Below the pieces are notes generated by a model. It had not been told where the DNA came from. It saw nothing but the letters and a program-made list of their open reading frames with translations, and made no database searches. From Bryobacterales bacterium (GTDB taxonomy: Bacteria; Acidobacteriota; Terriglobia; Bryobacterales; Bryobacteraceae), in contig JAFAQY010000109.1 of NCBI GenBank assembly GCA_019261985.1, forward strand, positions 1-64,000: a stretch of 64,000 nt of DNA, in the 5' to 3' direction. Below, piece after piece: positions 1 to 64,000 of this stretch (position 1 is the first letter of the stretch; the number at the start of each line of letters is the position of its first letter). The position numbers and the translations under genes are program-made.

Positions 1-3000
1 TGTGTCCGCCGGCTGCCGCTTCGTGGTTAGGGGACCGCCGTACACCACCTCGGAGTCCTGCTTGCGCCCGTACATCAACTCTCGCAGGAAGGCTTGCCGT
101 CCGGCAGAAACCTCGATCAGTTCGACACCGGCGGCGCTGAACCGGGCTGCCAGCTCGTTGGAGACCATCCCGCCTTCGGTCTTCCAGGGACCCCAGTTGA
201 ATGAGACGGCGCGGCCCGGCCATTGCGCATTGAGGCTGACCGCCATTTTATTGAGAACTTCGTTTGCGGCCGAGTAGTCGCACTGGCCGCGGTTTCCATA
301 ACGCGCCGCAACTGAGGAGAAAAACACCAGGAACTGTAGGTCCTGGGGCCGGAGAGCGCGTACCAGGGCGAGAGTGCCCGCGATTTTGGGCCGCACCACG
401 CGATCAAAAGACTCGAGCGTCTTGTCGCCGATGAGTTTGTCTTCGATCAGTCCCGCCCCGTGGACCACGCCGTCTATTCGGCCGTACTTCCGATACATGC
501 TCTCGATCAGATTTCCGACAGTTGCGGCGTCGCACACGTCTCCGGAGTGGTACTCGACTTCCGAGCCGAGAGACCGCAACATCGCGAGGTTGTTGCGAAT
601 CTCGCGGTCCATCGTAACGCGCTGCGCAATTCCCTCAATAAAGGCTGGGTTGGGCCGCTGCCCGCCGGTTTGCACGCGATCCATCAGAGCGGCGCGGAGT
701 TGCCGGACGCCGGTGATTCCCGCGATATCCGCGGGCTCCTCGGCTTGGGGCAGTGGCGAACGGCCCAACAACACCAGCCGCGGCTGGAATGCTTGCGCGA
801 GCTCCCTGGCGGTTGCCGCGGTAATTCCGCGCGCGCCGCCGGTAATCAGGACGACGGAGTTATGGTCCAGCTTTAGATTCGAGCTCCTGTCAGTTAAAGG
901 AGATTCCACCGGGCGAAGTGTCTTACGCGATCCGCGCGAGTATCCGACCTCCAAATTGCCATCCCGGTGCAGCAATTCGCCGGCGAGCCCTCGCGCGATG
1001 GTCTGCTCATTTTCGGCCGGCGCGAAGTCAACCGTCTTGGCCGCGACCTCCGGCCACTCACGAGCGACGGTCTTCACGAACCCGGATATCGCTCCGTTTC
1101 CGGGGAAGAATCCGGCCGGTGCGTTAGACCCGAAGCCGAAGGTCCCGCCGAGCTTGGTCGCCGATAGCAAAATTCCGCCGCGGGCGGAGCGAAGATCCTG
1201 CTCCAATCCTTTCGCGAGAAGGAACAGGCTTCTGAGATCTAAAAGCGTGCGCGATTCGATTTCCGCGGTCGCGCCGTATGGGGCGGGAGCGATGGGCAAC
1301 AGGTGAACCAATCCGCCGATCACGCCATGTTTCTCCTTCAGAGACTGCAAGAGAGCGGCGACAGACGCCGCATTGTTGAGATCTGTCCCGGCTTCAGGAG
1401 CATGATCGACCACACAATGCCGGATTCCAAGCTCATTTAAGCGAGAACTAAAGACCGCTGCCACGCTATTGGGATCACGATTCCGATCGTTGGTCACCAG
1501 CAGGAACACGGAACATGGAGAGGGATTCTGCGTCAGCGGAGCGTCGACGACCTCAACCGCAAGCCGCGTAACCGGCCGGGCCGTTTCAGGCTGTGAAGAC
1601 GCACCTTGAGAGTAAGCGGCAGGGGACTCGGAGGTCGAAGCCGCTTGCGTCGCGGGAAGCTCTTCCGCATCGGCAGATTCCGCCGGAGTTCCTCCGCCTG
1701 CCGGTTCGGAAGCCTTGGCCTCTATCCAATCCACGATCGCGCGCAGAGTCTTGAGTTTGTACAGCGTTTCGATCTGCCCTTCAATGGCAAGCCCGGGGAG
1801 CATCGACTCCGATTGCAGCGCGCTGAAGATCTCGACGCGTTTGATGGAATCGACTCCCAGGTCGCCTTCGAGATCGAGATTCACATCCAGGGATTCGGCT
1901 GGATATCCCGTACGTTGGCTGACGAGCTCGAGCAACACCCTGGTGATCTCTTCGCGCGGGAGACGCGGAGACGCTGGAGCCGGCACGGAAGCGGGAACGG
2001 TCACGGGCGGCGGTCCCGCGGAAGCCGCCGCGGCGACGGCCAAGGGCGCAGCGGGTTCGCGCTGAAGCAGAGCGGCAGGCGCGGCCGCGAGCGCAGGTAT
2101 AGGCGCGGGCACGCCCTGGGCGGGAACCGCGCAGGAAGTGGCGGCGGGTACCGCGGTAACGCCGGCCACGGCGGCGGCTTGCGGCTGCAAGCAGGCGAGC
2201 ATGATGTTGCGATGCGTCTCCAGGAACTTATTCATGAGGCGATGATGCCCCTGCATCACCATCTCAAGCTGACTCGCGGGCGGAGATTGGATCGCCGGAG
2301 GCTGGATCAATGGAGACACCGGTGAGGGAGAGTCACCGGTCCCCGCCGATCGGGCTGGTGCGGCAGGAAGGTTCGGCGGGAAGACATTGTTCGCCATAGG
2401 AGGCCCCATAGGAACAGGATTGGTGGACAAAACGTCCTGCGAAGCCGCCGGCGGTTGCTTTTCCGTTTGATCCGATTTAAACAGAACATGCGTACCGGAA
2501 GTTCGCATTTCAAGATTTGCAGGCAGCACCGTCCACGCTGGCCGGAATTTTGCGCCGGGCACGGCTCTGCCGTTGGAGACCACCCACGCGGTCGGAGACA
2601 TTGGCTGAGGCTGCGTGTCTGCGAGCAGCCGCCCCAGATGAAGATGCTTGGTCACCCTGCCTTCAAAAAGGCGGGTGGCATAAAAGGGAACGCCTGCGAC
2701 GGCCAAATGGGCCAAGGCATGAACCAGATGCACCAAGCCACCCCGTCCGGGCTGATCCATGTGAACCGCCACATGGGGTCTTCCGCCCAGGCAGGCTGAA
2801 ACCAAGCCCGTAAGAACTCTGCCTGGTCCGCATTCGACAAAAACCCTGGCCCCGGCCTCGTACATCGCCTGGATCTCGTCCATAAAGCGCACAGGCCTGG
2901 CGAGATGATCCGCCAGGAGTTGCCGTAGCGCGTTTGCGTCACCGGGATGAGGAGCAGCGGTGGTATTCGAATACACCGCAAACCGCTGCGGCTTCAGGTC

Positions 3001-6000
3001 GCACGCTGTCAAGCCGTTTCGCAAGGGCTGCTTCGCCGTTGCGACGAGCGGCGAATGAAACGCGCACGCGACCGCGATAAGCCTGGCCTTAAGGCCCTGC
3101 CCCTTGAGACGCTCGAGGCTCTCCGCAATCCCTTTCTTGGTTCCGGAGATTACGGTCTGCGAAGGCGCGTTCAGATTGGCAATGACAACGCCGGCGATGT
3201 CTTTGATCGCACCGGCCACCTGGGCCTCGCTGGCCTCCACCGCGGCCATGGCGCCGAGTTCGTCCTTGGCGGATTCGACAATCACCCGCCCACGCAGTTC
3301 CGAGATGCGAATCAGCTCCGGAAGCGTAAACGCCCCCGCCGCGGCGAGGGCGGCGAACTCGCCATAGCTGTGTCCGCATGCAAACTGCGGACAAACTCCA
3401 AAATCCGTTAGCAGGCGAAACATCGCAAGGTCGGCCGCGCCAAGCGCGGGTTGTGCGATGTTGGTCTGCCTGAGGGCGTTTTCGTTGACATCCTTGTCCT
3501 GTTCGGAAAACACCGGAGGCGGGAAGATGAAACTCGATAAGGGCTTGCCCAGTTCCAGACCGAGACTCCGATCGGCTTCCTCAAATGCTGCTCGAACCTC
3601 AGGAAAGGCCACGGCAAGATCGTTCATCATGCCGACGTACTGCGAGCCCTGGCCGGGAAAGGTGAATGCGATTTTTCCGGCCGGAGAGCCGGCATCAGGC
3701 GAGAAATAGATGCCCTTCGGATCCTTGTACTCCTTGCGCGAATCGATCGCCGAACGAGCCGATTCGAGCTTCGCCGTAAGATCTTCCAGAGACTGCGCTA
3801 CCACCGCCAGGCAGCATGGGCCGGCAGCTCTTCCGTGTTCCCAATAGACGGCAGACGCCAGATCGACGAGCGACGGGCGCGCGCCATGTTGGATGGCGCT
3901 AACGATGGAGCCAATCGCCGAGGAGAGCTCTTTCGGCGAGCCCTCTCTCCACAGGAACAGCTCGGCTGGCCAGTCGCGAAGCGAGGCTTCTTCGGGATCG
4001 CTTCCGTCGAGCGGGCGAAATTCCTCGGCGACGACGTGAAAATTGGTTCCTCCGAAGCCAAAGGCGCTGATGCCCGCCCGGCGGGGCGCCCCGTCCAGCC
4101 TCTGGACCCAGGGACGGGTCTCCGAGTTGATATACAGAGGGCTGTTATCCAAACCGGCCTTCGCGTTCGGTTTCGTAACACCTAACGTGGAGGGAAGCAC
4201 GCGGTGACGCAGCGCCATAGTAGCCTTGATCACACCCGCGAATCCGGCCGCGCATTTTGCGTGCCCGATCATGCTCTTGACGGAGCCCAGAGCTACGGTC
4301 TGATGCGCCGAGCCCTTTTCTTTGAAAAACGCCGTCAGCGCTTCGGCTTCGGTTCGATCTCCCACCGCGGTTCCGGTGCCGTGGGCTTCCAGCAATCCGA
4401 CGGTTTCCGGATCAGCGCCGGCCTTTTTATAGGCTCGTTCCAACGCTCGCGTTTGTCCGATTGCGCGCGGCGCGGTGAGCCCTTTGTCTTTTCCGTCGCT
4501 GGAAGCGCCGACGGACTTAATGACTCCGTAAATCTTGTCGCCGTCAAGCAGCGCGTCGTTCAGGCGCTTGAGCACGGCGCAGGCAACCCCTTCGCTGATC
4601 ACAATCCCGTCCGCCGTCTCGTCGAAAACACGCGGCTGACCGGTGGGCGATAACGCCTGCGTCTTGCTGAAACAAAGATAGGTAAATGGCGACTGCATCA
4701 TGTCGGACGCCGCTACCACCGCTACATCGCTGGAGCGTGTTTCCAACTCCGTTACCCCATGGCGCAGAGCGGCCAGACCGGTGGCGCAGGCGGCATCCAC
4801 GATGAAGTTTGTGCCGCCGAAATCGAAGCGATTGGCGACTCTTCCCGCTACGACGTTAAGGAGCAACCCGGCGAACGAGTCTTCGGTCCACTCCGGCAGA
4901 TCCTTGGACATGCGCTCGATGAGATCGGTGGAATCCGCAAGCGTACCGCCGGCTTGATCCACATAATACGGCAGCATGGATCGAATGCCATAGCCCAGTC
5001 CGAGTTCGCCTACGCCACCACCCGTGCCGACGACGCAACAGGTGTTCTCGCGGTTGAACCGCCGCGCTCCGTATCCGGCGTCCCAGAGGGCCCGGTGCAC
5101 CATCTCGAGAGTGACCAGCTGCAAGGGATCGATCGAGGGAAGCGAAGACGGCGGCATGCCGAACTTCATGGGATCGACCACAACGTCATCGATGAACCCT
5201 CCCCATCTGGAATAGATCTTGTCCTTGGCGCGCCGGTCGGCGTTGAAGTACACGTCGCTATCGAAGCGCTCCTTGGGAATCTCGCGCACGGTGTAGCGCT
5301 TGTTGACAATGTTTTGCCAGTACTGGCGCACGTCGTTGCTCTGCGGGAATACGCAGGACAGACCGACAATGGCAATATCGGAATCGGACGGAGCGGCGCC
5401 TTGGAAGTATTGTTCGAGCAGCGCGGCGGCACGCTCTTTGAGTAAAGTACCGCTGGAGCCGACATCGCGGTGAAGCTGTTCTATCGTGCAGACCTCGCCG
5501 CGAAGAGCGGCAACCTGCCCGATCATGAACATGCCTTCGCGCCGAACTGTACCGGCATCGGCGAGTTGATAGACCGCATGGCCGTCCGGACCAGTGTCTC
5601 GGACGATGCCTTTTGACGCAATCCGGAGGCGGCCCAGATTCAGCTTTTCCAGCTCCTCGCGGATCTCTTCTTTGGGCTTGCCCTCCCGCGTGAGGCGCTG
5701 CTTCAAGTCCGCGAAGGCGACGGCGAACTGGCTGCCGGCGCACCGGGTGGCGTGTCCCACTCCGGATTCGACCAGGAGCGTATCTTGGCAAGCGAGCGCT
5801 TCCTCCTGGAAGGTCGCGGTAATTGCGCCGCTTGAAACGATTTCGCGCGTAAACAGATAACCAGTCCCGATCACTGCGCCCACCCGCACGCCGCGCTCGG
5901 CAAGGGGAGCCGCGATGGCGCTCAGCATCGCGCCCGAGCGCGCATCGTGCACGCCGCCGGCGAAGATGATGTGGTAGTCCTCCGGTTTTCCCGCACGCGC

Positions 6001-7458
6001 GGTTTGCAAATACTCCAGAATCACGCGCGTCATCTGTTCCCACAAAACGAAACTCGTGCGCGGCCCCACGTGGCCGCCGCATTCGCGGCCCTCGAAGATC
6101 AGCCGGCGCGAGCCCTGCTCGAGAAAATTACGAGCCAGCGCGGGCGAGGGCGCGTGCAGATAAACTTGTATGCCTTCGCTCTCCATCTGCTTCGCCATAT
6201 CGGGACGGCCACCCGCGATAATCAGGAAAGAAGGCTTGCATTTCCTGATTTCGGCCAACTGCTCGTCGCGGAGCTCCTCAGGAACGAAACCGAGGATGCC
6301 GACACCCCAAGGCATCCTTCCCAACTTGTTCCTGGTCTCGTCGAGCAGCTTAGCGACCTCGGGCCCGCGCATCAGCGCGAAGGCCAGGTACGGAACCGCC
6401 CCGCCTTTCGCGACGGCGAGCGCGAAATCGGCATTGTCGCTTACGCGAGTCATGGGACCCTGGAAAATTGGGAAGCGCGTTCCCTGAGACTTCGCCAAGG
6501 GAGCATTCTCCCCAAGGGGGTTGAGCCGCGAGGCCACACGAACTTGCCTGGACGCCTCCGCGCGGATGGCCCGGCAAATCCCCTTCACGTTGTGGAATTC
6601 CTCGGCGAGGTCTTTGGCAAAGGCGGCATCCTGACCGATGAGAAGAAGTTCCTGGTTCCGAACGCGATCGTTCACCAACTGCTTCCACTGCAGGAGTCTT
6701 TCCGGGCTCGCGCCGCCGTCGACTCCGTGGCTTTCCTCAAATTTCTTCAAATCGAAATACGCCGTTTCACCGACGCGTGAATAGGCGCGGAAGCGGATTT
6801 TAGAATCCTGTCCGAGAATGGCGGTTTCGCTCCCGTCCATGCGGGCAATGCGCTCTCTCACAGCCTCTGGAAGCGTCGATTCCTCGGCCAACGCAAGCTG
6901 CCAGTCGAGCGCCACTCCGGCGGCGCCCGCCGCGAGGCAAGCGGATGCGGTGTGCAGCCCTATGCCGCCGCGCGCATATACGGGCACCCGGACTCTCGGC
7001 AGGATTCGTTGCAGCAGAATGAACGTCGTTTCTTCCGCCACCTTCCCGCCGCTCTCGCTACCCTTGGCAAACAAGCCTTCCGCTCCGCACTCCACGGCAC
7101 GCAAAGCTTCGCCTAGAGTCGTAATTTCAACGAGGGGCTCGAGGCCCGCGGTTCTGCACCACGCGATCGAATCCGCGAGAGATTCGCACGCCGGGTCGGT
7201 GAGGACGACGCCCTTTAACCCGCGCCCCATCACTGGAGAAAGGAGTGAACGCACGGTTTCGCCGTGAGGAGATCGTACCGAAACCGCGAAGCCCACGCCC
7301 GATTCGTTTTGACACAGATATTTCAGCGCAGCCGCGGCCTGCTCCGCTCGGATCGCGTCCAATGCCAAAACTCCGGTACATCCCGCCCTACCAGCCGCAG
7401 CCAGAAGCGCGGATTGATCGAAGCTCTCCGGTGAAAATATGAATTGACGCCAAGACAT
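1..7458 (-). CDS. Pfa/Hgl-like type I polyketide/fatty-acid synthase (C-terminus outside window)
   Basis: Uninterrupted minus-strand frame of 2,486 codons from ATG at 7458 (MSWRQF) to the window edge; no stop is seen, so it is partial. Domains read in order: an FMN/nitronate-monooxygenase-like barrel (about residues 1-300, GSESGGKVAEE); a second such barrel (about 325-680, FPIFQGPM, GRECGGHVG); ketosynthase (about 693-1120, Cys891 in DAACATG, His1026 in EAHGTGT, His1066 in MIGHAKC, triad complete); acyltransferase (about 1264-1560, Ser1364 in GHSYGE); a Pro/Ala-rich linker; acyl carrier protein (Ser1871 in LGVDSIKRVEI, the PUFA-synthase style); ketoreductase (GGARGITAA near 2204, Tyr2395 in QCDYSAAN). 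It should assemble and reduce an acyl chain on its own ACP; the product is unknown. The ACP style and the FMN enoyl-reductase-like domains point to Pfa-type secondary-lipid synthases rather than antibiotic modules. A divergent two-component system lies upstream and an exporter operon nearby. Confidence 0.92.
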   Translation of the reverse strand, partial: MSWRQFIFSPESFDQSALLAAAGRAGCTGVLALDAIRAEQAAAALKYLCQNESGVGFAVSVRSPHGETVRSLLSPVMGRGLKGVVLTDPACESLADSIAWCRTAGLEPLVEITTLGEALRAVECGAEGLFAKGSESGGKVAEETTFILLQRILPRVRVPVYARGGIGLHTASACLAAGAAGVALDWQLALAEESTLPEAVRERIARMDGSETAILGQDSKIRFRAYSRVGETAYFDLKKFEESHGVDGGASPERLLQWKQLVNDRVRNQELLLIGQDAAFAKDLAEEFHNVKGICRAIRAEASRQVRVASRLNPLGENAPLAKSQGTRFPIFQGPMTRVSDNADFALAVAKGGAVPYLAFALMRGPEVAKLLDETRNKLGRMPWGVGILGFVPEELRDEQLAEIRKCKPSFLIIAGGRPDMAKQMESEGIQVYLHAPSPALARNFLEQGSRRLIFEGRECGGHVGPRTSFVLWEQMTRVILEYLQTARAGKPEDYHIIFAGGVHDARSGAMLSAIAAPLAERGVRVGAVIGTGYLFTREIVSSGAITATFQEEALACQDTLLVESGVGHATRCAGSQFAVAFADLKQRLTREGKPKEEIREELEKLNLGRLRIASKGIVRDTGPDGHAVYQLADAGTVRREGMFMIGQVAALRGEVCTIEQLHRDVGSSGTLLKERAAALLEQYFQGAAPSDSDIAIVGLSCVFPQSNDVRQYWQNIVNKRYTVREIPKERFDSDVYFNADRRAKDKIYSRWGGFIDDVVVDPMKFGMPPSSLPSIDPLQLVTLEMVHRALWDAGYGARRFNRENTCCVVGTGGGVGELGLGYGIRSMLPYYVDQAGGTLADSTDLIERMSKDLPEWTEDSFAGLLLNVVAGRVANRFDFGGTNFIVDAACATGLAALRHGVTELETRSSDVAVVAASDMMQSPFTYLCFSKTQALSPTGQPRVFDETADGIVISEGVACAVLKRLNDALLDGDKIYGVIKSVGASSDGKDKGLTAPRAIGQTRALERAYKKAGADPETVGLLEAHGTGTAVGDRTEAEALTAFFKEKGSAHQTVALGSVKSMIGHAKCAAGFAGVIKATMALRHRVLPSTLGVTKPNAKAGLDNSPLYINSETRPWVQRLDGAPRRAGISAFGFGGTNFHVVAEEFRPLDGSDPEEASLRDWPAELFLWREGSPKELSSAIGSIVSAIQHGARPSLVDLASAVYWEHGRAAGPCCLAVVAQSLEDLTAKLESARSAIDSRKEYKDPKGIYFSPDAGSPAGKIAFTFPGQGSQYVGMMNDLAVAFPEVRAAFEEADRSLGLELGKPLSSFIFPPPVFSEQDKDVNENALRQTNIAQPALGAADLAMFRLLTDFGVCPQFACGHSYGEFAALAAAGAFTLPELIRISELRGRVIVESAKDELGAMAAVEASEAQVAGAIKDIAGVVIANLNAPSQTVISGTKKGIAESLERLKGQGLKARLIAVACAFHSPLVATAKQPLRNGLTACDLKPQRFAVYSNTTAAPHPGDANALRQLLADHLARPVRFMDEIQAMYEAGARVFVECGPGRVLTGLVSACLGGRPHVAVHMDQPGRGGLVHLVHALAHLAVAGVPFYATRLFEGRVTKHLHLGRLLADTQPQPMSPTAWVVSNGRAVPGAKFRPAWTVLPANLEMRTSGTHVLFKSDQTEKQPPAASQDVLSTNPVPMGPPMANNVFPPNLPAAPARSAGTGDSPSPVSPLIQPPAIQSPPASQLEMVMQGHHRLMNKFLETHRNIMLACLQPQAAAVAGVTAVPAATSCAVPAQGVPAPIPALAAAPAALLQREPAAPLAVAAAASAGPPPVTVPASVPAPASPRLPREEITRVLLELVSQRTGYPAESLDVNLDLEGDLGVDSIKRVEIFSALQSESMLPGLAIEGQIETLYKLKTLRAIVDWIEAKASEPAGGGTPAESADAEELPATQAASTSESPAAYSQGASSQPETARPVTRLAVEVVDAPLTQNPSPCSVFLLVTNDRNRDPNSVAAVFSSRLNELGIRHCVVDHAPEAGTDLNNAASVAALLQSLKEKHGVIGGLVHLLPIAPAPYGATAEIESRTLLDLRSLFLLAKGLEQDLRSARGGILLSATKLGGTFGFGSNAPAGFFPGNGAISGFVKTVAREWPEVAAKTVDFAPAENEQTIARGLAGELLHRDGNLEVGYSRGSRKTLRPVESPLTDRSSNLKLDHNSVVLITGGARGITAATARELAQAFQPRLVLLGRSPLPQAEEPADIAGITGVRQLRAALMDRVQTGGQRPNPAFIEGIAQRVTMDREIRNNLAMLRSLGSEVEYHSGDVCDAATVGNLIESMYRKYGRIDGVVHGAGLIEDKLIGDKTLESFDRVVRPKIAGTLALVRALRPQDLQFLVFFSSVAARYGNRGQCDYSAANEVLNKMAVSLNAQWPGRAVSFNWGPWKTEGGMVSNELAARFSAAGVELIEVSAGRQAFLRELMYGRKQDSEVVYGGPLTTKRQPADT

Positions 7459-8107
7459 AAGCCCTCCAATTCAGACTTTCGGCCAAAATCGTCTTAGGCC
7501 TTCTTCGAATGCCTAAGTTCTTTCCGACGACAAGGTCAAAACCAGCGAGATAGGAGGGGACAGGGGCCTAAAACGGCGGACACCTAGAGTTTTGTTGGGA
7601 TCTCTTGGCGGACGACATGGTTCAGAAATAGATCCGGGAGCGCATTCAAATAGAGCGAACCGGCGCTCGCGTTTCCGATCAAGACATTGAGAAAACCAAA
7701 ACGAAAGTTGCACACGAGCCCCTCCTTGCCCCGTGGCAGACTCAGCACCATTACTTCAACTGTTGGGATTAAGACTACCCCGAATCGGCGGCGATTGTCA
7801 ATAGCAAACTCGATTCTAAGGCGTTTTCACGGGATAAAATGCCGACAGTTTACCTCGCCATTGACCTCACCTGCCTTTGTCTGTCCGAAATGGAGTACGA
7901 TTTTCCGAAATGGAATACATTTGGATGACAAAAGGGAAATGGGAATGGGCGAGACTCAGCACAGCGACGATGCGGCGTTTCCACGCGACGAGCTACGCCT
8001 AGAAGTCGAAGTACGACTCGAACGTATCAATTTCGGCTACGATGTTGGACGGGGGGGCAGGTCACCATCACAAACGTTTGCCGGTGTTCTAAAACAGGCG
8101 GTGTGAT
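7459..8107. other. Divergent intergenic region between synthase and two-component genes
   Basis: About 650 bases with no frame I can support as a gene. The composition is less G+C-rich than the neighbours. It should hold the promoters of the synthase (reading left) and the regulator pair (reading right). The only clear internal structure is the two-copy direct repeat at 7884-7918. The synthase start is preceded by GGAGGGCTT (minus strand), a good ribosome binding site about 5 bases before its ATG. Confidence 0.6.
7884..7918 (+). promoter_or_regulatory. Direct repeat, candidate response-regulator operator
   Basis: TCCGAAATGGARTAC occurs twice, at 7884-7898 and 7904-7918, with one mismatch and a 20-bp period, so both copies lie on nearly the same face of the helix. 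OmpR-family regulators usually bind tandem direct repeats, and an OmpR-family regulator gene starts about 190 bases downstream. The autoregulation or synthase-control role is inferred. Confidence 0.45.
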
Positions 8108-8854
8108 ATGCGCGATCCCATAGATAAACCTGTAATACTTGTCGTCGACGACGATGTCGAACTGACGGAGATGCTCGGCGAGTATCTTGAAGGGTTCACG
8201 GTGGCAACCGCTCACGACGGCAACACCGGATTGAAGAAGGCTCTCGGGGAGGTCTACTCTTTGGTCGTGCTCGACGTCATGCTGCCGCGAATGAACGGCT
8301 TTGAAGTTCTACGCCGTCTGCGAGCCACGTCCCAGGTTCCGGTGCTCATGCTGACCGCTCGCGGAGATTCGGTCGACCGCATCGTCGGATTGCAGGGCGG
8401 CGCCGACGATTATCTGCCGAAACCCTTTAACCCCGAGGAACTGCTTGCGCGCATGAATGCCATCCTCCGGCGGGTCTCCCCACTTTCGTCAGGACCGGAG
8501 GTGCTGACGATTGGCGACGTCAGTCTGGATGGCGGCGCGCGGACCGTGCGGCGCGGTGGGGCCCCGGTGGAAATGACAGCAGCCGAGTTCGATCTATTGC
8601 GTGTCCTGATGCGTTCCGCGGGCCGCGCCGTCGACCGGGAAAGTCTCCTTCACGAAGTGTTGGGCCGCCACTTCTCCAGTTCTTATCGCAGCATCGACAA
8701 CCATATCAGCAACCTCCGCCGCAAGCTCGGCCCGGCGCTGGATGGAAGGGAACGCATCCGCGCGATCCGCAACACCGGCTACACCTACACTATCCCGGAG
8801 GCCGCCACGGGACCGGAGTCAACGCATCCGGAACCGGGATCTGATGTGAAATGA
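8108..8854 (+). CDS. OmpR-family response regulator (CpxR-like)
   Basis: A 248-residue DNA-binding regulator of a two-component pair. The receiver domain (about residues 8-120) has the acidic pocket VVDDD at 12-16, phospho-acceptor Asp56 in VLDVMLP, the MLTARG segment and the conserved Lys in YLPKPF. A winged-helix output domain follows (about 145-235, with EFDLLRVLM, RSIDNHISNLRRKL and IRNTGYTY, all typical of OmpR/PhoB). It overlaps the kinase gene by four bases (ATGA), so the two are translationally coupled. The Shine-Dalgarno sequence is weak. Likely targets are the flanking synthase, exporter or its own promoter, but only position supports that. Confidence 0.93.
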   Translation: MRDPIDKPVILVVDDDVELTEMLGEYLEGFTVATAHDGNTGLKKALGEVYSLVVLDVMLPRMNGFEVLRRLRATSQVPVLMLTARGDSVDRIVGLQGGADDYLPKPFNPEELLARMNAILRRVSPLSSGPEVLTIGDVSLDGGARTVRRGGAPVEMTAAEFDLLRVLMRSAGRAVDRESLLHEVLGRHFSSSYRSIDNHISNLRRKLGPALDGRERIRAIRNTGYTYTIPEAATGPESTHPEPGSDVK

Positions 8855-10212
8855 GAAGCCTGTTTCTGAGAATCTTCCTTTGGTTTTGCGCCGGGTCGCT
8901 CCTGCTGGCGGCCGTTATCGTGGGCGCGCTTCTGTTCACAACACCGGATGCCCTATCCACAGCCTGGCGCCGCGTCGGACGAGGGGCAGTCGTTTCCGCA
9001 GCCCGAGTGGCCGCGGAGACGTACGAGAGTTCAGGTTCGTCGGGCCTTTCTATTTACATGCAGAAACTAGCCGCGGACACGGGTCTTCACCCTCAATTAT
9101 TCGACTCCTCCGGACGCGATCTGAACGGAAGCCCTTCGCCGGACATGGTTCGCGATCTTGCCAGTTTGAGTTCGCCACCGCAAGACCGGCTCACATTGCT
9201 TGCGCCACCGGATACGGCCGCGGTGCGGGTTCGAGGTCCCTCCGGGTCCCTTTATTCTTTTCTCACGACACTTCCCCGGCGAACTGACCGCATCGTGTGG
9301 TCTCCAAGATTAATTCTTTCGTTCGTCTTATTTGGTTGCCTGGTGTGCTATCTGCTGGCCCGCTCTTTGACGGCGCCGATGGTCCGTCTTCGCGCATTAA
9401 CATCCCGGTTTTCCGGAGGGGATCTTGCAACTCGGGTTACTGAAGCGTCCCTGTTGCGCCGGCGGGACGAGATTGGCGGCATGGCGCGGGATTTCAATGA
9501 TATGGCAATGCGGATCGAGACGCTAATGCGCGGTCAAAAGCGGCTGCTGGCGGATGTGTCCCACGAACTTCGATCGCCGTTGACGCGCATGCGCCTGTCG
9601 GTGGGCTTGCTGCGGCGCAGCGTGGGCGCGGAGGGATCGACCTCGGTGAGCCGCATAGAACGAGACATCGAACGCCTGGACAGCCTGATCCAGCAACTGC
9701 TGGTGCTCTCGCGCCTCGAATGCGCGGCCACGCCGCCACCCATGGAGAAACTGGATCTGGCGCAGATTGTCACCGAGATTGTCGCCGACGCGGCCTTCGA
9801 GGCGCAATCCATGAACCGCGGCGTCCGCCTGGTGGAGTGCTGCCCTTCGGTCGTCCTGGGGGAGCAGAGATTTCTCCACGGCGCAGTCGAAAACGTGATT
9901 CGCAACGCGGTGCGGTACACGAAGCCCGAAACGGAGGTGCAGGTGCGTCTGTTCCGGCCGGAAGGCGCGGGCCGCGCGGTGATCACGGTCGTCGACTCGG
10001 GACCAGGCGTGCTCGAAAGTGAACTCACCCACATATTCGAGCCTTTCTATCGCGTCGGCGAAGCGCGCGAGCGTGAAAGCGGCGGCGTGGGCCTGGGTTT
10101 GGCCATTACGCGGCAAGTGGTAAACCTGCACGGTGGTTCGGTTCAGGCCTTCAATCAACCCGGCGGCGGGCTGGAAGTTCAGATTGCACTGACGCTCGCC
10201 GACGCAGCGTGA
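8851..10212 (+). CDS. Sensor histidine kinase (CpxA-like)
   Basis: A 453-residue inner-membrane kinase, partner of the upstream regulator. It has TM1 (about residues 5-30), a periplasmic sensor region of roughly 115 residues with no recognised fold, TM2 (about 150-172), HAMP (about 172-225), the dimerisation/phosphotransfer helix with His238 in DVSHELRSPLTRMR, and a HATPase domain with the N box near 351 (VIRNAVRY), G1 DSGPGV and G2 GGVGLGLAI. The overall plan matches CpxA-type envelope-stress sensors, which suits a neighbourhood of envelope export genes. The signal sensed cannot be deduced. Confidence 0.93.
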   Translation: MRSLFLRIFLWFCAGSLLLAAVIVGALLFTTPDALSTAWRRVGRGAVVSAARVAAETYESSGSSGLSIYMQKLAADTGLHPQLFDSSGRDLNGSPSPDMVRDLASLSSPPQDRLTLLAPPDTAAVRVRGPSGSLYSFLTTLPRRTDRIVWSPRLILSFVLFGCLVCYLLARSLTAPMVRLRALTSRFSGGDLATRVTEASLLRRRDEIGGMARDFNDMAMRIETLMRGQKRLLADVSHELRSPLTRMRLSVGLLRRSVGAEGSTSVSRIERDIERLDSLIQQLLVLSRLECAATPPPMEKLDLAQIVTEIVADAAFEAQSMNRGVRLVECCPSVVLGEQRFLHGAVENVIRNAVRYTKPETEVQVRLFRPEGAGRAVITVVDSGPGVLESELTHIFEPFYRVGEARERESGGVGLGLAITRQVVNLHGGSVQAFNQPGGGLEVQIALTLADAA

Positions 10213-10220
10213 GCCTCAAA

Positions 10221-10577
10221 CTACTTCTTTCGAAGCACAAGCTCTAGAGTGCCGCGAAAATTAGACGCTCGCAATTTGATGATGTCGCCAGACAGCGCGC
10301 CGGAGTATTTCGTAGTAATTTTTATTCCCAGCGCTTCCCTTGTGACCTCAAACGAGATCTTGTCGTCCTCGAACTTCCCGTTGCCAAGATCGGCGGGCCC
10401 CAACGATGCGGGCGTCGCCGTGCCTGTAAGGACCCGTCCCGAAACGTTGAAGACGAACGTGATGGAACCGAGCTTGCCGTTGGCCTCGCTGACCCATGTT
10501 CCGCCGATGCCCTCGCCGCGCGCCACGCCGCACGCGAGGATTTGGAGCGCGCAGATGCTCAAGAACTGAATCCACAT
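10221..10577 (-). CDS. Small secreted beta-domain protein
   Basis: A 118-residue protein with a signal peptide (about residues 1-22, cleaved near ARGEG) and a single beta-rich domain of about 95 residues. A good Shine-Dalgarno sequence (TAGGAGG) lies before the ATG. Repeating features are GTW near the mature N-terminus, SGRVLTGT, NGKFEDDKISF and SGDIIKLRA. The same pattern (SGSKLTGK, NGGIEGTV, AGDRITGTG) is seen in the N-terminal 100 residues of the acetamidase-family protein at 17675-18958, so this is probably a small Acidobacteria-rich periplasmic fold. It is convergent with the kinase gene and just downstream of the exporter operon. Function unknown. Confidence 0.75.
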   Translation of the reverse strand: MWIQFLSICALQILACGVARGEGIGGTWVSEANGKLGSITFVFNVSGRVLTGTATPASLGPADLGNGKFEDDKISFEVTREALGIKITTKYSGALSGDIIKLRASNFRGTLELVLRKK

Positions 10578-10617
10578 GATGCCTCCTACGATGCCGCGTC
10601 GCGGTCCGGGTTCCTGT

Positions 10618-12024
10618 TCAGTTCCAACCCCCGCCCAGGGCGCGGTAGAGAGCGATCAAATCTTCGGTAACACTTTCCTCGCTACCGGCTAGTTGGGTTG
10701 TGGCCGCGATGACGGATTGCTCGGCATCAAGAACCGGATTGTAATCCTGAATGCCGGCGTCGAATAGTTCGCGCGCAAGAGCGAGCTTCCGCTGGCTGGT
10801 TCCGGCCATCTGCTCGAGGACTGCCTTACGATCCCTTTCGTGGCTATATTTCGCCAGCGCATCCTCTACTTCCTGAAGCGCCTGTAGAATCGCTTGTTGG
10901 TATTGCAAATCCGCCTGCTGGCGCTCCGCGCTACGCGCTTGAATATCGGAGCGAATCTTCCCGGCGGCAAACAGCGGGATGCTGACACTGGGCCCGACGG
11001 AGAAAAAACCGCCGGAGTTGCCGAGCTTCAGCGCCGAAATCTGCTGATCGCGGCCACCGAAGTTGCCCGTGAAGGAGAATTGGGGAAACCGTTCCGCGCG
11101 CGCGGCGGCCGTACGAGCTTCAGCCGCGTCTACTTCTTGTTGGGCCTTGCGAACGTCGGGTCTGCGCCGCACCAACTCCTCGGGCGATCCAAGCGGCACA
11201 TCGGAAGGTCCATCGGGTACGGCTCTTGGGGGTATCAATTCACCGATCAATGCACTTGGCTCCTCGCCTGCGAGCACGGCCAATTGGTGGACATGGAGTT
11301 CGATTGAGGCCTCCATTCCCGGAATTAGCGACTCGGCGTTTGCCAGATCGAGTTGCAGGGGCGTCACGTCGGCATCGGTGGCGAGACCCGCCGCCAGCCT
11401 GGAGTCGACCAGCCGGAGACTATCGCGGCGAAACTCTACGCCTTTACGCGCGATTGCAAGTTGTGCCTGCAAGCCTCTCAATTGGACGTAATAGCTCGCC
11501 ACATCTCCGAATAGCGTGACCATTACGGCCCGCCGGTCCTCCTCGGCGACTCCGACCTCGGAGACGGCCGCTTTGGCGATGTTCCGGTTCCCACCGAAAA
11601 AATTGCGCGCCCAAGTCACTCCAAGACCGAATTGCCGGTTGTCGACTGAGCCGCCGTTGCCGGCGAGAAGCTTCTGCAGGCCAGGCTCGGTGCTCGTAGA
11701 AGCCGGTCCACTGCTGTGCTTCAAGGTGTTCGTCTGCGATAGCATCGGCAGCCCGGTGGATTTCGCCGCGCCAACGGCTGCGCGCGCTTGCTGAATACGG
11801 GCTACGGCCATCTGCAAATTAAGATTGGACCGCAGCGTCCGGTCGATCAGCGAACTCAGCTCCGGATCGTTGAATTTCTTCCACCAATTCGCCAGATCGG
11901 CGGGAGCTTCCGGCAGCTCCTGCCCGAAACTGCCCGGAAGGATGAAGTTCGCTGGCTTGGGCTCCGGGCCGGCTGCGTAACCAGCTACCGGCAACACCGC
12001 AAGAAGTATGTATGCACGTTTCAT
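10618..12024 (-). CDS. TolC/NodT-family outer membrane efflux protein
   Basis: A 468-residue outer membrane channel of tripartite exporters. It has a signal peptide (MKRAYILLAVLPVAGYAAG), two tandem helical repeats of the OEP family (about residues 60-250 and 280-465, with LNLQMAVARIQQARAAVG and RRPDVRKAQQEVDAAEARTAAARAE), and the usual family length. Its start overlaps the stop of the adaptor gene (ATGA). As the last gene of the permease-ATPase-adaptor-channel operon it would carry the substrate across the outer membrane. No RND pump is present, so it should work with the ABC pump upstream. Confidence 0.93.
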   Translation of the reverse strand: MKRAYILLAVLPVAGYAAGPEPKPANFILPGSFGQELPEAPADLANWWKKFNDPELSSLIDRTLRSNLNLQMAVARIQQARAAVGAAKSTGLPMLSQTNTLKHSSGPASTSTEPGLQKLLAGNGGSVDNRQFGLGVTWARNFFGGNRNIAKAAVSEVGVAEEDRRAVMVTLFGDVASYYVQLRGLQAQLAIARKGVEFRRDSLRLVDSRLAAGLATDADVTPLQLDLANAESLIPGMEASIELHVHQLAVLAGEEPSALIGELIPPRAVPDGPSDVPLGSPEELVRRRPDVRKAQQEVDAAEARTAAARAERFPQFSFTGNFGGRDQQISALKLGNSGGFFSVGPSVSIPLFAAGKIRSDIQARSAERQQADLQYQQAILQALQEVEDALAKYSHERDRKAVLEQMAGTSQRKLALARELFDAGIQDYNPVLDAEQSVIAATTQLAGSEESVTEDLIALYRALGGGWN

Positions 12025-13184
12025 CTGTCCTCCGCAGCGCTGAGTTCTGACCGCGAGTCCGCTTCCACAAATACATCCATTTGCTGGCCCGCAAATAGGG
12101 GGAGGCGCTTGCGATCAAATTGATAGAGCGCCTGCAGGACGCGCGTGTCAACGCGTTCCTGGCTCTCGCCAGTTAACGACTTCTTCGGCAGTACGTACGG
12201 CTCGAACCGAATAAACCTCAGGTCCACACTGATGGATTTGTTGCCGCGAGCGTAGGCCTTCGCGGGGGCGTCCGGGCGGACCCGCCAGGCCTCACTTTCG
12301 TCGATATCCACGCGCACCCGAAGATGGTCTGTCTCGCCAAACAGAATCAGCGGCGATGAAGGATTAACGGGTGCGAATTCTCCCGCATGCACTTTCACCT
12401 GCAAGCACTCACCGCTAAAGGGCGCCCGTACCGTCAGCCGATCCAGGTTGCTCTGGGTGGATGCCACCTGGGCTTCCGCCTGGCGCACGTCCGCACGAGC
12501 CACCTCGAGATCCGGCTCGGCGGCTCCCGCGTTGAGCAGGGCCAAATTGGCCTGGGCAGTTTTCAACGCAGCTTCCGCTTCCGCAATCCCGTAGCGGCGG
12601 CGGTTCATCTCATCCGCGCTCACGGCTCGTTTGTCGGAAAGGCTTTCGCGTAGCGCCAACTGCGCTCGCAGATCCGCAAGATTGGCCGCCGCATTCTGGG
12701 CTTGCGCCTCCGCGGGAGCAATATCTACCGGACGCGGCGGACTGGCCAGCTTCATCAGGCGAGCTCGGGAGGATGCAAGCAGGGATTCCTGTATCGCCAT
12801 TTGTGCCGCGACCGCCCGGTCGTCCAACTGAAATAGGGGACTTCCCTCCTTTACCCGATCGCCGGCTTTGACGAACACCTTGGTTACTACGCCGGCCTCG
12901 GGGGAACCAATCGCGACATTCTCGCTCTCGGATTCGATTAGACCCGACCCCGACACGAATGACGGAAAGGGCGCACCCGCAGGCTCGGCGACCGGCTGAG
13001 CCACCGGAACCGGGTGGCTGTCCGCCCAGACGACGTACAGTGCGAATGCAAAGCCGCACATCGCGATGAGAGCCATTCGCGTCGTAGAGCCGCGACGAAC
13101 TTTATTCGCCACCTGTCTTGGCGGAATAGTAGATTCGCCGCCCCGCGGGGGATTTGTCCTGAGCGTACGAAAAGTAACTTTCAT
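12021..13184 (-). CDS. HlyD/DevB-family periplasmic adaptor
   Basis: A 387-residue membrane fusion protein. A single N-terminal TM (about residues 36-57) is followed by a lipoyl half-motif, a long alpha-hairpin coiled coil (about 120-260, with repeated AQAQNAAANLADLRAQLALRE-like heptads), and a beta-barrel domain (VRAPFSGECLQVKVHAGE). It links the inner-membrane ABC pump to the TolC-like channel. Its ATG overlaps the ATPase stop codon (ATGA), and its own stop overlaps the channel gene, so production is coupled. DevB of cyanobacteria is the closest functional analogue I can name; substrate specificity cannot be read from the sequence. Confidence 0.92.
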   Translation of the reverse strand: MKVTFRTLRTNPPRGGESTIPPRQVANKVRRGSTTRMALIAMCGFAFALYVVWADSHPVPVAQPVAEPAGAPFPSFVSGSGLIESESENVAIGSPEAGVVTKVFVKAGDRVKEGSPLFQLDDRAVAAQMAIQESLLASSRARLMKLASPPRPVDIAPAEAQAQNAAANLADLRAQLALRESLSDKRAVSADEMNRRRYGIAEAEAALKTAQANLALLNAGAAEPDLEVARADVRQAEAQVASTQSNLDRLTVRAPFSGECLQVKVHAGEFAPVNPSSPLILFGETDHLRVRVDIDESEAWRVRPDAPAKAYARGNKSISVDLRFIRFEPYVLPKKSLTGESQERVDTRVLQALYQFDRKRLPLFAGQQMDVFVEADSRSELSAAEDR

Positions 13185-13900
13185 GATCCGAGTCCTCCCA
13201 CGTTAGAATCAACGATTTCTGAAATACGCCCATCATCCATGCGTGCGATCCGATCCGCGTAGTGAAATATCCGCGAGTCGTGCGTCACCACGATCAGAGC
13301 ACGCCCGCCGGTTCGCCCCAGCGAGCGCAACAAGTCCATCACGTCCCTGCCGATATCGGCGTCCAAAGCGCTGGTTGGCTCGTCGCACACCACCAGCTTG
13401 GGCTCGTGCACCAGGGCCCGGGCGATTGCGACCCGCTGTTGCTGGCCGCCGGAAAGTTGCGACGGCACGTCGTGAAGGCGCATGCCGAGGCCGACGCGTT
13501 CAAGCATGGCACAGGCGCGTTGAAACGCTTCCCTCCGCGGCACGCGGTTGATCAACAATGGCACCGCGACGTTCTCCGCGGCGCTGAGCGCTGGAATGAG
13601 GTTGAAGGCCTGGAAAACAAATCCGATATGACGCCCGCGATAAAAAGTCTTCGCTCCCTCCGGCAGATCGGACCATTTCTGGTCGAACAGGCGGCACTCT
13701 CCGGAATCCTGATTCAGGATCCCGGTGATGACCGAAATGAGAGTCGTCTTTCCGCATCCGGAAGGGCCAACCAGCATTAACAACTCCCCCGCACGCACTT
13801 CAAGGTCGATGCCGCGCAAAGCTCGTATGACGGTATCTCCCGTATGGAAGCTCTTGGAGAGGCCGCGGCATCGGACTGCGGTGTGATCTTGGACCTGCAC
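13181..13900 (-). CDS. ABC exporter ATPase (DevA/MacB/LolD-like)
   Basis: The nucleotide-binding subunit of the exporter. Walker A GPSGCGKTT, signature LSGGQQQRVAIARAL, Walker B LVVCDEP and the H-loop VVTHD are all intact, so it should hydrolyse ATP. I prefer GTG at 13900 (MQVQDHTAVRCRGL), preceded by AAGAGG at about 5 bases. The longer TTG start at 13942 would overlap the permease by 29 bases and has no ribosome binding site. It is sandwiched between the permease gene and the adaptor gene in a tight operon. Confidence 0.93.
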   Translation of the reverse strand: MQVQDHTAVRCRGLSKSFHTGDTVIRALRGIDLEVRAGELLMLVGPSGCGKTTLISVITGILNQDSGECRLFDQKWSDLPEGAKTFYRGRHIGFVFQAFNLIPALSAAENVAVPLLINRVPRREAFQRACAMLERVGLGMRLHDVPSQLSGGQQQRVAIARALVHEPKLVVCDEPTSALDADIGRDVMDLLRSLGRTGGRALIVVTHDSRIFHYADRIARMDDGRISEIVDSNVGGLGS

Positions 13901-13913
13901 GGGAACCTCTTGC

Positions 13914-15083
13914 TTAACTGCGGAATACGATTGCCGGCTCAAGGTCCAGCACCTTGCGGACGCTGATCGCCGCGCTTCCCGCGCAAATCAGAAGCACCGC
14001 CGCTGCGCTGCCGGCCAGGATCTGCCAAGTGGTCTCCAGAGAGACCAGCGTGTTGCGCATCAGATACTCGCACAAAGCGGAAGCCCCGATGCCGATGCCA
14101 TATCCGATCAAGCCCACCACCGCGGCCTGCATCACGATCATTAGAAGGAGCGTAAAATTCGAAGCGCCCATGGCTTTCAGCACGCCGAAATAACGGAGAT
14201 TGTCCTGGGTGAAACTGTAAAAGGCCTGCCCTGACACCGCGGTCCCGACGATCAGGCCAAGCAAAGCGGCCAAGCCCGTACTGAGCGGAATGGCGGTGTT
14301 CCGGAAATAATACACCAACGTCCTGCGAATCAACTCGGCACGCGTATATGCGCCGAGCCCGGTCTGCTCCCGGATGCGCCGGCAGACCGCGGAAAGGTCC
14401 ACACCCGGCGCGGTCTTCACGAGGACGTAGGAGAGCGTATTCCGCTCTGCTGGAGAGAACCCGAGGGCGCGCGAATAGGTCGTGTAAATCACCGGCTGGC
14501 TCAGTAGGCTGCGCTCCACTTTGGCCAGTCCCACGACGATGGCGCGGTGGTCATTGAGTTCCATCGAATCGCCCACGCGCAACGGCCTTGGTTTGCCGTT
14601 CTCCGCCGCGGTAATCCCAAAACGGCGCTGGGCACCCTCGGCGTCGACGATCACGGCATCGGTTTGGCGCAAATCCGCCAAGCTCCCTTGGACCATTGAT
14701 GGCGGACCTCCGGCGAGCGTAGCATCGTCCAGACCCAATACCAATGAGTTTTGAAACGCGCCGTTGCTCAATCGCGCCTTCAGCATTGCATAAGACATCG
14801 GCACGGCCCACTTCACGCCGGCAACGCTGCGGACCCGGTACAACTCCGTATCCTGAATGTTTTTGACGTCATCGACAAAAAGAGCCTTTGGATCCATGAC
14901 CCAAATGTCCGCGATGCCGGCGTTCCGAATCGTCGATACGGTGCGCGTCATCATTCCAACGAAGAGAGCGGCCGAGAGCGCCATGAGAAGCGAGGAAAAG
15001 CTGAGGCCGAAGATCATCGCAAAATACTTGCCTTTTTCACCGACCAGCATGCTGAATGAGATCGAACGCATGACTACACGCAT
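13914..15083 (-). CDS. ABC exporter permease (DevC/FtsX-MacB type)
   Basis: An inner-membrane subunit of about 389 residues with four membrane segments: one near the N-terminus (about residues 18-40), then a large periplasmic domain (IADIWVMDPKALFVDDV), then three C-terminal helices (about 265-290, 315-345 and 355-380). This is the MacB/FtsX/DevC plan. The frame extends upstream to 15359, but that part is polar, runs into the divergent hydrolase gene and lacks family character. ATG 15083 (MRVVMRS) gives the usual DevC length of about 385. No clear Shine-Dalgarno sequence is seen, so the exact start is uncertain. First gene of the exporter operon. Confidence 0.88.
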   Translation of the reverse strand: MRVVMRSISFSMLVGEKGKYFAMIFGLSFSSLLMALSAALFVGMMTRTVSTIRNAGIADIWVMDPKALFVDDVKNIQDTELYRVRSVAGVKWAVPMSYAMLKARLSNGAFQNSLVLGLDDATLAGGPPSMVQGSLADLRQTDAVIVDAEGAQRRFGITAAENGKPRPLRVGDSMELNDHRAIVVGLAKVERSLLSQPVIYTTYSRALGFSPAERNTLSYVLVKTAPGVDLSAVCRRIREQTGLGAYTRAELIRRTLVYYFRNTAIPLSTGLAALLGLIVGTAVSGQAFYSFTQDNLRYFGVLKAMGASNFTLLLMIVMQAAVVGLIGYGIGIGASALCEYLMRNTLVSLETTWQILAGSAAAVLLICAGSAAISVRKVLDLEPAIVFRS

Positions 15084-15237
15084 GCTACCCGGAGGAACAT
15101 CTACTGGCTTACGAGAAATGTCGGGAAGTCGTAAAGATTTGTCATTGCGATGGGCTTTATCGTAACTCCGCTCGTTTTCCAGCGCGTCTATTGTCAGAGT
15201 GCATCGCGATATACACCAGGCAAGGAGAAGAACCACA

Positions 15238-17040
15238 GTGACGTACGCTCGGCGTGCACTGCTTTGGTTCCTGGCGTCGACCGGATTCGTTTTTCCAGCC
15301 GCCGCGGCGCCACCGACCTCATGCGGCACCCTCAACGCGGGATTACAGATACTGACCAATGTTCCGGCCCTTCCGGGCGGGTCAGATTATGCCGGGGCTT
15401 TAAAGATGGCCGTGTGGTACCCCACCACGGCGCAGGCGTTGCCTTACACTTACTCCGGACCGCGGCCAGACCTATCGGGGCTCGCCGCATTGAATGCTCC
15501 ACCAGCCACATGCAGCCAGTTTCCGCTGATCGTTTTTTCTCACGGGTGGTCGGGGTGCGGTACACAGTCCGTATACTTGACCGAACAATTGGCGCGTCTT
15601 GGCTACATCGTTGCCGCCCCGGATCATAACGACCATGGCTGTAGCGTGGATGGAACTTCGAGCAGTCTCTTGCAGGTGTTCTTTGATTTTCCCCTTACAA
15701 AATTCGGCGACGCGGCAACCTGGACGGACCAGACCGCTTTTTATCGTAATGCCGATGTGGAGGCAGTCCTGAATTACATGCTCAACAATTGGAGCGGCCG
15801 GTCGAGCATCAACCCCAACCAGATCGTGATGTCGGGACATTCATTTGGCGGTTACACGGCGTTCGCCAAGATTGGCGGATGGGCTTCTTGGCTAAATCCG
15901 AAGTTCAAGGCGGGTATCTTATACTCTCCCTACATTCAGGCCTTTCAGTCACAGAAGCCAAACACCATGTCGTCCCCAAACGTCCCACAAATTTTTATGA
16001 CCGGCGGGCCGCAGGACAAGGCCATCGAGCCTTGGGTCATGGGGCCCCAGCCGTGCAGCGGAGTGAATTCGGAGAACTGCGGGCAGGCAGGGGCTTTCGA
16101 GCAAGTGCAGGCGCTCAAATACTATGGGGAACTGCCCGGCTCCGGACAGGAAGCCAGTCATTTCGCCTTCACCAACTCTATTTGCACGAATTTAGGAGAC
16201 CTGACAGTTCAATCTTGCCTGGCTCAGGTACCCAATGCTCAGACCGTCGTGAATTATACGCAAGATTTCCTCGATCACGTCTTGTTCGGCCAAAAGCCGC
16301 AGAGACTCTGGAGTACCGGACCGGAATTCGCTACCTATTGGCAGACAGCCGGAGTGCCTGCTTTCAGCTACCAGGCGGGCGCGGGGAGCGCTCCAGACCA
16401 GATCGTAACGGCGATAGGAGAGCAATTGACAACCGACGTTCCGTCGGCGGCTAACGGCGCTCCGATGATGCCTCAGTCGATCGAGCAAACCACGGTCACC
16501 GTCACCGACAGCTTGCGGATTTCGCGCCCCGCAAACCTCTACTACGTTTCCCCGACCCAACTCAATATTGTGGTACCGGACGGCACCAGCGCCGGCCAGG
16601 CGACGATCGCGGTCGAGGTCGCCGGAAGCCTGGTATCGTCAGGGCCGCTCACGATTAACTCCGGCGCCCCATCATTATTAATGGTTCCGGGCAATGTGCT
16701 GGCGGGATGGGCCGTGAACAGCACCAGCCAGTACATCCCGATCTGGGCTTTATCAGGCGCGCTCCCGCTGGACGTGAGTGGAGGGGGGACTTACCTGGTG
16801 GGGCTCGGTTCGGGGTTGCGCGGCGGCGCCACTCTCGGGTCGACCATTTCGATAGGCAACACAGTGTTCGACGGCATTAATGGACCGCGGCTGGTTATCG
16901 TTCCCTCGCCTTCCTATCAAGGGGTCGACCAATTTGCAATCGGCCCCCTACCCGCGTCTCTGAGTGGAGCCGGAACCGTGAACGTGGTGATCTCGATTGG
17001 CGGCCGGTCAAGCAATGCCGTGGTGGTCTCCATCCAATAA
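15238..17040 (+). CDS. Secreted alpha/beta hydrolase with Solibacter-type C-terminal domain
   Basis: About 600 residues. GTG 15238 is chosen because AAGGAGAAG sits about 8-10 bases upstream and a signal peptide follows directly (MTYARRALLWFLASTG, cleaved near AAAAPP). The N-terminal part (to about 380) is an alpha/beta hydrolase of the chlorophyllase/PAF-acetylhydrolase/polyester-hydrolase type: oxyanion-side VFSHGWSG, nucleophile Ser in SGHSFGGY, C-terminal His in EASHFAF. The last 200 residues (YYVSPTQLNIVVP, VGLGSGLRGG, GVDQFAIGPLP, VVISIGGRSSNAV) match my memory of the TIGR03437 Solibacter C-terminal domain, an Ig-like tail common on secreted proteins of this group. Substrate unknown; ester cleavage is inferred. 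Confidence 0.88.
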   Translation: MTYARRALLWFLASTGFVFPAAAAPPTSCGTLNAGLQILTNVPALPGGSDYAGALKMAVWYPTTAQALPYTYSGPRPDLSGLAALNAPPATCSQFPLIVFSHGWSGCGTQSVYLTEQLARLGYIVAAPDHNDHGCSVDGTSSSLLQVFFDFPLTKFGDAATWTDQTAFYRNADVEAVLNYMLNNWSGRSSINPNQIVMSGHSFGGYTAFAKIGGWASWLNPKFKAGILYSPYIQAFQSQKPNTMSSPNVPQIFMTGGPQDKAIEPWVMGPQPCSGVNSENCGQAGAFEQVQALKYYGELPGSGQEASHFAFTNSICTNLGDLTVQSCLAQVPNAQTVVNYTQDFLDHVLFGQKPQRLWSTGPEFATYWQTAGVPAFSYQAGAGSAPDQIVTAIGEQLTTDVPSAANGAPMMPQSIEQTTVTVTDSLRISRPANLYYVSPTQLNIVVPDGTSAGQATIAVEVAGSLVSSGPLTINSGAPSLLMVPGNVLAGWAVNSTSQYIPIWALSGALPLDVSGGGTYLVGLGSGLRGGATLGSTISIGNTVFDGINGPRLVIVPSPSYQGVDQFAIGPLPASLSGAGTVNVVISIGGRSSNAVVVSIQ

Positions 17041-17346
17041 GAGACGCGGGACTGCAATTCCATCGGCTAACATTTCCCACAAGAATCCGGCCAGTTCATC
17101 GAACTCCTGGGGCGGGCAGACGATGGACGCGGTCGACGCGGCTCGAATAATGGAAAAGCGGACGAGCTGCACAATCAGTTGTTGGAACTGGTGAATGCAC
17201 GCAACAAGAGTGGGGACGCCGGCACGTTGATACCGGTCAATTTCATGCGGGCTACGGTTAGAGTTTGAACCCTGCCCCGCCGAGGCTGAAGCCTCGGTTG
17301 CAGGCTTAAGCCTGCTCCACCATTGGGTGTGCAATCCTGGGGGCAT
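17041..17346. other. Intergenic region with a paired-hairpin repeat
   Basis: Just over 300 bases between two plus-strand genes. No credible gene is seen. The right half contains the repeat at 17274-17321. The rest shows no structure I can name. Confidence 0.5.
17274..17321 (+). repeat. Paired-hairpin intergenic repeat (copy 1)
   Basis: Two adjacent perfect hairpins, CCGAGGCT-GA-AGCCTCGG (17280-17297) and GCAGGCTTAAGCCTGC (17300-17315), then the tail TCCACC. It is the cleanest copy of a family found at about nine other places in the window. Confidence 0.85.
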
Positions 17347-17562
17347 ATGGCACTGAAAGAAAGAGGGCTTACGATTCCAGAGATCATCCTGATCGCGGGC
17401 ACACGCGTCGCCTTCGGCGTCGGTGTCGGCTTACTGATCGCGGACCGGCTCAATAAGGATCAGCGCAAGGGCGCGGGATGGGCGCTGTTGGGAGTCGGCG
17501 TTGTGACGACCGTCCCAATTGTTCGCGGCCTGCTCGGCAAACAGGTGCTAGGGGAGCGCTGA
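17347..17562 (+). CDS. Small two-helix membrane protein
   Basis: A 71-residue protein beginning MALKERGL. Two hydrophobic segments (about residues 10-33, EIILIAGTRVAFGVGVGLLIA, and 42-62, GWALLGVGVVTTVPIVRGLL) are joined by a short basic loop (DRLNKDQRKG), so it is probably an inner-membrane hairpin. The frame could start 8 codons earlier, but that would place it inside the intergenic repeat flank. No ribosome binding site is clear. I do not recognise the family. Confidence 0.6.
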   Translation: MALKERGLTIPEIILIAGTRVAFGVGVGLLIADRLNKDQRKGAGWALLGVGVVTTVPIVRGLLGKQVLGER

Positions 17563-17662
17563 AGTCCCTGGAATCGCCCGTGTAGAGTGTCCGCCGAGGC
17601 GCTTTACGCGCTTCAAGCGGGCGCACTGCATCACCCTCCTGTACACTGCTCCGCGCTCCGGC

Positions 17663-17668
17663 TACCAT
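17663..17668 (+). promoter_or_regulatory. Possible leaderless -10 box (TACCAT)
   Basis: TACCAT ends 6 bases before the ATG of the acetamidase-family gene, which has no Shine-Dalgarno sequence. Same geometry as several other genes in the window; this hexamer is a weak match. Confidence 0.35.
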
Positions 17669-17674
17669 ACAGCC

Positions 17675-18958
17675 ATGCGCACCTGGATTACGTTTCTCGT
17701 TGCTTCTTGCGCGGCGTTCGCGCAAACCTCACCCGCAGGCAAGTGGATTTCAACCCTCTCATCCTTCGGTGAGCCGCGCTACAACCGCTTGCAACTTGAA
17801 TTGAGCGGATCGAAGCTCACCGGCAAATTCGATAACGAAGCTTTCGATGGCAGCTTCCAGAATGGCGGCATTGAGGGCACTGTGAAGCTGAATCCGCGCA
17901 CCACAATCGAACTGCACGGCACTTTCGCAGGCGACCGGATTACCGGGACCGGGATGGTGGTCGAGCAGAAACTCGAGCTCAAATGGGAAGCGATGCGCGA
18001 GCCGGCACGCAGCGCCGCGCCGCAAACCCACACCTTCGAGCCGACCGAGTTCCAACACTTCTTCTCCGACGCAATCGCGCCCGCGCTGCATATCGCTCCA
18101 GGGGACACAGTACGCACTTGGTCCGTGGATGCGGGAGGCACCGATCCTAAGGGCGTGCGTAGGACCTCGGGCGGGAATCCCCTGACCGGGCCATTCTACA
18201 TTGACGGCGCAATCCCTGGAGACACTCTCGTAGTCCACTTCACGCGCATAAGACTAAATCGGGACTCCGCAGGCAGTGGCGCCATGATCGTCAACGGAGC
18301 TCTGAATGCGGGTTATGTGGAGCAACGCAAGCGCGTTGAGGGCTACGACTCCAGTTGGAAGCTTGACCGGCAGGCCGGATTCGCGTCGCTAGCGAAGCCG
18401 ACGGAGTCGATGCGCGACTACAAAGTGCCGCTTGCACCGATGCTCGGCTGCGTGGGTGTGGCGCCGCAGGGCGGCATGCGTTACCGCTCGGGTTTCCTTG
18501 GCTCGTACGGCGGCAATATGGATTACAATCAACTCCGCGAGGGCGCCATGGTGTATCTGCCGGTGTATGCTCCCGGTGCATTGCTGTTTGTAGGCGATGG
18601 CCACGCCGCGCAGGGCGCGGGCGAACTCACCGGCGATGCCCTGGAGACCTCGATGGACATCGAGTTCACGGTGGACGTACAGGCGGGCGGCGCGCCGCCC
18701 GCCCCGCGCATGGAGAATGCCGAGTATCTCATGGCCAGCGGAATCGCCGGCAGCATCGATGAGGCGTTCCGAGAGGCGACAACCAATCTGGTTCGCTGGC
18801 TCGAGAGGACCTACGGCCTGAATGCGGCGGAGGTTTCCTCCGTGCTTGGCACCGCGATAGTTTACGACATAGCGGAGGTCGTCGATCCCCAGCCGCACAT
18901 TGTCGCGAAGGTTCCGAAGGCGAGTCTTGCGGGTCTGCGGAAACCTGCCCAGCCTTAA
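17675..18958 (+). CDS. Secreted acetamidase/formamidase-family protein
   Basis: 427 residues. It has a signal peptide (MRTWITFLVASCAAFAQ), then a beta domain of about 100 residues like the small protein at 10221-10577, then a FmdA/AmdA-type domain (about 115-420) with IAPGDTVRTWSVDAGG, GNPLTGPFYIDGAIPGD, APMLGCVGVAP and LFVGDGHAAQG, all recognisable acetamidase/formamidase blocks. Family members hydrolyse short amides to ammonia and the acid; here the enzyme would act outside the cytoplasm, which is unusual for the classical enzymes but common in Acidobacteriota. Its stop codon (TAA 18956-18958) abuts the UPF0175 start. Confidence 0.88.
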   Translation: MRTWITFLVASCAAFAQTSPAGKWISTLSSFGEPRYNRLQLELSGSKLTGKFDNEAFDGSFQNGGIEGTVKLNPRTTIELHGTFAGDRITGTGMVVEQKLELKWEAMREPARSAAPQTHTFEPTEFQHFFSDAIAPALHIAPGDTVRTWSVDAGGTDPKGVRRTSGGNPLTGPFYIDGAIPGDTLVVHFTRIRLNRDSAGSGAMIVNGALNAGYVEQRKRVEGYDSSWKLDRQAGFASLAKPTESMRDYKVPLAPMLGCVGVAPQGGMRYRSGFLGSYGGNMDYNQLREGAMVYLPVYAPGALLFVGDGHAAQGAGELTGDALETSMDIEFTVDVQAGGAPPAPRMENAEYLMASGIAGSIDEAFREATTNLVRWLERTYGLNAAEVSSVLGTAIVYDIAEVVDPQPHIVAKVPKASLAGLRKPAQP

Positions 18959-19182
18959 TGATGATGGCTAGGTTAGGCGAATTCGCCCGGGGCGCGCTGG
19001 AGGCCTTTGGTATCGAGGAATACAAGAGCGGGCGAATCAACAAGCGAACCTTCCGGCAGTTGCTCGGGCTTGAGACAAGCGATCAGTTGGATACTTTCCT
19101 CAAGGCTCACGCCGTTTGGATTGAGTACGACATGGCCGATCTGGAGCGCGAACGTGAGGGGCTGCGGCGCTTGGGCTTGTGA
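18958..19182 (+). CDS. UPF0175-family antitoxin-like protein (orphan)
   Basis: 74 residues (MMMARLGEFARGALEAFGIEE...), with the conserved UPF0175 core EYKSGRINKRTFRQLLGLET followed by the DFLKAHAVW-like segment. Proteins of this family are usually encoded directly upstream of a DUF3368 PIN-domain toxin and are regarded as its antitoxin. Here the expected partner is present only as a wreck that starts inside the antitoxin stop codon (GTGA at 19179-19182). The antitoxin itself looks full length. It follows the acetamidase gene with a one-base overlap. Confidence 0.82.
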   Translation: MMMARLGEFARGALEAFGIEEYKSGRINKRTFRQLLGLETSDQLDTFLKAHAVWIEYDMADLEREREGLRRLGL

Positions 19183-19378
19183 AGCGGGTGGTCGTCGCAG
19201 ACGCGAGCCCCAGCCGCGTTGGCCCACCGCTTTGAAACCATTGGAACGCTCGGTATCCTCGACGCGGCCAGCCGACGCGGAATAATCGATTTGGCCCTAG
19301 CGCCCGATCGTCTTAGGAAGACAAAACTTTCGATATCGCCAGAGCCTACGTGACGATCTCCTGAAGAAAAGGTGTTAA
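19179..19378 (+). pseudogene. DUF3368 PIN-toxin remnant
   Basis: GTG 19179 gives VKRVVVADASP, the N-terminus of a DUF3368 toxin, but a stop follows after a few codons. A second frame then gives TIGTLGILDAASRRGIIDLA, the C-terminal block of the same family, and a third gives FRYRQSLRDDLLKKRC ending at TAA 19376-19378. Most of the PIN domain (roughly residues 12-100 of a normal protein of about 160) is missing and at least one further frameshift is present. This is a deletion derivative, not a working toxin. Confidence 0.75.
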
Positions 19379-19432
19379 GTCAAGTCCAGCCGCGGCGCAC
19401 TTAAGACGGAGTACAACGCGGATTTACCGCGA

Positions 19433-20866
19433 CTACGCGTAACGTAGCAACGCTTTAAAGCCGTAGTCCATATGCTGCTGGATATGGCAATGAAACAACG
19501 TCAGCCCGGGCTGATCGGCCGTGAAGTCCACGCTTGCGCGTCCGAATGTGGGCACTACGACGGTATCTTTGATGATGCCCGAGGTGGGCTTGCCGTAAAT
19601 CTCGGAGATCTCGAGTTGATGACGATGCAGGTGCAGCGGGTGGGAGTCGTCGGTGCGGTTGTGAAAGGTTAACCGGTAGCGCGTGCCCTGTTTAAGCACG
19701 AACTCCTGATCGTGCGGATAGGATTTGCCGTTCACCGTGAAGCTGTTGAATTTACCGGCGCCGCGCGGGACCTTTTCGAAGATCATATCGAGCTTCTCCG
19801 TAGGCGTTTGTTGCGGCGGGGCCGGTTTTCCGAAGATCGTATAGTCCCAGCTTGATTTCGGCGGCGGCATCCATTGCGGCGTGCGCCGCTGATTCGCGTA
19901 CTCAATGACGATGCCCAACCCGCCTTCGCGCACCGGATCCTCGGGCGCGCCCATGATCCAAACTCCCGGATGATTCATCTCGACCCACGCGTCCACGCGC
20001 TCGCCCGGACCGATCATCAGCACATCCACAGCGGCGGGCGTAGGCACCGGATTTCCGTCCAGCGCGACTACATTGAATTTGTGGCCCGGGAGCGCCAGAT
20101 GCCGGATCTCGATCGCGCTCGCGTTCAGGAAATGAAACATCACGCGCTCGCCCGGCTTGACGCGAACCGGCTCGCCCGCGCCGAGGATCTTGTCGTTAAT
20201 CGAATAAATGTCGGCCATCACCTCGGGCCCAGGCTGACGCGTATCCAATACCGCTGGCTTCTCGGGCTGCGGCCCCGTGGCGTCGAGGTCGTCGTTGTCC
20301 ATGAATGTATTACTGAAATACGGCTCCCAATCGCGCAACGCCAGGTAGTGCTCCTGATCGAAGTTGGCGGGATTGTTTCCCCCTTCGACAACCAAGAAGC
20401 CGAACATGCCCGTGAAACTGCCGCGGTGCAGATCGTCCATTGACATCGTGTGAGTGTGGTACCAGCGAGTGCCCGCGGGGGTGGGAGTGAATTTGTAGCT
20501 CCGGCTTCCATGCGGAGGCACCACCGGAGTTCCTTCTTCTTCCGCCCCATCGACGTCGGCGGGAATCAGCAGTCCGTGAAAGTGCACGAACTCGGGCACG
20601 TCGGTGTCGTTGGTTACATTTACAGTGACCGGCACACCCTCCTTCATCCGCAACAGAGGCCCCGGCGATGTGCCGTTGTATCCGACCGTGCTGATGATTC
20701 GATTAGGAGCCAGCTCGACCGTTATGGGAGCGATTTGTAATTTGAAATCGGTACTGGCTATTTCTTTTGAAGCCGCCGGACCCAGAAAGGACTGCGTCTG
20801 CTGGCCCACCAAATAGCCGCTCCCGGCCGATAGGCCGGCAATTTTTAGGAAGTCGCGACGTTGCAC
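19433..20866 (-). CDS. Tat-exported multicopper oxidase
   Basis: 477 residues from a GTG start. The Tat signal MQRRDFLKIAGLSAG is clear. Three cupredoxin-like blocks carry all four copper motifs: HFHG (His95, His97), WYHTHT (His137, His139), HPLHLHRH (about 415-422) and HCHIQQHMDYG (459-469, including the type 1 Cys460). The axial position after the last motif is Phe-like rather than Met, as in high-potential laccases. It should oxidise phenolics or metal ions (Cu(I), Mn(II)) in the periplasm. The gene begins 8 bases after the upstream DUF4175 stop, with no Shine-Dalgarno sequence; TAATAT lies just before the GTG. Confidence 0.92.
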   Translation of the reverse strand: MQRRDFLKIAGLSAGSGYLVGQQTQSFLGPAASKEIASTDFKLQIAPITVELAPNRIISTVGYNGTSPGPLLRMKEGVPVTVNVTNDTDVPEFVHFHGLLIPADVDGAEEEGTPVVPPHGSRSYKFTPTPAGTRWYHTHTMSMDDLHRGSFTGMFGFLVVEGGNNPANFDQEHYLALRDWEPYFSNTFMDNDDLDATGPQPEKPAVLDTRQPGPEVMADIYSINDKILGAGEPVRVKPGERVMFHFLNASAIEIRHLALPGHKFNVVALDGNPVPTPAAVDVLMIGPGERVDAWVEMNHPGVWIMGAPEDPVREGGLGIVIEYANQRRTPQWMPPPKSSWDYTIFGKPAPPQQTPTEKLDMIFEKVPRGAGKFNSFTVNGKSYPHDQEFVLKQGTRYRLTFHNRTDDSHPLHLHRHQLEISEIYGKPTSGIIKDTVVVPTFGRASVDFTADQPGLTLFHCHIQQHMDYGFKALLRYA

Positions 20867-20874
20867 AGTTAATA

Positions 20875-23800
20875 TTAGTGCCCGGCAGCCGATAGTTTCC
20901 GATAATACTCGGCAACCGAGTCCTGATATCCGGCGGGAATCTTCGTCGGGTCCGCGTTGCGGATGGTGCCGCCCTGGCTTTCATCCAGTTTACGCCGCAG
21001 CTGAAGCTCAAGCGCGTCCAGCTCGCTGAGAAGCTGCTGGTGCATTTGCTCCGTCAAACCGGGGTTGCCGGGGAAGCGGCGCGGATCGAGATTGCGCATT
21101 TGCTCAATCATGGTTTGGAGTTCCTGGCGCGCTTCCGGATTGTCCTGCACCGCGGCCCGAACGCGATTGAGAAGATCCAGGCCCTGATCGATATCGCGCT
21201 GCGCGTCGGCGGGACTCGGACCTTGCTGCGGCGCAACAGCCCGCCCCTGAATGCGCGTATTGCCCGTATCCATTCCGCCATAGATTTGGCCGTTGCGATT
21301 GCCCGCCCCGCCTGCCGGGTTCCCAACTGCACCGGCAATGCGGTCGCCTACCGTACCCGCTGGGCCTCCATTGGCTTGACCGCCTTGGGCCGGCTGACCG
21401 TTTTGCCCTCGCTGTTGACCCGCTCCACCGCGCTGACCGGATTGGCCGTCGCGCGAGAGTTGTTGGCCGGAACGGTCCGGCTGGCCTTGGCCTTGGCTTT
21501 GGCCCTGTCCCGCCTGAGGATTGCCGTTTCTACCCATGCCGGCGATTTGATCGCGCAGGCGCGATAAATCGTCCATCGCGCGATTTAGCGACGCCTGTTC
21601 CGAACCACGCTGAGCGCTGCCCAGAGCGCGAGCGGCATCGCCGAGTTGTTGACTCAGCTTTTGCAGATCGTTACTAATACCAGTTTCGGCCGGATCCGAA
21701 AAGTTGCCCCTGCGAAGGTAGTCCGAACTGCGCTGCAGGCGTGTTTCGAGATCGTTTTCATCCAAGCCGTCGAGTGCACTGCGCAATTTGCCGGAAGCAC
21801 CCGGCTGCGTTGGCGCAAGTTCACGCGCGGTGCTGCGCATTTGTTGAGTAAGATGCGCCAAATCGTCGGTGACCTTCTGGCGATCATTTACCATTTTGTC
21901 GATCTCTTGCGCCGAAGGATAGGTTGGCTGTTTTCCGTTTGTGCGCGAGTCGTTCAGCTGCGCGATTAGCGCCCGGACCTTATCCGCCTGCTGCTTCTGC
22001 TGCGAAGCCAATTGATCGGCGGTTTGAGCCATGGCGTTCAGGCGTCCGGAGGCGTCCTGTTGCTGGCCGCGGCCAAGCAGGTCCGTGGCTTCGCGCAAGC
22101 GGTCGGCGGCTCGGCGCGCGTCGGCCGCGCTGGCGTTTTGCGAGGTGGCGCGGCGCATGTCTTCATTGGCCTGGCGCAAACGGTCCAGCGCTTGCACGGC
22201 AGCCTGCTGCCGGTCCTGGGCGTTTTGTTCCGCAGATTGCGCGTTGCCCGAAGCGGCACCCGAGCGTCCGGAACGTCCCGACTGGCTGCTCGCTTGTCCG
22301 CTCTGGCCGGAAGCCGATGCGCTCTGGCTTCCCTGCTGCCCGCGTTGTCCTTGCTGTCCGTTTTGGCCAAGCTGCTGCTCCAACTGCCGCTGGAGCTGCT
22401 CCGACTCGCGCTGCAGCATTTCCTGCTGCCACTTCTGTTCGGCGGTCTGCGCGCCGTTACGCTGCTGCTGCGCCAAATCCTCTTCGCGCTTAAAAAGCTC
22501 ATCGAGCTTCTTTAGCGCATCCGCGATTTGCTGCTCCTTTTGTTCCTCGGTAGTCTTGGCGGACTGCTGCGTCTCATACTGGTTCTTCTCGGTATCGAGC
22601 TCAAGATCGTAGAGCGCGGCCAGATCGCGCGCCGCGCCGCCGCCTCCTCCGCCACCGCCCCGGGCTCCGAACGCAACCTGAATCTGCCGGAAGGTGGCTT
22701 CGGCGCGCAGCAGGTATTGCAGAGCCTTCTGCTCGTTGGGAATCGCCTCTTTCCACTTTTGTTGCTGCAACTGCTGGGCCGCGGGCTGCATCGAGTTAGC
22801 CGCGGCAAGCATATCTTTTTGGAAATCGTTAATGGCCTGAACCTGGTCCGTTAGTTCGCGGGCCTGCAAGCGTCCGGAGAGTGTGACCGCTTGATCCTTC
22901 AGCGTTGCTTGAGACTCGGACAGCAGCTTGGCGATGTCGGCGGCCTGCTGCGCCGTGGAACCTTTGTCGGCCTGCTGCTTAAATGTGGCCGAAATGATTT
23001 CTTTCTCGCGCTGGGAGATCTGCGGAGTTTGGTCGCCCCCGCCACCACCTCCGCCTCCGCCGCCGCCCGATTGCTGGGATTGCGAAAACTCGCGCTCATA
23101 CGGATCGGCCTGGATGAATAAGATATCCGTGTGCGCTTCGGCGTTGGCGTCCTTCGCCGTGGCATATACGCTAACCAAATCGCCGGGCACAAGTTTGAAA
23201 TCCTCGAGCGCAAGCAGAGTGGAGCCCTCGGTTTCTTTCGCGCCCTTTTTCTTGAGCAGATCCACCGTAACTTCCGGTGCTCCGTTAACGGAATAATGCA
23301 GAGCCATGCTCTGCAGTCCGTACTCGTCTGTAGCCTTCGCGGCTACTGTTACCTCATCGATCGGGCTGGTACGATAATCGCCGCGACCGGGACGCACAAT
23401 CGCGATTTGAGGCGGGCTCGGCTTGCGCGCCTCGATGAAAAAATCCTCGCTCACTCGGACGGGCTGGCCCTGCTCCATGCCCGCGACATGGTAAACGCCG
23501 TCCTTTTCCAGCTTCAGCGTGCCGCGATAAACATTGTTCTGGCCGGCCGCAAGCTGAATTTTTTCTCCGTCGTCGAGCTGAATCTGGCCGCCCTGAAGCG
23601 GACGATCGGTCGAGATTTCGAGCTCGGCCTGGGTGCCGGTGACTGCGCGCAAATCGCCGCCGCGCTCTTCCACATCCACTGGCAAGCCGGTCCAAGCCGG
23701 GTAACGATAGGTGACGCGAATTTGCTTCACCGCGGGCAAATCCGTGACGCGAATATTGAAATGCTTGGATGTCATCGGGCCGGCGGTGACGTAGTATTCA

Positions 23801-24558
23801 ACGTTCTCCGGTAACCCGCCAAACAGAAATTGATAGCCGCCCGCAAAACTGCCGGCTGTTTTCTGCATCAAGATCTCTTCCCATTTGGAGGAGCTTTGAA
23901 AATGGGCAAACAACTTCACGCTGGGATCCTTGAGTCCGATGGGAAGCGCGGAAACCAACTGGTCGGCATGCCGGCGCACGACGGCATCGCCGGGAGTCAC
24001 GCGGAGCTCGTAAAGCGCGGCTTGGTCATGGCGTGGACCGGTCCAGATCAAGGAGGCGCCGTAACCGAGGAAACCAGGGCCTGCCGCGATGACCCAAATC
24101 AACAGTACAAGCGCGACCGTGCTGGTGGCGAGCGAAACTCCGAGACGGCGGTTGGTGACGAACTGTTGCGGTTCCGCCGATTGCGCTACGCCGAGCGTGT
24201 CTTCGGCGAGTAATTCAATGAAAGGGTCGCGGCGATCGCGCTCCTCAAAGGTGATGAGCCGCTCCTGAAATTGCGGGAACGCGGCTTCGGCAGCGCCAAC
24301 CGCGCGACGACGCGTAAGACGCCGCAACGGAAGCACCAGGCCGGCAGCAGCGCACGTCGCCAGAATGAACACGAGCGCAAAGCGGGCGGCAGTGACGCTT
24401 CCCTGCGAGAAGGCGAATGCGTTGGCGATCGCCACCAGCACAAGCGTCCCTACCAGGGCGGCTGCTGTGAAAATCGCCAAGCCTCGGAGCCAGGAGGCCC
24501 AACGAAGACGTTTTTCTAATTGCGTAATGTACGCGTGCAGTTGTTCACGGAAACTCAC
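20875..24558 (-). CDS. DUF4175-type large membrane protein with Q/G-rich coiled coil
   Basis: 1,227 residues from a GTG start with GGAGG 6 bases upstream. The N-terminus has two TM helices (about residues 22-48 and 58-80) and a third near 150-172. A beta-rich extracytoplasmic part follows (about 190-480). Then comes a very long Gln/Ala/Arg-rich helical region (about 520-1100) broken by two poly-glycine runs (near 510 and 660) and a Gly/Gln/Asn stretch (near 1040-1110), and a charged C-terminus. This is the DUF4175/TIGR02302-like plan. Function unknown; a surface or periplasmic scaffold is a guess. Length and repeats make it a good candidate for recombination or assembly error. Confidence 0.8.
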   Translation of the reverse strand: MSFREQLHAYITQLEKRLRWASWLRGLAIFTAAALVGTLVLVAIANAFAFSQGSVTAARFALVFILATCAAAGLVLPLRRLTRRRAVGAAEAAFPQFQERLITFEERDRRDPFIELLAEDTLGVAQSAEPQQFVTNRRLGVSLATSTVALVLLIWVIAAGPGFLGYGASLIWTGPRHDQAALYELRVTPGDAVVRRHADQLVSALPIGLKDPSVKLFAHFQSSSKWEEILMQKTAGSFAGGYQFLFGGLPENVEYYVTAGPMTSKHFNIRVTDLPAVKQIRVTYRYPAWTGLPVDVEERGGDLRAVTGTQAELEISTDRPLQGGQIQLDDGEKIQLAAGQNNVYRGTLKLEKDGVYHVAGMEQGQPVRVSEDFFIEARKPSPPQIAIVRPGRGDYRTSPIDEVTVAAKATDEYGLQSMALHYSVNGAPEVTVDLLKKKGAKETEGSTLLALEDFKLVPGDLVSVYATAKDANAEAHTDILFIQADPYEREFSQSQQSGGGGGGGGGGGDQTPQISQREKEIISATFKQQADKGSTAQQAADIAKLLSESQATLKDQAVTLSGRLQARELTDQVQAINDFQKDMLAAANSMQPAAQQLQQQKWKEAIPNEQKALQYLLRAEATFRQIQVAFGARGGGGGGGGAARDLAALYDLELDTEKNQYETQQSAKTTEEQKEQQIADALKKLDELFKREEDLAQQQRNGAQTAEQKWQQEMLQRESEQLQRQLEQQLGQNGQQGQRGQQGSQSASASGQSGQASSQSGRSGRSGAASGNAQSAEQNAQDRQQAAVQALDRLRQANEDMRRATSQNASAADARRAADRLREATDLLGRGQQQDASGRLNAMAQTADQLASQQKQQADKVRALIAQLNDSRTNGKQPTYPSAQEIDKMVNDRQKVTDDLAHLTQQMRSTARELAPTQPGASGKLRSALDGLDENDLETRLQRSSDYLRRGNFSDPAETGISNDLQKLSQQLGDAARALGSAQRGSEQASLNRAMDDLSRLRDQIAGMGRNGNPQAGQGQSQGQGQPDRSGQQLSRDGQSGQRGGAGQQRGQNGQPAQGGQANGGPAGTVGDRIAGAVGNPAGGAGNRNGQIYGGMDTGNTRIQGRAVAPQQGPSPADAQRDIDQGLDLLNRVRAAVQDNPEARQELQTMIEQMRNLDPRRFPGNPGLTEQMHQQLLSELDALELQLRRKLDESQGGTIRNADPTKIPAGYQDSVAEYYRKLSAAGH

Positions 24559-24960
24559 GGAGCCTCCAAGGCCGCAGCCGATTTACACACATCAAGGATA
24601 TCGTACGCGGGGGTTGTTAATACGGCGGTTGTGAGTTCGGTGGGGGCGCGGTGGCGCGGTAGCGCCGCAGTTGTTCGCTGGCCGGCGCACTGCAGTGGCG
24701 GAAGGGGTTTCCCGGGGTTTCGCGTGTGGAGGTTCTTTGGACGCGTGCGGGTTTGTGGCGGCGCTGTCCGGACCCACAAGGGGGCGCGCGAGCATGGCTC
24801 GGTTGCAGGATTTCACTTCACCGCTCAAGGCGGACTGAAGTCCGCCCCAGGCTGAAGACCGCCCCACAATGGGCTGTATGCCAAATTCTGCAATTTGGTT
24901 CTAACACAGTGCAATTGGGTTGCACAGTGCAATTGGGTTCTCGCGCGGTGCAATTAGGTG
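24559..24960. other. Repeat-rich intergenic region
   Basis: About 400 bases between two minus-strand genes. No gene is seen. It holds a degenerate paired-hairpin repeat (24829-24866) and a short tandem array (24889-24969) that runs over the stop codon of the DUF2911 gene. Confidence 0.6.
24829..24866 (+). repeat. Paired-hairpin intergenic repeat (copy 2)
   Basis: Perfect hairpin GGCGGACT-GA-AGTCCGCC (24829-24846), then a decayed second hairpin (CAGGCTGAAGACCGCC) and the tail CCCCAC. Same orientation as the other copies. Confidence 0.8.
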
Positions 24961-24969
24961 CTAGCGCAG
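24889..24969 (+). repeat. Four-copy short tandem repeat
   Basis: Units of 21, 18, 21 and 21 bases starting at 24889, 24910, 24928 and 24949; core TGCAATTGGGTTC with variants. The last unit contains the stop codon of the minus-strand DUF2911 gene. Confidence 0.8.
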
Positions 24970-25488
24970 GACTGTGAACGGCTCGGAGGCTTCTGTGTTC
25001 TCCCATAGCAGCGAAAGAGTGCCGTTCTTGTCGCCGTTTTGCGCCAGCTTAATGGTGAAAGTTTCGACGGGAGATGGGAGGGTTTTCACGTTCATTTTTA
25101 CGCGGCCGAAGTCCTGGCGGGCATTGTAGTCCAGATGGAATTGGCCGATCTGCTTGTTGATGATCAGGGTCCATTCCTTTGCGGTCGGGAGGCTCCAAAT
25201 GCTATAGCTGCCCTTGGGCATTTTCAGGCCGCCCATATCGAGATCGGCTTCCGTGTCGATCTGGGTCGCGTAGTTCGCGCCGGTACACCAGACTTCGTTG
25301 TAGGGCACCAAACCGCCCATGATTTTGCGGCCGTGCATGGAGGGAGCGTAGTAAGAAACGTGAATTTTCTTGCCAGCGATGGTGATGGAGGTGTCAGTAG
25401 AAGGGCTGGTGTAGCGCTGCGCGAATAGAAAAACCGGAAGGCCGAGGGCGATTAGACCCGCCGCCAGGGAGATTGCTGGTTTCGCCAT
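24961..25488 (-). CDS. DUF2911 secreted protein
   Basis: 175 residues with a signal peptide (MAKPAISLAAGLIALGLPVFLFAQR). The mature part has DUF2911 hallmarks: DTSITIAGKKIHVSYYAPSM, GRKIMGGLVPYNEVWCTGAN, GSYSIWSLP and WTLIINK. These proteins are periplasmic or lipoprotein-like beta domains with no proven function. The gene follows citrate synthase on the same strand with a 17-base gap, so the two may share a transcript. Its stop lies within a short tandem repeat. Confidence 0.88.
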   Translation of the reverse strand: MAKPAISLAAGLIALGLPVFLFAQRYTSPSTDTSITIAGKKIHVSYYAPSMHGRKIMGGLVPYNEVWCTGANYATQIDTEADLDMGGLKMPKGSYSIWSLPTAKEWTLIINKQIGQFHLDYNARQDFGRVKMNVKTLPSPVETFTIKLAQNGDKNGTLSLLWENTEASEPFTVLR

Positions 25489-25505
25489 ACGGCTTCAGCA
25501 TCCCG

Positions 25506-26630
25506 CTAGCGGTCTTTAATGTCAACCCAAGGCTTGCCGGGAGCTTCCCCCATGTACTCCGCGCGGGGACGTATCAGGCGGTTATTGTGGTACTGTTCCA
25601 GGACATGGGCCGTCCAGCCGGACATGCGGCTCACGGCGAAGATCGGCGTGAACAGGTCAATGGGGATTCCGAGCGAGTAGTAGGTGCTGGCCGAGAAGAA
25701 ATCCACGTTCGCATTCAGATTCTTAGCTTCTTTGCCGTATTGTTGAATCGCGTTGGACTTCTTATAAAGATCAACGTGGCCCGTGCGCTCGCCCAGTTCT
25801 TTCGCCATGTCCTTCAAGAAGGCGGCGCGGGGGTCCAGAGTGTGATAAACGCGGTGGCCCAACCCCGGGATCTTGATCTTATTGGCGAGCATGTCCTTGG
25901 CCTTCGCGACGGCTTCTTCCGGCGTTTGAATCGTGAGCAGGAGCTTGATGACGTCTTCATTCGCGCCGCCGTGTAGCGGACCTTTCAACGCACCGATCGC
26001 GGCGGTTACGGCGGAGTAGATATCGGAGAGCGTCGCGGCGACGACGCGAGCGGCAAAGGTGGAGGCATTTAGCTCGTGCTCGGCGTGGAGCACCAGAGCG
26101 ACATCGAACGCGCGCTCCATCACGTGATCCGGTTTCTTGCCGCTCAGTGTATAGAGGAAATTCGCCGCAAAATTCAGCTTGGGATCGCCCGGGACAACTG
26201 AATTTCCATTGCGGAAGCGGTCGAATGAGCTGACGATTGTCGCGGTCTGCGCCATTAGTTTTAGCGCCTTCGCCCGGTTTGCCTCCGGCGACATGTCCTG
26301 CGCTTGAGGATCGTAAAGCGCGAGCATAGAAACGGCAGTGCGCAAAACCGTCATCGGCACCGCGCCCTTGGGCGCGCTTTTCAGGAAGGCTTCGACGGGC
26401 CCTGGGAGCTCGCGATGCGCAACTAAAGCGGCCTTGAGCTGATCGAGCTCCGGCTGCTTCGGCAGGCGGCCGTTCCATAAAAGAAAAACGACCTCTTCAA
26501 AGCTTGCTTTTTCGCCAAGCGTGCGAATGTCGTAGCCCTGATAACTCAGAATTCCGGCTTCACCGTCAATGAAGCAGATCCGCGATTCTGCCGCGATAAT
26601 GCCTTCTAACCCCGCACCTGTGGCCGCCAT
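25506..26630 (-). CDS. gltA: Citrate synthase
   Basis: 374 residues, the size of short (type I/archaeal-like) citrate or 2-methylcitrate synthases. The catalytic residues are visible: His220 in GPLHGGANE, His259 in GLGHRVY and Asp310 in VDFFSAS; the oxaloacetate-binding His185 lies in LHAEHELNAS. It would condense acetyl-CoA with oxaloacetate (or propionyl-CoA, if a PrpC) in the cytoplasm. No prpB/prpD neighbours are present, which favours a TCA-cycle role. The ATG has no strong ribosome binding site. Symbol given for function; the gltA/prpC distinction is not settled. Confidence 0.92.
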   Translation of the reverse strand: MAATGAGLEGIIAAESRICFIDGEAGILSYQGYDIRTLGEKASFEEVVFLLWNGRLPKQPELDQLKAALVAHRELPGPVEAFLKSAPKGAVPMTVLRTAVSMLALYDPQAQDMSPEANRAKALKLMAQTATIVSSFDRFRNGNSVVPGDPKLNFAANFLYTLSGKKPDHVMERAFDVALVLHAEHELNASTFAARVVAATLSDIYSAVTAAIGALKGPLHGGANEDVIKLLLTIQTPEEAVAKAKDMLANKIKIPGLGHRVYHTLDPRAAFLKDMAKELGERTGHVDLYKKSNAIQQYGKEAKNLNANVDFFSASTYYSLGIPIDLFTPIFAVSRMSGWTAHVLEQYHNNRLIRPRAEYMGEAPGKPWVDIKDR

Positions 26631-26964
26631 GATTGATTGCCCGTTCTAGCTCCTTCTCGGATTGGTTACGCGCCAGACATGCGCGTAGCGAAGATTCATT
26701 CTATCACCGGGGTTCGGAAGGCAGGCCGCGGCTGCGAGTGTAGGTGGCGAGGGGCCCCAACGTGCCGTTGGGCAATGCAGCGGCGCGCTTGCTTGGTTGA
26801 ATTGAATCCTGTGAGCGCGGCTTTCGCCTGCTACCGGAGATCCAGGACGCGCGGGCGCCGGGGCTGAAGCCCCGGCTGCACCCTAAAGCGTGCTCCACCC
26901 TCGTTCGCTTGACTTTAATACTTCCAGTAGATTATCTTGAACGATTTACAAAGGAGAGTTTCCC
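26631..26964. other. Intergenic region with a paired-hairpin repeat
   Basis: About 330 bases between divergent genes. No gene is seen. It contains the repeat at 26855-26899, and the AAGGAG ribosome binding site of the next gene lies at its right end (about 26951-26956). Confidence 0.5.
26855..26899 (+). repeat. Paired-hairpin intergenic repeat (copy 3)
   Basis: Perfect hairpin CCGGGGCT-GA-AGCCCCGG (26858-26875), then GCACCCTAAAGCGTGC (26878-26893, one mismatch) and the tail TCCACC. Confidence 0.85.
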
Positions 26965-26973
26965 ATTTCTACA

Positions 26974-27414
26974 GTGGACCGCGGCAGTGTGGAGACTAAG
27001 ACCATAGAACATACGTTTAGCTCCACCCTGGAAAGCGTGGACGAAGCCGAGGAAATCGTCCTCAAGGAAGCTACCGAATTGGGCTTCGAAGAGGAAGACC
27101 AGCACAAAATCGGCATCTCCGTTCGCGAGTGCATGGTGAACGCCGTGGTGCACGGGAATCGTTACAATACCAAAAAGAAGGTTCACCTGACAGTCCTGCG
27201 GAGCCCGGGAACACTGGAAATCCGCATTGGCGACGAGGGCGAGTTTTTCGATCGGTCCCAGTTGCCGGATCCCCTTGCCGATGAGAATCTGCTTCGCCAC
27301 TCAGGGCGCGGTCTGCTGCTGATGCAGGCGTTCATGGACGAGTTTCAGATACGGCCGAGGGAACCCAACGGCACCGAAGTGAAATTGGTAAAGCATACGG
27401 CGAAAGCCGGTTAG
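26974..27414 (+). CDS. RsbW-like anti-sigma factor / serine kinase
   Basis: 146 residues of the GHKL HATPase_c_2 type: N box ECMVNAVVHGNRYN, G1 IGDEGEFFD, G2 HSGRGLLLM. Such proteins bind a sigma factor and phosphorylate their STAS antagonist, and a STAS gene follows 7 bases downstream with AGGAGG overlapping this stop codon. The annotated start here is GTG 26974, but the strong AAGGAG at about 26951-26956 is 18 bases from it. An in-frame ATT at 26965 (ISTVDRG...) is about 9 bases from the ribosome binding site, so a rare ATT start is quite possible. No sigma factor gene adjoins. Confidence 0.9.
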   Translation: MDRGSVETKTIEHTFSSTLESVDEAEEIVLKEATELGFEEEDQHKIGISVRECMVNAVVHGNRYNTKKKVHLTVLRSPGTLEIRIGDEGEFFDRSQLPDPLADENLLRHSGRGLLLMQAFMDEFQIRPREPNGTEVKLVKHTAKAG

Positions 27415-27421
27415 GAGGCTT

Positions 27422-27766
27422 GTGAGCGTTAAATTAACCACCCGGCAGGTGGGTGACGTTACGGTAGTGGATGCGGTGGGGCGGATCACGCTTGGGGAAG
27501 CGGCGACGACTTTCCGCGATACTCTGCGGCAACTGGTAGGCAGCGGACATAAGAAACTGCTGCTGAATCTTGCCGACGTTTCCTACATCGACAGTTCCGG
27601 CATCGGCGAGATGGTTTCCGGGTACACGACCGTGAATAATCAGGGCGGCCAGGTGAAGCTTCTTAACCTCACAAAGCGCGTGAAGGATTTGCTGCAAATC
27701 ACGAAGCTGTACACGGTTTTCGAGGTATTCGAGGACGAAAGCTCCGCCGTCAGCAGCTTTAAATAA
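27422..27766 (+). CDS. Anti-sigma factor antagonist (SpoIIAA-like STAS domain)
   Basis: 114 residues from GTG with AGGAGG just upstream. A single STAS domain; the phospho-acceptor region is NLADVSYIDSSGIGEMV, in which the first or second Ser would be phosphorylated by the upstream RsbW-like kinase. In the unphosphorylated state it should sequester the kinase and release the partner sigma factor. The kinase gene comes first and the antagonist second, the reverse of spoIIAA-spoIIAB. Together with the LuxR-type regulator downstream it forms a small signalling cluster. Confidence 0.92.
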   Translation: MSVKLTTRQVGDVTVVDAVGRITLGEAATTFRDTLRQLVGSGHKKLLLNLADVSYIDSSGIGEMVSGYTTVNNQGGQVKLLNLTKRVKDLLQITKLYTVFEVFEDESSAVSSFK

Positions 27767-27816
27767 GAGAGTAAGAGTTTAGAAGCTCCCGCCGAAACAG
27801 GTGCGGATTTTGCGGG

Positions 27817-27852
27817 GGGCGGAGTTGTGCCCGCCGAGCCAGAAGCTCGGCG
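27817..27852 (+). repeat. Divergent paired-hairpin repeat
   Basis: Hairpin CGCCGAGC...GCTCGGCG (27832-27852), preceded by a looser GGGCGG...CCCGCC pair. The tail differs from the main family, so membership is uncertain; it could also act as a terminator for the STAS gene. Confidence 0.4.
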
Positions 27853-27933
27853 CGGGTCGGGAGATTGTCCTACCAGGCTGCAAGATTTAGGGAGAATTCC
27901 TGCCATGTGAACGCACTAATAGTAGGATTTCAC

Positions 27934-28596
27934 ATGGTTCCCGTTCGCCAGCGGAAAATTTATAGCATTCTCCTCGCCGACGACCTCACTTTAGTGAGAG
28001 AGGGTTTGGCGGCGCTATGCCACGCGCAGCCGGGCTTTCGCGTTGTCGGTCAATGTTCGGAAGGGGCGGCTGCATTGCGCCTGATCGAGGCCAAGCGCCC
28101 CGACATTGCCGTATTGGACCTGAACCTTGGCGAGCTCCACACGCTGGAGCTGGCGCGCAGAGTGCGGGACGCGAACGTGTCCACCCGGATCGTGGTTCTA
28201 TCGACGCGCCGCGATCGTAAAACGGTGGTGGAAGCTTTGCGCTCCGGCGTGAACGCATTTCTTTTGAAATCGGCTCCTTGGAATCAACTCATAGAGGCGT
28301 TCGATCAGGTGCTGGACGGCGGAGTCTATATTTCGCCGGAGCTGGAGTTGAACAAGATCTTCAATGCGAACGGCAGTGGCGCTGCCGATCCGCTGGAGGA
28401 ACTCAGCGCCCGGGAGCACCAGGTGTTCAGCCTTTTGGTGGAAGGCGTCCGAGCGAAAGAGATCGCCACGCGCCTGCACCTGAGCCCGAAAACAGTGGAT
28501 ACCTACCGCGCCAGCTTAATGCGCAAGCTCGATATTCACGATGTAGCCGGGCTGGTGAAGTTTGCCATTCAGCGCGACTTGACTTCCACAGTTTAA
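27934..28596 (+). CDS. LuxR/NarL-family response regulator
   Basis: About 220 residues from ATG 27934 (MVPVRQRKIYSILLADD); the open frame continues 23 codons upstream but without receiver character. The receiver domain has the acidic pair in LLADD, phospho-Asp in VLDLNLGE and Lys in AFLLKSA. The C-terminal LuxR helix-turn-helix is typical (SAREHQVFSLLVEG, AKEIATRLHLSPKTVDTYRASLMRKL). TAGGAT lies 5 bases before the ATG and may serve either as ribosome binding site or as a -10 box. No partner kinase adjoins; the RsbW/STAS pair upstream may be functionally linked. Confidence 0.9.
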   Translation: MVPVRQRKIYSILLADDLTLVREGLAALCHAQPGFRVVGQCSEGAAALRLIEAKRPDIAVLDLNLGELHTLELARRVRDANVSTRIVVLSTRRDRKTVVEALRSGVNAFLLKSAPWNQLIEAFDQVLDGGVYISPELELNKIFNANGSGAADPLEELSAREHQVFSLLVEGVRAKEIATRLHLSPKTVDTYRASLMRKLDIHDVAGLVKFAIQRDLTSTV

Positions 28597-28613
28597 TCGC
28601 AGGCGCGAAGCGG

Positions 28614-29495
28614 CTACTGGCCGGCCGGAGCACCGCAATTGCGCTGGCACTTGGCCGGCATTTTGAATTGGTCCTTGATTTTGTCGCGGAAGGCCGGATA
28701 CATCGTCTCAGGTCCGCCAAGCGCGGCTTCCCGCGGAATTCCGTACAGGTTGAACATCTCATCCAGGAAAGGATTTTTCCCGGGAAGATTGTGCGGGACG
28801 CGGCCCACCTCCACGCCTTCGTCACCCGGAATGCAGGGCGGGCCGCCGGAGTTCATCAGGTTGGTGGTGAGCACAAAGGTGCGGGTGATGTAGTAGGGCT
28901 CACTCAGGTAAATCGGGTCGTCGAGCTGCGAGGCGAGCGTCAACAGATCGCCATGGCGGATGAAGTGCGTAATCATGGTGGCCTGGTCGCTGGTCATCAC
29001 GCCGTTGCGGCGCAGGTAGCCAGTGAGCATATGCGTTGTGGTCGCGGTTAGAACATTGCCGTCCCACACGCCGGTGGTGAAACCCGCCTGACTGTGCGGC
29101 GCGTTCTTGGATGGACGCGGACGGCCATCCATCCAGATGGTCATGGGCGCGCGATCCTCCCATGCGCCAACCACCCACGCGACGGTCCGGCCGGTGAGGG
29201 GGTCGGTTTCGTTCCAGAGCCGCACGCCGAAGGTTCCGATCATCATATGCCACTGCGAGTAGAATGCGCAGATGCGTTCCGGCATTGAAAGCTGCGACTG
29301 CGAATAGCTGAGCGCCTTGGCCCGGCCCGATTCGTTAAAGGGAACGCCTGCGAAGTCGACGGGATTCGGGCCGGCGCCGCGCTCGAGCGCGTCTTCATGG
29401 TTCTTCGATTGCCACGATCCGGAAAGATCAATTTGCGCCAGCGCGGGAATGCCCGCGAATATCATCATCGGAACCGCGATGTTTGTTATCCTCAT
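28614..29495 (-). CDS. Secreted protein of unknown function (paralogue A)
   Basis: 293 residues from ATG 29495 (MRITNIAVPMMIFAGIPALAQ, a signal peptide), chosen because GGGAGAAAG lies 8 bases upstream; an ATG 16 codons earlier lacks this. The mature protein begins IDLSGSW and contains FYSQWHMMIG, TTHMLTGYLRRNGVMTSDQA, HFIRHGDLLTL and DPIYLSEPYYITRTF. The last third carries four Cys, two close together (CQRNC). The block from TTHM to the end of ITRTF resembles the 262-residue neighbour (TTHLKAGYLRKNGVPYSENA, DPRYLREPFIITSHF), so they are paralogues. No catalytic motif recognised. Confidence 0.72.
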   Translation of the reverse strand: MRITNIAVPMMIFAGIPALAQIDLSGSWQSKNHEDALERGAGPNPVDFAGVPFNESGRAKALSYSQSQLSMPERICAFYSQWHMMIGTFGVRLWNETDPLTGRTVAWVVGAWEDRAPMTIWMDGRPRPSKNAPHSQAGFTTGVWDGNVLTATTTHMLTGYLRRNGVMTSDQATMITHFIRHGDLLTLASQLDDPIYLSEPYYITRTFVLTTNLMNSGGPPCIPGDEGVEVGRVPHNLPGKNPFLDEMFNLYGIPREAALGGPETMYPAFRDKIKDQFKMPAKCQRNCGAPAGQ

Positions 29496-29509
29496 GTTCG
29501 ACTTTCTCC

Positions 29510-30298
29510 CTACCATTTGGCCGAGCACGGCGTCTGTTTCCAACCCTCATCGCCGGCCTGCTTCTTGAAATGCGAAGTGATAATGAACGGCTCGCGCAGA
29601 TACCGCGGGTCGGTCGTCACGGTGGTGACCACGAGCATGGTGTCGCCGTTACGCTCCTTTATCATGTCGAAGTACTCCGTAAGAGTGGCGTTTTCGCTAT
29701 ACGGAACCCCGTTTTTGCGCAGATACCCGGCCTTGAGGTGGGTGGTCGCGACCTTGAGTGTTCCCTTCCCTTGCGGCGGAGCGTCCGCGGCCGCGCCACT
29801 GCCGCCCCGGCCTGCGGCCGTGATCTCCCATGTTGCGACGGAATCGCCTTGCAGGCTCGGCGCGCCCGCTTGAGGCTTCCAATCACTAAAGTGGAACAAG
29901 CGCGTTTGCGTTCCGGAATCCATATCCAGGCGCAACGTCTGGTCGTCCTGCCACGTGAAATGCAGATGGCCCGGCACGCGAAGCAGCGCCGGCGCGCCGT
30001 ATGATTTGCACTGCTCGCCGGCGGCTTCGTCCTTGGCCGGATCCCAGGCATCAGCGACTTTGCGCGCCTCTGCCGTCATCGGCACGCCCTGATAATCGCC
30101 GGGCGCCGGCGTAACCATCCGGAACCGCCAATCTTCATTCACGATAGAAACCCAGTAGCCTGTGAGGTCGATCGGCGCCATGGCCTTCGCGGTAGCCGCG
30201 CCGCCTCCTCGTCCGCCGCGACCTTGCGCTTGCAAAAGCGCTGGCGCTGCAATCGCGATCACTAGCGCCAAACATTGATTTGAGATTCGAACTGTCAT
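29510..30298 (-). CDS. Secreted protein of unknown function (paralogue B)
   Basis: 262 residues with a signal peptide (cleaved near LLQAQG) and a Gly/Arg-rich spacer (GRGGRGGGAA). The body has DLTGYWVSIVNEDWRFRM, a WQDDQTLRLDMD strand region, TTHLKAGYLRKNGVPYSENA and DPRYLREPFIITSHFKK. It resembles the downstream paralogue and has the flavour of DUF-type lipocalin-like secreted proteins abundant in Solibacter relatives. It lies 22 bases after the MBL-fold gene and 14 bases before paralogue A; the three very probably form one operon. Confidence 0.72.
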   Translation of the reverse strand: MTVRISNQCLALVIAIAAPALLQAQGRGGRGGGAATAKAMAPIDLTGYWVSIVNEDWRFRMVTPAPGDYQGVPMTAEARKVADAWDPAKDEAAGEQCKSYGAPALLRVPGHLHFTWQDDQTLRLDMDSGTQTRLFHFSDWKPQAGAPSLQGDSVATWEITAAGRGGSGAAADAPPQGKGTLKVATTHLKAGYLRKNGVPYSENATLTEYFDMIKERNGDTMLVVTTVTTDPRYLREPFIITSHFKKQAGDEGWKQTPCSAKW

Positions 30299-30320
30299 GG
30301 TTACTCTCTTATGAAGGGCG

Positions 30321-31301
30321 CTACTTTTTCGCCGTCAGGCTCTTGTATATGGACTCGACGAAGGCGCTTGTCGAACCCTCCTGCGTGCCGTACTCGGTTT
30401 CGTACGGCTTGGCAGGATGCGCAGCCTTGATCTGATCGAGCGTCATGCCCTGTTTGATCATGTCCTGAATCACGTCTCGCACGATCACCACCATGTCGCG
30501 ATAATCCACCACGTCGAGTTGTTCGCAGACCCGGCCGTGACCGGGGATGACGTACGTGCCGACCCCTTCGTAAATAAACGGCACGGGTGGAATCGCCAGC
30601 TCGATGAGCTTATTTAGCGCGTCGATTTCACCTTGAATGCTCCCGCCCTTCGCCACATCGATGACCGGAAAACGCGTGGTGTCCAGAACGTCGCCCGCGG
30701 CGACGACATCGGACTTACGGAAAAAAGCGAAGCTATCGGAGTCGCTGTGGGCGGCTGGCTGATACAGGACCTCGATCGCCTCATCATTCATGCGCATGTA
30801 CTTACGATTCGTGTAGAACGCCTCGGTGGGCCAACTTTCGGCTGGAAAGGGAGACTTCTGCCCGGTGGGAGCGCTCATCCGTTTCAGGATGCTTTCATGC
30901 GCGAGAATCGCCGCCGCACCGCCGTTGGTCATCGCGTTCGCGAAACCAGTGTTGCCGAGCGCGTTAGTGAAGATCGTGGTCCCCGATTTCGCGAGCTTGC
31001 CGTTGCCGCCGGCGTGGTCCGCTTCCGGGCTGGTATTTATGATGTACCGGACTGGCAGCGGCGTGAGCCTTTTGATCGCGGCAATTACGCGGTCGCTTGC
31101 GGCCTCCGAGCCGGCATCCACCAGCACGACTCCGTCAATGCCGATCTGGACGCCGATGTTGCCGCCCGCGCCGGCAATCATGTAAAAGTTCGGCCGGACC
31201 TGGACCACATCGAGCCCATCATCCGGTTCTGCCGCGAAACTCAAAACCGCGCTGCACGCGAGCAAACCGAAAGCGGCGACAATTATTGGGCCGGAACGCA
31301 T
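30321..31301 (-). CDS. Secreted MBL-fold metallohydrolase-like protein
   Basis: About 326 residues from ATG 31301 (MRSGPIIVAAFGLLACSAVLSF, signal peptide), with GGGAG 8 bases upstream. The metallo-beta-lactamase fold is visible: GVVLVDAGSEA, then TSPEADHAGG where HxHxDH is expected, AAHSDSD, VVAAGDVL and VIPGHGRV. The two leading His of the zinc-1 site are replaced (Ser and Glu), while the Asp-His pair, the later His and the last GHG are kept, so at least one metal site could remain. Substrate unknown. It heads an operon with two related secreted proteins. Confidence 0.85.
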   Translation of the reverse strand: MRSGPIIVAAFGLLACSAVLSFAAEPDDGLDVVQVRPNFYMIAGAGGNIGVQIGIDGVVLVDAGSEAASDRVIAAIKRLTPLPVRYIINTSPEADHAGGNGKLAKSGTTIFTNALGNTGFANAMTNGGAAAILAHESILKRMSAPTGQKSPFPAESWPTEAFYTNRKYMRMNDEAIEVLYQPAAHSDSDSFAFFRKSDVVAAGDVLDTTRFPVIDVAKGGSIQGEIDALNKLIELAIPPVPFIYEGVGTYVIPGHGRVCEQLDVVDYRDMVVIVRDVIQDMIKQGMTLDQIKAAHPAKPYETEYGTQEGSTSAFVESIYKSLTAKK

Positions 31302-31396
31302 GTTGAACACTCCCTACATGTATGCAATGCGGGCGAGACCAGCCCGCATATTCCTAGCTATCTTGGCAGGACGTAAAGGATGAGTCAAGCGCCTCA

Positions 31397-31403
31397 GCCG
31401 CGT
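31397..31403 (+). repeat. Target-site duplication, left copy
   Basis: GCCGCGT directly precedes the left inverted repeat; the identical 7-mer follows the right end at 33239-33245. Confidence 0.85.
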
Positions 31404-31429
31404 TGGGCGCACGACACCAAAATGATGGA

Positions 31430-31458
31430 TTGAAGATTTGGGCGGATTCTCGTATAAT
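31430..31458 (+). promoter_or_regulatory. IS-borne sigma-70-like promoter
   Basis: TTGAAG (31430-31435), a 17-base spacer and TATAAT (31453-31458), close to the vegetative consensus. It drives the IS frames. Confidence 0.7.
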
Positions 31459-31460
31459 TC

Positions 31461-31480
31461 TGTAAGCGGTTCCGCTTACA
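31461..31480 (+). promoter_or_regulatory. Perfect palindrome at IS transcription start
   Basis: TGTAAGCGG and CCGCTTACA separated by TT, three bases after the -10 box. It may be a repressor operator covering the start site, or a 9-bp stem at the 5' end of the mRNA. Confidence 0.6.
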
Positions 31481-31489
31481 GAGAGGAGA

Positions 31490-31888
31490 ATGGATTTGGC
31501 AAGCGATTCGGATCGTGTGGGGCAGTTGCAAACTCAGACACGGGATCTCAAGCACGCCATCGGCGGGCTGGGCGATCTGTTCCCGGGTTCGCTGGTGGAG
31601 TACTTCCGCAAATGCGGCAATGCAAATTGTCACTGCGCCAAGAAAACCTCCAAGGGCCACCCGGGCTTTATCGTCACCCGTGAGGTGCGTGGGAAAACCA
31701 GTACCAAAACGGTGCCCAGCCATGCTGTCGAGCGGGTCCGGACGGCCACGGAGGAGTATAAACGCTTCCGCCAACTCAGTCATGAGTTGATCGAGGCGAG
31801 CGCCGAGTTGGGCGAGCTACAGCTGCGAGAGACGGGCGCGGAGGAAGACGTTAAAAAAAACCGCACTCGGCGGCGAGTTCGAGGCTGA
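31490..31888 (+). CDS. IS-encoded zinc-finger-like accessory frame (DUF6788-like)
   Basis: 132 residues. A central motif EYFRKCGNANCHCAKK followed by HPGFIVTREVRGKTSTKTV resembles the small DUF6788-type protein often found next to ISKra4-family transposases; flanking segments are helical. AGAGGAG lies only 2 bases before the ATG, so an in-frame TTG two codons later (7 bases away) may be the actual start. Its 3' end overlaps the upstream part of the transposase frame across a run of eight A (31853-31860), beyond which the transposase frame lies at +1. This suggests a fusion by recoding or, equally, independent expression. Confidence 0.7.
   Translation: MDLASDSDRVGQLQTQTRDLKHAIGGLGDLFPGSLVEYFRKCGNANCHCAKKTSKGHPGFIVTREVRGKTSTKTVPSHAVERVRTATEEYKRFRQLSHELIEASAELGELQLRETGAEEDVKKNRTRRRVRG
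31853..31860 (+). promoter_or_regulatory. A8 run at the frame change between IS frames
   Basis: Eight consecutive A where the first frame would have to shift by +1 (or -2) to enter the transposase frame. Transcriptional or ribosomal slippage is plausible but the direction is not the usual -1. Confidence 0.4.
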
Positions 31889-33209
31889 GCTTAACAGGGA
31901 ACTCCAAAATTTTCTGGAACGCCAGGATATCGAAGACCTGGATCTGGAGGCGCTGGAGAACACGGCCAAGCGCGCGGCGCTGCAAATGGCTGCGCGCCTG
32001 ATTCAGAAGCACCTCAACGCCGACCACTCCGACGGTAGCCAATCCCGTCTGCCCTGCTCCTGCGGGCAGACGGCGCGCTATGCCGGCCGGCGGCGCAAAT
32101 GCGTGCAAAGCGCCCTCGGAGCGATGGAATTGGAGCGGGCGTATTATCACTGCCGCGATTGCGGCGCCGGTTTCTTTCCGCGCGACCGAAACTTGAAAAT
32201 CGAACATGGCTCCGTATCGCCGGCGGTGTTGCGCATGATCGGAACGGTCGGCGCGATGGTCAGCTTTGAAGAGGGCAGCACGTTGTTGCAGGAGTTGGCC
32301 GGCGTGAAAGTAGAAAGCAAGCAGGTGGAGCGGTGGGCGGAGAAACTGGGGGCCGAAATCGCTGCCGATGAGAAACTTAACAGCCAGCCGTCCGATTCCG
32401 CGCCCCTGCCCAAAACATTGTATTTAGGCTTGGACGGGACGGGCGTGCCTATGCGATCCTCCGAACTCGCGGGCAAGCCGGGTAAGCAAGCCGATGGCAG
32501 CGCTAAAACCAGAGAGGTGAAATTGTGCACCATCTGGAGCGCCGAGGCGCGTGGTCGCGATGAACGGCCGCAGCGCGATGTAGGCTCGGTGAGCTATTCC
32601 GCCGCCATCGAAAGCGCCGCGACCCTGGATACCGACGCCGTGCCCTCCGAGTTCACCCAGCGCGTCTTGCGCGAGGCCACGCGGCGACGCTTCCCCCGGG
32701 CTGAACGGACGGTGATCCTGGGCGACGGCGCTGCTTGGATTTGGAAAATTGCTCAGGAGTTGTTCCCGCGCGCCGTCCAGATTGTCGACCGCTTCCATGT
32801 AAAATAGCACCTGAGTGAACTCTCCAAAATTCTTTATGCTCAGCCGAAGCAGGCCGATGACTGGGCGGAGCGTCGCCACCAGGAACTGGATTCGGGTCGC
32901 TTCCAGGATCTACTCCGCGCCGTTCGCCGTCACGCGGATGCGCATGAGCAGGCGCGGCAATGCTTCCAATACCTGCATCGGAATCGCGAGCGAATGCGTT
33001 ATCCGCAATTCGAGGCAGAGGGCCTCTGTACTTCTACCGGGGTCGTGGAAGCCGGATGCAAGCTCGCCATCGGCACGCGACTCAAGCGCACCGGCATGCA
33101 TTGGACGGTCTCCGGCGCCAATGCCATCATCGCCCTACGTTGCTCGAAATTGAGCGGGCGTTTTCAAGATTTTTGGGAGCGGCGCACTGATCGCCCTAGA
33201 GCCGCCTGA
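31860..33209 (+). pseudogene. ISKra4-family transposase with in-frame amber codon
   Basis: The frame runs from the A8 region to TGA at 33207-33209. No ATG, GTG or TTG occurs in it before ATG 31986. Recognisable blocks are a zinc-ribbon (CSCGQTARYAGRRRK, CRDCGAGFFPRD), TVGAMVSFEEG, YLGLDGTGVPMRSSELAGK, TREVKLCTIWSAE, GDGAAWIWKIAQELFP and QIVDRFHVK; then TAG 32805-32807; then, in the same frame, HLSELSKILYAQPKQ, RMRYPQFEAEGLC, STGVVEAGCKLAIGTRLKR and GMHWTVSGANAIIALRC. Family members read FHxK-E/K-HL at this point, so a single substitution (GAG or AAG to TAG) explains the stop. All other conserved blocks are intact, so the lesion is recent. Confidence 0.85.
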
Positions 33210-33238
33210 AATCCTGTCACTTTTCTGTCGTGCGCCCA

Positions 33239-33245
33239 GCCGCGT
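33239..33245 (+). repeat. Target-site duplication, right copy
   Basis: GCCGCGT, identical to 31397-31403. Confidence 0.85.
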
Positions 33246-33430
33246 TCCGTCCGTTAGCGCGGTAGTGGCTTACGCTTCTGGATCGGCTACCGCGGCCGCA
33301 AGGCTTGCAGTACGTGCTTCCCGTCCATTCCGGCCGTTCTTCAGGTTCAGGTGCCAACTCACCCCAAAACGATGTCCCGTGCGGAGTGGTCATTATTTCT
33401 AGGAATTTTAAGCCACTGTCCTGCCCCTGG

Positions 33431-33459
33431 AAGTATACTTGTCTTGTGAAAGTCAAGAC
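33431..33459 (+). promoter_or_regulatory. mazEF-like promoter/operator
   Basis: AAGTATACTT (33431-33440) is a perfect palindrome containing the -10 box TATACT (33434-33439). GTCTTG (33441-33446) and CAAGAC (33454-33459) form a second inverted repeat over the GTG start at 33446. The -10 box ends 6 bases before the start codon, implying a leaderless, autoregulated transcript. Confidence 0.6.
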
Positions 33460-33667
33460 ATCTATCACACTTCCACAAGAACTACTCGTTCGCTTGGATC
33501 GCGTGGACAAGAACCGGTCCGCCGTGCTGGAGCGCGCTGCCCTCGCGTATTTGGCGGATCTCGACCGCCAGGCTCGGGATCGCCGCGACGTTTCCATCAT
33601 CGATCGCAACGCGAAGCGCCTAAATCGTGAAGCCGAAGATACCCTCGAGTATCAACGGATCCCGTGA
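33446..33667 (+). CDS. Ribbon-helix-helix antitoxin (MazE-like partner)
   Basis: 73 residues from GTG 33446 ([20 protein letters not shown]). The N-terminal strand-helix-helix [30 protein letters not shown] is a ribbon-helix-helix DNA-binding domain; the acidic/basic C-terminal tail would wrap the toxin. No Shine-Dalgarno sequence; TATACT is placed for a leaderless message. The stop overlaps the GTG of the MazF-like gene (GTGA, 33664-33667), giving the standard antitoxin-toxin order. The module sits about 200 bases right of the insertion sequence. Confidence 0.85.
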
Positions 33668-33990
33668 GGCGCGGGGAGTTGTATCTGGTACGCAAACCAG
33701 GCTCTCGGGACCCTCGCAAGCAACGAGTGTTCGTCATTGTCAGCCGGCAGGCGTTAGTCGATTCACGATTCTCCACGGTAATCTGTGCCCCAATCTACTC
33801 CAGGCACGATGGTTTGAGCACCCAGGTTCCCATTGACCCCAGTGAAGGCCTGAAGCGGGAATCGAGTATTCACTGCGATGAACTTGTGAGTCTTCCCAAG
33901 TCCGCGCTCACCCACTATATGGGCAGCCTCGAATCTGCGGCACTGGAGTATTTAGATTCAGCCCTGGCAATCTCGCTAGGGCTGCGGTGA
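33664..33990 (+). CDS. MazF/PemK-family toxin
   Basis: 108 residues from GTG. MazF blocks are [57 protein letters not shown] and [12 protein letters not shown]. Members are sequence-specific mRNA endoribonucleases neutralised by the upstream antitoxin. Length and all segments are normal, so this module looks functional, unlike three other toxin loci in the window. Confidence 0.9.
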
Positions 33991-34176
33991 CCGACGTGCC
34001 ACGTGGAATCGAATACGGGCAATCGAAAGCTGCTCGCAAATCTTGCCGCTAGGTGATTATCGACCTCCGCGTGACGGGTTCCGGAACTTTCGCGCCATTG
34101 GAGGGATTGATGTAAATCGAATGCATAATCCTTCGCGATTTTTAATTTGCAGCCCTGGCGATCTAGACTGCTACAC

Positions 34177-35859
<1,683 letters not shown>

Positions 35860-36000
35860 CCACTAACCGCGCGCGCGAGCTCTTAAGCCCCGTTGTCTTC
35901 GAGAAAGCGCGACCGCCGTTCGCAACAAGTATAGAACACGAGCTACATTCCTCATGCAAGGGTACCTCATCATAATCGCGCAAAATCAAGTGCGGCTGTG

Positions 36001-37767
36001 TTACTCTGCGGCGATACCCGCCGCCCGCTGCGCCGCCTCCAGCCGATTCAGTTCCGACATCCAATCGAGTGCTTCGCGCACACGTCCTTCCCGCTCAGCC
36101 GTCTTGACGCGCAGCTTCAGCTCGTCCATCTGTTTTTTTCTTAACCCCGCCTCCAGCCGCCGCAGACAGGCCTGGGCCTGGTGAAAGTGTGCCTGCTCAT
36201 CACTGATCTCATCGGCAGCCGCGACCTCGTGCAAGAGCGTCTGTGCGGGTCCGGTAAGCCGCGATTCCAGCGCCGCGAAGGCCGCGGCTCCTTCCAAATC
36301 CGCCGTGTGGCGTAGCGCCTCGAAGATGTCGCGGGTGGAGAAGCCATCAATCATTTGTGGCGCGAGCAGCGGTAAAATCTCACGCCGCGCGCGATCGCTG
36401 CCTAAAAACGCGCCGAGCAAAATACGTTCTATTGCCGGAACCTGCGTGGTTACCCGGGTCCTGGCCTCCGGCGCCCGGCGATCCGTTACCGCGCGCTTCA
36501 ATTGATCGAGTACGAGGCCGCGCTCGAGGCCAAGGTAGCCTGCCAAATCATCCGCCACGGCTGCCCGTTCGAGCTTATCGGTAATTTTTTGCACCGCCGG
36601 AAGCAGAGACTTGAACGCGTCTACGCGGCCCTCCGGCGTCCGCATATCGAATTTCGTGCGCGCGCGGTCCGCCAACCAATGAAAATATCCACTCGCCGCC
36701 TCCAGCTTGGCGCGGTAAGCCTCCTGGCCGAAGTTCTTTACGTATTCGTCCGGGTCGAGGCCGCTTTCGAGCGTTACCACCTTTACGTGCATTCCCTCAT
36801 CCAAAAAGATCGGAATCGCCCGCTCGGCGGCATTCGCTCCGGCCGTATCGGGGTCGAAATTCACGATGACCGAGTCGGCGTGGCGATGAATTGCCTTCAC
36901 CTGATTCGGCGTCAAGGCGGTTCCGCAGCTCGCCACGACTTCGTGCACTCCCGCCGCGTAGGTTCCGATCACGTCCATATAGCCTTCCACCAACACGCCG
37001 CGATTCAGGCGGCGCATCGATTCTTTGGCGCGGTGCAGGCTGTAAAGGACCGATGCTTTCCGGTAGATGGGCGTTTCGGGAGAATTCAAATACTTGGGCT
37101 GATCGTCGTCGCGCATGGCGCGGCCGCCGAAAGCGATCGGCTTGCCGGTCTCGTTATGAATCGGAAACATCAGGCGGCCGCGAAAGGAATCGTAAAGACC
37201 GCCGCCTTCTTGCCGCCGCCGGACCAGCCCCGACGCGTCGAGAAAATCCTGCGGAAAGCCGGCTTCGTTCAGGCGGCGCACCAGACTCTGGCCAGATGGA
37301 TCGGCGTAGCCCAAGCCGAATTGTTCGATCGTTTCGGGCGAGACCCCGCGGCGCTCCAAATAAGCGCGGGCTTCCGCTCCTTGCGGCGAGCGCAGATTGT
37401 TTTGAAAAAGCTGCGCGCCGATGGAATGCATTTCCATCAATGCCGAGCGCAGCTTCGTTTCGGCATCCGAATAATCGGAGCGTTTCGGCAGTGGGATGCC
37501 GTTGCGCTCCGCCAGGAGTTTCAGGGCTTCCCAGAAGGTCATCCCCTCGATTTCCATGACGAACTTGATCATGTCTCCACCGACACCGCACCCGAAACAC
37601 TTATAAAACTGGCGGGTTTGGTTGACGGAAAATGAAGGGGTTTTTTCCTGGTGAAAAGGACACAGTCCGGTGTAGCGTCCCGAGGTTCCCACGCGGCGAA
37701 GACGGACGTACTCGCCGACAACCTTGACGATGTCGATCGAGGATTTGAGCTGCTCGGCGAAATCCAT
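36001..37767 (-). CDS. dnaG: DNA primase
   Basis: 588 residues. N-terminal CHC2 zinc finger (Cys36 and His39 in LCPFHQEKTPSF, then YKCFGCG), catalytic core with TOPRIM motifs (LVEGYMDVIG, VIVNFDPDTAGANAAERA), and a C-terminal helicase-binding domain. It synthesises RNA primers at the replication fork with DnaB. The C-terminus is Ala/Glu/Arg-rich and variable as usual. ATG at 37767 is preceded by AAGAG. It is followed by rpoD. Confidence 0.97.
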   Translation of the reverse strand: MDFAEQLKSSIDIVKVVGEYVRLRRVGTSGRYTGLCPFHQEKTPSFSVNQTRQFYKCFGCGVGGDMIKFVMEIEGMTFWEALKLLAERNGIPLPKRSDYSDAETKLRSALMEMHSIGAQLFQNNLRSPQGAEARAYLERRGVSPETIEQFGLGYADPSGQSLVRRLNEAGFPQDFLDASGLVRRRQEGGGLYDSFRGRLMFPIHNETGKPIAFGGRAMRDDDQPKYLNSPETPIYRKASVLYSLHRAKESMRRLNRGVLVEGYMDVIGTYAAGVHEVVASCGTALTPNQVKAIHRHADSVIVNFDPDTAGANAAERAIPIFLDEGMHVKVVTLESGLDPDEYVKNFGQEAYRAKLEAASGYFHWLADRARTKFDMRTPEGRVDAFKSLLPAVQKITDKLERAAVADDLAGYLGLERGLVLDQLKRAVTDRRAPEARTRVTTQVPAIERILLGAFLGSDRARREILPLLAPQMIDGFSTRDIFEALRHTADLEGAAAFAALESRLTGPAQTLLHEVAAADEISDEQAHFHQAQACLRRLEAGLRKKQMDELKLRVKTAEREGRVREALDWMSELNRLEAAQRAAGIAAE

Positions 37768-37785
37768 TCAGCGCTCTTGGTTAGA

Positions 37786-38445
37786 TTAGCGCTTCAGCGC
37801 GAGCGTGACACCATCATCCAGCGTCAGCATGCTGACGGTGACGCGCGAATCGTCGCGCAACCTTTCATTAAAACCTCGGAGAGCGACCGTATCTTCGGTT
37901 TGGTCGGACGGGTCGGCAACGCGGCCGGACCACAGCGTGTTGTCGACCATAATGACCCCGCCGCGCCTGAGCAATTCCAGGCAGCATTCGTAGTAGTTCC
38001 AGTAGTTCGGCTTATCCGCGTCGATGAAGGCGAAATCGTACCGGCCGCGCTCGCCGGAGGCAATCATCGCCTGCAGCGTTTCGAGCGCGGGCTTCAGCCG
38101 CAAATCGATTTTTTTCTCGACTCCGGCGTCCTTCCAATAACGGCGCGCGACGGACGTATATTCCTCGCTGATATCGCACGCGACTACGCGGCCCGCCTCG
38201 GGCAGCGCCAAAGCCACGGCCATCGCGCTATAACCCGTGAAGACGCCAATCTCAATGGTTCGTTCGGCGCGGATCAATTGGACCAGGAACGCCATGAATT
38301 GTCCGTGCTCGGGCGAAATCTGCATCGTGCCTCGCGGATGCCGCGATGTCTCCTCGTGGAGACGGCGCAAAACGGGATGTTCAGGCGGGGAGACCGCGCG
38401 CACGTAGTCGATAATCGCGTCTGGAATGGAAAGGTCGCCCGCCAT
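37786..38445 (-). CDS. SAM-dependent O-methyltransferase (class I, caffeoyl-CoA type)
   Basis: 219 residues. The methyltransferase_3 fold is clear: RTIEIGVFTGYSAMAVALALP (SAM-binding motif I), VVACDISEEY, YDFAFIDADKPNYWNYYE (metal-binding Asp region) and GGVIMVDNTLWSGRV. It would methylate a catechol-like hydroxyl; the natural substrate is unknown. Just upstream of dnaG on the same strand with an 18-base gap, so possibly the first gene of that transcript. Confidence 0.92.
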   Translation of the reverse strand: MAGDLSIPDAIIDYVRAVSPPEHPVLRRLHEETSRHPRGTMQISPEHGQFMAFLVQLIRAERTIEIGVFTGYSAMAVALALPEAGRVVACDISEEYTSVARRYWKDAGVEKKIDLRLKPALETLQAMIASGERGRYDFAFIDADKPNYWNYYECCLELLRRGGVIMVDNTLWSGRVADPSDQTEDTVALRGFNERLRDDSRVTVSMLTLDDGVTLALKR

Positions 38446-38488
38446 AAAACGCCTTATTATGCCACGGGTGGCGGAAACAATTCGGTGG

Positions 38489-38494
38489 TAAAAT
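38489..38494 (+). promoter_or_regulatory. Leaderless -10 box (TAAAAT)
   Basis: TAAAAT ends exactly 6 bases before GTG 38501; no Shine-Dalgarno sequence is present. Confidence 0.5.
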
Positions 38495-38500
38495 GTTTCT

Positions 38501-38728
38501 GTGCTAGCGACAGGCGTGGAGGCGGTTCAGGAGTTCAAGGATCGGACACTGCGCAAGCTCGCGGATGTGCGCTGTCCCCGGCACCGGCGCCCGCCGAGCG
38601 TGAATTTTCAAGGATCGACGCTGCGGGATATCACGATCCGGATGAGCGGGTGCTGCGCGAAGCTGATCGAAATTGCGAACCGGGCGATTGCTAATAGGGG
38701 CCAGGGGCCAGACGCCAGACGCCAGTAA
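38501..38728 (+). CDS. Small conserved-looking Cys protein
   Basis: 75 residues from GTG. The pattern KLADVRCPRHRRPPSVNFQG...ITIRMSGCCAKLIEIANRAIA (one Cys-x-x-His, then Cys-Cys) is reminiscent of short soluble proteins I have seen in Acidobacteriota whose members share CP.H...P and CC.L. The last 10 residues run into low-complexity sequence (GQGPDARRQ), so the original end may be earlier. A TAAAAT box lies 6 bases upstream. Function unknown; possibly metal binding. Confidence 0.55.
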   Translation: MLATGVEAVQEFKDRTLRKLADVRCPRHRRPPSVNFQGSTLRDITIRMSGCCAKLIEIANRAIANRGQGPDARRQ

Positions 38729-38754
38729 AGCTGCGGCGGTGGGGCATGCCATGA

Positions 38755-38760
38755 TATATT
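38755..38760 (+). promoter_or_regulatory. Leaderless -10 box (TATATT)
   Basis: TATATT ends 7 bases before ATG 38768, with no ribosome binding site. Confidence 0.45.
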
Positions 38761-38767
38761 CGGCCGC

Positions 38768-39241
38768 ATGATGAGTACGAGACAACCTTGGACGCTGGCC
38801 GCCGGCGCGGTTCTGCTGTTCTCTCAAGCCTTGGTGAGCCAAAGCGCTCCCGATCCGTGGAAGACAAGCGAGCTATTGGAACCCGCGGCGCTGGCGCAAA
38901 CGCTTCAAGCCAAGGGGAAGGCACCGGTGATCATTGCGGTCGCGTTCCCGGTTCTCTACAACAACAAACATCTGCCGAATGCGATTTTCGCGGGTCCGGG
39001 TTCGCAACCTCAGGGTATTGAAGCGCTGAAGACCGCGGCGGCGAAGCTGCCCAAGGATAGCGATATCCTGCTCTATTGCGGCTGCTGCCCCATGGAGAAG
39101 TGCCCCAACATCCGTCCCTCTTACTCCGTCTTAAAAGAAATGGGTTTCACGCACATCCGCGTGCTTCATGTTCCGACAAGCATGGCGGCGGATTGGTTTG
39201 ATAAAGGCTATCCGTCGGAGCTGGGTAGCGCACTGAAGTAG
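38768..39241 (+). CDS. Secreted rhodanese-like protein
   Basis: 157 residues. Signal peptide (about residues 1-26, cleaved near VSQSA). The rhodanese-type fold is seen in DPWKTSELLEPAALAQ, VAFPVLYNNKHLPNAIFAGP, DSDILLYCGCCPMEKCPNIRPSY and GFTHIRVLHVP. The active-site loop CGCCPMEKCP has four Cys, more than the single one of classical sulfurtransferases, and could bind a metal or form disulfides. Preceded by TATATT for a leaderless message. Confidence 0.82.
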   Translation: MMSTRQPWTLAAGAVLLFSQALVSQSAPDPWKTSELLEPAALAQTLQAKGKAPVIIAVAFPVLYNNKHLPNAIFAGPGSQPQGIEALKTAAAKLPKDSDILLYCGCCPMEKCPNIRPSYSVLKEMGFTHIRVLHVPTSMAADWFDKGYPSELGSALK

Positions 39242-39344
39242 CCTTGGGGCGTGAGCGGGGATGACGGAGCGGCAACCGACAAATAGAATGCTATTTGGCG
39301 GCGTTTGCCAATCGTGCTGGGCCTTTGTGTATAACTAGCGGCTA

Positions 39345-39385
39345 GGCGGGTTGGCAACCCGCCGCAGGTTGGCAACCTGCCCCAC
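39345..39385 (+). repeat. Paired-hairpin intergenic repeat (copy 4)
   Basis: GGCGGGTTGGCAACCCGCC (39345-39363) and GCAGGTTGGCAACCTGC (39364-39380), both perfect, then CCCAC. A subtype with TTGGCAA loops. Confidence 0.88.
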
Positions 39386-39396
39386 TTTGTTCCTGG

Positions 39397-39402
39397 TAGA
39401 GT
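39397..39402 (+). promoter_or_regulatory. Possible leaderless -10 box (TAGAGT)
   Basis: TAGAGT ends 6 bases before ATG 39409, only 12 bases after the hairpin repeat. Confidence 0.4.
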
Positions 39403-39408
39403 CGGTTC

Positions 39409-40350
39409 ATGCTGCTGTTCATCTTCATGCTGCTAGTCGCTCCCGCGCGGGCACAAACGGCGGACGCTGCGAATGCGCTCCGGGAGCTTATCCGCGGTAC
39501 TCCGGCGCTGCCGCTCGAGCAGGTTCCGCTATCGGACAAATTGAGCAACAGCGTTTCTCTTGGAACCGTTTCATCCGTCGCGGCGGATCGCGCGGGGCTG
39601 ATCTATGTTCTCCAGCGCGGGGATAAAGCCGATCCTGTAATCGTGGTGGATAAACAGGGGCGCATTGTGCGCTCCTGGGGCAAGGGAATGTTCACGGTCC
39701 CCCACAGCATTCGCATCGATGCGGATGGGAACATCTGGACCGTGGACGCCGGCAGTTCCGTGATCCTGAAGTTTTCGCCCGAGGGCAAGAAGCTACAAGA
39801 GATCGATGTAGGCGAAGTCGCCACCGGCAACGGCTGCGCTTTTCCGACTCTTTGCGGCACCACGGATATCGCCTTCGCGCCGGGCGGGCGCCTGTACGTC
39901 TCGGACGGATACGGCAACGCCCGCGTACTGGAATACTCTTCCGCAGGCAAACGCGTCCGGCAATGGGGCAGCTCCGGAAACGGGCCCGGGCAGTTTCAGA
40001 TTCCGCACGGGGTCGCGGTCGGCGGAGACGTCGTATACGTCGCCGATCGCACGAATGCCCGCGTCCAGCGTTTCACACTCGACGGAGCGTATCTCGGCGA
40101 ATGGACCCATCTAGGACGGCCGTTCGCTCTGAAGATGATGAATGGATCGCTTTGGGTGTCAATCACGACGTTGGAACAAAGGCCATCGCCATGGCTCCTG
40201 AAAGTGGATCCCGCGATGGGAAAGGTTCTGGGACAGGCCGAATTCCCGGGACCGCATTCGATCGATATCAGCGAATCCGAGGAGGCATTCGGAAATGGCT
40301 GCTGCGGCGGCATAAATCCAAACGGCTTTTTCTGGCTGCGCAAGCGCTGA
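39409..40350 (+). CDS. Secreted NHL-repeat beta-propeller protein
   Basis: 313 residues. Short signal peptide (MLLFIFMLLVAPARAQ), then six-bladed NHL/peptidyl-amidating-lyase-like propeller blades: VDKQGRIVRSWGKGMFTVPHSIRIDADGNIWTVD (blade 2), DIAFAPGGRLYVSDGYGNARV (blade 3), NGPGQFQIPHGVAVGGDVVYVADRTNARVQRF (blade 4) and further weaker ones. The YVSDGYGNARV and YVADRTNARV signatures are typical NHL. Such proteins bind ligands or other proteins; an enzymatic role is not shown. Confidence 0.85.
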   Translation: MLLFIFMLLVAPARAQTADAANALRELIRGTPALPLEQVPLSDKLSNSVSLGTVSSVAADRAGLIYVLQRGDKADPVIVVDKQGRIVRSWGKGMFTVPHSIRIDADGNIWTVDAGSSVILKFSPEGKKLQEIDVGEVATGNGCAFPTLCGTTDIAFAPGGRLYVSDGYGNARVLEYSSAGKRVRQWGSSGNGPGQFQIPHGVAVGGDVVYVADRTNARVQRFTLDGAYLGEWTHLGRPFALKMMNGSLWVSITTLEQRPSPWLLKVDPAMGKVLGQAEFPGPHSIDISESEEAFGNGCCGGINPNGFFWLRKR

Positions 40351-40351
40351 A

Positions 40352-40939
40352 CTATGCCTTCTTGCGTTTGCGCCAAAGAAAGACCGCGACCGCGGCGACA
40401 ACCACAACGACCGAAACATACAGAATGTAGCGATGCAGGGATTCCGCGATCTCGCGCCAGTTCTCCCCGACGAAGTAGCCCAGGGTGAGGAAACTCGCCG
40501 CCCAAACAGCCGCACCCGAATACGCGTAAGCGGCGAACGATCGATACTCGAGATTCGACGTGCCCGCGACAATAGCGGTCACATGCCGCACGCCGGCGAT
40601 GAAATAGCCGAAAAATAGCGACCAGTGGCCGAATTTATCGAACCATTCGTGAATGGTTGCGAGCCGCTCTTCCGTGACGTGCAGAGGCTTTCCATAGCGA
40701 TGCACGGCGCCCATGCCGAGCGTCCGGCCAATAACATAGCTGATGGAGATGCCGCAGCAACTTCCGGCGACCGCCGTTGCGAAAATTGCCGCCGGGTGCA
40801 ACCGCCCGGAAGACACGAGATATCCGCAAAAAACCAGGAGGGTCTCGTCCGGCACGGGTAAGCCGACGATCCCAAGCATTAATAACAGGAAGATCGCCGC
40901 GTAGCCGTAAGTAGAAATCCAGGCGAGGATGCTCTCCAT
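40352..40939 (-). CDS. DedA-family membrane protein
   Basis: 195 residues with about five hydrophobic segments. The DedA/VTT core is visible: GLPVPDETLLVFCGYLVSSGRLHPA, AGSCCGISISYVIGRTLG, WSLFFGYFIAGVRHVTAIVAGTSN and the C-terminal basic tail WRKRKKA. Family members are undecaprenyl-phosphate or phospholipid translocases required for envelope homeostasis. Convergent with the propeller gene (one base apart). TATCGT lies 6 bases before the ATG and there is no Shine-Dalgarno sequence. Confidence 0.92.
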   Translation of the reverse strand: MESILAWISTYGYAAIFLLLMLGIVGLPVPDETLLVFCGYLVSSGRLHPAAIFATAVAGSCCGISISYVIGRTLGMGAVHRYGKPLHVTEERLATIHEWFDKFGHWSLFFGYFIAGVRHVTAIVAGTSNLEYRSFAAYAYSGAAVWAASFLTLGYFVGENWREIAESLHRYILYVSVVVVVAAVAVFLWRKRKKA

Positions 40940-40945
40940 CGCTTT

Positions 40946-40951
40946 ACGATA
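40946..40951 (-). promoter_or_regulatory. Possible leaderless -10 box (TATCGT)
   Basis: Minus-strand TATCGT, 6 bases before the DedA ATG at 40939. Confidence 0.35.
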
Positions 40952-40963
40952 ACCTGCGCTCGC

Positions 40964-41836
40964 TTATTGCTTCTCCAACAATTTGCGGATGGACTGCAAT
41001 TCCCGCTGTTTAAGCGCCGGCTGGGGGTAAGTTAGCTTTAGCGCCTGAAGGGCATCGAGAACGATGGTTGAAACAATGACACGCGTCATCGGCTTGTGAT
41101 CCGCCGGGACGATGTACCAGGGCGCATGCTGGGTGCTGGTGGCGCTGAGGAAGGCTTCGTACGCTTGCGTATATTGCGGCCAATATCGACGTTCCTCGAT
41201 ATCCGCCATGCTGAATTTCCAATTCTTTTCGGGCGTTTCGATGCGCTTTAAAAAACGCTTGCGCTGCTCCTCCTTCGAAAGGTGCAGAAACAATTTCACG
41301 ACGCGCGTGCCGTTGTGAACAAGGTGGCGCTCGAGATCCAGGATGGACCGGAACCGGTCGTCCCAAATGGTCTTCCTTTTTTCGATTTCGTCAGGCAGGT
41401 TCTCGCCTCGGAGAAGCTCCCGGTGCACCCGAACGATCAGGACCTCTTCGTAGTACGAGCGATTGAAGATCCCGATTTTGCCGCGTTCGGGTAAACGCCG
41501 GTACGCGTTCCACAAAAAATCGTGCTGCAGGTCCTCTCCACTCGGATGCTTGAAACTGTACACTTGGCAACCCTGAGGGTTCAGGCCGGACATCACATGC
41601 TTGATTACGCTGTCCTTTCCGGCTGCATCCATGGCCTGAAGAATCAGCAGGAGCGCGTAGCGGTTGGACGCGTAGAGCAGCGCTTGCTGGGTGCTCAACT
41701 GCGCTTTGTGCTTTTCGAGCAATTTGCCATATTCGTCTTTTGAGTCATAGACCGGCGCAACGCGCTCCGGCCATTCGCTCAGTACAACCCTTTTGTTCGG
41801 TGTCACCGGAAAGTCTTCGGAATGGATGGTCTTCAC
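40964..41836 (-). CDS. Polyphosphate kinase 2 family enzyme
   Basis: 290 residues. PPK2 motifs are present: Walker [29 protein letters not shown] (the lid/polyphosphate region), Walker [19 protein letters not shown], and [17 protein letters not shown]. It transfers phosphate between polyphosphate and nucleotides; the single-domain class could act on NMP or NDP, which is not decidable here. GTG start. TATTAT lies 7 bases upstream with no ribosome binding site. Confidence 0.94.
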
Positions 41837-41843
41837 TGAACCG

Positions 41844-41849
41844 ATAATA
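41844..41849 (-). promoter_or_regulatory. Leaderless -10 box (TATTAT)
   Basis: Minus-strand TATTAT, 7 bases before the PPK2 GTG. The gap to the divergent MgtC gene is only 33 bases, so the two promoters overlap. Confidence 0.5.
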
Positions 41850-41869
41850 TTAACTCGGGAGGGACGGGA

Positions 41870-42325
41870 GTGCTTGAGTCCACATTATCGTGGCAGGAAG
41901 GCTGGAGAGTACTTCAGCATATTGGGATCGCCTACATCTTGACGGCAGTGGTGGGATGGGAGGGGGAACGAGAAGAGCACACTACGGGCATCCGGACATT
42001 CCCAATCGTCGGCATTGCGAGCTGCGGGTATTTGATGGTGCTCGGGCCGACGCCCGATGTTGCCGCCCAGTCGCGGGTGTTGCAAGGGCTTATCACCGGG
42101 ATCGGATTTGTGGGTGGAGGCGCAATCCTCAAGGAAGGCACGACCGTGAGGGGGACGGCAACGGCGGCCAGTATCTGGAACGCCGGCGTGATCGGCGCCG
42201 CGGTGGCGATGGGGCGCTACGAAATCGCCATTTTGCTTTCGCTGCTGAATTTGATCTCGTTGCGGCTGCTGCTGCCGCTGAAAAGACGCCTGGATGGCGA
42301 CAAGGGACGGGAGGCGAAGGATTGA
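41870..42325 (+). CDS. MgtC/SapB-family membrane protein
   Basis: 151 residues from GTG with GGAGGGACGGGA upstream. Four hydrophobic segments; family landmarks [79 protein letters not shown]. MgtC-like proteins influence magnesium homeostasis and membrane ATPases. It is at the shorter end, lacking the C-terminal ACT-like domain. Divergent from PPK2. Confidence 0.92.
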
Positions 42326-42375
42326 AGAGCGCTAACGCTACCGCTCGTCGCGCACACCGGGGATGAGAGCCGTTT

Positions 42376-42495
42376 GTGGGGCAGGATGCTATCCCGGATG
42401 CTATCCTGCGCGCGATTGCCAATCGCGCTGGTCGGCGTTAGTACAAAGGTCGCCACGCGGGTTAGCAACGCGCCGCAGGTTAGCAACCTGCCCCA
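42376..42495 (+). repeat. Complex paired-hairpin repeat cluster (copy 5)
   Basis: From left: an inverted-orientation piece (GTGGGGCAGGAT...ATCC), the perfect hairpin GCGCGATTGCCAATCGCGC (42410-42428), an imperfect GCGGGTTAGCAACGCGC, and the perfect GCAGGTTAGCAACCTGC (42475-42491) with tail CCCAC. The most elaborate copy in the window. Confidence 0.82.
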
Positions 42496-42559
42496 CAGTG
42501 TGAGTTGGATACAGTATGAGCTTAGATACAGTGTGAGCCAGATACAGTGTGAGGCTATA
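42496..42559 (+). repeat. Four-copy 16-17 bp tandem repeat just upstream of a promoter
   Basis: Units start at 42496, 42512, 42529 and 42545; consensus CAGTGTGAGNNNGATA. The last unit merges with the TATAAT box of the hydrolase gene. Confidence 0.85.
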
Positions 42560-42563
42560 TAAT
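42558..42563 (+). promoter_or_regulatory. Leaderless -10 box (TATAAT)
   Basis: Consensus TATAAT ending 7 bases before ATG 42571. It overlaps the upstream in-frame ATG at 42562, which therefore could not be in the message. Confidence 0.55.
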
Positions 42564-42570
42564 GCCAACC

Positions 42571-43383
42571 ATGCGTCCCTTATTGCCAATCCTTGTGCTT
42601 TCGGTTTCCGGGCTGATGCCGGCCGCTTCGGTGGAGGGCGTCCAAATCCATTCGACGGTTCGCGGCAGTGGGCCCAAAACGATCGTCTTCGTGCATGGCT
42701 GGACCTGCGACGAATCCTCGTGGCGGGGGCAGGTTCCGTATTTTGAAAAGAGTTACCGCGTGATCACGCTGGATCTACCCGGCCATGGCAAGAGCGGATC
42801 CCCGACGAACGGCCCGCTCACAATGGAGTTGTTCGGGAAGTCGATCGAAGCCGTTCGCGTGGAAGCAAAAGCCGGAAAGATCGTGCTGGTGGGCCACAGC
42901 ATGGGTACGCCGGTGATCCGCGAATACGCGCGCTTGTATCCTTCGGAAGTCGCGGCGTTGGTGCCCGTCGATGGGGTGCTCCATTTATCGGGGAGCCCCA
43001 ACGCCCCAAACCCGGATCGCATGAAGGGGACGGAAGGATTGAAGAACCGCGAGGCGATGATCCGCGGAATGTTTGGCCCATCCGCCACCCCGGCGATTCA
43101 GGATCATATTTTGAAGATGATGCTTGCGGCTCCGGAAGCCACCGCTTCCCAGGCGATGGCCGCGACTTTCGCGGCTCCAAATTGGAAAGACGACACGTTC
43201 GCCGTCCCTGCGCTCGGAATCTACGCCGATCATTCCACCGCGGACGATCCCGCATATTTTAAAAAGATTTTCCCGCGGGGAAGCACAGTCGAAGTTCCCG
43301 GCACCGGGCATTTCGTGATGCTGGAGAAACCGGCGGAGTTCAACAAGCTCCTGTCTGACTTCCTGCCGCAAGCGGCTTATTAA
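42571..43383 (+). CDS. Secreted alpha/beta hydrolase
   Basis: About 270 residues. Signal peptide MRPLLPILVLSVSGLMPAAS. Fold landmarks: VFVHGWTCDESSWRGQ (oxyanion side), LDLPGHGKSG, nucleophile Ser in LVGHSMGTPV, acidic residue region LGIYADHSTADD, and catalytic His in GTGHFVMLEKP. A generic esterase/lipase-like enzyme; the substrate is unknown. ATG 42571 is preferred over 42562 because the TATAAT box covers the latter. Four tandem repeats sit directly upstream. Confidence 0.88.
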   Translation: MRPLLPILVLSVSGLMPAASVEGVQIHSTVRGSGPKTIVFVHGWTCDESSWRGQVPYFEKSYRVITLDLPGHGKSGSPTNGPLTMELFGKSIEAVRVEAKAGKIVLVGHSMGTPVIREYARLYPSEVAALVPVDGVLHLSGSPNAPNPDRMKGTEGLKNREAMIRGMFGPSATPAIQDHILKMMLAAPEATASQAMAATFAAPNWKDDTFAVPALGIYADHSTADDPAYFKKIFPRGSTVEVPGTGHFVMLEKPAEFNKLLSDFLPQAAY

Positions 43384-43391
43384 TTACTTCT

Positions 43392-44687
43392 TTATTTCGG
43401 CGTCAGACGGACTAGTTCGTTGCCGGAGAGCAGATAAATGCTGCCATCCGGAGCTTGGCGAATATCACGCACGCGCTGGTGACGGTCGCTGAGCAGGCGC
43501 TCTTCGGCGGCGATCTTATCGCCGTTAAGCACCAAACGCATCAGGGCCTGCGCATCCAGGCCGCCGACGAACAAATTGTTCTTCCATTCGGGAAAGAGGT
43601 TTCCCGTGTAGAACATCATGCCGGAGGGCGCGATATCGGGGAACCAAAAGTAAACCGGCTCTTCTACGCCAGGCATGGAGTGTTTTCCGTTGCCGACGGG
43701 AACATTCTTCTTTCCATCCGTGCGTTGGAAATCGTATTGCGTGCCATAAGAGACATCCGGCCAACCGTAATTCTTTCCCGCACGTATGATATTGATCTCG
43801 TCGCCGCCCTGCGGGCCGTGATCGGTGACCCAAAGCTCGCCCGTGGCGGGGTTAATCGCCGCTCCTTCCGGGTCGCGCAGGCCGTGCGCGAACGTTTCCG
43901 CGGCAACGGTTGCGCGGCTGAGCCAGGGATTGTCCTTGGGAATCGATCCGTCGCGGTTGATTCTCAGAACGCGGCCGGAGAAGTTGCGGCCGATATCGGG
44001 GTTATCGGTGAAATCGTGGTCGACGCCGTCGTATTTTGAATCGTAGAAACGGAACCGGTCCGCGCCGGTCACGTAGAGCGTGCCATCGGGCGCGAAAACG
44101 ATGCGGCGCTCGGCGCCTTCGGCAAGAGTCTGAACGTCTTCGAGGCTGGTCTCATCCGCGCTCAGGCGTGCGCGCGCGACTCGCTCGGTTCCGACATCAG
44201 TGAGCCGCCGCTCGGCCAGGGGTTTTGTCCACACCTTTTGATAGAAGAATTCGACCGGCCACAGGCCGGGCTTCTCACCACGCGGCGGCGCGAAATAGGT
44301 GAAGTAAAGCAAACGATTTTGAGCGAAGTTCGGATCGAGGACCACGTCGTGCAGCCCCTGCGCGGCGACGACCTTGACGCCCGGCACTCCGGCGAGCGGC
44401 GTTGAAACCACGCCGTCCGGCCGCACGATGCGCATCAGGCCTATGCTTTCCGTCACCAGGAAATTCCCGCCGGGCAGGAGCGCCACGGACCAGGGGCTGT
44501 TGAGCCGGTTGGTGATGCTCTCGACCTTCACCGGCACGGATGGCTTGGACGGCTTGGGCGCATCAGTTTGGCCGGGGAATGCCGGTTTGGGTTTAACCGG
44601 CGCGTCGCCGGAGTAGCGGCCTTGCGCCATGCTGTTTACGGCTATCAAACACGTGATCGCAATGGTGACCGATGCAGTCAACTTCAT
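43392..44687 (-). CDS. PQQ-dependent sugar dehydrogenase-like secreted protein
   Basis: About 431 residues from ATG 44687 (MKLTASVTIAITCLIAVNSMAQ, signal peptide); the frame is open further upstream but there it crosses an intergenic hairpin repeat. Soluble glucose/sorbosone dehydrogenase (GSDH) blocks: NSPWSVALLPGGNFLVTESIGLMRIV, QGLHDVVLDPNFAQNRLLYFTYF, FAHGLRDPEGAAINPATGELWVTDHGPQGGDEINIIRAGKNYGWPDVSYG and GSIYLLSGNELVRL. It probably oxidises aldose sugars with PQQ in the periplasm. TATACT lies 8 bases before the ATG. Confidence 0.9.
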   Translation of the reverse strand: MKLTASVTIAITCLIAVNSMAQGRYSGDAPVKPKPAFPGQTDAPKPSKPSVPVKVESITNRLNSPWSVALLPGGNFLVTESIGLMRIVRPDGVVSTPLAGVPGVKVVAAQGLHDVVLDPNFAQNRLLYFTYFAPPRGEKPGLWPVEFFYQKVWTKPLAERRLTDVGTERVARARLSADETSLEDVQTLAEGAERRIVFAPDGTLYVTGADRFRFYDSKYDGVDHDFTDNPDIGRNFSGRVLRINRDGSIPKDNPWLSRATVAAETFAHGLRDPEGAAINPATGELWVTDHGPQGGDEINIIRAGKNYGWPDVSYGTQYDFQRTDGKKNVPVGNGKHSMPGVEEPVYFWFPDIAPSGMMFYTGNLFPEWKNNLFVGGLDAQALMRLVLNGDKIAAEERLLSDRHQRVRDIRQAPDGSIYLLSGNELVRLTPK

Positions 44688-44772
44688 CACGCGAAAGTAT
44701 ATCAGGAACATGGCCGGCGGGACGCTTGGGTGCCTGCCGCGTGGTGGTGGCGCAGGCATCAGTAACGGCTTT

Positions 44773-44833
44773 GGCGGGCTGAAGCCCGGCTGAAGCCCGC
44801 CGCAGGCTAAAGCCCGGCTAAAGCCTGCGCCAC
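44773..44833 (+). repeat. Paired-hairpin intergenic repeat (copy 6, nested)
   Basis: Each stem contains an internal duplicate: outer arms GGCGGGCT/AGCCCGCC (44773-44801) enclose GGGCTGAAGCCC-type repeats, and GCAGGCT/AGCCTGC (44802-44828) likewise; tail GCCAC. Confidence 0.82.
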
Positions 44834-44862
44834 AAGCGGGCGCTAACTCTTGCAAGTCGGTA

Positions 44863-45531
44863 CTACGTGGTTTCCGCTATTGTGACCGGCGATCTCAACG
44901 TGAACGTTAGCGGCGTTTCCGCGGCGAGCCGGATTTGACGTTTGCCGGTGATCGCCGAGCCTACGGTCCCGCCGACAGCGCCCGCTCCCGCGCCGATCAG
45001 CGCGCCCGCGCCTCCTCCGGCCATGGCTCCGATCACGGCGCCACCGCCCGATCCCCCGCCGATCCACGCGAGATGATGCTTCTTGTGGCCTTTGCTCGTC
45101 ACCGTCGATTCGCTCGAATGCAACGAATAATGTTGGCCGTTCAGCTCAAACGAGTCGAGTTCCAGCGCCAACGCCGCTCGGCCCTTAAAGCGTCCCGAGG
45201 ACTTGGACTGAACGATATGGCCCCGGAAGCTGGCGCCTTTGGGGACCACGACGCGGTCGCCATCAACCAGCGGTTCATCCAACGACGCCGTGAAATGGTC
45301 GCCGGGACGGCTGCGCTGGGTATCGAGCGCTTGAAGCAAGCGGACGCGGAATTTGGTTCCCTCATGCAGCGTAAAAGACGTCCGCGCGGGAGGAGGGTCC
45401 GGGGGCGGTGGGGCCGGCACGGCGGCGGGTGTACGCGCGGCCGCGCTCACCGTATCCGTTTTAACCCGGTTGCAACCGGCGGCAACCAGCAAAGTGATGC
45501 AACATAACGCGCGCAAAATGTTTTTTATCAT
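44863..45531 (-). CDS. Glycine-zipper lipoprotein
   Basis: 222 residues from ATG with GGAGGGGC upstream. Lipobox LLVAAGC gives lipidation at about Cys20. A Pro-rich spacer is followed by a beta domain (about 55-145: LHEGTKFRVRLLQALDTQRSRPGDHFTASLDEPL, VVVPKGASFRGHIVQSK), a long glycine-zipper helix pair (IGGGSGGGAVIGAMAGGGAGALIGAGAGAVGG, about 152-185), and a C-terminal strand. Glycine zippers insert into or traverse membranes, so an envelope-spanning lipoprotein is likely. Function unknown. Confidence 0.82.
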   Translation of the reverse strand: MIKNILRALCCITLLVAAGCNRVKTDTVSAAARTPAAVPAPPPPDPPPARTSFTLHEGTKFRVRLLQALDTQRSRPGDHFTASLDEPLVDGDRVVVPKGASFRGHIVQSKSSGRFKGRAALALELDSFELNGQHYSLHSSESTVTSKGHKKHHLAWIGGGSGGGAVIGAMAGGGAGALIGAGAGAVGGTVGSAITGKRQIRLAAETPLTFTLRSPVTIAETT

Positions 45532-45743
45532 AGCCCCTCCATGGTACTTTCTTCCGCTCGAGCAAAAGATTTCCGGGGTGATGGGCGGAAAGTCGTTGAT
45601 TCTCGACGGAAGCAGTACTTCGCCGAGATTCTTTGCAAATTAACCGCCGAACACCGGCATCGTGGGGGCGCGAAAACGCTTCAGAAGGGAGCTGGCGCAG
45701 CCGCGCTAGTACATCGCGCTAGCCTTTGCGGAACAGCCGGCGA

Positions 45744-45784
45744 GGCGGCTTGGCAAGCCGCCGCAGGATGGCATCCCGCCCCAC
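45744..45784 (+). repeat. Paired-hairpin intergenic repeat (copy 7)
   Basis: GGCGGCTTGGCAAGCCGCC (45744-45762, perfect) and GCAGGATGGCATCCCGC (45763-45779, one mismatch), then CCCAC. No gene is seen in the rest of 45532-45743. Confidence 0.85.
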
Positions 45785-45790
45785 ATGCTG

Positions 45791-47239
45791 TTAGAACGGA
45801 TAGTGGGCTTCGCCCTGCTGAATGGTTACCCACTTTAGCTGCGTCAGCTCGTCCATCGACCACTGGCCGCCTTCGCGGCCCATTCCGGAATCTTTCACGC
45901 CGCTGAACGGGCCGTGCGGTTCGTCGTGGATCGTAGAGCCGTTGACGTGCACCGAGCCGGACTCCAATTCCAAAGCGCAGCGCATTGCTAGTTGAAGGTC
46001 GTTGGTGATTACCGCGGAGGTGAGGCCGTAGCGGCTGTTGTTGGCGAGTTGGATTGCGTCGTTTGCGTCTTTCGCCTTGATCACGCTCGCGACCGGCCCG
46101 AACAGCTCCTCCTGGAACACGGACATGGTCGGTGTGACGTCGCCGATAACCGTCGGTTGGAAATAGTTGCCTTCGTAGGTCCCGCCGCACAACACGCGCG
46201 CGCCTTGCGCCTTCGCCGATTCGATGCGGCTGGCGATGAAGGGGCACTGCGAGCCGCGGATGAGCGGACCGATTACGGTATGCGGATCGCGTGGATCGCC
46301 GACTTTCAGCGACTTCGTTTTGGCCACGAACATTTCAAGAAACTTCTCGTATGCCGGCTCCTCAACAATCACGCGCGAGCCAGCCATGCAGATCTGGCCC
46401 TGATGGATGAACAATCCGAAACAGGCCGTGTCCACGGCGTACTTTAGGTTCGCATCTTTCATCACGAGGAGCGGGCTTTTTCCTCCCATCTCCAGGTCGA
46501 ATTTTTTCCCGCGCTTCGCGCATTCGACGCCGATCTGCCGCCCGACCGCCGTCGAGCCGGTAAACAGAATCGCCTTCACGCGGGGGTCGCTGTACATCGC
46601 CTCGCCGAGTGTGGGGCCGTCGCCGGGCACGACATTGAGAACTCCCGGAGGCAAGCCGGCTTTGTCGAAAATTTCCGCGATTTTCAAGCCGACCAGCGAG
46701 GTCTCTTCAGATGGCTTCAGCACGAAAGTATTGCCGGCGGCCAGCGCAAATGCGACCTTCTTTGTCGCCAGGATCAGCGGGAAATTGAACGGCGCAATTC
46801 CACCCACCACGCCAAGCGGCCGCCGAATCGCCATGGAGATGCGTCCGGGAACGTCGCAAGGAATCGTGTTTCCCATAATGCGGCGGCATTCGCCCGCGGC
46901 GGAACGCAGGACGCCGACCACGTACGAAACCTCGAACTGAGATTTGCCGAATGTGGCTCCGCCTTCTTCAATCAGGAGGTCGACCACTTCGGCGCGCATC
47001 GATTCCAGCACGTCGGCGGCGCGGAAAAGAATCAACTCTCGCTCCGACGGCAGCGTATTGCCCCACACGTCCTTAACAGCGTAGGCGGCATCGATCGCGC
47101 GCGTCATGTGCTCCGGGCGAGCCATGAAGACCTTCGAGAATGTTTTTCCATTCGCCGGGTTCACCACCGGCGTCATGGCCGACTGTTCGATATCGAGGAT
47201 CTGCCCGTTGATGTAAGGGGTTGTCATGGAAGTTGCCAT
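45791..47239 (-). CDS. Aldehyde dehydrogenase family protein
   Basis: 482 residues from ATG with AGAGGAATTCC upstream. Catalytic Cys284 in FIHQGQICMAGSR, general base Glu250 in LEMGGKSP, the NAD-binding segment GSTAVGR (229-235) and PFNFPL (150-154) are all present. The sequence resembles the vanillin/benzaldehyde dehydrogenase branch (VNPANGKTF, FGPVASVIKAKD). It oxidises an aldehyde to the acid with NAD(P); the natural aldehyde is unknown. Monocistronic as far as can be seen. Confidence 0.94.
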   Translation of the reverse strand: MATSMTTPYINGQILDIEQSAMTPVVNPANGKTFSKVFMARPEHMTRAIDAAYAVKDVWGNTLPSERELILFRAADVLESMRAEVVDLLIEEGGATFGKSQFEVSYVVGVLRSAAGECRRIMGNTIPCDVPGRISMAIRRPLGVVGGIAPFNFPLILATKKVAFALAAGNTFVLKPSEETSLVGLKIAEIFDKAGLPPGVLNVVPGDGPTLGEAMYSDPRVKAILFTGSTAVGRQIGVECAKRGKKFDLEMGGKSPLLVMKDANLKYAVDTACFGLFIHQGQICMAGSRVIVEEPAYEKFLEMFVAKTKSLKVGDPRDPHTVIGPLIRGSQCPFIASRIESAKAQGARVLCGGTYEGNYFQPTVIGDVTPTMSVFQEELFGPVASVIKAKDANDAIQLANNSRYGLTSAVITNDLQLAMRCALELESGSVHVNGSTIHDEPHGPFSGVKDSGMGREGGQWSMDELTQLKWVTIQQGEAHYPF

Positions 47240-47394
47240 CGTGGAATTCCTCTCTTCAGTAACTTAGCGCAAAACGCGCCCAGCGCGGCTTCCGTCCGGT
47301 CACGTCCGCCGCAGCGGGATGCTTCGCGCTTAAGCGGCGTTAGGCAAGGCTGCCGGCCCCGCCCGGCCAACAGCCTATCACAACTTTTCAGGTT

Positions 47395-48027
47395 TTACTG
47401 CGCCGGAGCGTGGAAGCGGCCGACGTACGCAGCTTTGCCGATCACGTGCCCGTCCATTGCCTTCATCAAATCCTCGCGACTGGTATTCGCGGGAAGATCC
47501 AGCTTGGTATCGAGCGCGTAGAACTCGAACACGTAATGATGGAACGGGCCGGGTCCGGCTCCGGGTCCGAAATAGGCTCCAGGGGCGGTGCCGCCGCGGG
47601 CGGCGATCCCGGGTCCGTTGCGCGTGCCATCCGCAAGATCGCCGGGACCGAGCCCTTCAGGCATTCCCTTCGCGCTTCCGGGGATGTTGAATGCGCTCCA
47701 ATGCAGTGTGTCGGCGGTTGTTTTATTGGTCGAATTCTCGATGTCATGGAAGATGACGGCGTAGGTTTGGAGGCCTTCCGGCGGATTCGCCGGCTCGTTA
47801 CCGACGGTCCAATGGAATTCGAAAGCGGGTGATTTGTTTCCGCCCCGGCCTGCATTGGCCATCGGGACTTCGCCGCCATCGGGCCAAGCGGTAGAAGTGA
47901 CGGACAGGACAACACGCGGCGGGCCGCCTTTTCCGCCTCCTTTGCCGCCTCCGCCCTGCGCCATCACGACGAACGCGGATGTGAGGACAATCACGGTTGA
48001 AACCAGAGCTTGTCGTAGGATCTTCAT
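47395..48027 (-). CDS. Secreted YbhB/YbcL-like (PEBP) protein
   Basis: About 210 residues from ATG 48027 (MKILRQALVSTVIVLTSAFVVMAQ), chosen for AGGAG about 10 bases upstream and the signal peptide; a longer frame start is less likely. After a Gly/Lys-rich spacer (GGGGKGGGKGG) comes the phosphatidylethanolamine-binding-like fold: SPAFEFHWTVGNEPANPPEGLQTYAVIFHDIEN, TLHWSAFNIPGSAKGMPEGL and HHYVFEFYALDTKLDLP. The usual DPDAP motif is replaced by HDIEN. Function unknown. Confidence 0.88.
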   Translation of the reverse strand: MKILRQALVSTVIVLTSAFVVMAQGGGGKGGGKGGPPRVVLSVTSTAWPDGGEVPMANAGRGGNKSPAFEFHWTVGNEPANPPEGLQTYAVIFHDIENSTNKTTADTLHWSAFNIPGSAKGMPEGLGPGDLADGTRNGPGIAARGGTAPGAYFGPGAGPGPFHHYVFEFYALDTKLDLPANTSREDLMKAMDGHVIGKAAYVGRFHAPAQ

Positions 48028-48126
48028 GAGTAGGTTCTCCTGGAAAGTGGTGTTCGAAACGCTATTCGACATTGTATACGGCGCCGGGGACCTATGTTTG
48101 TTTCAGAACTGCTTAGGGATTCCGGC

Positions 48127-48298
48127 CTATTTTAAAATGTCATTCGCTGTGTGTCTGGATCGGATCTGTTGATCCACTGGAAAGCCGCGTTTGGTGATGG
48201 GGCTGTACCAAATCTTGTGATCGCCTCGGCCCTGACGTTCAAAGTGACAGCCGGGAGGCGCGAAGGAGTACCTTTACCCGCGGCGTATAGCTGACCAT
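48127..48298 (-). pseudogene. hicA-like toxin, frameshifted
   Basis: ATG 48298 gives MVSYTPRVKVLLRA; then, one base out of frame near 48246-48260, GCHFERQGRGDHKIWYSP and TKRGFPVDQQIRSRHTANDILK ending at TAG 48127-48129. The GDH-x-W core with catalytic His, and the RSRHTANDIL ending, are unmistakable HicA signatures. As read the frame terminates after 19 codons. It overlaps the stop of the hicB-like gene (TGATG). Confidence 0.78.
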
Positions 48299-48554
48299 CA
48301 GGACGTTAAAACACCACTCTCCTCATGTTCATAACGGATGTGGAATTTGACCGGACCGCCGGAAATGCCGTTTACTTCAAGTAATTCCGGGATCAGTACC
48401 CTCAGCTTCTGGGCGAGATCATTCGGCGATTCCGCCTCGGCGATCAAGCCGGGTACATCATTACTCTCGGCAACCCAAACTCCGGCCTCACTATCCCAGA
48501 ACGCGGCACTTCGTAAACGCGGCCTTGATTTATGTTCTCCACAGTCGCCAACAT
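48298..48554 (-). pseudogene. hicB-like (DUF1902) antitoxin, frameshifted
   Basis: ATG 48554 gives MLATVENINQGRVYEV. After a frame change near 48501-48515, SAAFWDSEAGVWVAESNDVPG, LIAEAESPNDLAQKLRVL and ELLEVNGISGGPVKFHIRYE follow to TGA 48298-48300. The WDSEAGVWVAESNDVPGL block is typical of DUF1902/HicB-fold antitoxins. With the hicA-like remnant it forms a two-gene module in which both genes carry one frameshift. Either both decayed or the local sequence has errors. Confidence 0.75.
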
Positions 48555-48583
48555 TTTAACAAACGACCACTCTACTGGTAGGT

Positions 48584-50878
48584 TCAACCGAATACTCGCT
48601 GGATCTCCACCGGAGGCAGGCCGATCCGCTCGGCCAGTGCGTTCAAGCGCGAGTCCTCCAGAATCGCCTTCGGCCACGGTTGCAATCGCAGACGAACCAG
48701 ATCGGCGCTGCGGTCCTCGTAGGCGCGATCCAATAACTCGAACGCGGCATCCGCACGCCCGAGGCCCGCCTCCACATACGCCATCTGAAGGGGCGAAATG
48801 TAGCCTTTCCCCTGCTCCATGCGGTTCAGAATATGTTCCGCCTCCGCTTGCCGTCCTACCAGAGCATAGTCGCAGCCGAGCAAGCCAAGCCCAAGCGATC
48901 CTCCGGATTTCCGGTCGGCCGACTCGAACGCCTCAATCGCTTTCTCGAATTCGCCAGCCAGCGTAAACACCGTGCCCAAATGATAATGCCCGAGAGCGAA
49001 ATCGGGATCGAGGCCCAGGGTTTTTTGAAGCTGCTCGACTGCTTCCGCGGGCTGCCCCGCATACGCCAATGCCAAACCAACATGCGCGTTGAGAATGGGC
49101 GCGAGAGGATCCACTTGTTGCGCGGCTCGAATGCAATTCAGAGCGGCTTGGAACTCGCCTCGCGCAAAATGCAGCCAAGTCTTCCAGTGCTTTGCGCTCG
49201 CATAGCCGGGCGAAAGATGGGTGGCCTGAGAAAACGCCCTGTCCGCGGCTACCCAGTTCCAATCGTGGAACGTTAGCGAATACCCCAATGACGCGTATGC
49301 TTCTCCCAGCCTGGCATTGATGGCGATAGCCTCTTCGGCGGCGGCAATGGCCTTCGGGAATGCCTCCCGAGGCGGACGCTCATTGTAGTAGCCCAGAAGG
49401 TTGTAGCAATCGGCTAAGCCGACCTTCGATAACGCGTGTTCAGAGTCTTTCTGCAAAGCCGATTCGAAAAAAGCGATGGCCTGGCGAATACTTGCCCAGG
49501 ACCGCTTTGCAAGACAATACCGTCCGCGCAGATAGTCCTCATGAGCGCGAATATCTTTCGGTTGCCGGTCTTTTTGCGGCAACTCCCATGACTGCCCCGC
49601 GCTGGAGCCACTGGTAATCTGCTGCTTCAGAGCCTCGACTACCGCGTTCGAGATTTCATCCTGAATTGCGAAGACGTCGTCCATGGTGCGGTCGTACCGC
49701 TCGGTCCACAAGTGGCAATCCTGCCTCGGATCGACGAGCTGAACCGTAACCCGCAGCCGGCTGCCCGCGCGGCGGACGCTTCCCGTGAGGATGTAATCCA
49801 CTTTCAGTTGTTCCCCGATTTCCTGGAGGTCCAGTTCCTTGCGGAAACGGAAAGCGGAGGTGCGCGCGGTCACCCGCAGGTTGCGGACGTTGCTGAGCGC
49901 CGTAATGATCTCTTCCGCGAGCCCGTCGCTGAAATACTGATGACCCGGGTCGGGGCTGAGGTTCGTGAAAGGCAAGACGGCGATGGAAGAGCCCCTTTCC
50001 GGTCTGGGCGCCGGCGCGACCCGGACCGCGCTGGATGATCCCGAATCGATTGGGTCAAGCGCGTGCCGCACCTCCAGCATGGTCTGATACCGCCGGTCGG
50101 GTATTTTTTGCAGGCAGCGCTCGACAATAGCTTCGAGTTCCAGCGGGCATTCGATCGTGAGGTCGTGGAGAGGAACCGGCTCTTCATGCATCAGCGCGAC
50201 CAGGCTTGACACTTGCGTGGCTTTCTGAAACGCGCGCTGTCCGGTCAGCATTTCATACAGCAGCAGACCGAAGCTGAAAACATCGCTTCTCGCGTCGACG
50301 TGCGATGCCTGGGCCTGTTCCGGCGACATGTAGCCGACGGTCCCCAAGATCATGCCGTCCTGCGTCAACCCTAAGGTGGCGGTTTCATCCGAATACGACT
50401 CGCGCCGGCTTTCGGTGAGCTTCGCCAAGCCGAAATCAAGCAGCTTCACCTGATCGTCGGGCGTGATCATGATGTTCGAAGGCTTCAGGTCGCGGTGGAT
50501 GATGCCGCTGGCATGCGTTTTGGCCAGAGCCCCGGCGATCTGGGTTGCATACCGCACGGTTTTGGGGAGCGGGATACCCTTACGCAGCAAGTCCTTCAGC
50601 GTGATGCCTTCGACGAATTCCATCGCGATGTAGAACTGCCCGTCATGGGTCAGCACATCGTAAATGGTTACGATATTCGGATGATTAAGGGAGCAGGCGG
50701 TTTTGGCTTCGCGGATTAAACGCAGACGGCGCTGCTCAGTCAAGGGTTTCGCGACGGAAATCGTCTTAAGCGCGACATGCCGGCCGAGCCTGGTGTCGAG
50801 CGCCTTGTATACAGCACCCATGCCCCCTTCACCGACTTTGCCTACGATTCGGTAATGGGCGATCTCCGTTCCGGTCAC
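48584..50878 (-). CDS. Serine/threonine protein kinase with TolB-like and TPR domains
   Basis: 764 residues from GTG. An N-terminal Hanks-type kinase (about residues 8-275: GEGGMGAVY P-loop, Lys38 in VALKTI, HRDLKPSNIMI catalytic loop, DFGLAKL, GYMSPEQ) is complete. Then comes a region (about 290-420) like adenylate-cyclase-associated or TolB-N domains (SSIAVLPFTNLSPDPGHQYFSDGLAEEIITAL, DYILTGSVRRAGSRLRVTVQLVD), then about eight TPRs to the C-terminus. No transmembrane helix is evident, so it is cytoplasmic. This three-part kind is common in Solibacter. Substrate unknown. Confidence 0.92.
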   Translation of the reverse strand: MTGTEIAHYRIVGKVGEGGMGAVYKALDTRLGRHVALKTISVAKPLTEQRRLRLIREAKTACSLNHPNIVTIYDVLTHDGQFYIAMEFVEGITLKDLLRKGIPLPKTVRYATQIAGALAKTHASGIIHRDLKPSNIMITPDDQVKLLDFGLAKLTESRRESYSDETATLGLTQDGMILGTVGYMSPEQAQASHVDARSDVFSFGLLLYEMLTGQRAFQKATQVSSLVALMHEEPVPLHDLTIECPLELEAIVERCLQKIPDRRYQTMLEVRHALDPIDSGSSSAVRVAPAPRPERGSSIAVLPFTNLSPDPGHQYFSDGLAEEIITALSNVRNLRVTARTSAFRFRKELDLQEIGEQLKVDYILTGSVRRAGSRLRVTVQLVDPRQDCHLWTERYDRTMDDVFAIQDEISNAVVEALKQQITSGSSAGQSWELPQKDRQPKDIRAHEDYLRGRYCLAKRSWASIRQAIAFFESALQKDSEHALSKVGLADCYNLLGYYNERPPREAFPKAIAAAEEAIAINARLGEAYASLGYSLTFHDWNWVAADRAFSQATHLSPGYASAKHWKTWLHFARGEFQAALNCIRAAQQVDPLAPILNAHVGLALAYAGQPAEAVEQLQKTLGLDPDFALGHYHLGTVFTLAGEFEKAIEAFESADRKSGGSLGLGLLGCDYALVGRQAEAEHILNRMEQGKGYISPLQMAYVEAGLGRADAAFELLDRAYEDRSADLVRLRLQPWPKAILEDSRLNALAERIGLPPVEIQRVFG

Positions 50879-51079
50879 GATTGAGTGCTCTAGTACATGA
50901 TATGCGAGTCTAACCGTTCAGTTGGTCTCGCGCGGCGAAACGCGTTTCGGCGGGCGCGGAAAATCACTCGAAACCTGACCTGCGCGGCCGATAAGGGATA
51001 GACGTGAGATGGCCATCCGCGTGCTTGCGAATGCGTCATAGGCCGGATTAAGTAAAGAGAAGCCAAGCGGAGAATACAT

Positions 51080-51196
51080 ATGTTAATCGGAGCTGCCATT
51101 GCAGGATTGCTGATCGTTTCCTTGTTTTTGGAGATGATTTCCTCCTCCCCCAAGCGGACCGAGGAGGGTTCGGTGGACCCCGGAAGCGCGAAGTAG
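51080..51196 (+). CDS. Small single-pass membrane protein
   Basis: 38 residues. ATG 51080 has GGAG about 8 bases upstream. One hydrophobic helix (IGAAIAGLLIVSLFLEMI) is followed by a polar, charged tail (SSSPKRTEEGSVDPGSAK). Too short for usual gene calling, but the ribosome binding site and helix make it credible. Function unknown; a dihaem cytochrome gene follows. Confidence 0.5.
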   Translation: MLIGAAIAGLLIVSLFLEMISSSPKRTEEGSVDPGSAK

Positions 51197-51276
51197 TTAC
51201 TGTGTCGAAATGTCGCGGGTGGAACGCCTGAGACTGTGCTCAGTTCGGCCCACTGTAATAAAATGGCCCTACGAGC

Positions 51277-52758
51277 ATGCACAGACTATTTGTGTTTTTG
51301 GGAATTGCCGTTACTCTAAGCGCGCAGTACCAAGGCTTAAAGAGCACCTGGGTCGAGCCCAGCAGCAACATCGTGCTGCCCGCCTCCGATACTTTCGACA
51401 ACTCCAACGGAACCGTCGGCATCATCAACGCCGCCGGCCCGGTGAACACAGAAGGGCATCCATTTTTTGTCCCATTAGGGACAAACGGCCGCGCATGTGT
51501 CAATTGTCACCAGCCAACGTATGCCATGAGCCTGTCCGCAGCGAGCATGGTGGAACGCTGGATTACCACCGGCGGCAAGGACCCGGTGTTCGCTGCGTTT
51601 GACGGATCGAATTGCCCCAACCTACCGCAGGACCAGAAGAGTTCTCACTCGCTTCTATTAAACCGGGGCCTGTTCCGGATTCCCCTCCCGTGGCCGCCGA
51701 AGAACTCCGATGGCTCACCCAAACCGGTGGAGTTCAAGATAGAGGTTGTCCGCGACCCCACGGGCTGCAATACCAGCGCGGAATACGGGCTGAGAAGCTC
51801 CGAGCCAACGATTTCCGTTTACCGGCGTCCACGCCCTGCCGCAAATCTTAAATATGTGATGTCGGGCGCGCAGGCGATCGTGCTGAAAACGGGCATGCCG
51901 GCGGATGTGGATCCGGAAACCGGCAAGCCGGTTCCCATGAACTTAATGTCCGACGCCCGCGAGCCCACGCTTAAAACGCAGGCCGTGAGCGCCATCATGG
52001 GGCATGAGCAAGCCGGCGGAGCCCCGACGCAGAAGCAGTTGGACAAAATCGTCGAGTTTGAGTCGCAGGTTTACGCCGCGCAGATCGCGCATATCTGGGC
52101 CGGACCGCTTGAGCTGCCCGGAGGTCCAGGCACCCTTGGTCCGGCGGCGTTGCGGGACCGCCGCGCAGGCGTGTTGGGCGACAATGAGTACGATCCGGTT
52201 TTTGGACGTTTCGATAACTGGCGCAAAGGCAGCGACTACTATCGAGCTTCCGTTGCGCGCGGAGCGGATATTTTCATGTTCCGCCAGTTCTGGATCCGCG
52301 ACACCGCGCACATTAATTCCATCGGCTTGGGCAATCCGGTGAAGCGCACATGCGCCACCTGCCACAATGCGCAGACCACAGGTCAGGATTTATCGGCGGG
52401 CTGGGTGGATGTGGGAACGACGAATTTCCCAACCTGGACTGAACCGTCCACGTGGGCCGAATCGAGCGAGCTGCCGGTGTTTAAGATCACGTGCTCTGCC
52501 AAGGCCGATCCGCATCCTTATCTCGGCCGCGTGATCTATACCACCGATCCTGGCCGCGCGCTGATTTCCGGCCGCTGCGTGGACGTCGGCTCGATCGTAA
52601 TGCAGCAGCTCCGGGGCCTGGCAGCCCGCCCGCCTTACTTCGTAAACGGATCGGCCAAAACCCTGCGCGAAGTTGTCGATTACTACGACCGGCGCTTCGA
52701 CATGAAACTTTCCGACGCGGAGAAAGAGGATCTGGTGAACTTCCTGGGAGCGCTGTAG
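51277..52758 (+). CDS. Secreted dihaem c-type cytochrome
   Basis: 493 residues. Short signal peptide (MHRLFVFLGIAVTLSAQ). Two CxxCH haem sites: CVNCH at 74-78 and CATCH near 358, spaced about 285 residues apart, with a C-terminal EKEDLVNFLGAL as in the MauG/di-haem peroxidase family. It is larger than typical cytochrome c peroxidases (about 330-350) and its N-terminal domain is extended. It may be an oxidoreductase or an electron-transfer protein; no peroxidase assignment can be made. The stop TAG overlaps the GTG of the next gene (TAGTG). Confidence 0.85.
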   Translation: MHRLFVFLGIAVTLSAQYQGLKSTWVEPSSNIVLPASDTFDNSNGTVGIINAAGPVNTEGHPFFVPLGTNGRACVNCHQPTYAMSLSAASMVERWITTGGKDPVFAAFDGSNCPNLPQDQKSSHSLLLNRGLFRIPLPWPPKNSDGSPKPVEFKIEVVRDPTGCNTSAEYGLRSSEPTISVYRRPRPAANLKYVMSGAQAIVLKTGMPADVDPETGKPVPMNLMSDAREPTLKTQAVSAIMGHEQAGGAPTQKQLDKIVEFESQVYAAQIAHIWAGPLELPGGPGTLGPAALRDRRAGVLGDNEYDPVFGRFDNWRKGSDYYRASVARGADIFMFRQFWIRDTAHINSIGLGNPVKRTCATCHNAQTTGQDLSAGWVDVGTTNFPTWTEPSTWAESSELPVFKITCSAKADPHPYLGRVIYTTDPGRALISGRCVDVGSIVMQQLRGLAARPPYFVNGSAKTLREVVDYYDRRFDMKLSDAEKEDLVNFLGAL

Positions 52759-53477
52759 TGCGTTTCTGCTTACTGCTCGCCGGCGTCACGGCGTTCGCGC
52801 AACAGCTTAACTTCGTCGCATGCCCGGTTGTTCGCGATACGAAAACAGTGCCGTGTTTCCTGGCGGAGTACGAAGGCGAACTGTATTACCTCGGAATTCA
52901 ACAAGACATCACGAGCGATTTTCATCCGCCACAGTTGAAGCACGAAGTGCTGGTGGAGGGCACAGTCGCTGCGGGTCCGCGCGTATGTGGCGGCATTCCG
53001 CTGAAGCCTCTCTCTATTTCCGTAATTAAGGAAGTCAATCTGGCGTGCAACACACTGCTTCCGGCCGAGCCGGGGATCGAAGCGCCTCCCGCGGCGCGCG
53101 GCGCGGGACCGGCGACGCATCCTTTGGATATAAGCAGCGCTAAGCCGAAGGAACTCACCGGTCCGCAGGAGTTCACGATCCTCTACTCGTTCAATGACGA
53201 CTTTCTCGAATACGCCGGCAATCGCGTGGTGAACGAAGCCATCGATTACGCGAAGCGCACGGGCGCATCGAGCGTGAAGGTGACCGGATATCGTGAGAGC
53301 ACGGTGCTCTCGAACGGCACGCGGCTGGTGGAAAAAGATGCGATAGCGGAGAAGCGGGCGGAGAACATTGCTGCCTTGCTGCGGGGTTCGGGTGTTTCCG
53401 GCGTGAGCATTAGCTCGAAAGACGAGCCCGAAAGCGGTCCTGCCGCTCGGCGGGTGGCGGTTGTGGTGACTCCGTAA
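52758..53477 (+). CDS. Secreted OmpA-like-domain protein
   Basis: 239 residues from GTG 52758, overlapping the cytochrome stop by one base, so translationally coupled. Signal peptide (MRFCLLLAGVTAFAQQ). The N-terminal 100 residues hold four Cys (ACP, VPCF, RVCGG, LACN), and the C-terminal part (about 145-235) is OmpA-like (FNDDFLEYAGNRVVNEAIDYAKR, VKVTGYRESTVLSNG, RAENIAALL). OmpA domains bind peptidoglycan, so it may anchor the cytochrome to the wall. Coupling to the cytochrome suggests a joint function. Confidence 0.78.
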   Translation: MRFCLLLAGVTAFAQQLNFVACPVVRDTKTVPCFLAEYEGELYYLGIQQDITSDFHPPQLKHEVLVEGTVAAGPRVCGGIPLKPLSISVIKEVNLACNTLLPAEPGIEAPPAARGAGPATHPLDISSAKPKELTGPQEFTILYSFNDDFLEYAGNRVVNEAIDYAKRTGASSVKVTGYRESTVLSNGTRLVEKDAIAEKRAENIAALLRGSGVSGVSISSKDEPESGPAARRVAVVVTP

Positions 53478-53489
53478 TCGAATCAAAAG

Positions 53490-53853
53490 TCGTAAGCGAT
53501 ACGAAGTTCGCTAATGCCTCCAGGCGAGGATCGGCGGTCCATAGCTGCACCTTTTGAAGTAAAGCCGATGCAAGCAGATGGATGTCAATCCAACCAGCGC
53601 CGCGCCCGTGTAAGCGCCGGTGACGGACAAGCTAAACAACTTCGTTGTGCGAAATTGTGCTCGCACGAGAGAGCCGTTCGTAGGTCCCGAGAAAGTGCGT
53701 CCGGCCGCCTCGATCGCCGATGAGCAGTTCGCCGTAGACCAGGTCGTGTCCCATTACCTGATCTAAGCCCACGAGCCGATCCAGTTCGGCCGCATAAGGA
53801 TGTTGATCGCGGAAGTACCGGATCCAAACTGAGGTATCGACAAGAACCATCAC
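53490..53853 (-). pseudogene. vapC-like PIN toxin with in-frame amber codon
   Basis: ATG 53853 begins MMVLVDTSVWIRYFRDQHPYAAELDRL and continues as a PIN domain to HNEVV, then TAG at 53632-53634. In the same frame follow LVRHRRLHGRGAGWIDIHLLASALL and QLWTADPRLEALA, which hold the last two acidic PIN positions (D in WID, D in TADPR). Family members read E/K between VV and LV, so a single substitution to TAG explains the stop. The frame continues to 53410 with no natural end, so the original C-terminus is also altered. Product would be a truncated, inactive toxin. Confidence 0.8.
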
Positions 53854-54077
53854 GCTGCTGTACGTTTTGGTCTGCGCTTCGAAGTGGGCTCTTCACGGCG
53901 CCGCGGCACATCTTGAGCATGTGACTCCATTCCGCGGAAGGTCGCAAGCCGTTGGTAGGCAGCGTGACGCACAAGCGCTTCCAAGCCCTTTCGCACTGTT
54001 TCCGTATCCGTGCCGGCGCCGGAAGCCTCTTTCGCCTCTTTCAGAAGCTTGGCGTCAATATTGAGCGTCTTCTTCAT
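53850..54077 (-). CDS. VapB-like antitoxin
   Basis: 75 residues (MKKTLNIDAKLLKEAKEASGAGTDTETVRKGLEALVRHAAYQRLA...). A ribbon-helix-helix VapB N-terminus is followed by a polar Arg-rich tail. It overlaps the toxin start by four bases (ATGA). It looks intact although the toxin is broken, so it could still act as a DNA-binding repressor of its own promoter. Confidence 0.82.
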   Translation of the reverse strand: MKKTLNIDAKLLKEAKEASGAGTDTETVRKGLEALVRHAAYQRLATFRGMESHAQDVPRRREEPTSKRRPKRTAA

Positions 54078-54200
54078 ACATCCAAGTGTGCCATACTGAT
54101 ATGGTTCGGCTAGCTCTGCCTAATCCCGTGCGTGCGGGACGGGCAATCGCTTTGTTGAGCGCGTTTGGCGTGCCCCGGCGAATTCAGCCCCGGCGCCCGG

Positions 54201-54242
54201 CGGGTGCTGAAGCACCCGTCGCGGGCTAAAGCCCGCTCCACC
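54201..54242 (+). repeat. Paired-hairpin intergenic repeat (copy 8)
   Basis: CGGGTGCT-GA-AGCACCCG (54201-54218) and GCGGGCTAAAGCCCGC (54221-54236), both perfect, then TCCACC. Confidence 0.88.
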
Positions 54243-54252
54243 TGATTTGAGC

Positions 54253-54777
54253 TCACCATCCCATTCGCTCGCGCGCCGAGGTGATGTGCGCCGTATGATG
54301 CTTCCCATGCCAGGCGTATAATGCCAGGTTCTGGTCCAATCGAACCAAGCCCAACTCGGGATGGCGGAACTGGCGCGCGTAATCGGCATCGCTCATGGAC
54401 TGAAATAGACGCAACCAGCGCAAATGCAATGATGCGAGCAGATCAAGCGAGACGTCGATCGGAGTCAGGCGCACGTCTGCAAGCTCCGCCCAGCGGGCCT
54501 GATCATAGGGCCTGATAACGGGTGAATCTTCGGCCAGCGCCAACTTGAAGCGTATGTACGAATTAAGGTGGCTATCGGGAACATGGTGAACCACCTGCCG
54601 AATCGTCCAGCCCTCCGGGCGATAGGGGGTGTCCATTTGTTCCGCCGTTAGCCCCGCGACAGCCGCTTGCAGCTTCAGCGGCGCTTGGGCGATTTCAGTG
54701 ATATATAGCGCACGCTGCTGCGCCGTTACCACTTCCGGGAACGTGAACTTTCCTATCGGGTAGCGCAGATCGTTCAT
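54253..54777 (-). CDS. DinB/YfiT-family protein (bacillithiol-transferase-like)
   Basis: 174 residues. The family opening DLRYPIGKF, then WTIRQVVHHVPDSHLNSYIRFKLAL and YAWHGKHHTAHI supply three metal-binding His positions as in YfiT/BstA and DinB four-helix bundles. The annotated function in Firmicutes is thiol-S-transfer for xenobiotic detoxification; here no bacillithiol genes are nearby, so that role is unproven. Divergent from the substrate-binding protein gene 40 bases away. Confidence 0.88.
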   Translation of the reverse strand: MNDLRYPIGKFTFPEVVTAQQRALYITEIAQAPLKLQAAVAGLTAEQMDTPYRPEGWTIRQVVHHVPDSHLNSYIRFKLALAEDSPVIRPYDQARWAELADVRLTPIDVSLDLLASLHLRWLRLFQSMSDADYARQFRHPELGLVRLDQNLALYAWHGKHHTAHITSARERMGW

Positions 54778-54817
54778 ATTTTTCTAGTATGATGCTTCTG
54801 ATACGAGGCACATAGGA

Positions 54818-55864
54818 ATGATTTTCCGGACAAAAACTTTAGCGTTAGCCGCGCTTACGCTGGCCGCATCAGGAGCGTGGGCACAAGGGCTCCAGAAGAT
54901 TACGATCAACTACCCCACACGGAGCGGAGCATCGTGGCCGATGTACATCGCGAAGGAGGGCGGCTACTACCAGAAGTACGGCCTGGACGTGAATCTTCAG
55001 TTCGGCGTTCATCCGGCGGGCATCGCGATGCTCGTATCCGGGGAGGCCGCCGAGGCGAACTACTCCCTCGAACAATCGATGGACGCGGCCGCAAAAGCGA
55101 ACGATTCGAATTTCGTAATGATGGGCACCTCCCTGAATAAGGCGCTGTTCGCATTGATGGCCCGCAAAGACCTGATGGACATTAAGCAGTTGAAAGGCAA
55201 GCGTCTGGCGATCGGCCAGGTGGGAGACGCCCCGTATAACTACACGGTTGCGCTATTGAGCAAATACAAAATCGGCGTTCGGGACGTGCAGTGGATTCCG
55301 GTTGGCACGGACGTGAGCGGGCGCGCGGCGGCGCTGGTGGCAGGGCGCGCCGATGCCACGCTATTGACTGCGCCAAACTATTTCCGCCTTGAAGAACAGG
55401 GTTACAAAAACCTGGCGAACCTCGCCGACCACGACGATATTTATGCCGCGACCGTATATCTGTTCCGCCGCAACACGATTACCGCGAATCCAAAACTGCC
55501 TGAGCAGATCATAAAAGCGCAGGCCGAGGCGATCAAGCGTTTTTACGACGATAAGGCATTCGCGATAAAGGCGTATATTGCCTTTGACAAGCAACCCGAG
55601 GCGGACATCGAAAAAATCTACGACCGATATCAAAAGGGCAATCTGTTCGAACGCATCCCCTACGTTCTGAGCGGCGCGGTCAAAGCCGTGGTCGCCCAAC
55701 AGTCCGACCCGCAGCTAGCAGCTCCGATGCAGGCCTTCGACTTTCATAAAGTGGTTGACAACAGCATGATCGATCGTCTGGTGAAGGAAGGCTATTTCGA
55801 ACAGGTGTTCGGGCCTGGAATCAAGGCAGAAGAAGAGAAGCGATCCAAAGCCGCATTTCGCTAG
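54818..55864 (+). CDS. Orphan ABC transporter substrate-binding protein (NMT1/SsuA-like)
   Basis: 348 residues. Signal peptide (MIFRTKTLALAALTLAASGAWAQG). The periplasmic-binding fold type II of nitrate/sulfonate/taurine transporters is seen in YIAKEGGYYQKYGLDVNLQFG, GEAAEANYSLEQS, LKGKRLAIGQVGDAPYNYTVALLSK, GRADATLLTAPNYFRLEEQGYKNLA. Substrate not decidable. No permease or ATPase gene lies within the window next to it, so partners must be encoded elsewhere, or it acts as a sensor. ATAGGA before the ATG is a plausible ribosome binding site. Confidence 0.88.
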   Translation: MIFRTKTLALAALTLAASGAWAQGLQKITINYPTRSGASWPMYIAKEGGYYQKYGLDVNLQFGVHPAGIAMLVSGEAAEANYSLEQSMDAAAKANDSNFVMMGTSLNKALFALMARKDLMDIKQLKGKRLAIGQVGDAPYNYTVALLSKYKIGVRDVQWIPVGTDVSGRAAALVAGRADATLLTAPNYFRLEEQGYKNLANLADHDDIYAATVYLFRRNTITANPKLPEQIIKAQAEAIKRFYDDKAFAIKAYIAFDKQPEADIEKIYDRYQKGNLFERIPYVLSGAVKAVVAQQSDPQLAAPMQAFDFHKVVDNSMIDRLVKEGYFEQVFGPGIKAEEEKRSKAAFR

Positions 55865-55883
55865 ATCCGGGCAGCGCTGAGCC

Positions 55884-56843
55884 CTATTTCTTCTCCTGCG
55901 CTCGCGCTCCGGATAAAATACCTTCCATTCCGTAGTTGCCTTCGTTGCAGGCGTATTCGATAATCGGCCCGCTGACGCGGTTCATAGGAATCTCAGCCGA
56001 CCATGGCCGCGTAAACGCACTCGGATCCTCAACCGTAAATTGGTAAACAACTGTATCCGGGCCGGTGCGCGTGAAGCGCTCAATTAAGTGCAGGTTTTCG
56101 TCTGCGCCGCGGAAATTCGTCTTGTTGGAGAAATTCGTCGTATCAACGACGAGCGTGTCGCCTTCCCAGTGGCCGCGCGAATCGCCGAGCCACAGGCGGA
56201 CGCTCGACGGCAAGTGCGGGCGGCCGTCGAGCGGGATAATGCGGACGTCGTGAATCATCTCGACGAGGATCATCACGTAGTCCGGCGTCTGCACAATTTG
56301 ATAGTTGTTGTTGTAACCGCCGGGGAGCATCGGTGGACCCGCGGTAGCCCAAAGGAGGCAGCGCTCGGCAAGGTTGCGGTATTCGGGTCCGTCGAAAGCG
56401 TGTTCGCGTGTACTGGCCGTGCGCTCCGCTTGAGCTTTCTGCGCCGCGGGTGTTAACGCGGGCATCTTTCCATCGGGCGGATCGACAATCAACGAAGTTC
56501 GCCGGCTTGCTACGAGATGATCGCCGCGGCTGAACCAGAATTCGTTGTAAGCGCGGCCGACGTCGGTGTCGGCGCCTCCATCGCGCCGGTCGCGGTTCGT
56601 GGTCTTGAGCAACTGGTTTTCGTATTCAACGGCTTCTTTTTCGGTGAAGAACTGCTTTGCGCCAAGATCGCCGGGACGCTCCAATGGCGTGAGTGTCGCA
56701 GTGGAGTAAATTCCCTGGAGGTCGGGATGGCCGTCGGGGGCGCGCGGAGGAGTCGATGGCTTTTTCGCAGGAGCGGAGCCCTGAGCCATAGCGAAAGCAG
56801 AAAAGACCAATCCGGCCGCGATCGGAAAAAGCCAGCGATTCAT
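55884..56843 (-). CDS. Secreted protein of unknown function
   Basis: 319 residues. AGGAGG lies before the ATG. Signal peptide (MNRWLFPIAAGLVFSAFAMAQ), a Lys/Pro-rich spacer, then RAPDGHPDLQGIYSTATLTPLERP, FTEKEAVEYENQL, SLIVDPPDGKMPALTPAAQKAQ, QTPDYVMILVEMIHDVRIIPLDGRPHLP, LWLGDSRGHWEGDTLVVDTTNFSNKT and YACNEGNYGMEGILSGAR. This is a large uncharacterised family abundant in Acidobacteriota; no catalytic signature is known to me. Divergent from the PIG-L gene with a repeat-rich gap. Confidence 0.78.
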   Translation of the reverse strand: MNRWLFPIAAGLVFSAFAMAQGSAPAKKPSTPPRAPDGHPDLQGIYSTATLTPLERPGDLGAKQFFTEKEAVEYENQLLKTTNRDRRDGGADTDVGRAYNEFWFSRGDHLVASRRTSLIVDPPDGKMPALTPAAQKAQAERTASTREHAFDGPEYRNLAERCLLWATAGPPMLPGGYNNNYQIVQTPDYVMILVEMIHDVRIIPLDGRPHLPSSVRLWLGDSRGHWEGDTLVVDTTNFSNKTNFRGADENLHLIERFTRTGPDTVVYQFTVEDPSAFTRPWSAEIPMNRVSGPIIEYACNEGNYGMEGILSGARAQEKK

Positions 56844-56857
56844 ACAAGCCTCCTGCC

Positions 56858-56968
56858 GTCAGTTTTCAGTTTACAGTTGTCAGTTTACAGTCGTCAGCTT
56901 ACGGCTGTGGTTGATCCCGTCCGTCCCGTACTGAACACTGACGACTGAACACTGATAACTGACAACTG
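56858..56968. repeat. Inverted array of CAGTTTxCAG-type short repeats
   Basis: Left arm (56858-56905): GTCAG, TTTTCAG, TTTACAG, TTGTCAG, TTTACAG, TCGTCAG motifs. Right arm (about 56930-56968): complementary CTGAACACTGACGACTG-type motifs. A long imperfect hairpin with a 20-odd base loop between divergent genes. Confidence 0.75.
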
Positions 56969-56989
56969 TTAGATAATAAGGCAACGCCT

Positions 56990-59623
56990 ATGGCCAAGCG
57001 ATATAAGCACTACGCCGCGTTTCTGACCTTCGCGCTTGCACTGGTCGTGGCTCTGTTCCTGCCCGCGCGAGGGCAACGATTGTTTCCGGGGGAAATCGAA
57101 ATCCGCCAGGCGCTCGAGCGGCTTAACACGCTGGGTAGCGTGATGATGATCGGCGCGCACCCGGACGACGACCGCGAGGTGCTGATCGCATGGCTGGCGC
57201 GTGGACGGCATGTACGCACGGCGTATTTATCGCTCACCCGTGGCGAAGGCGGTCAAAACCTGATCGGGCCCGAGCAAGGCGACGCTCTCGGGATCATTCG
57301 CACCGAAGAGTTGCTGGCATCGCGGCGCATTGATGGCGGTGAGCAGTATTTCACGCGCGCCATTGATTTTGGGTTTTCTAAAACGGCCGCCGAGACACTT
57401 ACCAAGTGGCCTCGCGAGCAGGTTTTGAGCGATGTGGTGTACAACATCCGCCGGTTCAGGCCGGACGTGATCATCCTTTGCTTCACTGGAACGCCTCGCG
57501 ACGGCCACGGACATCATCAGGTGTCGGCGATCGTCGGCAAGGAAGCGTTTGCAGCGGCCGCGGACCCGGCGAAATTTCCCGAACAGCTCGCATACGTGCA
57601 GCCGTGGCAGGCGAAGCGCATCATGCAGAACCCGTTCGGAATACAAGGCCCGGGCGCGAACAAAGAAGCCGATAAAGCCGCGCCGCCGGAGGATCGAATC
57701 GAGGTGGATGTGGGCGATTATTCGCCCGAGCTTGGTTATTCCTACGGCGAAATCGGCGCGATGAGCCGGAGCACGAACCGCAGCCAGGGGCAGGGGTCGC
57801 CCGAACGTAAGGGCACGCAGAAAAATTACCTGGTGACGGTGGGCGGCGACAAAGCGACCAAGGATCTTTTCGACGGCATCGACATTACCTGGAATCGACT
57901 TCCGGGCGGGGCTCGCGCGGGAGCTTTGTTAAAGCAGGCGCAGGATTCGTTCGTGCCTGCGCATCCCGAGGCGCTGCTTCCGGTGCTCGCCGAAGCGCGG
58001 ACAGAAATCGAGGCGATTGCGAGCAAGACCAAAGATCCCCTCGCGACGAAAAAGCTACACGAGATCGAAGAGACGATGGCGCTCGTCACTGGCCTTTCAT
58101 TCGAAGCACAATCGAACGCAAGTGTGACTCCAGGTGGGAATCTGCGGGTTGGAGTGACCGCGGTGCTTCGATCGCCCACGCAGGTGACGCTCACGGGCGT
58201 GAAACTTACGGGCATTGACGGCGGCCCCGAGTTGAATGTCGCGCCAACCGTCCTGGTAAATAATCAGCCCAGCCAGTACACGCTAAACGCGCACATTCCC
58301 GAGAATCAGCCCTACTCGCAACCTTATTGGCTGGAGCTGCCGAAGGACGGCAACTTATATGCGGTGCGCGACCCGCGCGAGATCGGGTTGGCGGAGAATC
58401 CGCCGGCTCTAGAAGCGCATTTCACCGTAAAAATGGCCGGGCAGGAGATCGATTTCGCGCGTCCGGTGCAGAACCGTTACACCGACCAGGTCTATGGCGA
58501 TCTGACGCGGCCGCTGGCGGTTGTTCCTCCGGTGGCTGTGGATTTGACCGAGCACTCAGTGGTGTTTCCGAACAATGGCGCGCGCCAGGTGGAGGTTACG
58601 GTGCGCTCGAATGCAGGCAAGGCTTCGGGCGACGCTCGCCTGGAGCTTCCTCCGGCGTGGAAATCGCAGCCGGCCACACGGCATTTCGAGCTTTCGGCGA
58701 CCGGCGAACAAGCGACGCTCGATTTTGAGCTGACCCCTCCGCTGACCGCAGCAGAAGGGCGCGTTCGCGCGATCGCGCAAGTCGGTGGCAAGGATGTTGC
58801 GCAGGGCACGCAGGTCCTGTTGTATCCGCACTTCCCGATTCAGACGCTGTTTCCGTCAGCGGAGTCGTCGCTGGTCCGCGCGGATATCGTAACGCTCTCC
58901 AAGAATATTGGTTACATCATGGGAGCGGGCGACGAGGTCCCAGCCGCGCTGAAGCAGATGGGATGCGAGGTTACGCTGCTTTCGCCGGCGGATTTAGCCG
59001 CCGGAAGTTTGTCGCGTTTCGATGCGATCGTGACCGGCGTCCGAGCGTTCAATGTACGAGCGGATCTGCGCGCGAATTATCAGCGCCTGTTCGAATACGC
59101 CTATAACGGTGGGACCGTAATTGTGCAATACAATCGCGCCGAAGCCGGCGCGGGACCCGCGGGCGGACGGGGCGGGCAGGCCAAGCAAGCCGCTCCACCG
59201 CAACCGGCGCCGCCCGCGCCTCCGATTCCAGCCAATGAGACCGGGTTCTTGGATCACGTGGGACCCTACTCGATCCACATCAGCAATGAACGTGTTACGG
59301 ATGAAGATGCGGCAGTGACTTTCCCGAACCCGCAGCTTTCCTTGCTTCACCGGCCGAACGAGATTACAGAGGCCGATTTTCGCGGCTGGGTTCAGGAGCG
59401 CGGTTTGAACTTCGCGGATAAGTGGGACGATAAGTATTTGAGTGTCTTGTCTTCACATGATCCAGGCGAAGATCCGCTTGCGGGCGGCATGCTGTACGTG
59501 AAGTATGGCAAGGGCGCTTACATGTACTCGGCATACGACTGGTTCCGGCAACTGCCCGCGGGGGTTCCCGGCGCGTATCGCATGTTCGCCAATATGCTGA
59601 GCGCCGCCAAAGCGCAGCAGTAG
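56990..59623 (+). CDS. Large secreted PIG-L/LmbE-family deacetylase
   Basis: 877 residues. N-terminal signal/anchor (about residues 5-28). The LmbE-like metal-binding motif AHPDD (56-60) is followed by LSLTRGEGGQN and GHHQ (third ligand, about 170-175) as in N-acetylglucosaminyl deacetylases. The remaining 600 residues carry beta-sandwich (NEW3/alpha-galactosidase-associated-like) repeats and a C-terminal glutamine-amidotransferase-like domain (GVRAFNVRADLRANYQRLFEYAYNGGTVIVQYNR). It has Pro/Gln/Ala linkers. It probably deacetylates amino-sugars or glycans outside the cell. A small membrane protein gene follows 2 bases downstream. Confidence 0.9.
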   Translation: MAKRYKHYAAFLTFALALVVALFLPARGQRLFPGEIEIRQALERLNTLGSVMMIGAHPDDDREVLIAWLARGRHVRTAYLSLTRGEGGQNLIGPEQGDALGIIRTEELLASRRIDGGEQYFTRAIDFGFSKTAAETLTKWPREQVLSDVVYNIRRFRPDVIILCFTGTPRDGHGHHQVSAIVGKEAFAAAADPAKFPEQLAYVQPWQAKRIMQNPFGIQGPGANKEADKAAPPEDRIEVDVGDYSPELGYSYGEIGAMSRSTNRSQGQGSPERKGTQKNYLVTVGGDKATKDLFDGIDITWNRLPGGARAGALLKQAQDSFVPAHPEALLPVLAEARTEIEAIASKTKDPLATKKLHEIEETMALVTGLSFEAQSNASVTPGGNLRVGVTAVLRSPTQVTLTGVKLTGIDGGPELNVAPTVLVNNQPSQYTLNAHIPENQPYSQPYWLELPKDGNLYAVRDPREIGLAENPPALEAHFTVKMAGQEIDFARPVQNRYTDQVYGDLTRPLAVVPPVAVDLTEHSVVFPNNGARQVEVTVRSNAGKASGDARLELPPAWKSQPATRHFELSATGEQATLDFELTPPLTAAEGRVRAIAQVGGKDVAQGTQVLLYPHFPIQTLFPSAESSLVRADIVTLSKNIGYIMGAGDEVPAALKQMGCEVTLLSPADLAAGSLSRFDAIVTGVRAFNVRADLRANYQRLFEYAYNGGTVIVQYNRAEAGAGPAGGRGGQAKQAAPPQPAPPAPPIPANETGFLDHVGPYSIHISNERVTDEDAAVTFPNPQLSLLHRPNEITEADFRGWVQERGLNFADKWDDKYLSVLSSHDPGEDPLAGGMLYVKYGKGAYMYSAYDWFRQLPAGVPGAYRMFANMLSAAKAQQ

Positions 59624-59625
59624 AT

Positions 59626-59751
59626 ATGGAGCCGGACGAATCTCCCCCGCCGGTTTTCAAAAGCTGGCGGCGCGTTTACATTTTCGTGATCTGCTATTTG
59701 GCGTTCCTGATCACTCTGTTCTATTTCTTCACGAGACGCTTCACTCCCTGA
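59626..59751 (+). CDS. Small single-pass membrane protein
   Basis: 41 residues. ATG 59626 is 2 bases after the PIG-L stop, so probably co-translated. One TM helix (VYIFVICYLAFLITLFYFF) between a Pro-rich acidic N-terminus (MEPDESPPPVF) and a short basic tail (TRRFTP). The charge pattern suggests N-out or N-in insertion is ambiguous. Possibly an accessory subunit of the secreted deacetylase. Confidence 0.6.
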   Translation: MEPDESPPPVFKSWRRVYIFVICYLAFLITLFYFFTRRFTP

Positions 59752-59757
59752 GGCACG

Positions 59758-59763
59758 TATAAT
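59758..59763 (+). promoter_or_regulatory. Leaderless -10 box (TATAAT)
   Basis: Consensus TATAAT ending exactly 6 bases before ATG 59770 of the vapB-like gene; no ribosome binding site. Confidence 0.55.
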
Positions 59764-59769
59764 ATACAC

Positions 59770-60003
59770 ATGAAACGCACAAATCTTGTGCTTGACCCCG
59801 CGTTGCTTGAACAAGCTCGCCAATTGCTCGGAACCAGGACATATTCCGAAACCGTTAACAAGGCATTGGATGAAGCCATTCGAGCCTGCAGGATTCGAAT
59901 GATCCCCGATCTTTTAGGTAAGGTTGAGTGGGTCGGCGATCTCTCGGAGATGCGCGAAGACCGTCCCCGACGGCGTCCTAGGCGGAAGCGAAAAACCGCG
60001 TGA
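59770..60003 (+). CDS. VapB-like antitoxin
   Basis: 77 residues (MKRTNLVLDPALLEQARQLLGTRTYSETVNKALDEAIRACR...). VapB/AbrB-MetJ-type antitoxin with a C-terminal basic tail RRRPRRKRK. It overlaps the toxin start by four bases (GTGA). Its TATAAT box is placed for a leaderless transcript, the same geometry as at the mazEF-like module. Confidence 0.85.
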   Translation: MKRTNLVLDPALLEQARQLLGTRTYSETVNKALDEAIRACRIRMIPDLLGKVEWVGDLSEMREDRPRRRPRRKRKTA

Positions 60004-60389
60004 TCCTTCCGGATACGTCAATGTGGGTCGATTGGATCCGCGGACCTGAAGATCATCGCCGGGTACTCGAGATGTCCGACCTCGTCATCTGCGGGCCGAT
60101 TCTTCAGGAGGTTATGCAGGGATTTGAGCAGACGGCGTATGCCATGACGCTTCGGACCGCTATGCTCAGCTTGCCGCGGATAGCGGACCCGATGCCGCTG
60201 GAATCTTTTTTGGCTGCGGCGGAGATCTATAGCGATGGCCGGAGGCGCGGATATACGATCCGATCCACCGTGGATTGCCTTATCGCCGCCGTCGCCATCG
60301 AACACGGCGCGACCGTTTGGCACAAGGACCGCGACTACGATACAATCGCCCGCTTCACCCCGCTCAGAGTGGTGAGGCCGATTCGTTAA
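60000..60389 (+). CDS. VapC-type PIN toxin
   Basis: 129 residues from GTG. PIN-domain acidic residues are in place: Asp5 region (LPDTSMWVDWI), Glu in GPILQEVMQG, Asp in TVDCLIAAVAI and Asp in HKDRDYDTIA. A complete, normal-length toxin, a site-specific RNase; it pairs with the upstream antitoxin. One of two intact TA modules in the window. Confidence 0.92.
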   Translation: MILPDTSMWVDWIRGPEDHRRVLEMSDLVICGPILQEVMQGFEQTAYAMTLRTAMLSLPRIADPMPLESFLAAAEIYSDGRRRGYTIRSTVDCLIAAVAIEHGATVWHKDRDYDTIARFTPLRVVRPIR

Positions 60390-60395
60390 CGCGGG

Positions 60396-61745
60396 CTACT
60401 TGCCTTCCAGCAGGAACGTCGGCGCGAGACCGGTGAGTGTGGAGAAAGCCGCCGGGCTGGCCACATCCAGCCATGTGGAGCAGCCGTGCACTTCATTCAG
60501 AAATGCGTGCGGCTGAACATCGAGCAGCATCTCCTTCATCATCAGGCTGCCGTACTGAAGCATGGGGAAGACAGCTCGGGCGGGCTCGGCAACCTCCTGC
60601 ACCACCGAGGGGACGCGCATCGCTTGGCGCAGCGCGCGCTCCCATCCGAGATCGTCTACGTCCGCGCCGCGGACGGGCTGGATTTCGGCGGAATCATCAT
60701 TCGGCCTGAGCACCAGCTTGGGGCGGTGCTTCATTACGAATTCGGGCAGGTCCACGATGTGGCCTTTGTGCGTAGTTTTGGCGGCGTGCACTACGCGCGT
60801 CCACGGAACGAATTCTTTAATGGCTTTCCGCTCCTGGGCCGGAAAATTGGCGGTGACGGCTTCATCGGTGAGGAGATCGAATACCGCTTTTTTCGAGCCG
60901 AGCTCCGCGCGGAAACTGTTGATCATGCACACGGCGCGATCGCGGTAGGCGCGAACCAGAGCATGATTCAGATCGAAGCGCACCAGGAATTCCTGAAGTT
61001 TTACGCTGCGGTACACCACGTCGATCGCGAATTCGCCTTGGCGCAGCACGCCACCGCGGTATTCAAGCTGGTCCGGCGAAACCAGTTGGGTAGGAAATCC
61101 GCTGCTGGAGAAGATCTCGGCAAGCAGGGCACTTTCGCTCGCGCCATTGGCGTGCGCCTGCTTGAACTCCACGATCGCGATCGCGGGCCGCTTGTTTTTG
61201 CCGCCAAACTCCTTATAGGTCTTAAGCAGTGCGTGAAGCAGCGGCTTGGTGCCGCCGATCTTCTTCAATTTCACCTTGCGGCGGAACTCCTTCACAGGGG
61301 CGGCGTCATAGTACAGATCCGACAGCGCCTCCCCATACACCACGCCGGACGCGACCTGCGCCGTGTGACCGCCGAACTGCATGGATCCGTTGTTGAGATT
61401 GGCGTGCAACGCGCCGAAGACTCCGCAGGATGAATAACCAGGCTCTGCCGCGGCGAGCATGCGCTCGGCTGGAAGCAAAGGGATGCGCTGAAGCAGCGTG
61501 GGATTCGAAAGCGCCAGCCGCTGCACGCGGTCAAGGGCCGATAGCAGCGCGGCGGCCGCCTTTTCCAAATTCGCGTAGTCGCGGTGCGTCAAAAAATGAG
61601 GACGGAGAACGGGCGAAAGCGGGCCGCCCTCCAGCTTCAGGGCCCGTTTCCGGTCATGCAGTTCCTGGGCCCAAGCCAGATCGATATACGGGTCGCTTTC
61701 AATGAGCTTGTGGTAGCGGGCAATCGCCTCTCCGACCAGAGTCAT
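60396..61745 (-). CDS. Circularly permuted ATP-grasp-like protein
   Basis: 449 residues. The C-terminal half reads as an ATP-grasp fold in permuted order: KLVLRPNDDSAEIQ, DDLGWERALRQAM and VVQEVAEPAR resemble the KP...G, WE..L and VQE elements of the glutathionylspermidine-synthase/CP_ATPgrasp family. The N-terminal half (CGVFGALHANLNNG, KPLLHALLKTYKEFGGK) has no clear fold. It would ligate a carboxylate to an amine using ATP; substrate unknown. Convergent with the vapC gene. Confidence 0.6.
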   Translation of the reverse strand: MTLVGEAIARYHKLIESDPYIDLAWAQELHDRKRALKLEGGPLSPVLRPHFLTHRDYANLEKAAAALLSALDRVQRLALSNPTLLQRIPLLPAERMLAAAEPGYSSCGVFGALHANLNNGSMQFGGHTAQVASGVVYGEALSDLYYDAAPVKEFRRKVKLKKIGGTKPLLHALLKTYKEFGGKNKRPAIAIVEFKQAHANGASESALLAEIFSSSGFPTQLVSPDQLEYRGGVLRQGEFAIDVVYRSVKLQEFLVRFDLNHALVRAYRDRAVCMINSFRAELGSKKAVFDLLTDEAVTANFPAQERKAIKEFVPWTRVVHAAKTTHKGHIVDLPEFVMKHRPKLVLRPNDDSAEIQPVRGADVDDLGWERALRQAMRVPSVVQEVAEPARAVFPMLQYGSLMMKEMLLDVQPHAFLNEVHGCSTWLDVASPAAFSTLTGLAPTFLLEGK

Positions 61746-61955
61746 CCTATAAGAGCATTAGTATCGCACGCGAGGCGCTCATTTGAAAAGCAAAAGTGAA
61801 AATTAAGCGTTAAAACGGTCGCGGAATGGGATAAACACCCGTAGTCTGGCTGGGGTCATTAATTATGATTTTCGTAAGTAGCACATGATTAAGAACTTAG
61901 AAGATAATGGCGCTCAGCGCCACAGATCGAAGTCCCCACTAACCGCAACAGCTTC

Positions 61956-63248
61956 TTACTTGGCTTCGTGACGCTCATTCCGGTAGACGACGCCATTTTT
62001 CATTACAAAAAGCACGCTCTGCGTGGCTTTGATATCGGCGATCGGATCCCCAGGCACCGCTACAATGTCGGCGGAAAATCCGGGCTTGAGGGCGCCGATC
62101 TCGGCGCCCAATCCCAGCAGATCGGCGGCCGACGACGTGCCGGCGCGCAGCGCCTGAGCAGGGCTCATCCCATCGGCGACCATCAAAGCGAATTCACGGG
62201 CGTTTTCGCCATGGGGATACACGGCGGCATCCGTGCCGAGGGCCACCTTTACTCCCAGTTCCAGCGCGCGCCGCAACATCGTGTCTTGCTGCGCCACGGC
62301 GCGGGTAGCCTTCGCCTGAACCAGAGGAGGGAATTTGGATTCCGCCAGCCCAATGCGAGTGGTCAAGGTCGGAACCAGATAGACGCCGCGTTCATGCATC
62401 ATCATAAGCGCTTCATCGTCGAGGAAAGTACCGTGTTCGATGGAATCGATGCCGGCGCGAATCGCCCGCTTCGCGGCTTCCGCGCCGTGCGCGTGAGCCG
62501 CCGTTTTGCGCTTTAGATCGTGCGCCTCGGCCACCAGCGCGTTCAATTCCTCCTGAGACATTTGAGGAGCGTCGACGTCATCGGTCGGGGAGAGCACGCC
62601 GCCGCTGGCGCAGGTTTTGATGACATCGGCGCCGTATTTGATATTGAAGCGGACGGCATAGCGCGCCTGGTCGGGCGAGTTGACCACGCCATCCTCGGGG
62701 CCGCTCTCATGGCGCAAAATTCCGTAGCGGAAGCTGTCGCCGCCATCGCAATGACCTCCGGTCGAGCCGATTGCGTGTACCGCGACCAGCATGCGCGGCC
62801 CGGGGACAATGCCGGAGTTGATTGCATTGCGGAGCCCTACATCCAGGAAATCGCTGGAACCCACATCCCGCACGGTAGTAAAACCGGCCATCAACGTGAC
62901 TCGCGCGTTTGCGGTAACTCGGATGGCCATTTCAGGAATGTTTCGCTGAAGCCCGAGAAGCATGGAGCCGTTATAGTCCGGGTCGAAATCATCGGTAAGA
63001 TGCGTGTGCGCGTCGATAAAGCCGGGCAGCAATGTGGCGTCGCCGAGGTCGATTACCATTGCACCCGCGGGGACAGCCCCGCCGACAGATTGGATTTTTC
63101 CGTTCTCAACGATGACCAGCCCCGGAGTGATGAGCCGGTCGCTGGTTCCATCGAACAACCGCGCGGCCTTTATGGCGTAGGTGCGGTTTTGAGCGGATGA
63201 CACTGCCGCCAACGCACATGCTGCCGCTAAAACGATCCGGAGTTGCAT
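61956..63248 (-). CDS. Secreted amidohydrolase-family protein (imidazolonepropionase/prolidase-like)
   Basis: 430 residues. Signal peptide (MQLRIVLAAACALAAVSSAQ). Metal ligands: HTH (His81, His83) in GFIDAHTHLTDDF, carboxylated-Lys candidate in GADVIKTCASGG, His in AHAHGAEA, His in GIDSIEHGTFL, Asp in LGTDAAVYPHG. A complete binuclear amidohydrolase site of the Xaa-Pro dipeptidase/imidazolonepropionase branch. It acts outside the cytoplasm; substrate unknown. TAACGT lies 6 bases before the ATG. The 210 bases before the next upstream gene contain nothing notable. Confidence 0.92.
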   Translation of the reverse strand: MQLRIVLAAACALAAVSSAQNRTYAIKAARLFDGTSDRLITPGLVIVENGKIQSVGGAVPAGAMVIDLGDATLLPGFIDAHTHLTDDFDPDYNGSMLLGLQRNIPEMAIRVTANARVTLMAGFTTVRDVGSSDFLDVGLRNAINSGIVPGPRMLVAVHAIGSTGGHCDGGDSFRYGILRHESGPEDGVVNSPDQARYAVRFNIKYGADVIKTCASGGVLSPTDDVDAPQMSQEELNALVAEAHDLKRKTAAHAHGAEAAKRAIRAGIDSIEHGTFLDDEALMMMHERGVYLVPTLTTRIGLAESKFPPLVQAKATRAVAQQDTMLRRALELGVKVALGTDAAVYPHGENAREFALMVADGMSPAQALRAGTSSAADLLGLGAEIGALKPGFSADIVAVPGDPIADIKATQSVLFVMKNGVVYRNERHEAK

Positions 63249-63254
63249 ACGGTC

Positions 63255-63260
63255 ACGTTA
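63255..63260 (-). promoter_or_regulatory. Possible leaderless -10 box (TAACGT)
   Basis: Minus-strand TAACGT, 6 bases before the amidohydrolase ATG; weak match to a -10 consensus. Confidence 0.3.
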
Positions 63261-63453
63261 GCAGAAACGCGGACCACCCAATAAGGCAATGTTTGGCGTT
63301 GACGGCCGGTGTAGCTTCGCTTAGGAAGCCTCTGGCTGGAGGAAGCCCTGCGGGCAAGGTTCAGCCGCGCATCGAATGCCCGTTCGAAGCCGGTGCGGGC
63401 GCCAGTGGTTTCGCCGAGCAGCGGTCGGACCGAGCGCAAACGCGCCACTGCTC

Positions 63454-63486
63454 AAGCGGGCTGAAGCCGCGCCGCAAGGCCGGCAC
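63454..63486 (+). repeat. Degenerate paired-hairpin repeat (copy 9)
   Basis: GCGGGCTGAAGCCGCGC-like arm followed by GCCGCAAGGCCGGC; the symmetry is partly lost and the usual tail reads GCACAC. Same orientation. Confidence 0.45.
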
Positions 63487-63569
63487 ACGCACTGAAGGTG
63501 ATTAATGGGAGATACATGCGGCGAGAAAACCCGCCGCGGGCAACAGCAATCTGAAGCGCAGGTGCTATT

Positions 63570-64000
63570 ATGTGGCCATTCGTGACCGCGACTCCCGCAA
63601 GACTGGTGCCCAAGCCGAAGACTGCAGCGGAACGGCAAGCGCGTGTGCGGAAAATTTTAGCGACCTTGGATCGGATGTATCCGGCCGCAACGTGCGCGTT
63701 GCATCATTCAAATGCCTGGGAACTGTTGGTGGCCACGATTCTTTCAGCGCAATGCACGGACAAGCGCGTGAACGAAGTTACGCCGGGCTTATTCCGGAAA
63801 TACCCCGCGATCCAGGACTTCGCGGCCGCGAAGCAGGAAGAACTGGCGCAAGATATCCGATCTACGGGGTTCTTCAATAACAAGGCTAAGTCGGTGATCG
63901 GCGCGGCGCGCAAGATTGTGACCGAATTCGGCGGCGAAGTTCCGCGGGATATCGACCAGCTACTCACGGTTCCCGGGGCGGCGAGGAAGACCGCGAACGT
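63570..64000 (+). CDS. nth: Endonuclease III (C-terminus outside window)
   Basis: 143 codons from ATG 63570 to the window edge; partial. Endonuclease III blocks: ILATLDRMYPAATCAL, WELLVATILSAQCTDKRVNEV, RSTGFFNNKAKSVIGAARKIV, GEVPRDIDQLLTVPGAARKTAN. The helix-hairpin-helix with catalytic Lys (VPGAARKTA) is present, with Ala replacing the second Gly of the usual LPGVGRKTA. The catalytic Asp and the iron-sulfur cluster Cys lie beyond the window. It would excise oxidised pyrimidines. GTG 63582 is an alternative start. Confidence 0.93.
   Translation, partial: MWPFVTATPARLVPKPKTAAERQARVRKILATLDRMYPAATCALHHSNAWELLVATILSAQCTDKRVNEVTPGLFRKYPAIQDFAAAKQEELAQDIRSTGFFNNKAKSVIGAARKIVTEFGGEVPRDIDQLLTVPGAARKTAN

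Follow-up and report, generated by a model that had tools for sequence, protein, structure and literature searches.

A PfaA-like synthase gene with tandem FabK/NMO-like barrels fused ahead of the ketosynthase in a Bryobacterales genome

Pfa synthases of types A and B, as set out in the available text of Shulse and Allen (2011; PMC3098273), carry tandem acyl carrier proteins (ACPs) and have their enoyl reductase (ER) on a separate protein, PfaD. The accessible parts of the same paper list a Type P cluster for A. vinelandii and Beijerinckia indica, with B. indica entered alongside the A. vinelandii ars cluster in its Table 1, and admit relatives with a single ACP if the other features fit. In A. 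vinelandii, as far as the excerpted description goes, ArsA makes the long acyl chain, ArsB and ArsC attach the phenolic head and ArsD is a PPTase. In Ottowia, Aquimarina and Flavobacterium, pfaD and pfaA are reported as fused genes in the excerpted text of PMC13291983. The available sections of PMC13311796 describe TIM-barrel ERs as acting as homodimers, report that thraustochytrid ERb is insoluble without ERc, and state that only thraustochytrids have a PUFA synthase with two TIM-barrel ERs.

The gene described here lies at the low end of the window, that is, the whole stretch of 64,000 nucleotides analysed, from a Bryobacterales bacterium. On the minus strand, a strand that the original prediction left unstated, a single open frame with an ATG start leads from 7458 to 1, and the unbroken frame of at least 2,486 codons given in that prediction is indeed present. 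Because the window begins at base 1 of contig C76 (genome of 6.49 Mb in 138 contigs), the frame runs off the contig edge without a stop codon there, leaving only the 5' part of the gene. From stop to stop the frame measures 2,490 aa, the ATG being preceded by just four codons, and the start position aligns with the starts of relatives. The GC content of the gene is 61.7% as compared with 59.3% in the remaining window, and its GC3 of 0.70 is similar to that of eight other frames in the window; horizontal transfer, judged by this comparable composition, gave no signal.

Pfam matches arrange the protein in the order barrel-barrel-KS-AT-ACP-KR, with two nitronate monooxygenase (NMO) stretches and each domain above its cut-off (Table 1). 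The active-site motifs of the ketosynthase (KS), the acyltransferase (AT), the ACP (Ser) and the ketoreductase (KR) are all intact. Domains and motifs together bear out the proposal that two FMN-type barrels are fused before a Pfa-like KS-AT-ACP-KR. The NCBIfam whole-protein model for PfaA (TIGR02813) scored 1162.5 bits, above its cut-off of 1010.1. Instead of the multiple tandem ACPs by which Shulse and Allen recognize a Pfa synthase, the window protein has one ACP motif, as had been said of its visible part, and its ER-like barrels are fused in frame, unlike the separate PfaD protein of Pfa types A and B. A single ACP motif also occurs in 10 of the 20 relatives described below, two occur in G059 and B. 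indica and four in G459; the strict ACP pattern had zero matches in seven of the 20, among which G254, G522 and G441 are cut or broken. Membership in a Type R cluster, which consists of KS-MAT-CLF-ACP(3-6)-KR plus a PPTase, was rejected, as the window protein has one KS, no second KS/CLF-like match, one ACP and fused barrels.

Table 1. Positions of the synthase gene, its domains and neighbouring features (window coordinates; the last row lies at loci of relatives)
Feature	Coordinates	Strand	Basis
Giant secondary-lipid-synthase gene, 5' part (2,486 codons)	1..7458	-	Open frame, Pfam domains
Barrel 1, residues 2-234; FabK/NMO-like fold without motif I and catalytic His	6757..7455	-	Profiles, alignment
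Lys139 in barrel 1, at the FabK catalytic-His position	7042..7044	-	Alignment
Barrel 2, residues 321-680; FabK/NMO-like enoyl reductase, QGPM and ECGGHVGP intact	5419..6498	-	Profiles, motifs
Predicted catalytic His463 of barrel 2	6070..6072	-	Alignment/motif
Ketosynthase, residues 693-1094; Cys891-His1026-His1066 present	4177..5382	-	Pfam and motifs
Acyltransferase, residues 1265-1553; GHSYGE and CAFH motifs	2800..3666	-	Pfam and motifs
Single acyl carrier protein, residues 1841-1912; DLGVDSIKR	1723..1938	-	Pfam and motif
Ketoreductase, residues 2202-2426	181..855	-	Pfam and motifs
Divergent two-component system: response regulator with Trans_reg_C and HAMP histidine kinase	8108..10212	+	
Exporter cassette: outer-membrane factor, HlyD adaptor, ABC ATPase, MacB/FtsX permease	10618..15359	-	
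Type I phosphodiesterase-family genes	L019 3090-4985; L034 1972-3822; L065 358-2109; L036 3-446		

Tandem barrels precede a KS in 20 further proteins, and in each of them the barrels continue into KS sequence; therefore the order is not an assembly join. A check on related genomes had been called for, and the recurrence found there excludes an assembly artefact. With the window's own protein, 21 sequences were aligned. Sixteen of the other 20 are single frames of 2,313-2,990 aa, some of these lengths being stop-to-stop or with over-long starts. The synthases of G254 and G441 are cut by short contigs (3.9 and 4.5 kb), and the frame breaks between AT and KR in G447 and inside the KS in G522 (L069 8185; L093 7984-8034), where either sequence errors or broken genes are at hand. 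When the first 690 residues were used as the query against 41 genomes (the genome itself and 40 relatives), one further strong match was found, at 53% identity and in a frame of 2,793 aa, in G032, a genome from another family within the same taxonomic order. The gene is patchy, since none of the 22 same-genus relatives gave a strong match to these residues; the remaining matches were short and weak. A sample of 396 genomes from the phylum gave 9 with a match at E<=1e-20, the genome itself among them, and 369 genomes from the class of a Competibacteraceae genome (Gammaproteobacteria) gave 7 at E<=1e-40. The Competibacteraceae synthase itself starts with its KS, and only partial barrel matches occur in that genome, which is a MAG. 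Among 72,556 plasmid records, five carried the barrel pair at a single locus over at least 80% of its length: two from Streptomyces (the second was left out of the 21 aligned proteins) and one each from Methylosinus, B. indica and a Rhodobacteraceae bacterium. The tandem-barrel order occurs in at least three phyla. All of these searches used both barrels together, so they would pass over single PfaD-type ER fusions.

Both N-terminal regions match NMO/FabK profiles, each separately, a check that had been proposed at the outset. The best model for either barrel, as for the barrels of G032, B. indica, Streptomyces and Rhodobacteraceae, is FabK (TIGR03151), on which the window barrels score 53 and 70 bits, well under the equivalog cut-off of 453.1. 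Against solved FabK chains, a profile of 13 barrel-1 sequences aligned over positions 14-229 of 236 (E 2e-25) and a profile of 13 barrel-2 sequences over positions 8-265 of 368 (E 4e-34). The Pfam family is named for NMO, NMO and FabK share a fold, and 3bo9, a putative nitroalkan dioxygenase, ranks third for barrel 1 and second for barrel 2 among the solved matches, all of which would suit NMO-like oxidases with a modifying instead of a reducing action on the lipid. However, FabK/enoyl-ACP reductase chains are the top match of both profiles and make up the rest of the first six for barrel 2, and the barrels sit inside a reducing synthase, which leaves an oxidase role very improbable.

The PfaD model (TIGR02814) had no match at E<=0.01 in the window barrels or in the G032 pair and none at E<=0.001 in the barrels of B. 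indica, Streptomyces and Rhodobacteraceae, while the distant members G334 and G061 scored 27 and 30 bits on it against a cut-off of 449. As a positive control, the ER gene beside the PfaA-like gene of Azospirillum lipoferum scored 608 bits on the same model. The mean identity of barrel 2 is 26% to three FabKs and 19% to the Azospirillum PfaD. A PfaD origin of the window barrels was rejected on these grounds. The original prediction had held that PfaD was captured into the chain by fusion and then duplicated. Two barrels in a Pfa-like synthase would be in keeping with it, as would the fused pfaD-pfaA genes in the available text of PMC13291983, but in view of the missing PfaD match, the FabK best model and the control we find this scarcely credible.

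The two barrels differ sharply in the residues that matter, the choice of which follows section 2.5 of PMC13311796 in its available form. In the joint alignment, the catalytic His of motif III is found in all 21 copies of barrel 2 and in one of 21 copies of barrel 1 (that of G147). The Met of motif I is likewise found in 21 of 21 copies of barrel 2, as compared with none of 19 copies of barrel 1, where two copies are gapped and the column depends on a single alignment. The other 20 barrel-1 copies have K, R, W, F, Q, S, L or E at the His position. The named references (three FabKs, two NMOs and one PfaD) retain both His and Met, the combination that marks the FabK/NMO family and that is present in barrel 2 and lacking in barrel 1. 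Mean identity among the copies is 0.317 for barrel 1 and 0.493 for barrel 2, and it is lower for barrel 1 in all 153 pairs formed by 18 proteins, from which Methylosinus, G459 and G441 were dropped for a partial barrel 1. The first barrel had been predicted to be the more degenerate, and this is strongly supported. Ten columns are nevertheless invariant in the 13 aligned barrel-1 copies, including G133, E135, G138, G178 and G181, and G164/G165 are retained in at least 90% of them. In its faster divergence and its loss of His and Met, set against the invariant columns, barrel 1 follows the pattern of a pseudo-enzyme that has been retained. Each of the 21 proteins combines such a decayed barrel with an intact FabK-type site in cis. 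The invariant E135, G178 and G181, the largely kept G164/G165 and the His of G147 could also be expected of a second working site with altered chemistry that still binds FMN or the acyl chain. Given a motif-I Met in none of 19 copies, a His in one of 21 and a variable residue in the other 20, we consider such a site unlikely.

Barrel 1 and barrel 2 are 14-23% identical, and their profiles match each other with an E value of 2e-15. In the ER tree the barrel-1 copies form one clade (0.96) and the barrel-2 copies another (0.98), each of which includes G334 and G061. The KS of G334 and G061 falls far outside those of the other tandem-barrel synthases, which implies that the barrel pair is older than the KS split or has moved as a unit. 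Barrel 1 possibly arose by duplication of one captured reductase; the trees are single FastTree runs with long branches and several unnamed references, reference L011 having been dropped for length. Tandem-barrel synthases of a distant KS lineage (HATST motif), with a dehydratase (DH) tail and a separate PPTase gene, are located at L039 9654-17327 and L040 3789-11786. At somewhat less than even odds, we suggest a widespread class of bacterial lipid megasynthases in which a tandem pseudo-dimer in one chain has taken the place of the homodimeric enoyl reductase; an active FabK-type barrel would be permanently paired with a conserved dead one, and the pair would be older than the split of two distant KS lineages.

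What follows the KR varies among the relatives. A C-terminal DH was found by Pfam in G032, G059, G379, G334 and G061, and G745, G459 and G760 have a homologous tail, which makes 8 of 17 relatives examined at this end. No such tail was found in G417, G072, G147, B. indica and Methylosinus, or in Streptomyces, Rhodobacteraceae, G570 and G447. The claim of a single-chain synthase holds for the fused barrels, but a second synthase gene lies nearby in all 15 relatives with enough flank (G334 and G061 left out), five of which (G745, G570, G459, G760 and G447) are missing from the KS tree. A DH part is recognizable in this second gene in 14 of the 15; in G760 the contig ends and leaves only the KS start. 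The partner has the form KS-AT-DH in eight relatives (G032, G059, G379, G417, G072, Streptomyces, G745 and G459), that of an ArsD-like DH-PPTase in B. indica, Methylosinus and G570, and an AT-DH form, lacking a KS match or lying a few kb off, in G147, Rhodobacteraceae and G447. A PPTase domain was detected by Pfam in two of the five partners scanned, those of G417 and G072. G334 and G061 have no second synthase gene and have a PPTase gene instead. The similarity of the G379 partner goes on beyond its stop (L035 14292-19618), owing to a sequence error or a broken gene. A type I phosphodiesterase-family gene, possibly encoding a head-group enzyme, is found near the synthase pair in four relatives (Table 1).

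In the window's own assembly, the G032 tail as query found nothing, and with the G032 partner as query the matches were the window itself and three other frames, two of them free and KS-like and one weak and AT-like, none being a partner. Since the tail query picks up G059 at 33% identity, its miss here means that the tail is absent from the assembly or too divergent. Two PPTase-family frames, of 233 and 127 aa, are present in the genome.

The window KS and that of G032 group together (support 0.998), and their set also includes G379, G059 and G417. This set is joined next by G147, Rhodobacteraceae and Competibacteraceae and then, weakly (0.23), by Beijerinckia, Methylosinus, Streptomyces and G072, and all of these KSs group with the PfaA-like ones of Azospirillum, Persicobacter and S. 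globosus (0.997). The operon of B. indica consists of the synthase, two genes whose annotation names a 3-oxoacyl-ACP synthase III C-terminal domain, and a PPTase protein, and it fits the Type P cluster. We infer that the two middle genes encode type III PKSs, because of this fit and of the 24-27% identity of their products to a PF02797 protein of the window's own genome. The latter (C93:42611-43027) is a lone type III PKS that sits mid-contig elsewhere, which rules it out as a continuation of the locus. The window protein could be a true ArsA-type (Type P) enzyme that passes its acyl chain to type III PKSs for phenolic lipids, seeing that the Beijerinckia and Methylosinus synthases adjoin genes read as type III PKSs together with the DH-PPTase protein, and that B. 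indica stands with the ars cluster in the accessible Table 1 of PMC3098273. The window KS, however, groups with G032, G379, G059 and G417, whose neighbour is a KS-AT-DH gene and whose searched stretches hold no type III PKS match, and the only PF02797 protein found in the genome, that on C93, lies elsewhere and is 24-27% identical to the B. indica pair. We assign the Type P reading a low probability.

The reading we prefer, with a probability of roughly 65%, is an iterative secondary-lipid synthase of the PfaA/ArsA kind with a FabK-type ER in the chain and a conserved pseudo-reductase as its partner. In its favor, the KS falls in a group that takes in PfaA-like synthases as well as those of Beijerinckia and Methylosinus, next to which lie genes interpreted here as type III PKSs. 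Against it, barrel 1 of G147 keeps the His, the KS set that holds the window has the weak inner node of 0.23, neither tail nor partner was found in the window's own assembly with the G032 queries, and G334 and G061 share the barrels and have a distant KS and no second synthase gene. The architecture, the motifs and their losses, the recurrence and the partner gene of relatives are all read from sequence. A single-sequence structure prediction gave a pLDDT of 44 and was not used as evidence.

The chemistry, the role of barrel 1 and a long-chain lipid product, as we infer them, would be the following. The AT would load malonyl units onto the ACP, the KS would condense them and the KR would reduce the beta-keto group. 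Dehydration would fall to a DH supplied by the missing C-terminus, by the missing partner protein or by both. Barrel 2 would then saturate the double bond in the same chain by ping-pong hydride transfer via FMN and His463. Barrel 1, which keeps the fold and several loop glycines, is most likely a non-catalytic partner of barrel 2, and it may replace the second subunit of the dimer formed by free FabK and PfaD. Such dimerisation in cis is proposed by analogy with PfaD-type domains.

Near the synthase gene lie a two-component system, which possibly regulates it, and an exporter cassette (Table 1); both may belong to the lipid pathway. Similar permease-ATPase-adaptor sets adjoin the synthases of Beijerinckia and Methylosinus and are found on the same contigs as those of G417 and G061. 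The nearness of the exporter alone means little: with 111 matches, MacB domains occur in this genome about once every 58 kb, and the window cassette is 27-47% identical to that of B. indica. Export of the synthase lipid by this cassette is therefore a weak proposal, and the cassette was set aside as functional evidence. So many MacB domains suggest an acidobacterium. Elsewhere in the window, a frame of 1,227 aa (20875-24558, minus strand) has no Pfam match at E<=1e-5, and a protein of 877 aa (56990-59623, plus strand) has an N-terminal PIG-L de-N-acetylase domain and no other Pfam match at E<=1e-5. A sigma-70 factor with regions 1.1-4 (34177-37767, minus strand) lies beside DNA primase, as in a chromosome.

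The locus defines a class of secondary-lipid synthases with a FabK-type reductase in cis, found in the window's own phylum, in Gamma- and Alphaproteobacteria and in Streptomyces. With this class it can be asked in a simple way why a dead reductase domain persists, and it predicts which megasynthases have a saturating step of their own. Concrete products to look for are suggested by what relatives carry, namely the partner gene, the PPTase and the possible exporter.

Compared with known systems, the synthase on B. indica plasmid pBIND02 (WP_012382816) shares the order of tandem barrels-KS-AT-ACP-KR, with 44% identity to the window protein over 81% of the barrel query and 46% over KS-AT. It differs in its two ACP motifs, in the lack of a matched DH tail and in the two adjoining genes read as type III PKSs. 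The PfaA/PfaD PUFA synthases share the KS-AT-ACP-KR order and the PfaA model above its cut-off, whereas their tandem ACPs and separate PfaD contrast with the one ACP and the fused FabK-type ER of the window protein. Both barrels match FabK (TIGR03151), and barrel 2 keeps its motifs I and III, but FabK is a free enzyme and the window barrels are fused. In the fused pfaDA genes an ER is also joined to a PfaA homologue; there it is PfaD that is fused to PfaA, and the available text of PMC13291983 makes no mention of a tandem or inactive barrel. Thraustochytrid ERb and ERc, according to the excerpted sections of PMC13311796, likewise give two TIM-barrel ERs in one synthase, one of which is not stable alone. 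They are close to PfaD, reside on two chains and both keep the catalytic His, whereas the window barrels are FabK-type, stand in tandem in one chain and include a barrel 1 without the His. Should the suggested class prove true, its tandem pseudo-dimer would have arisen separately as the bacterial equivalent of thraustochytrid ERb and ERc.
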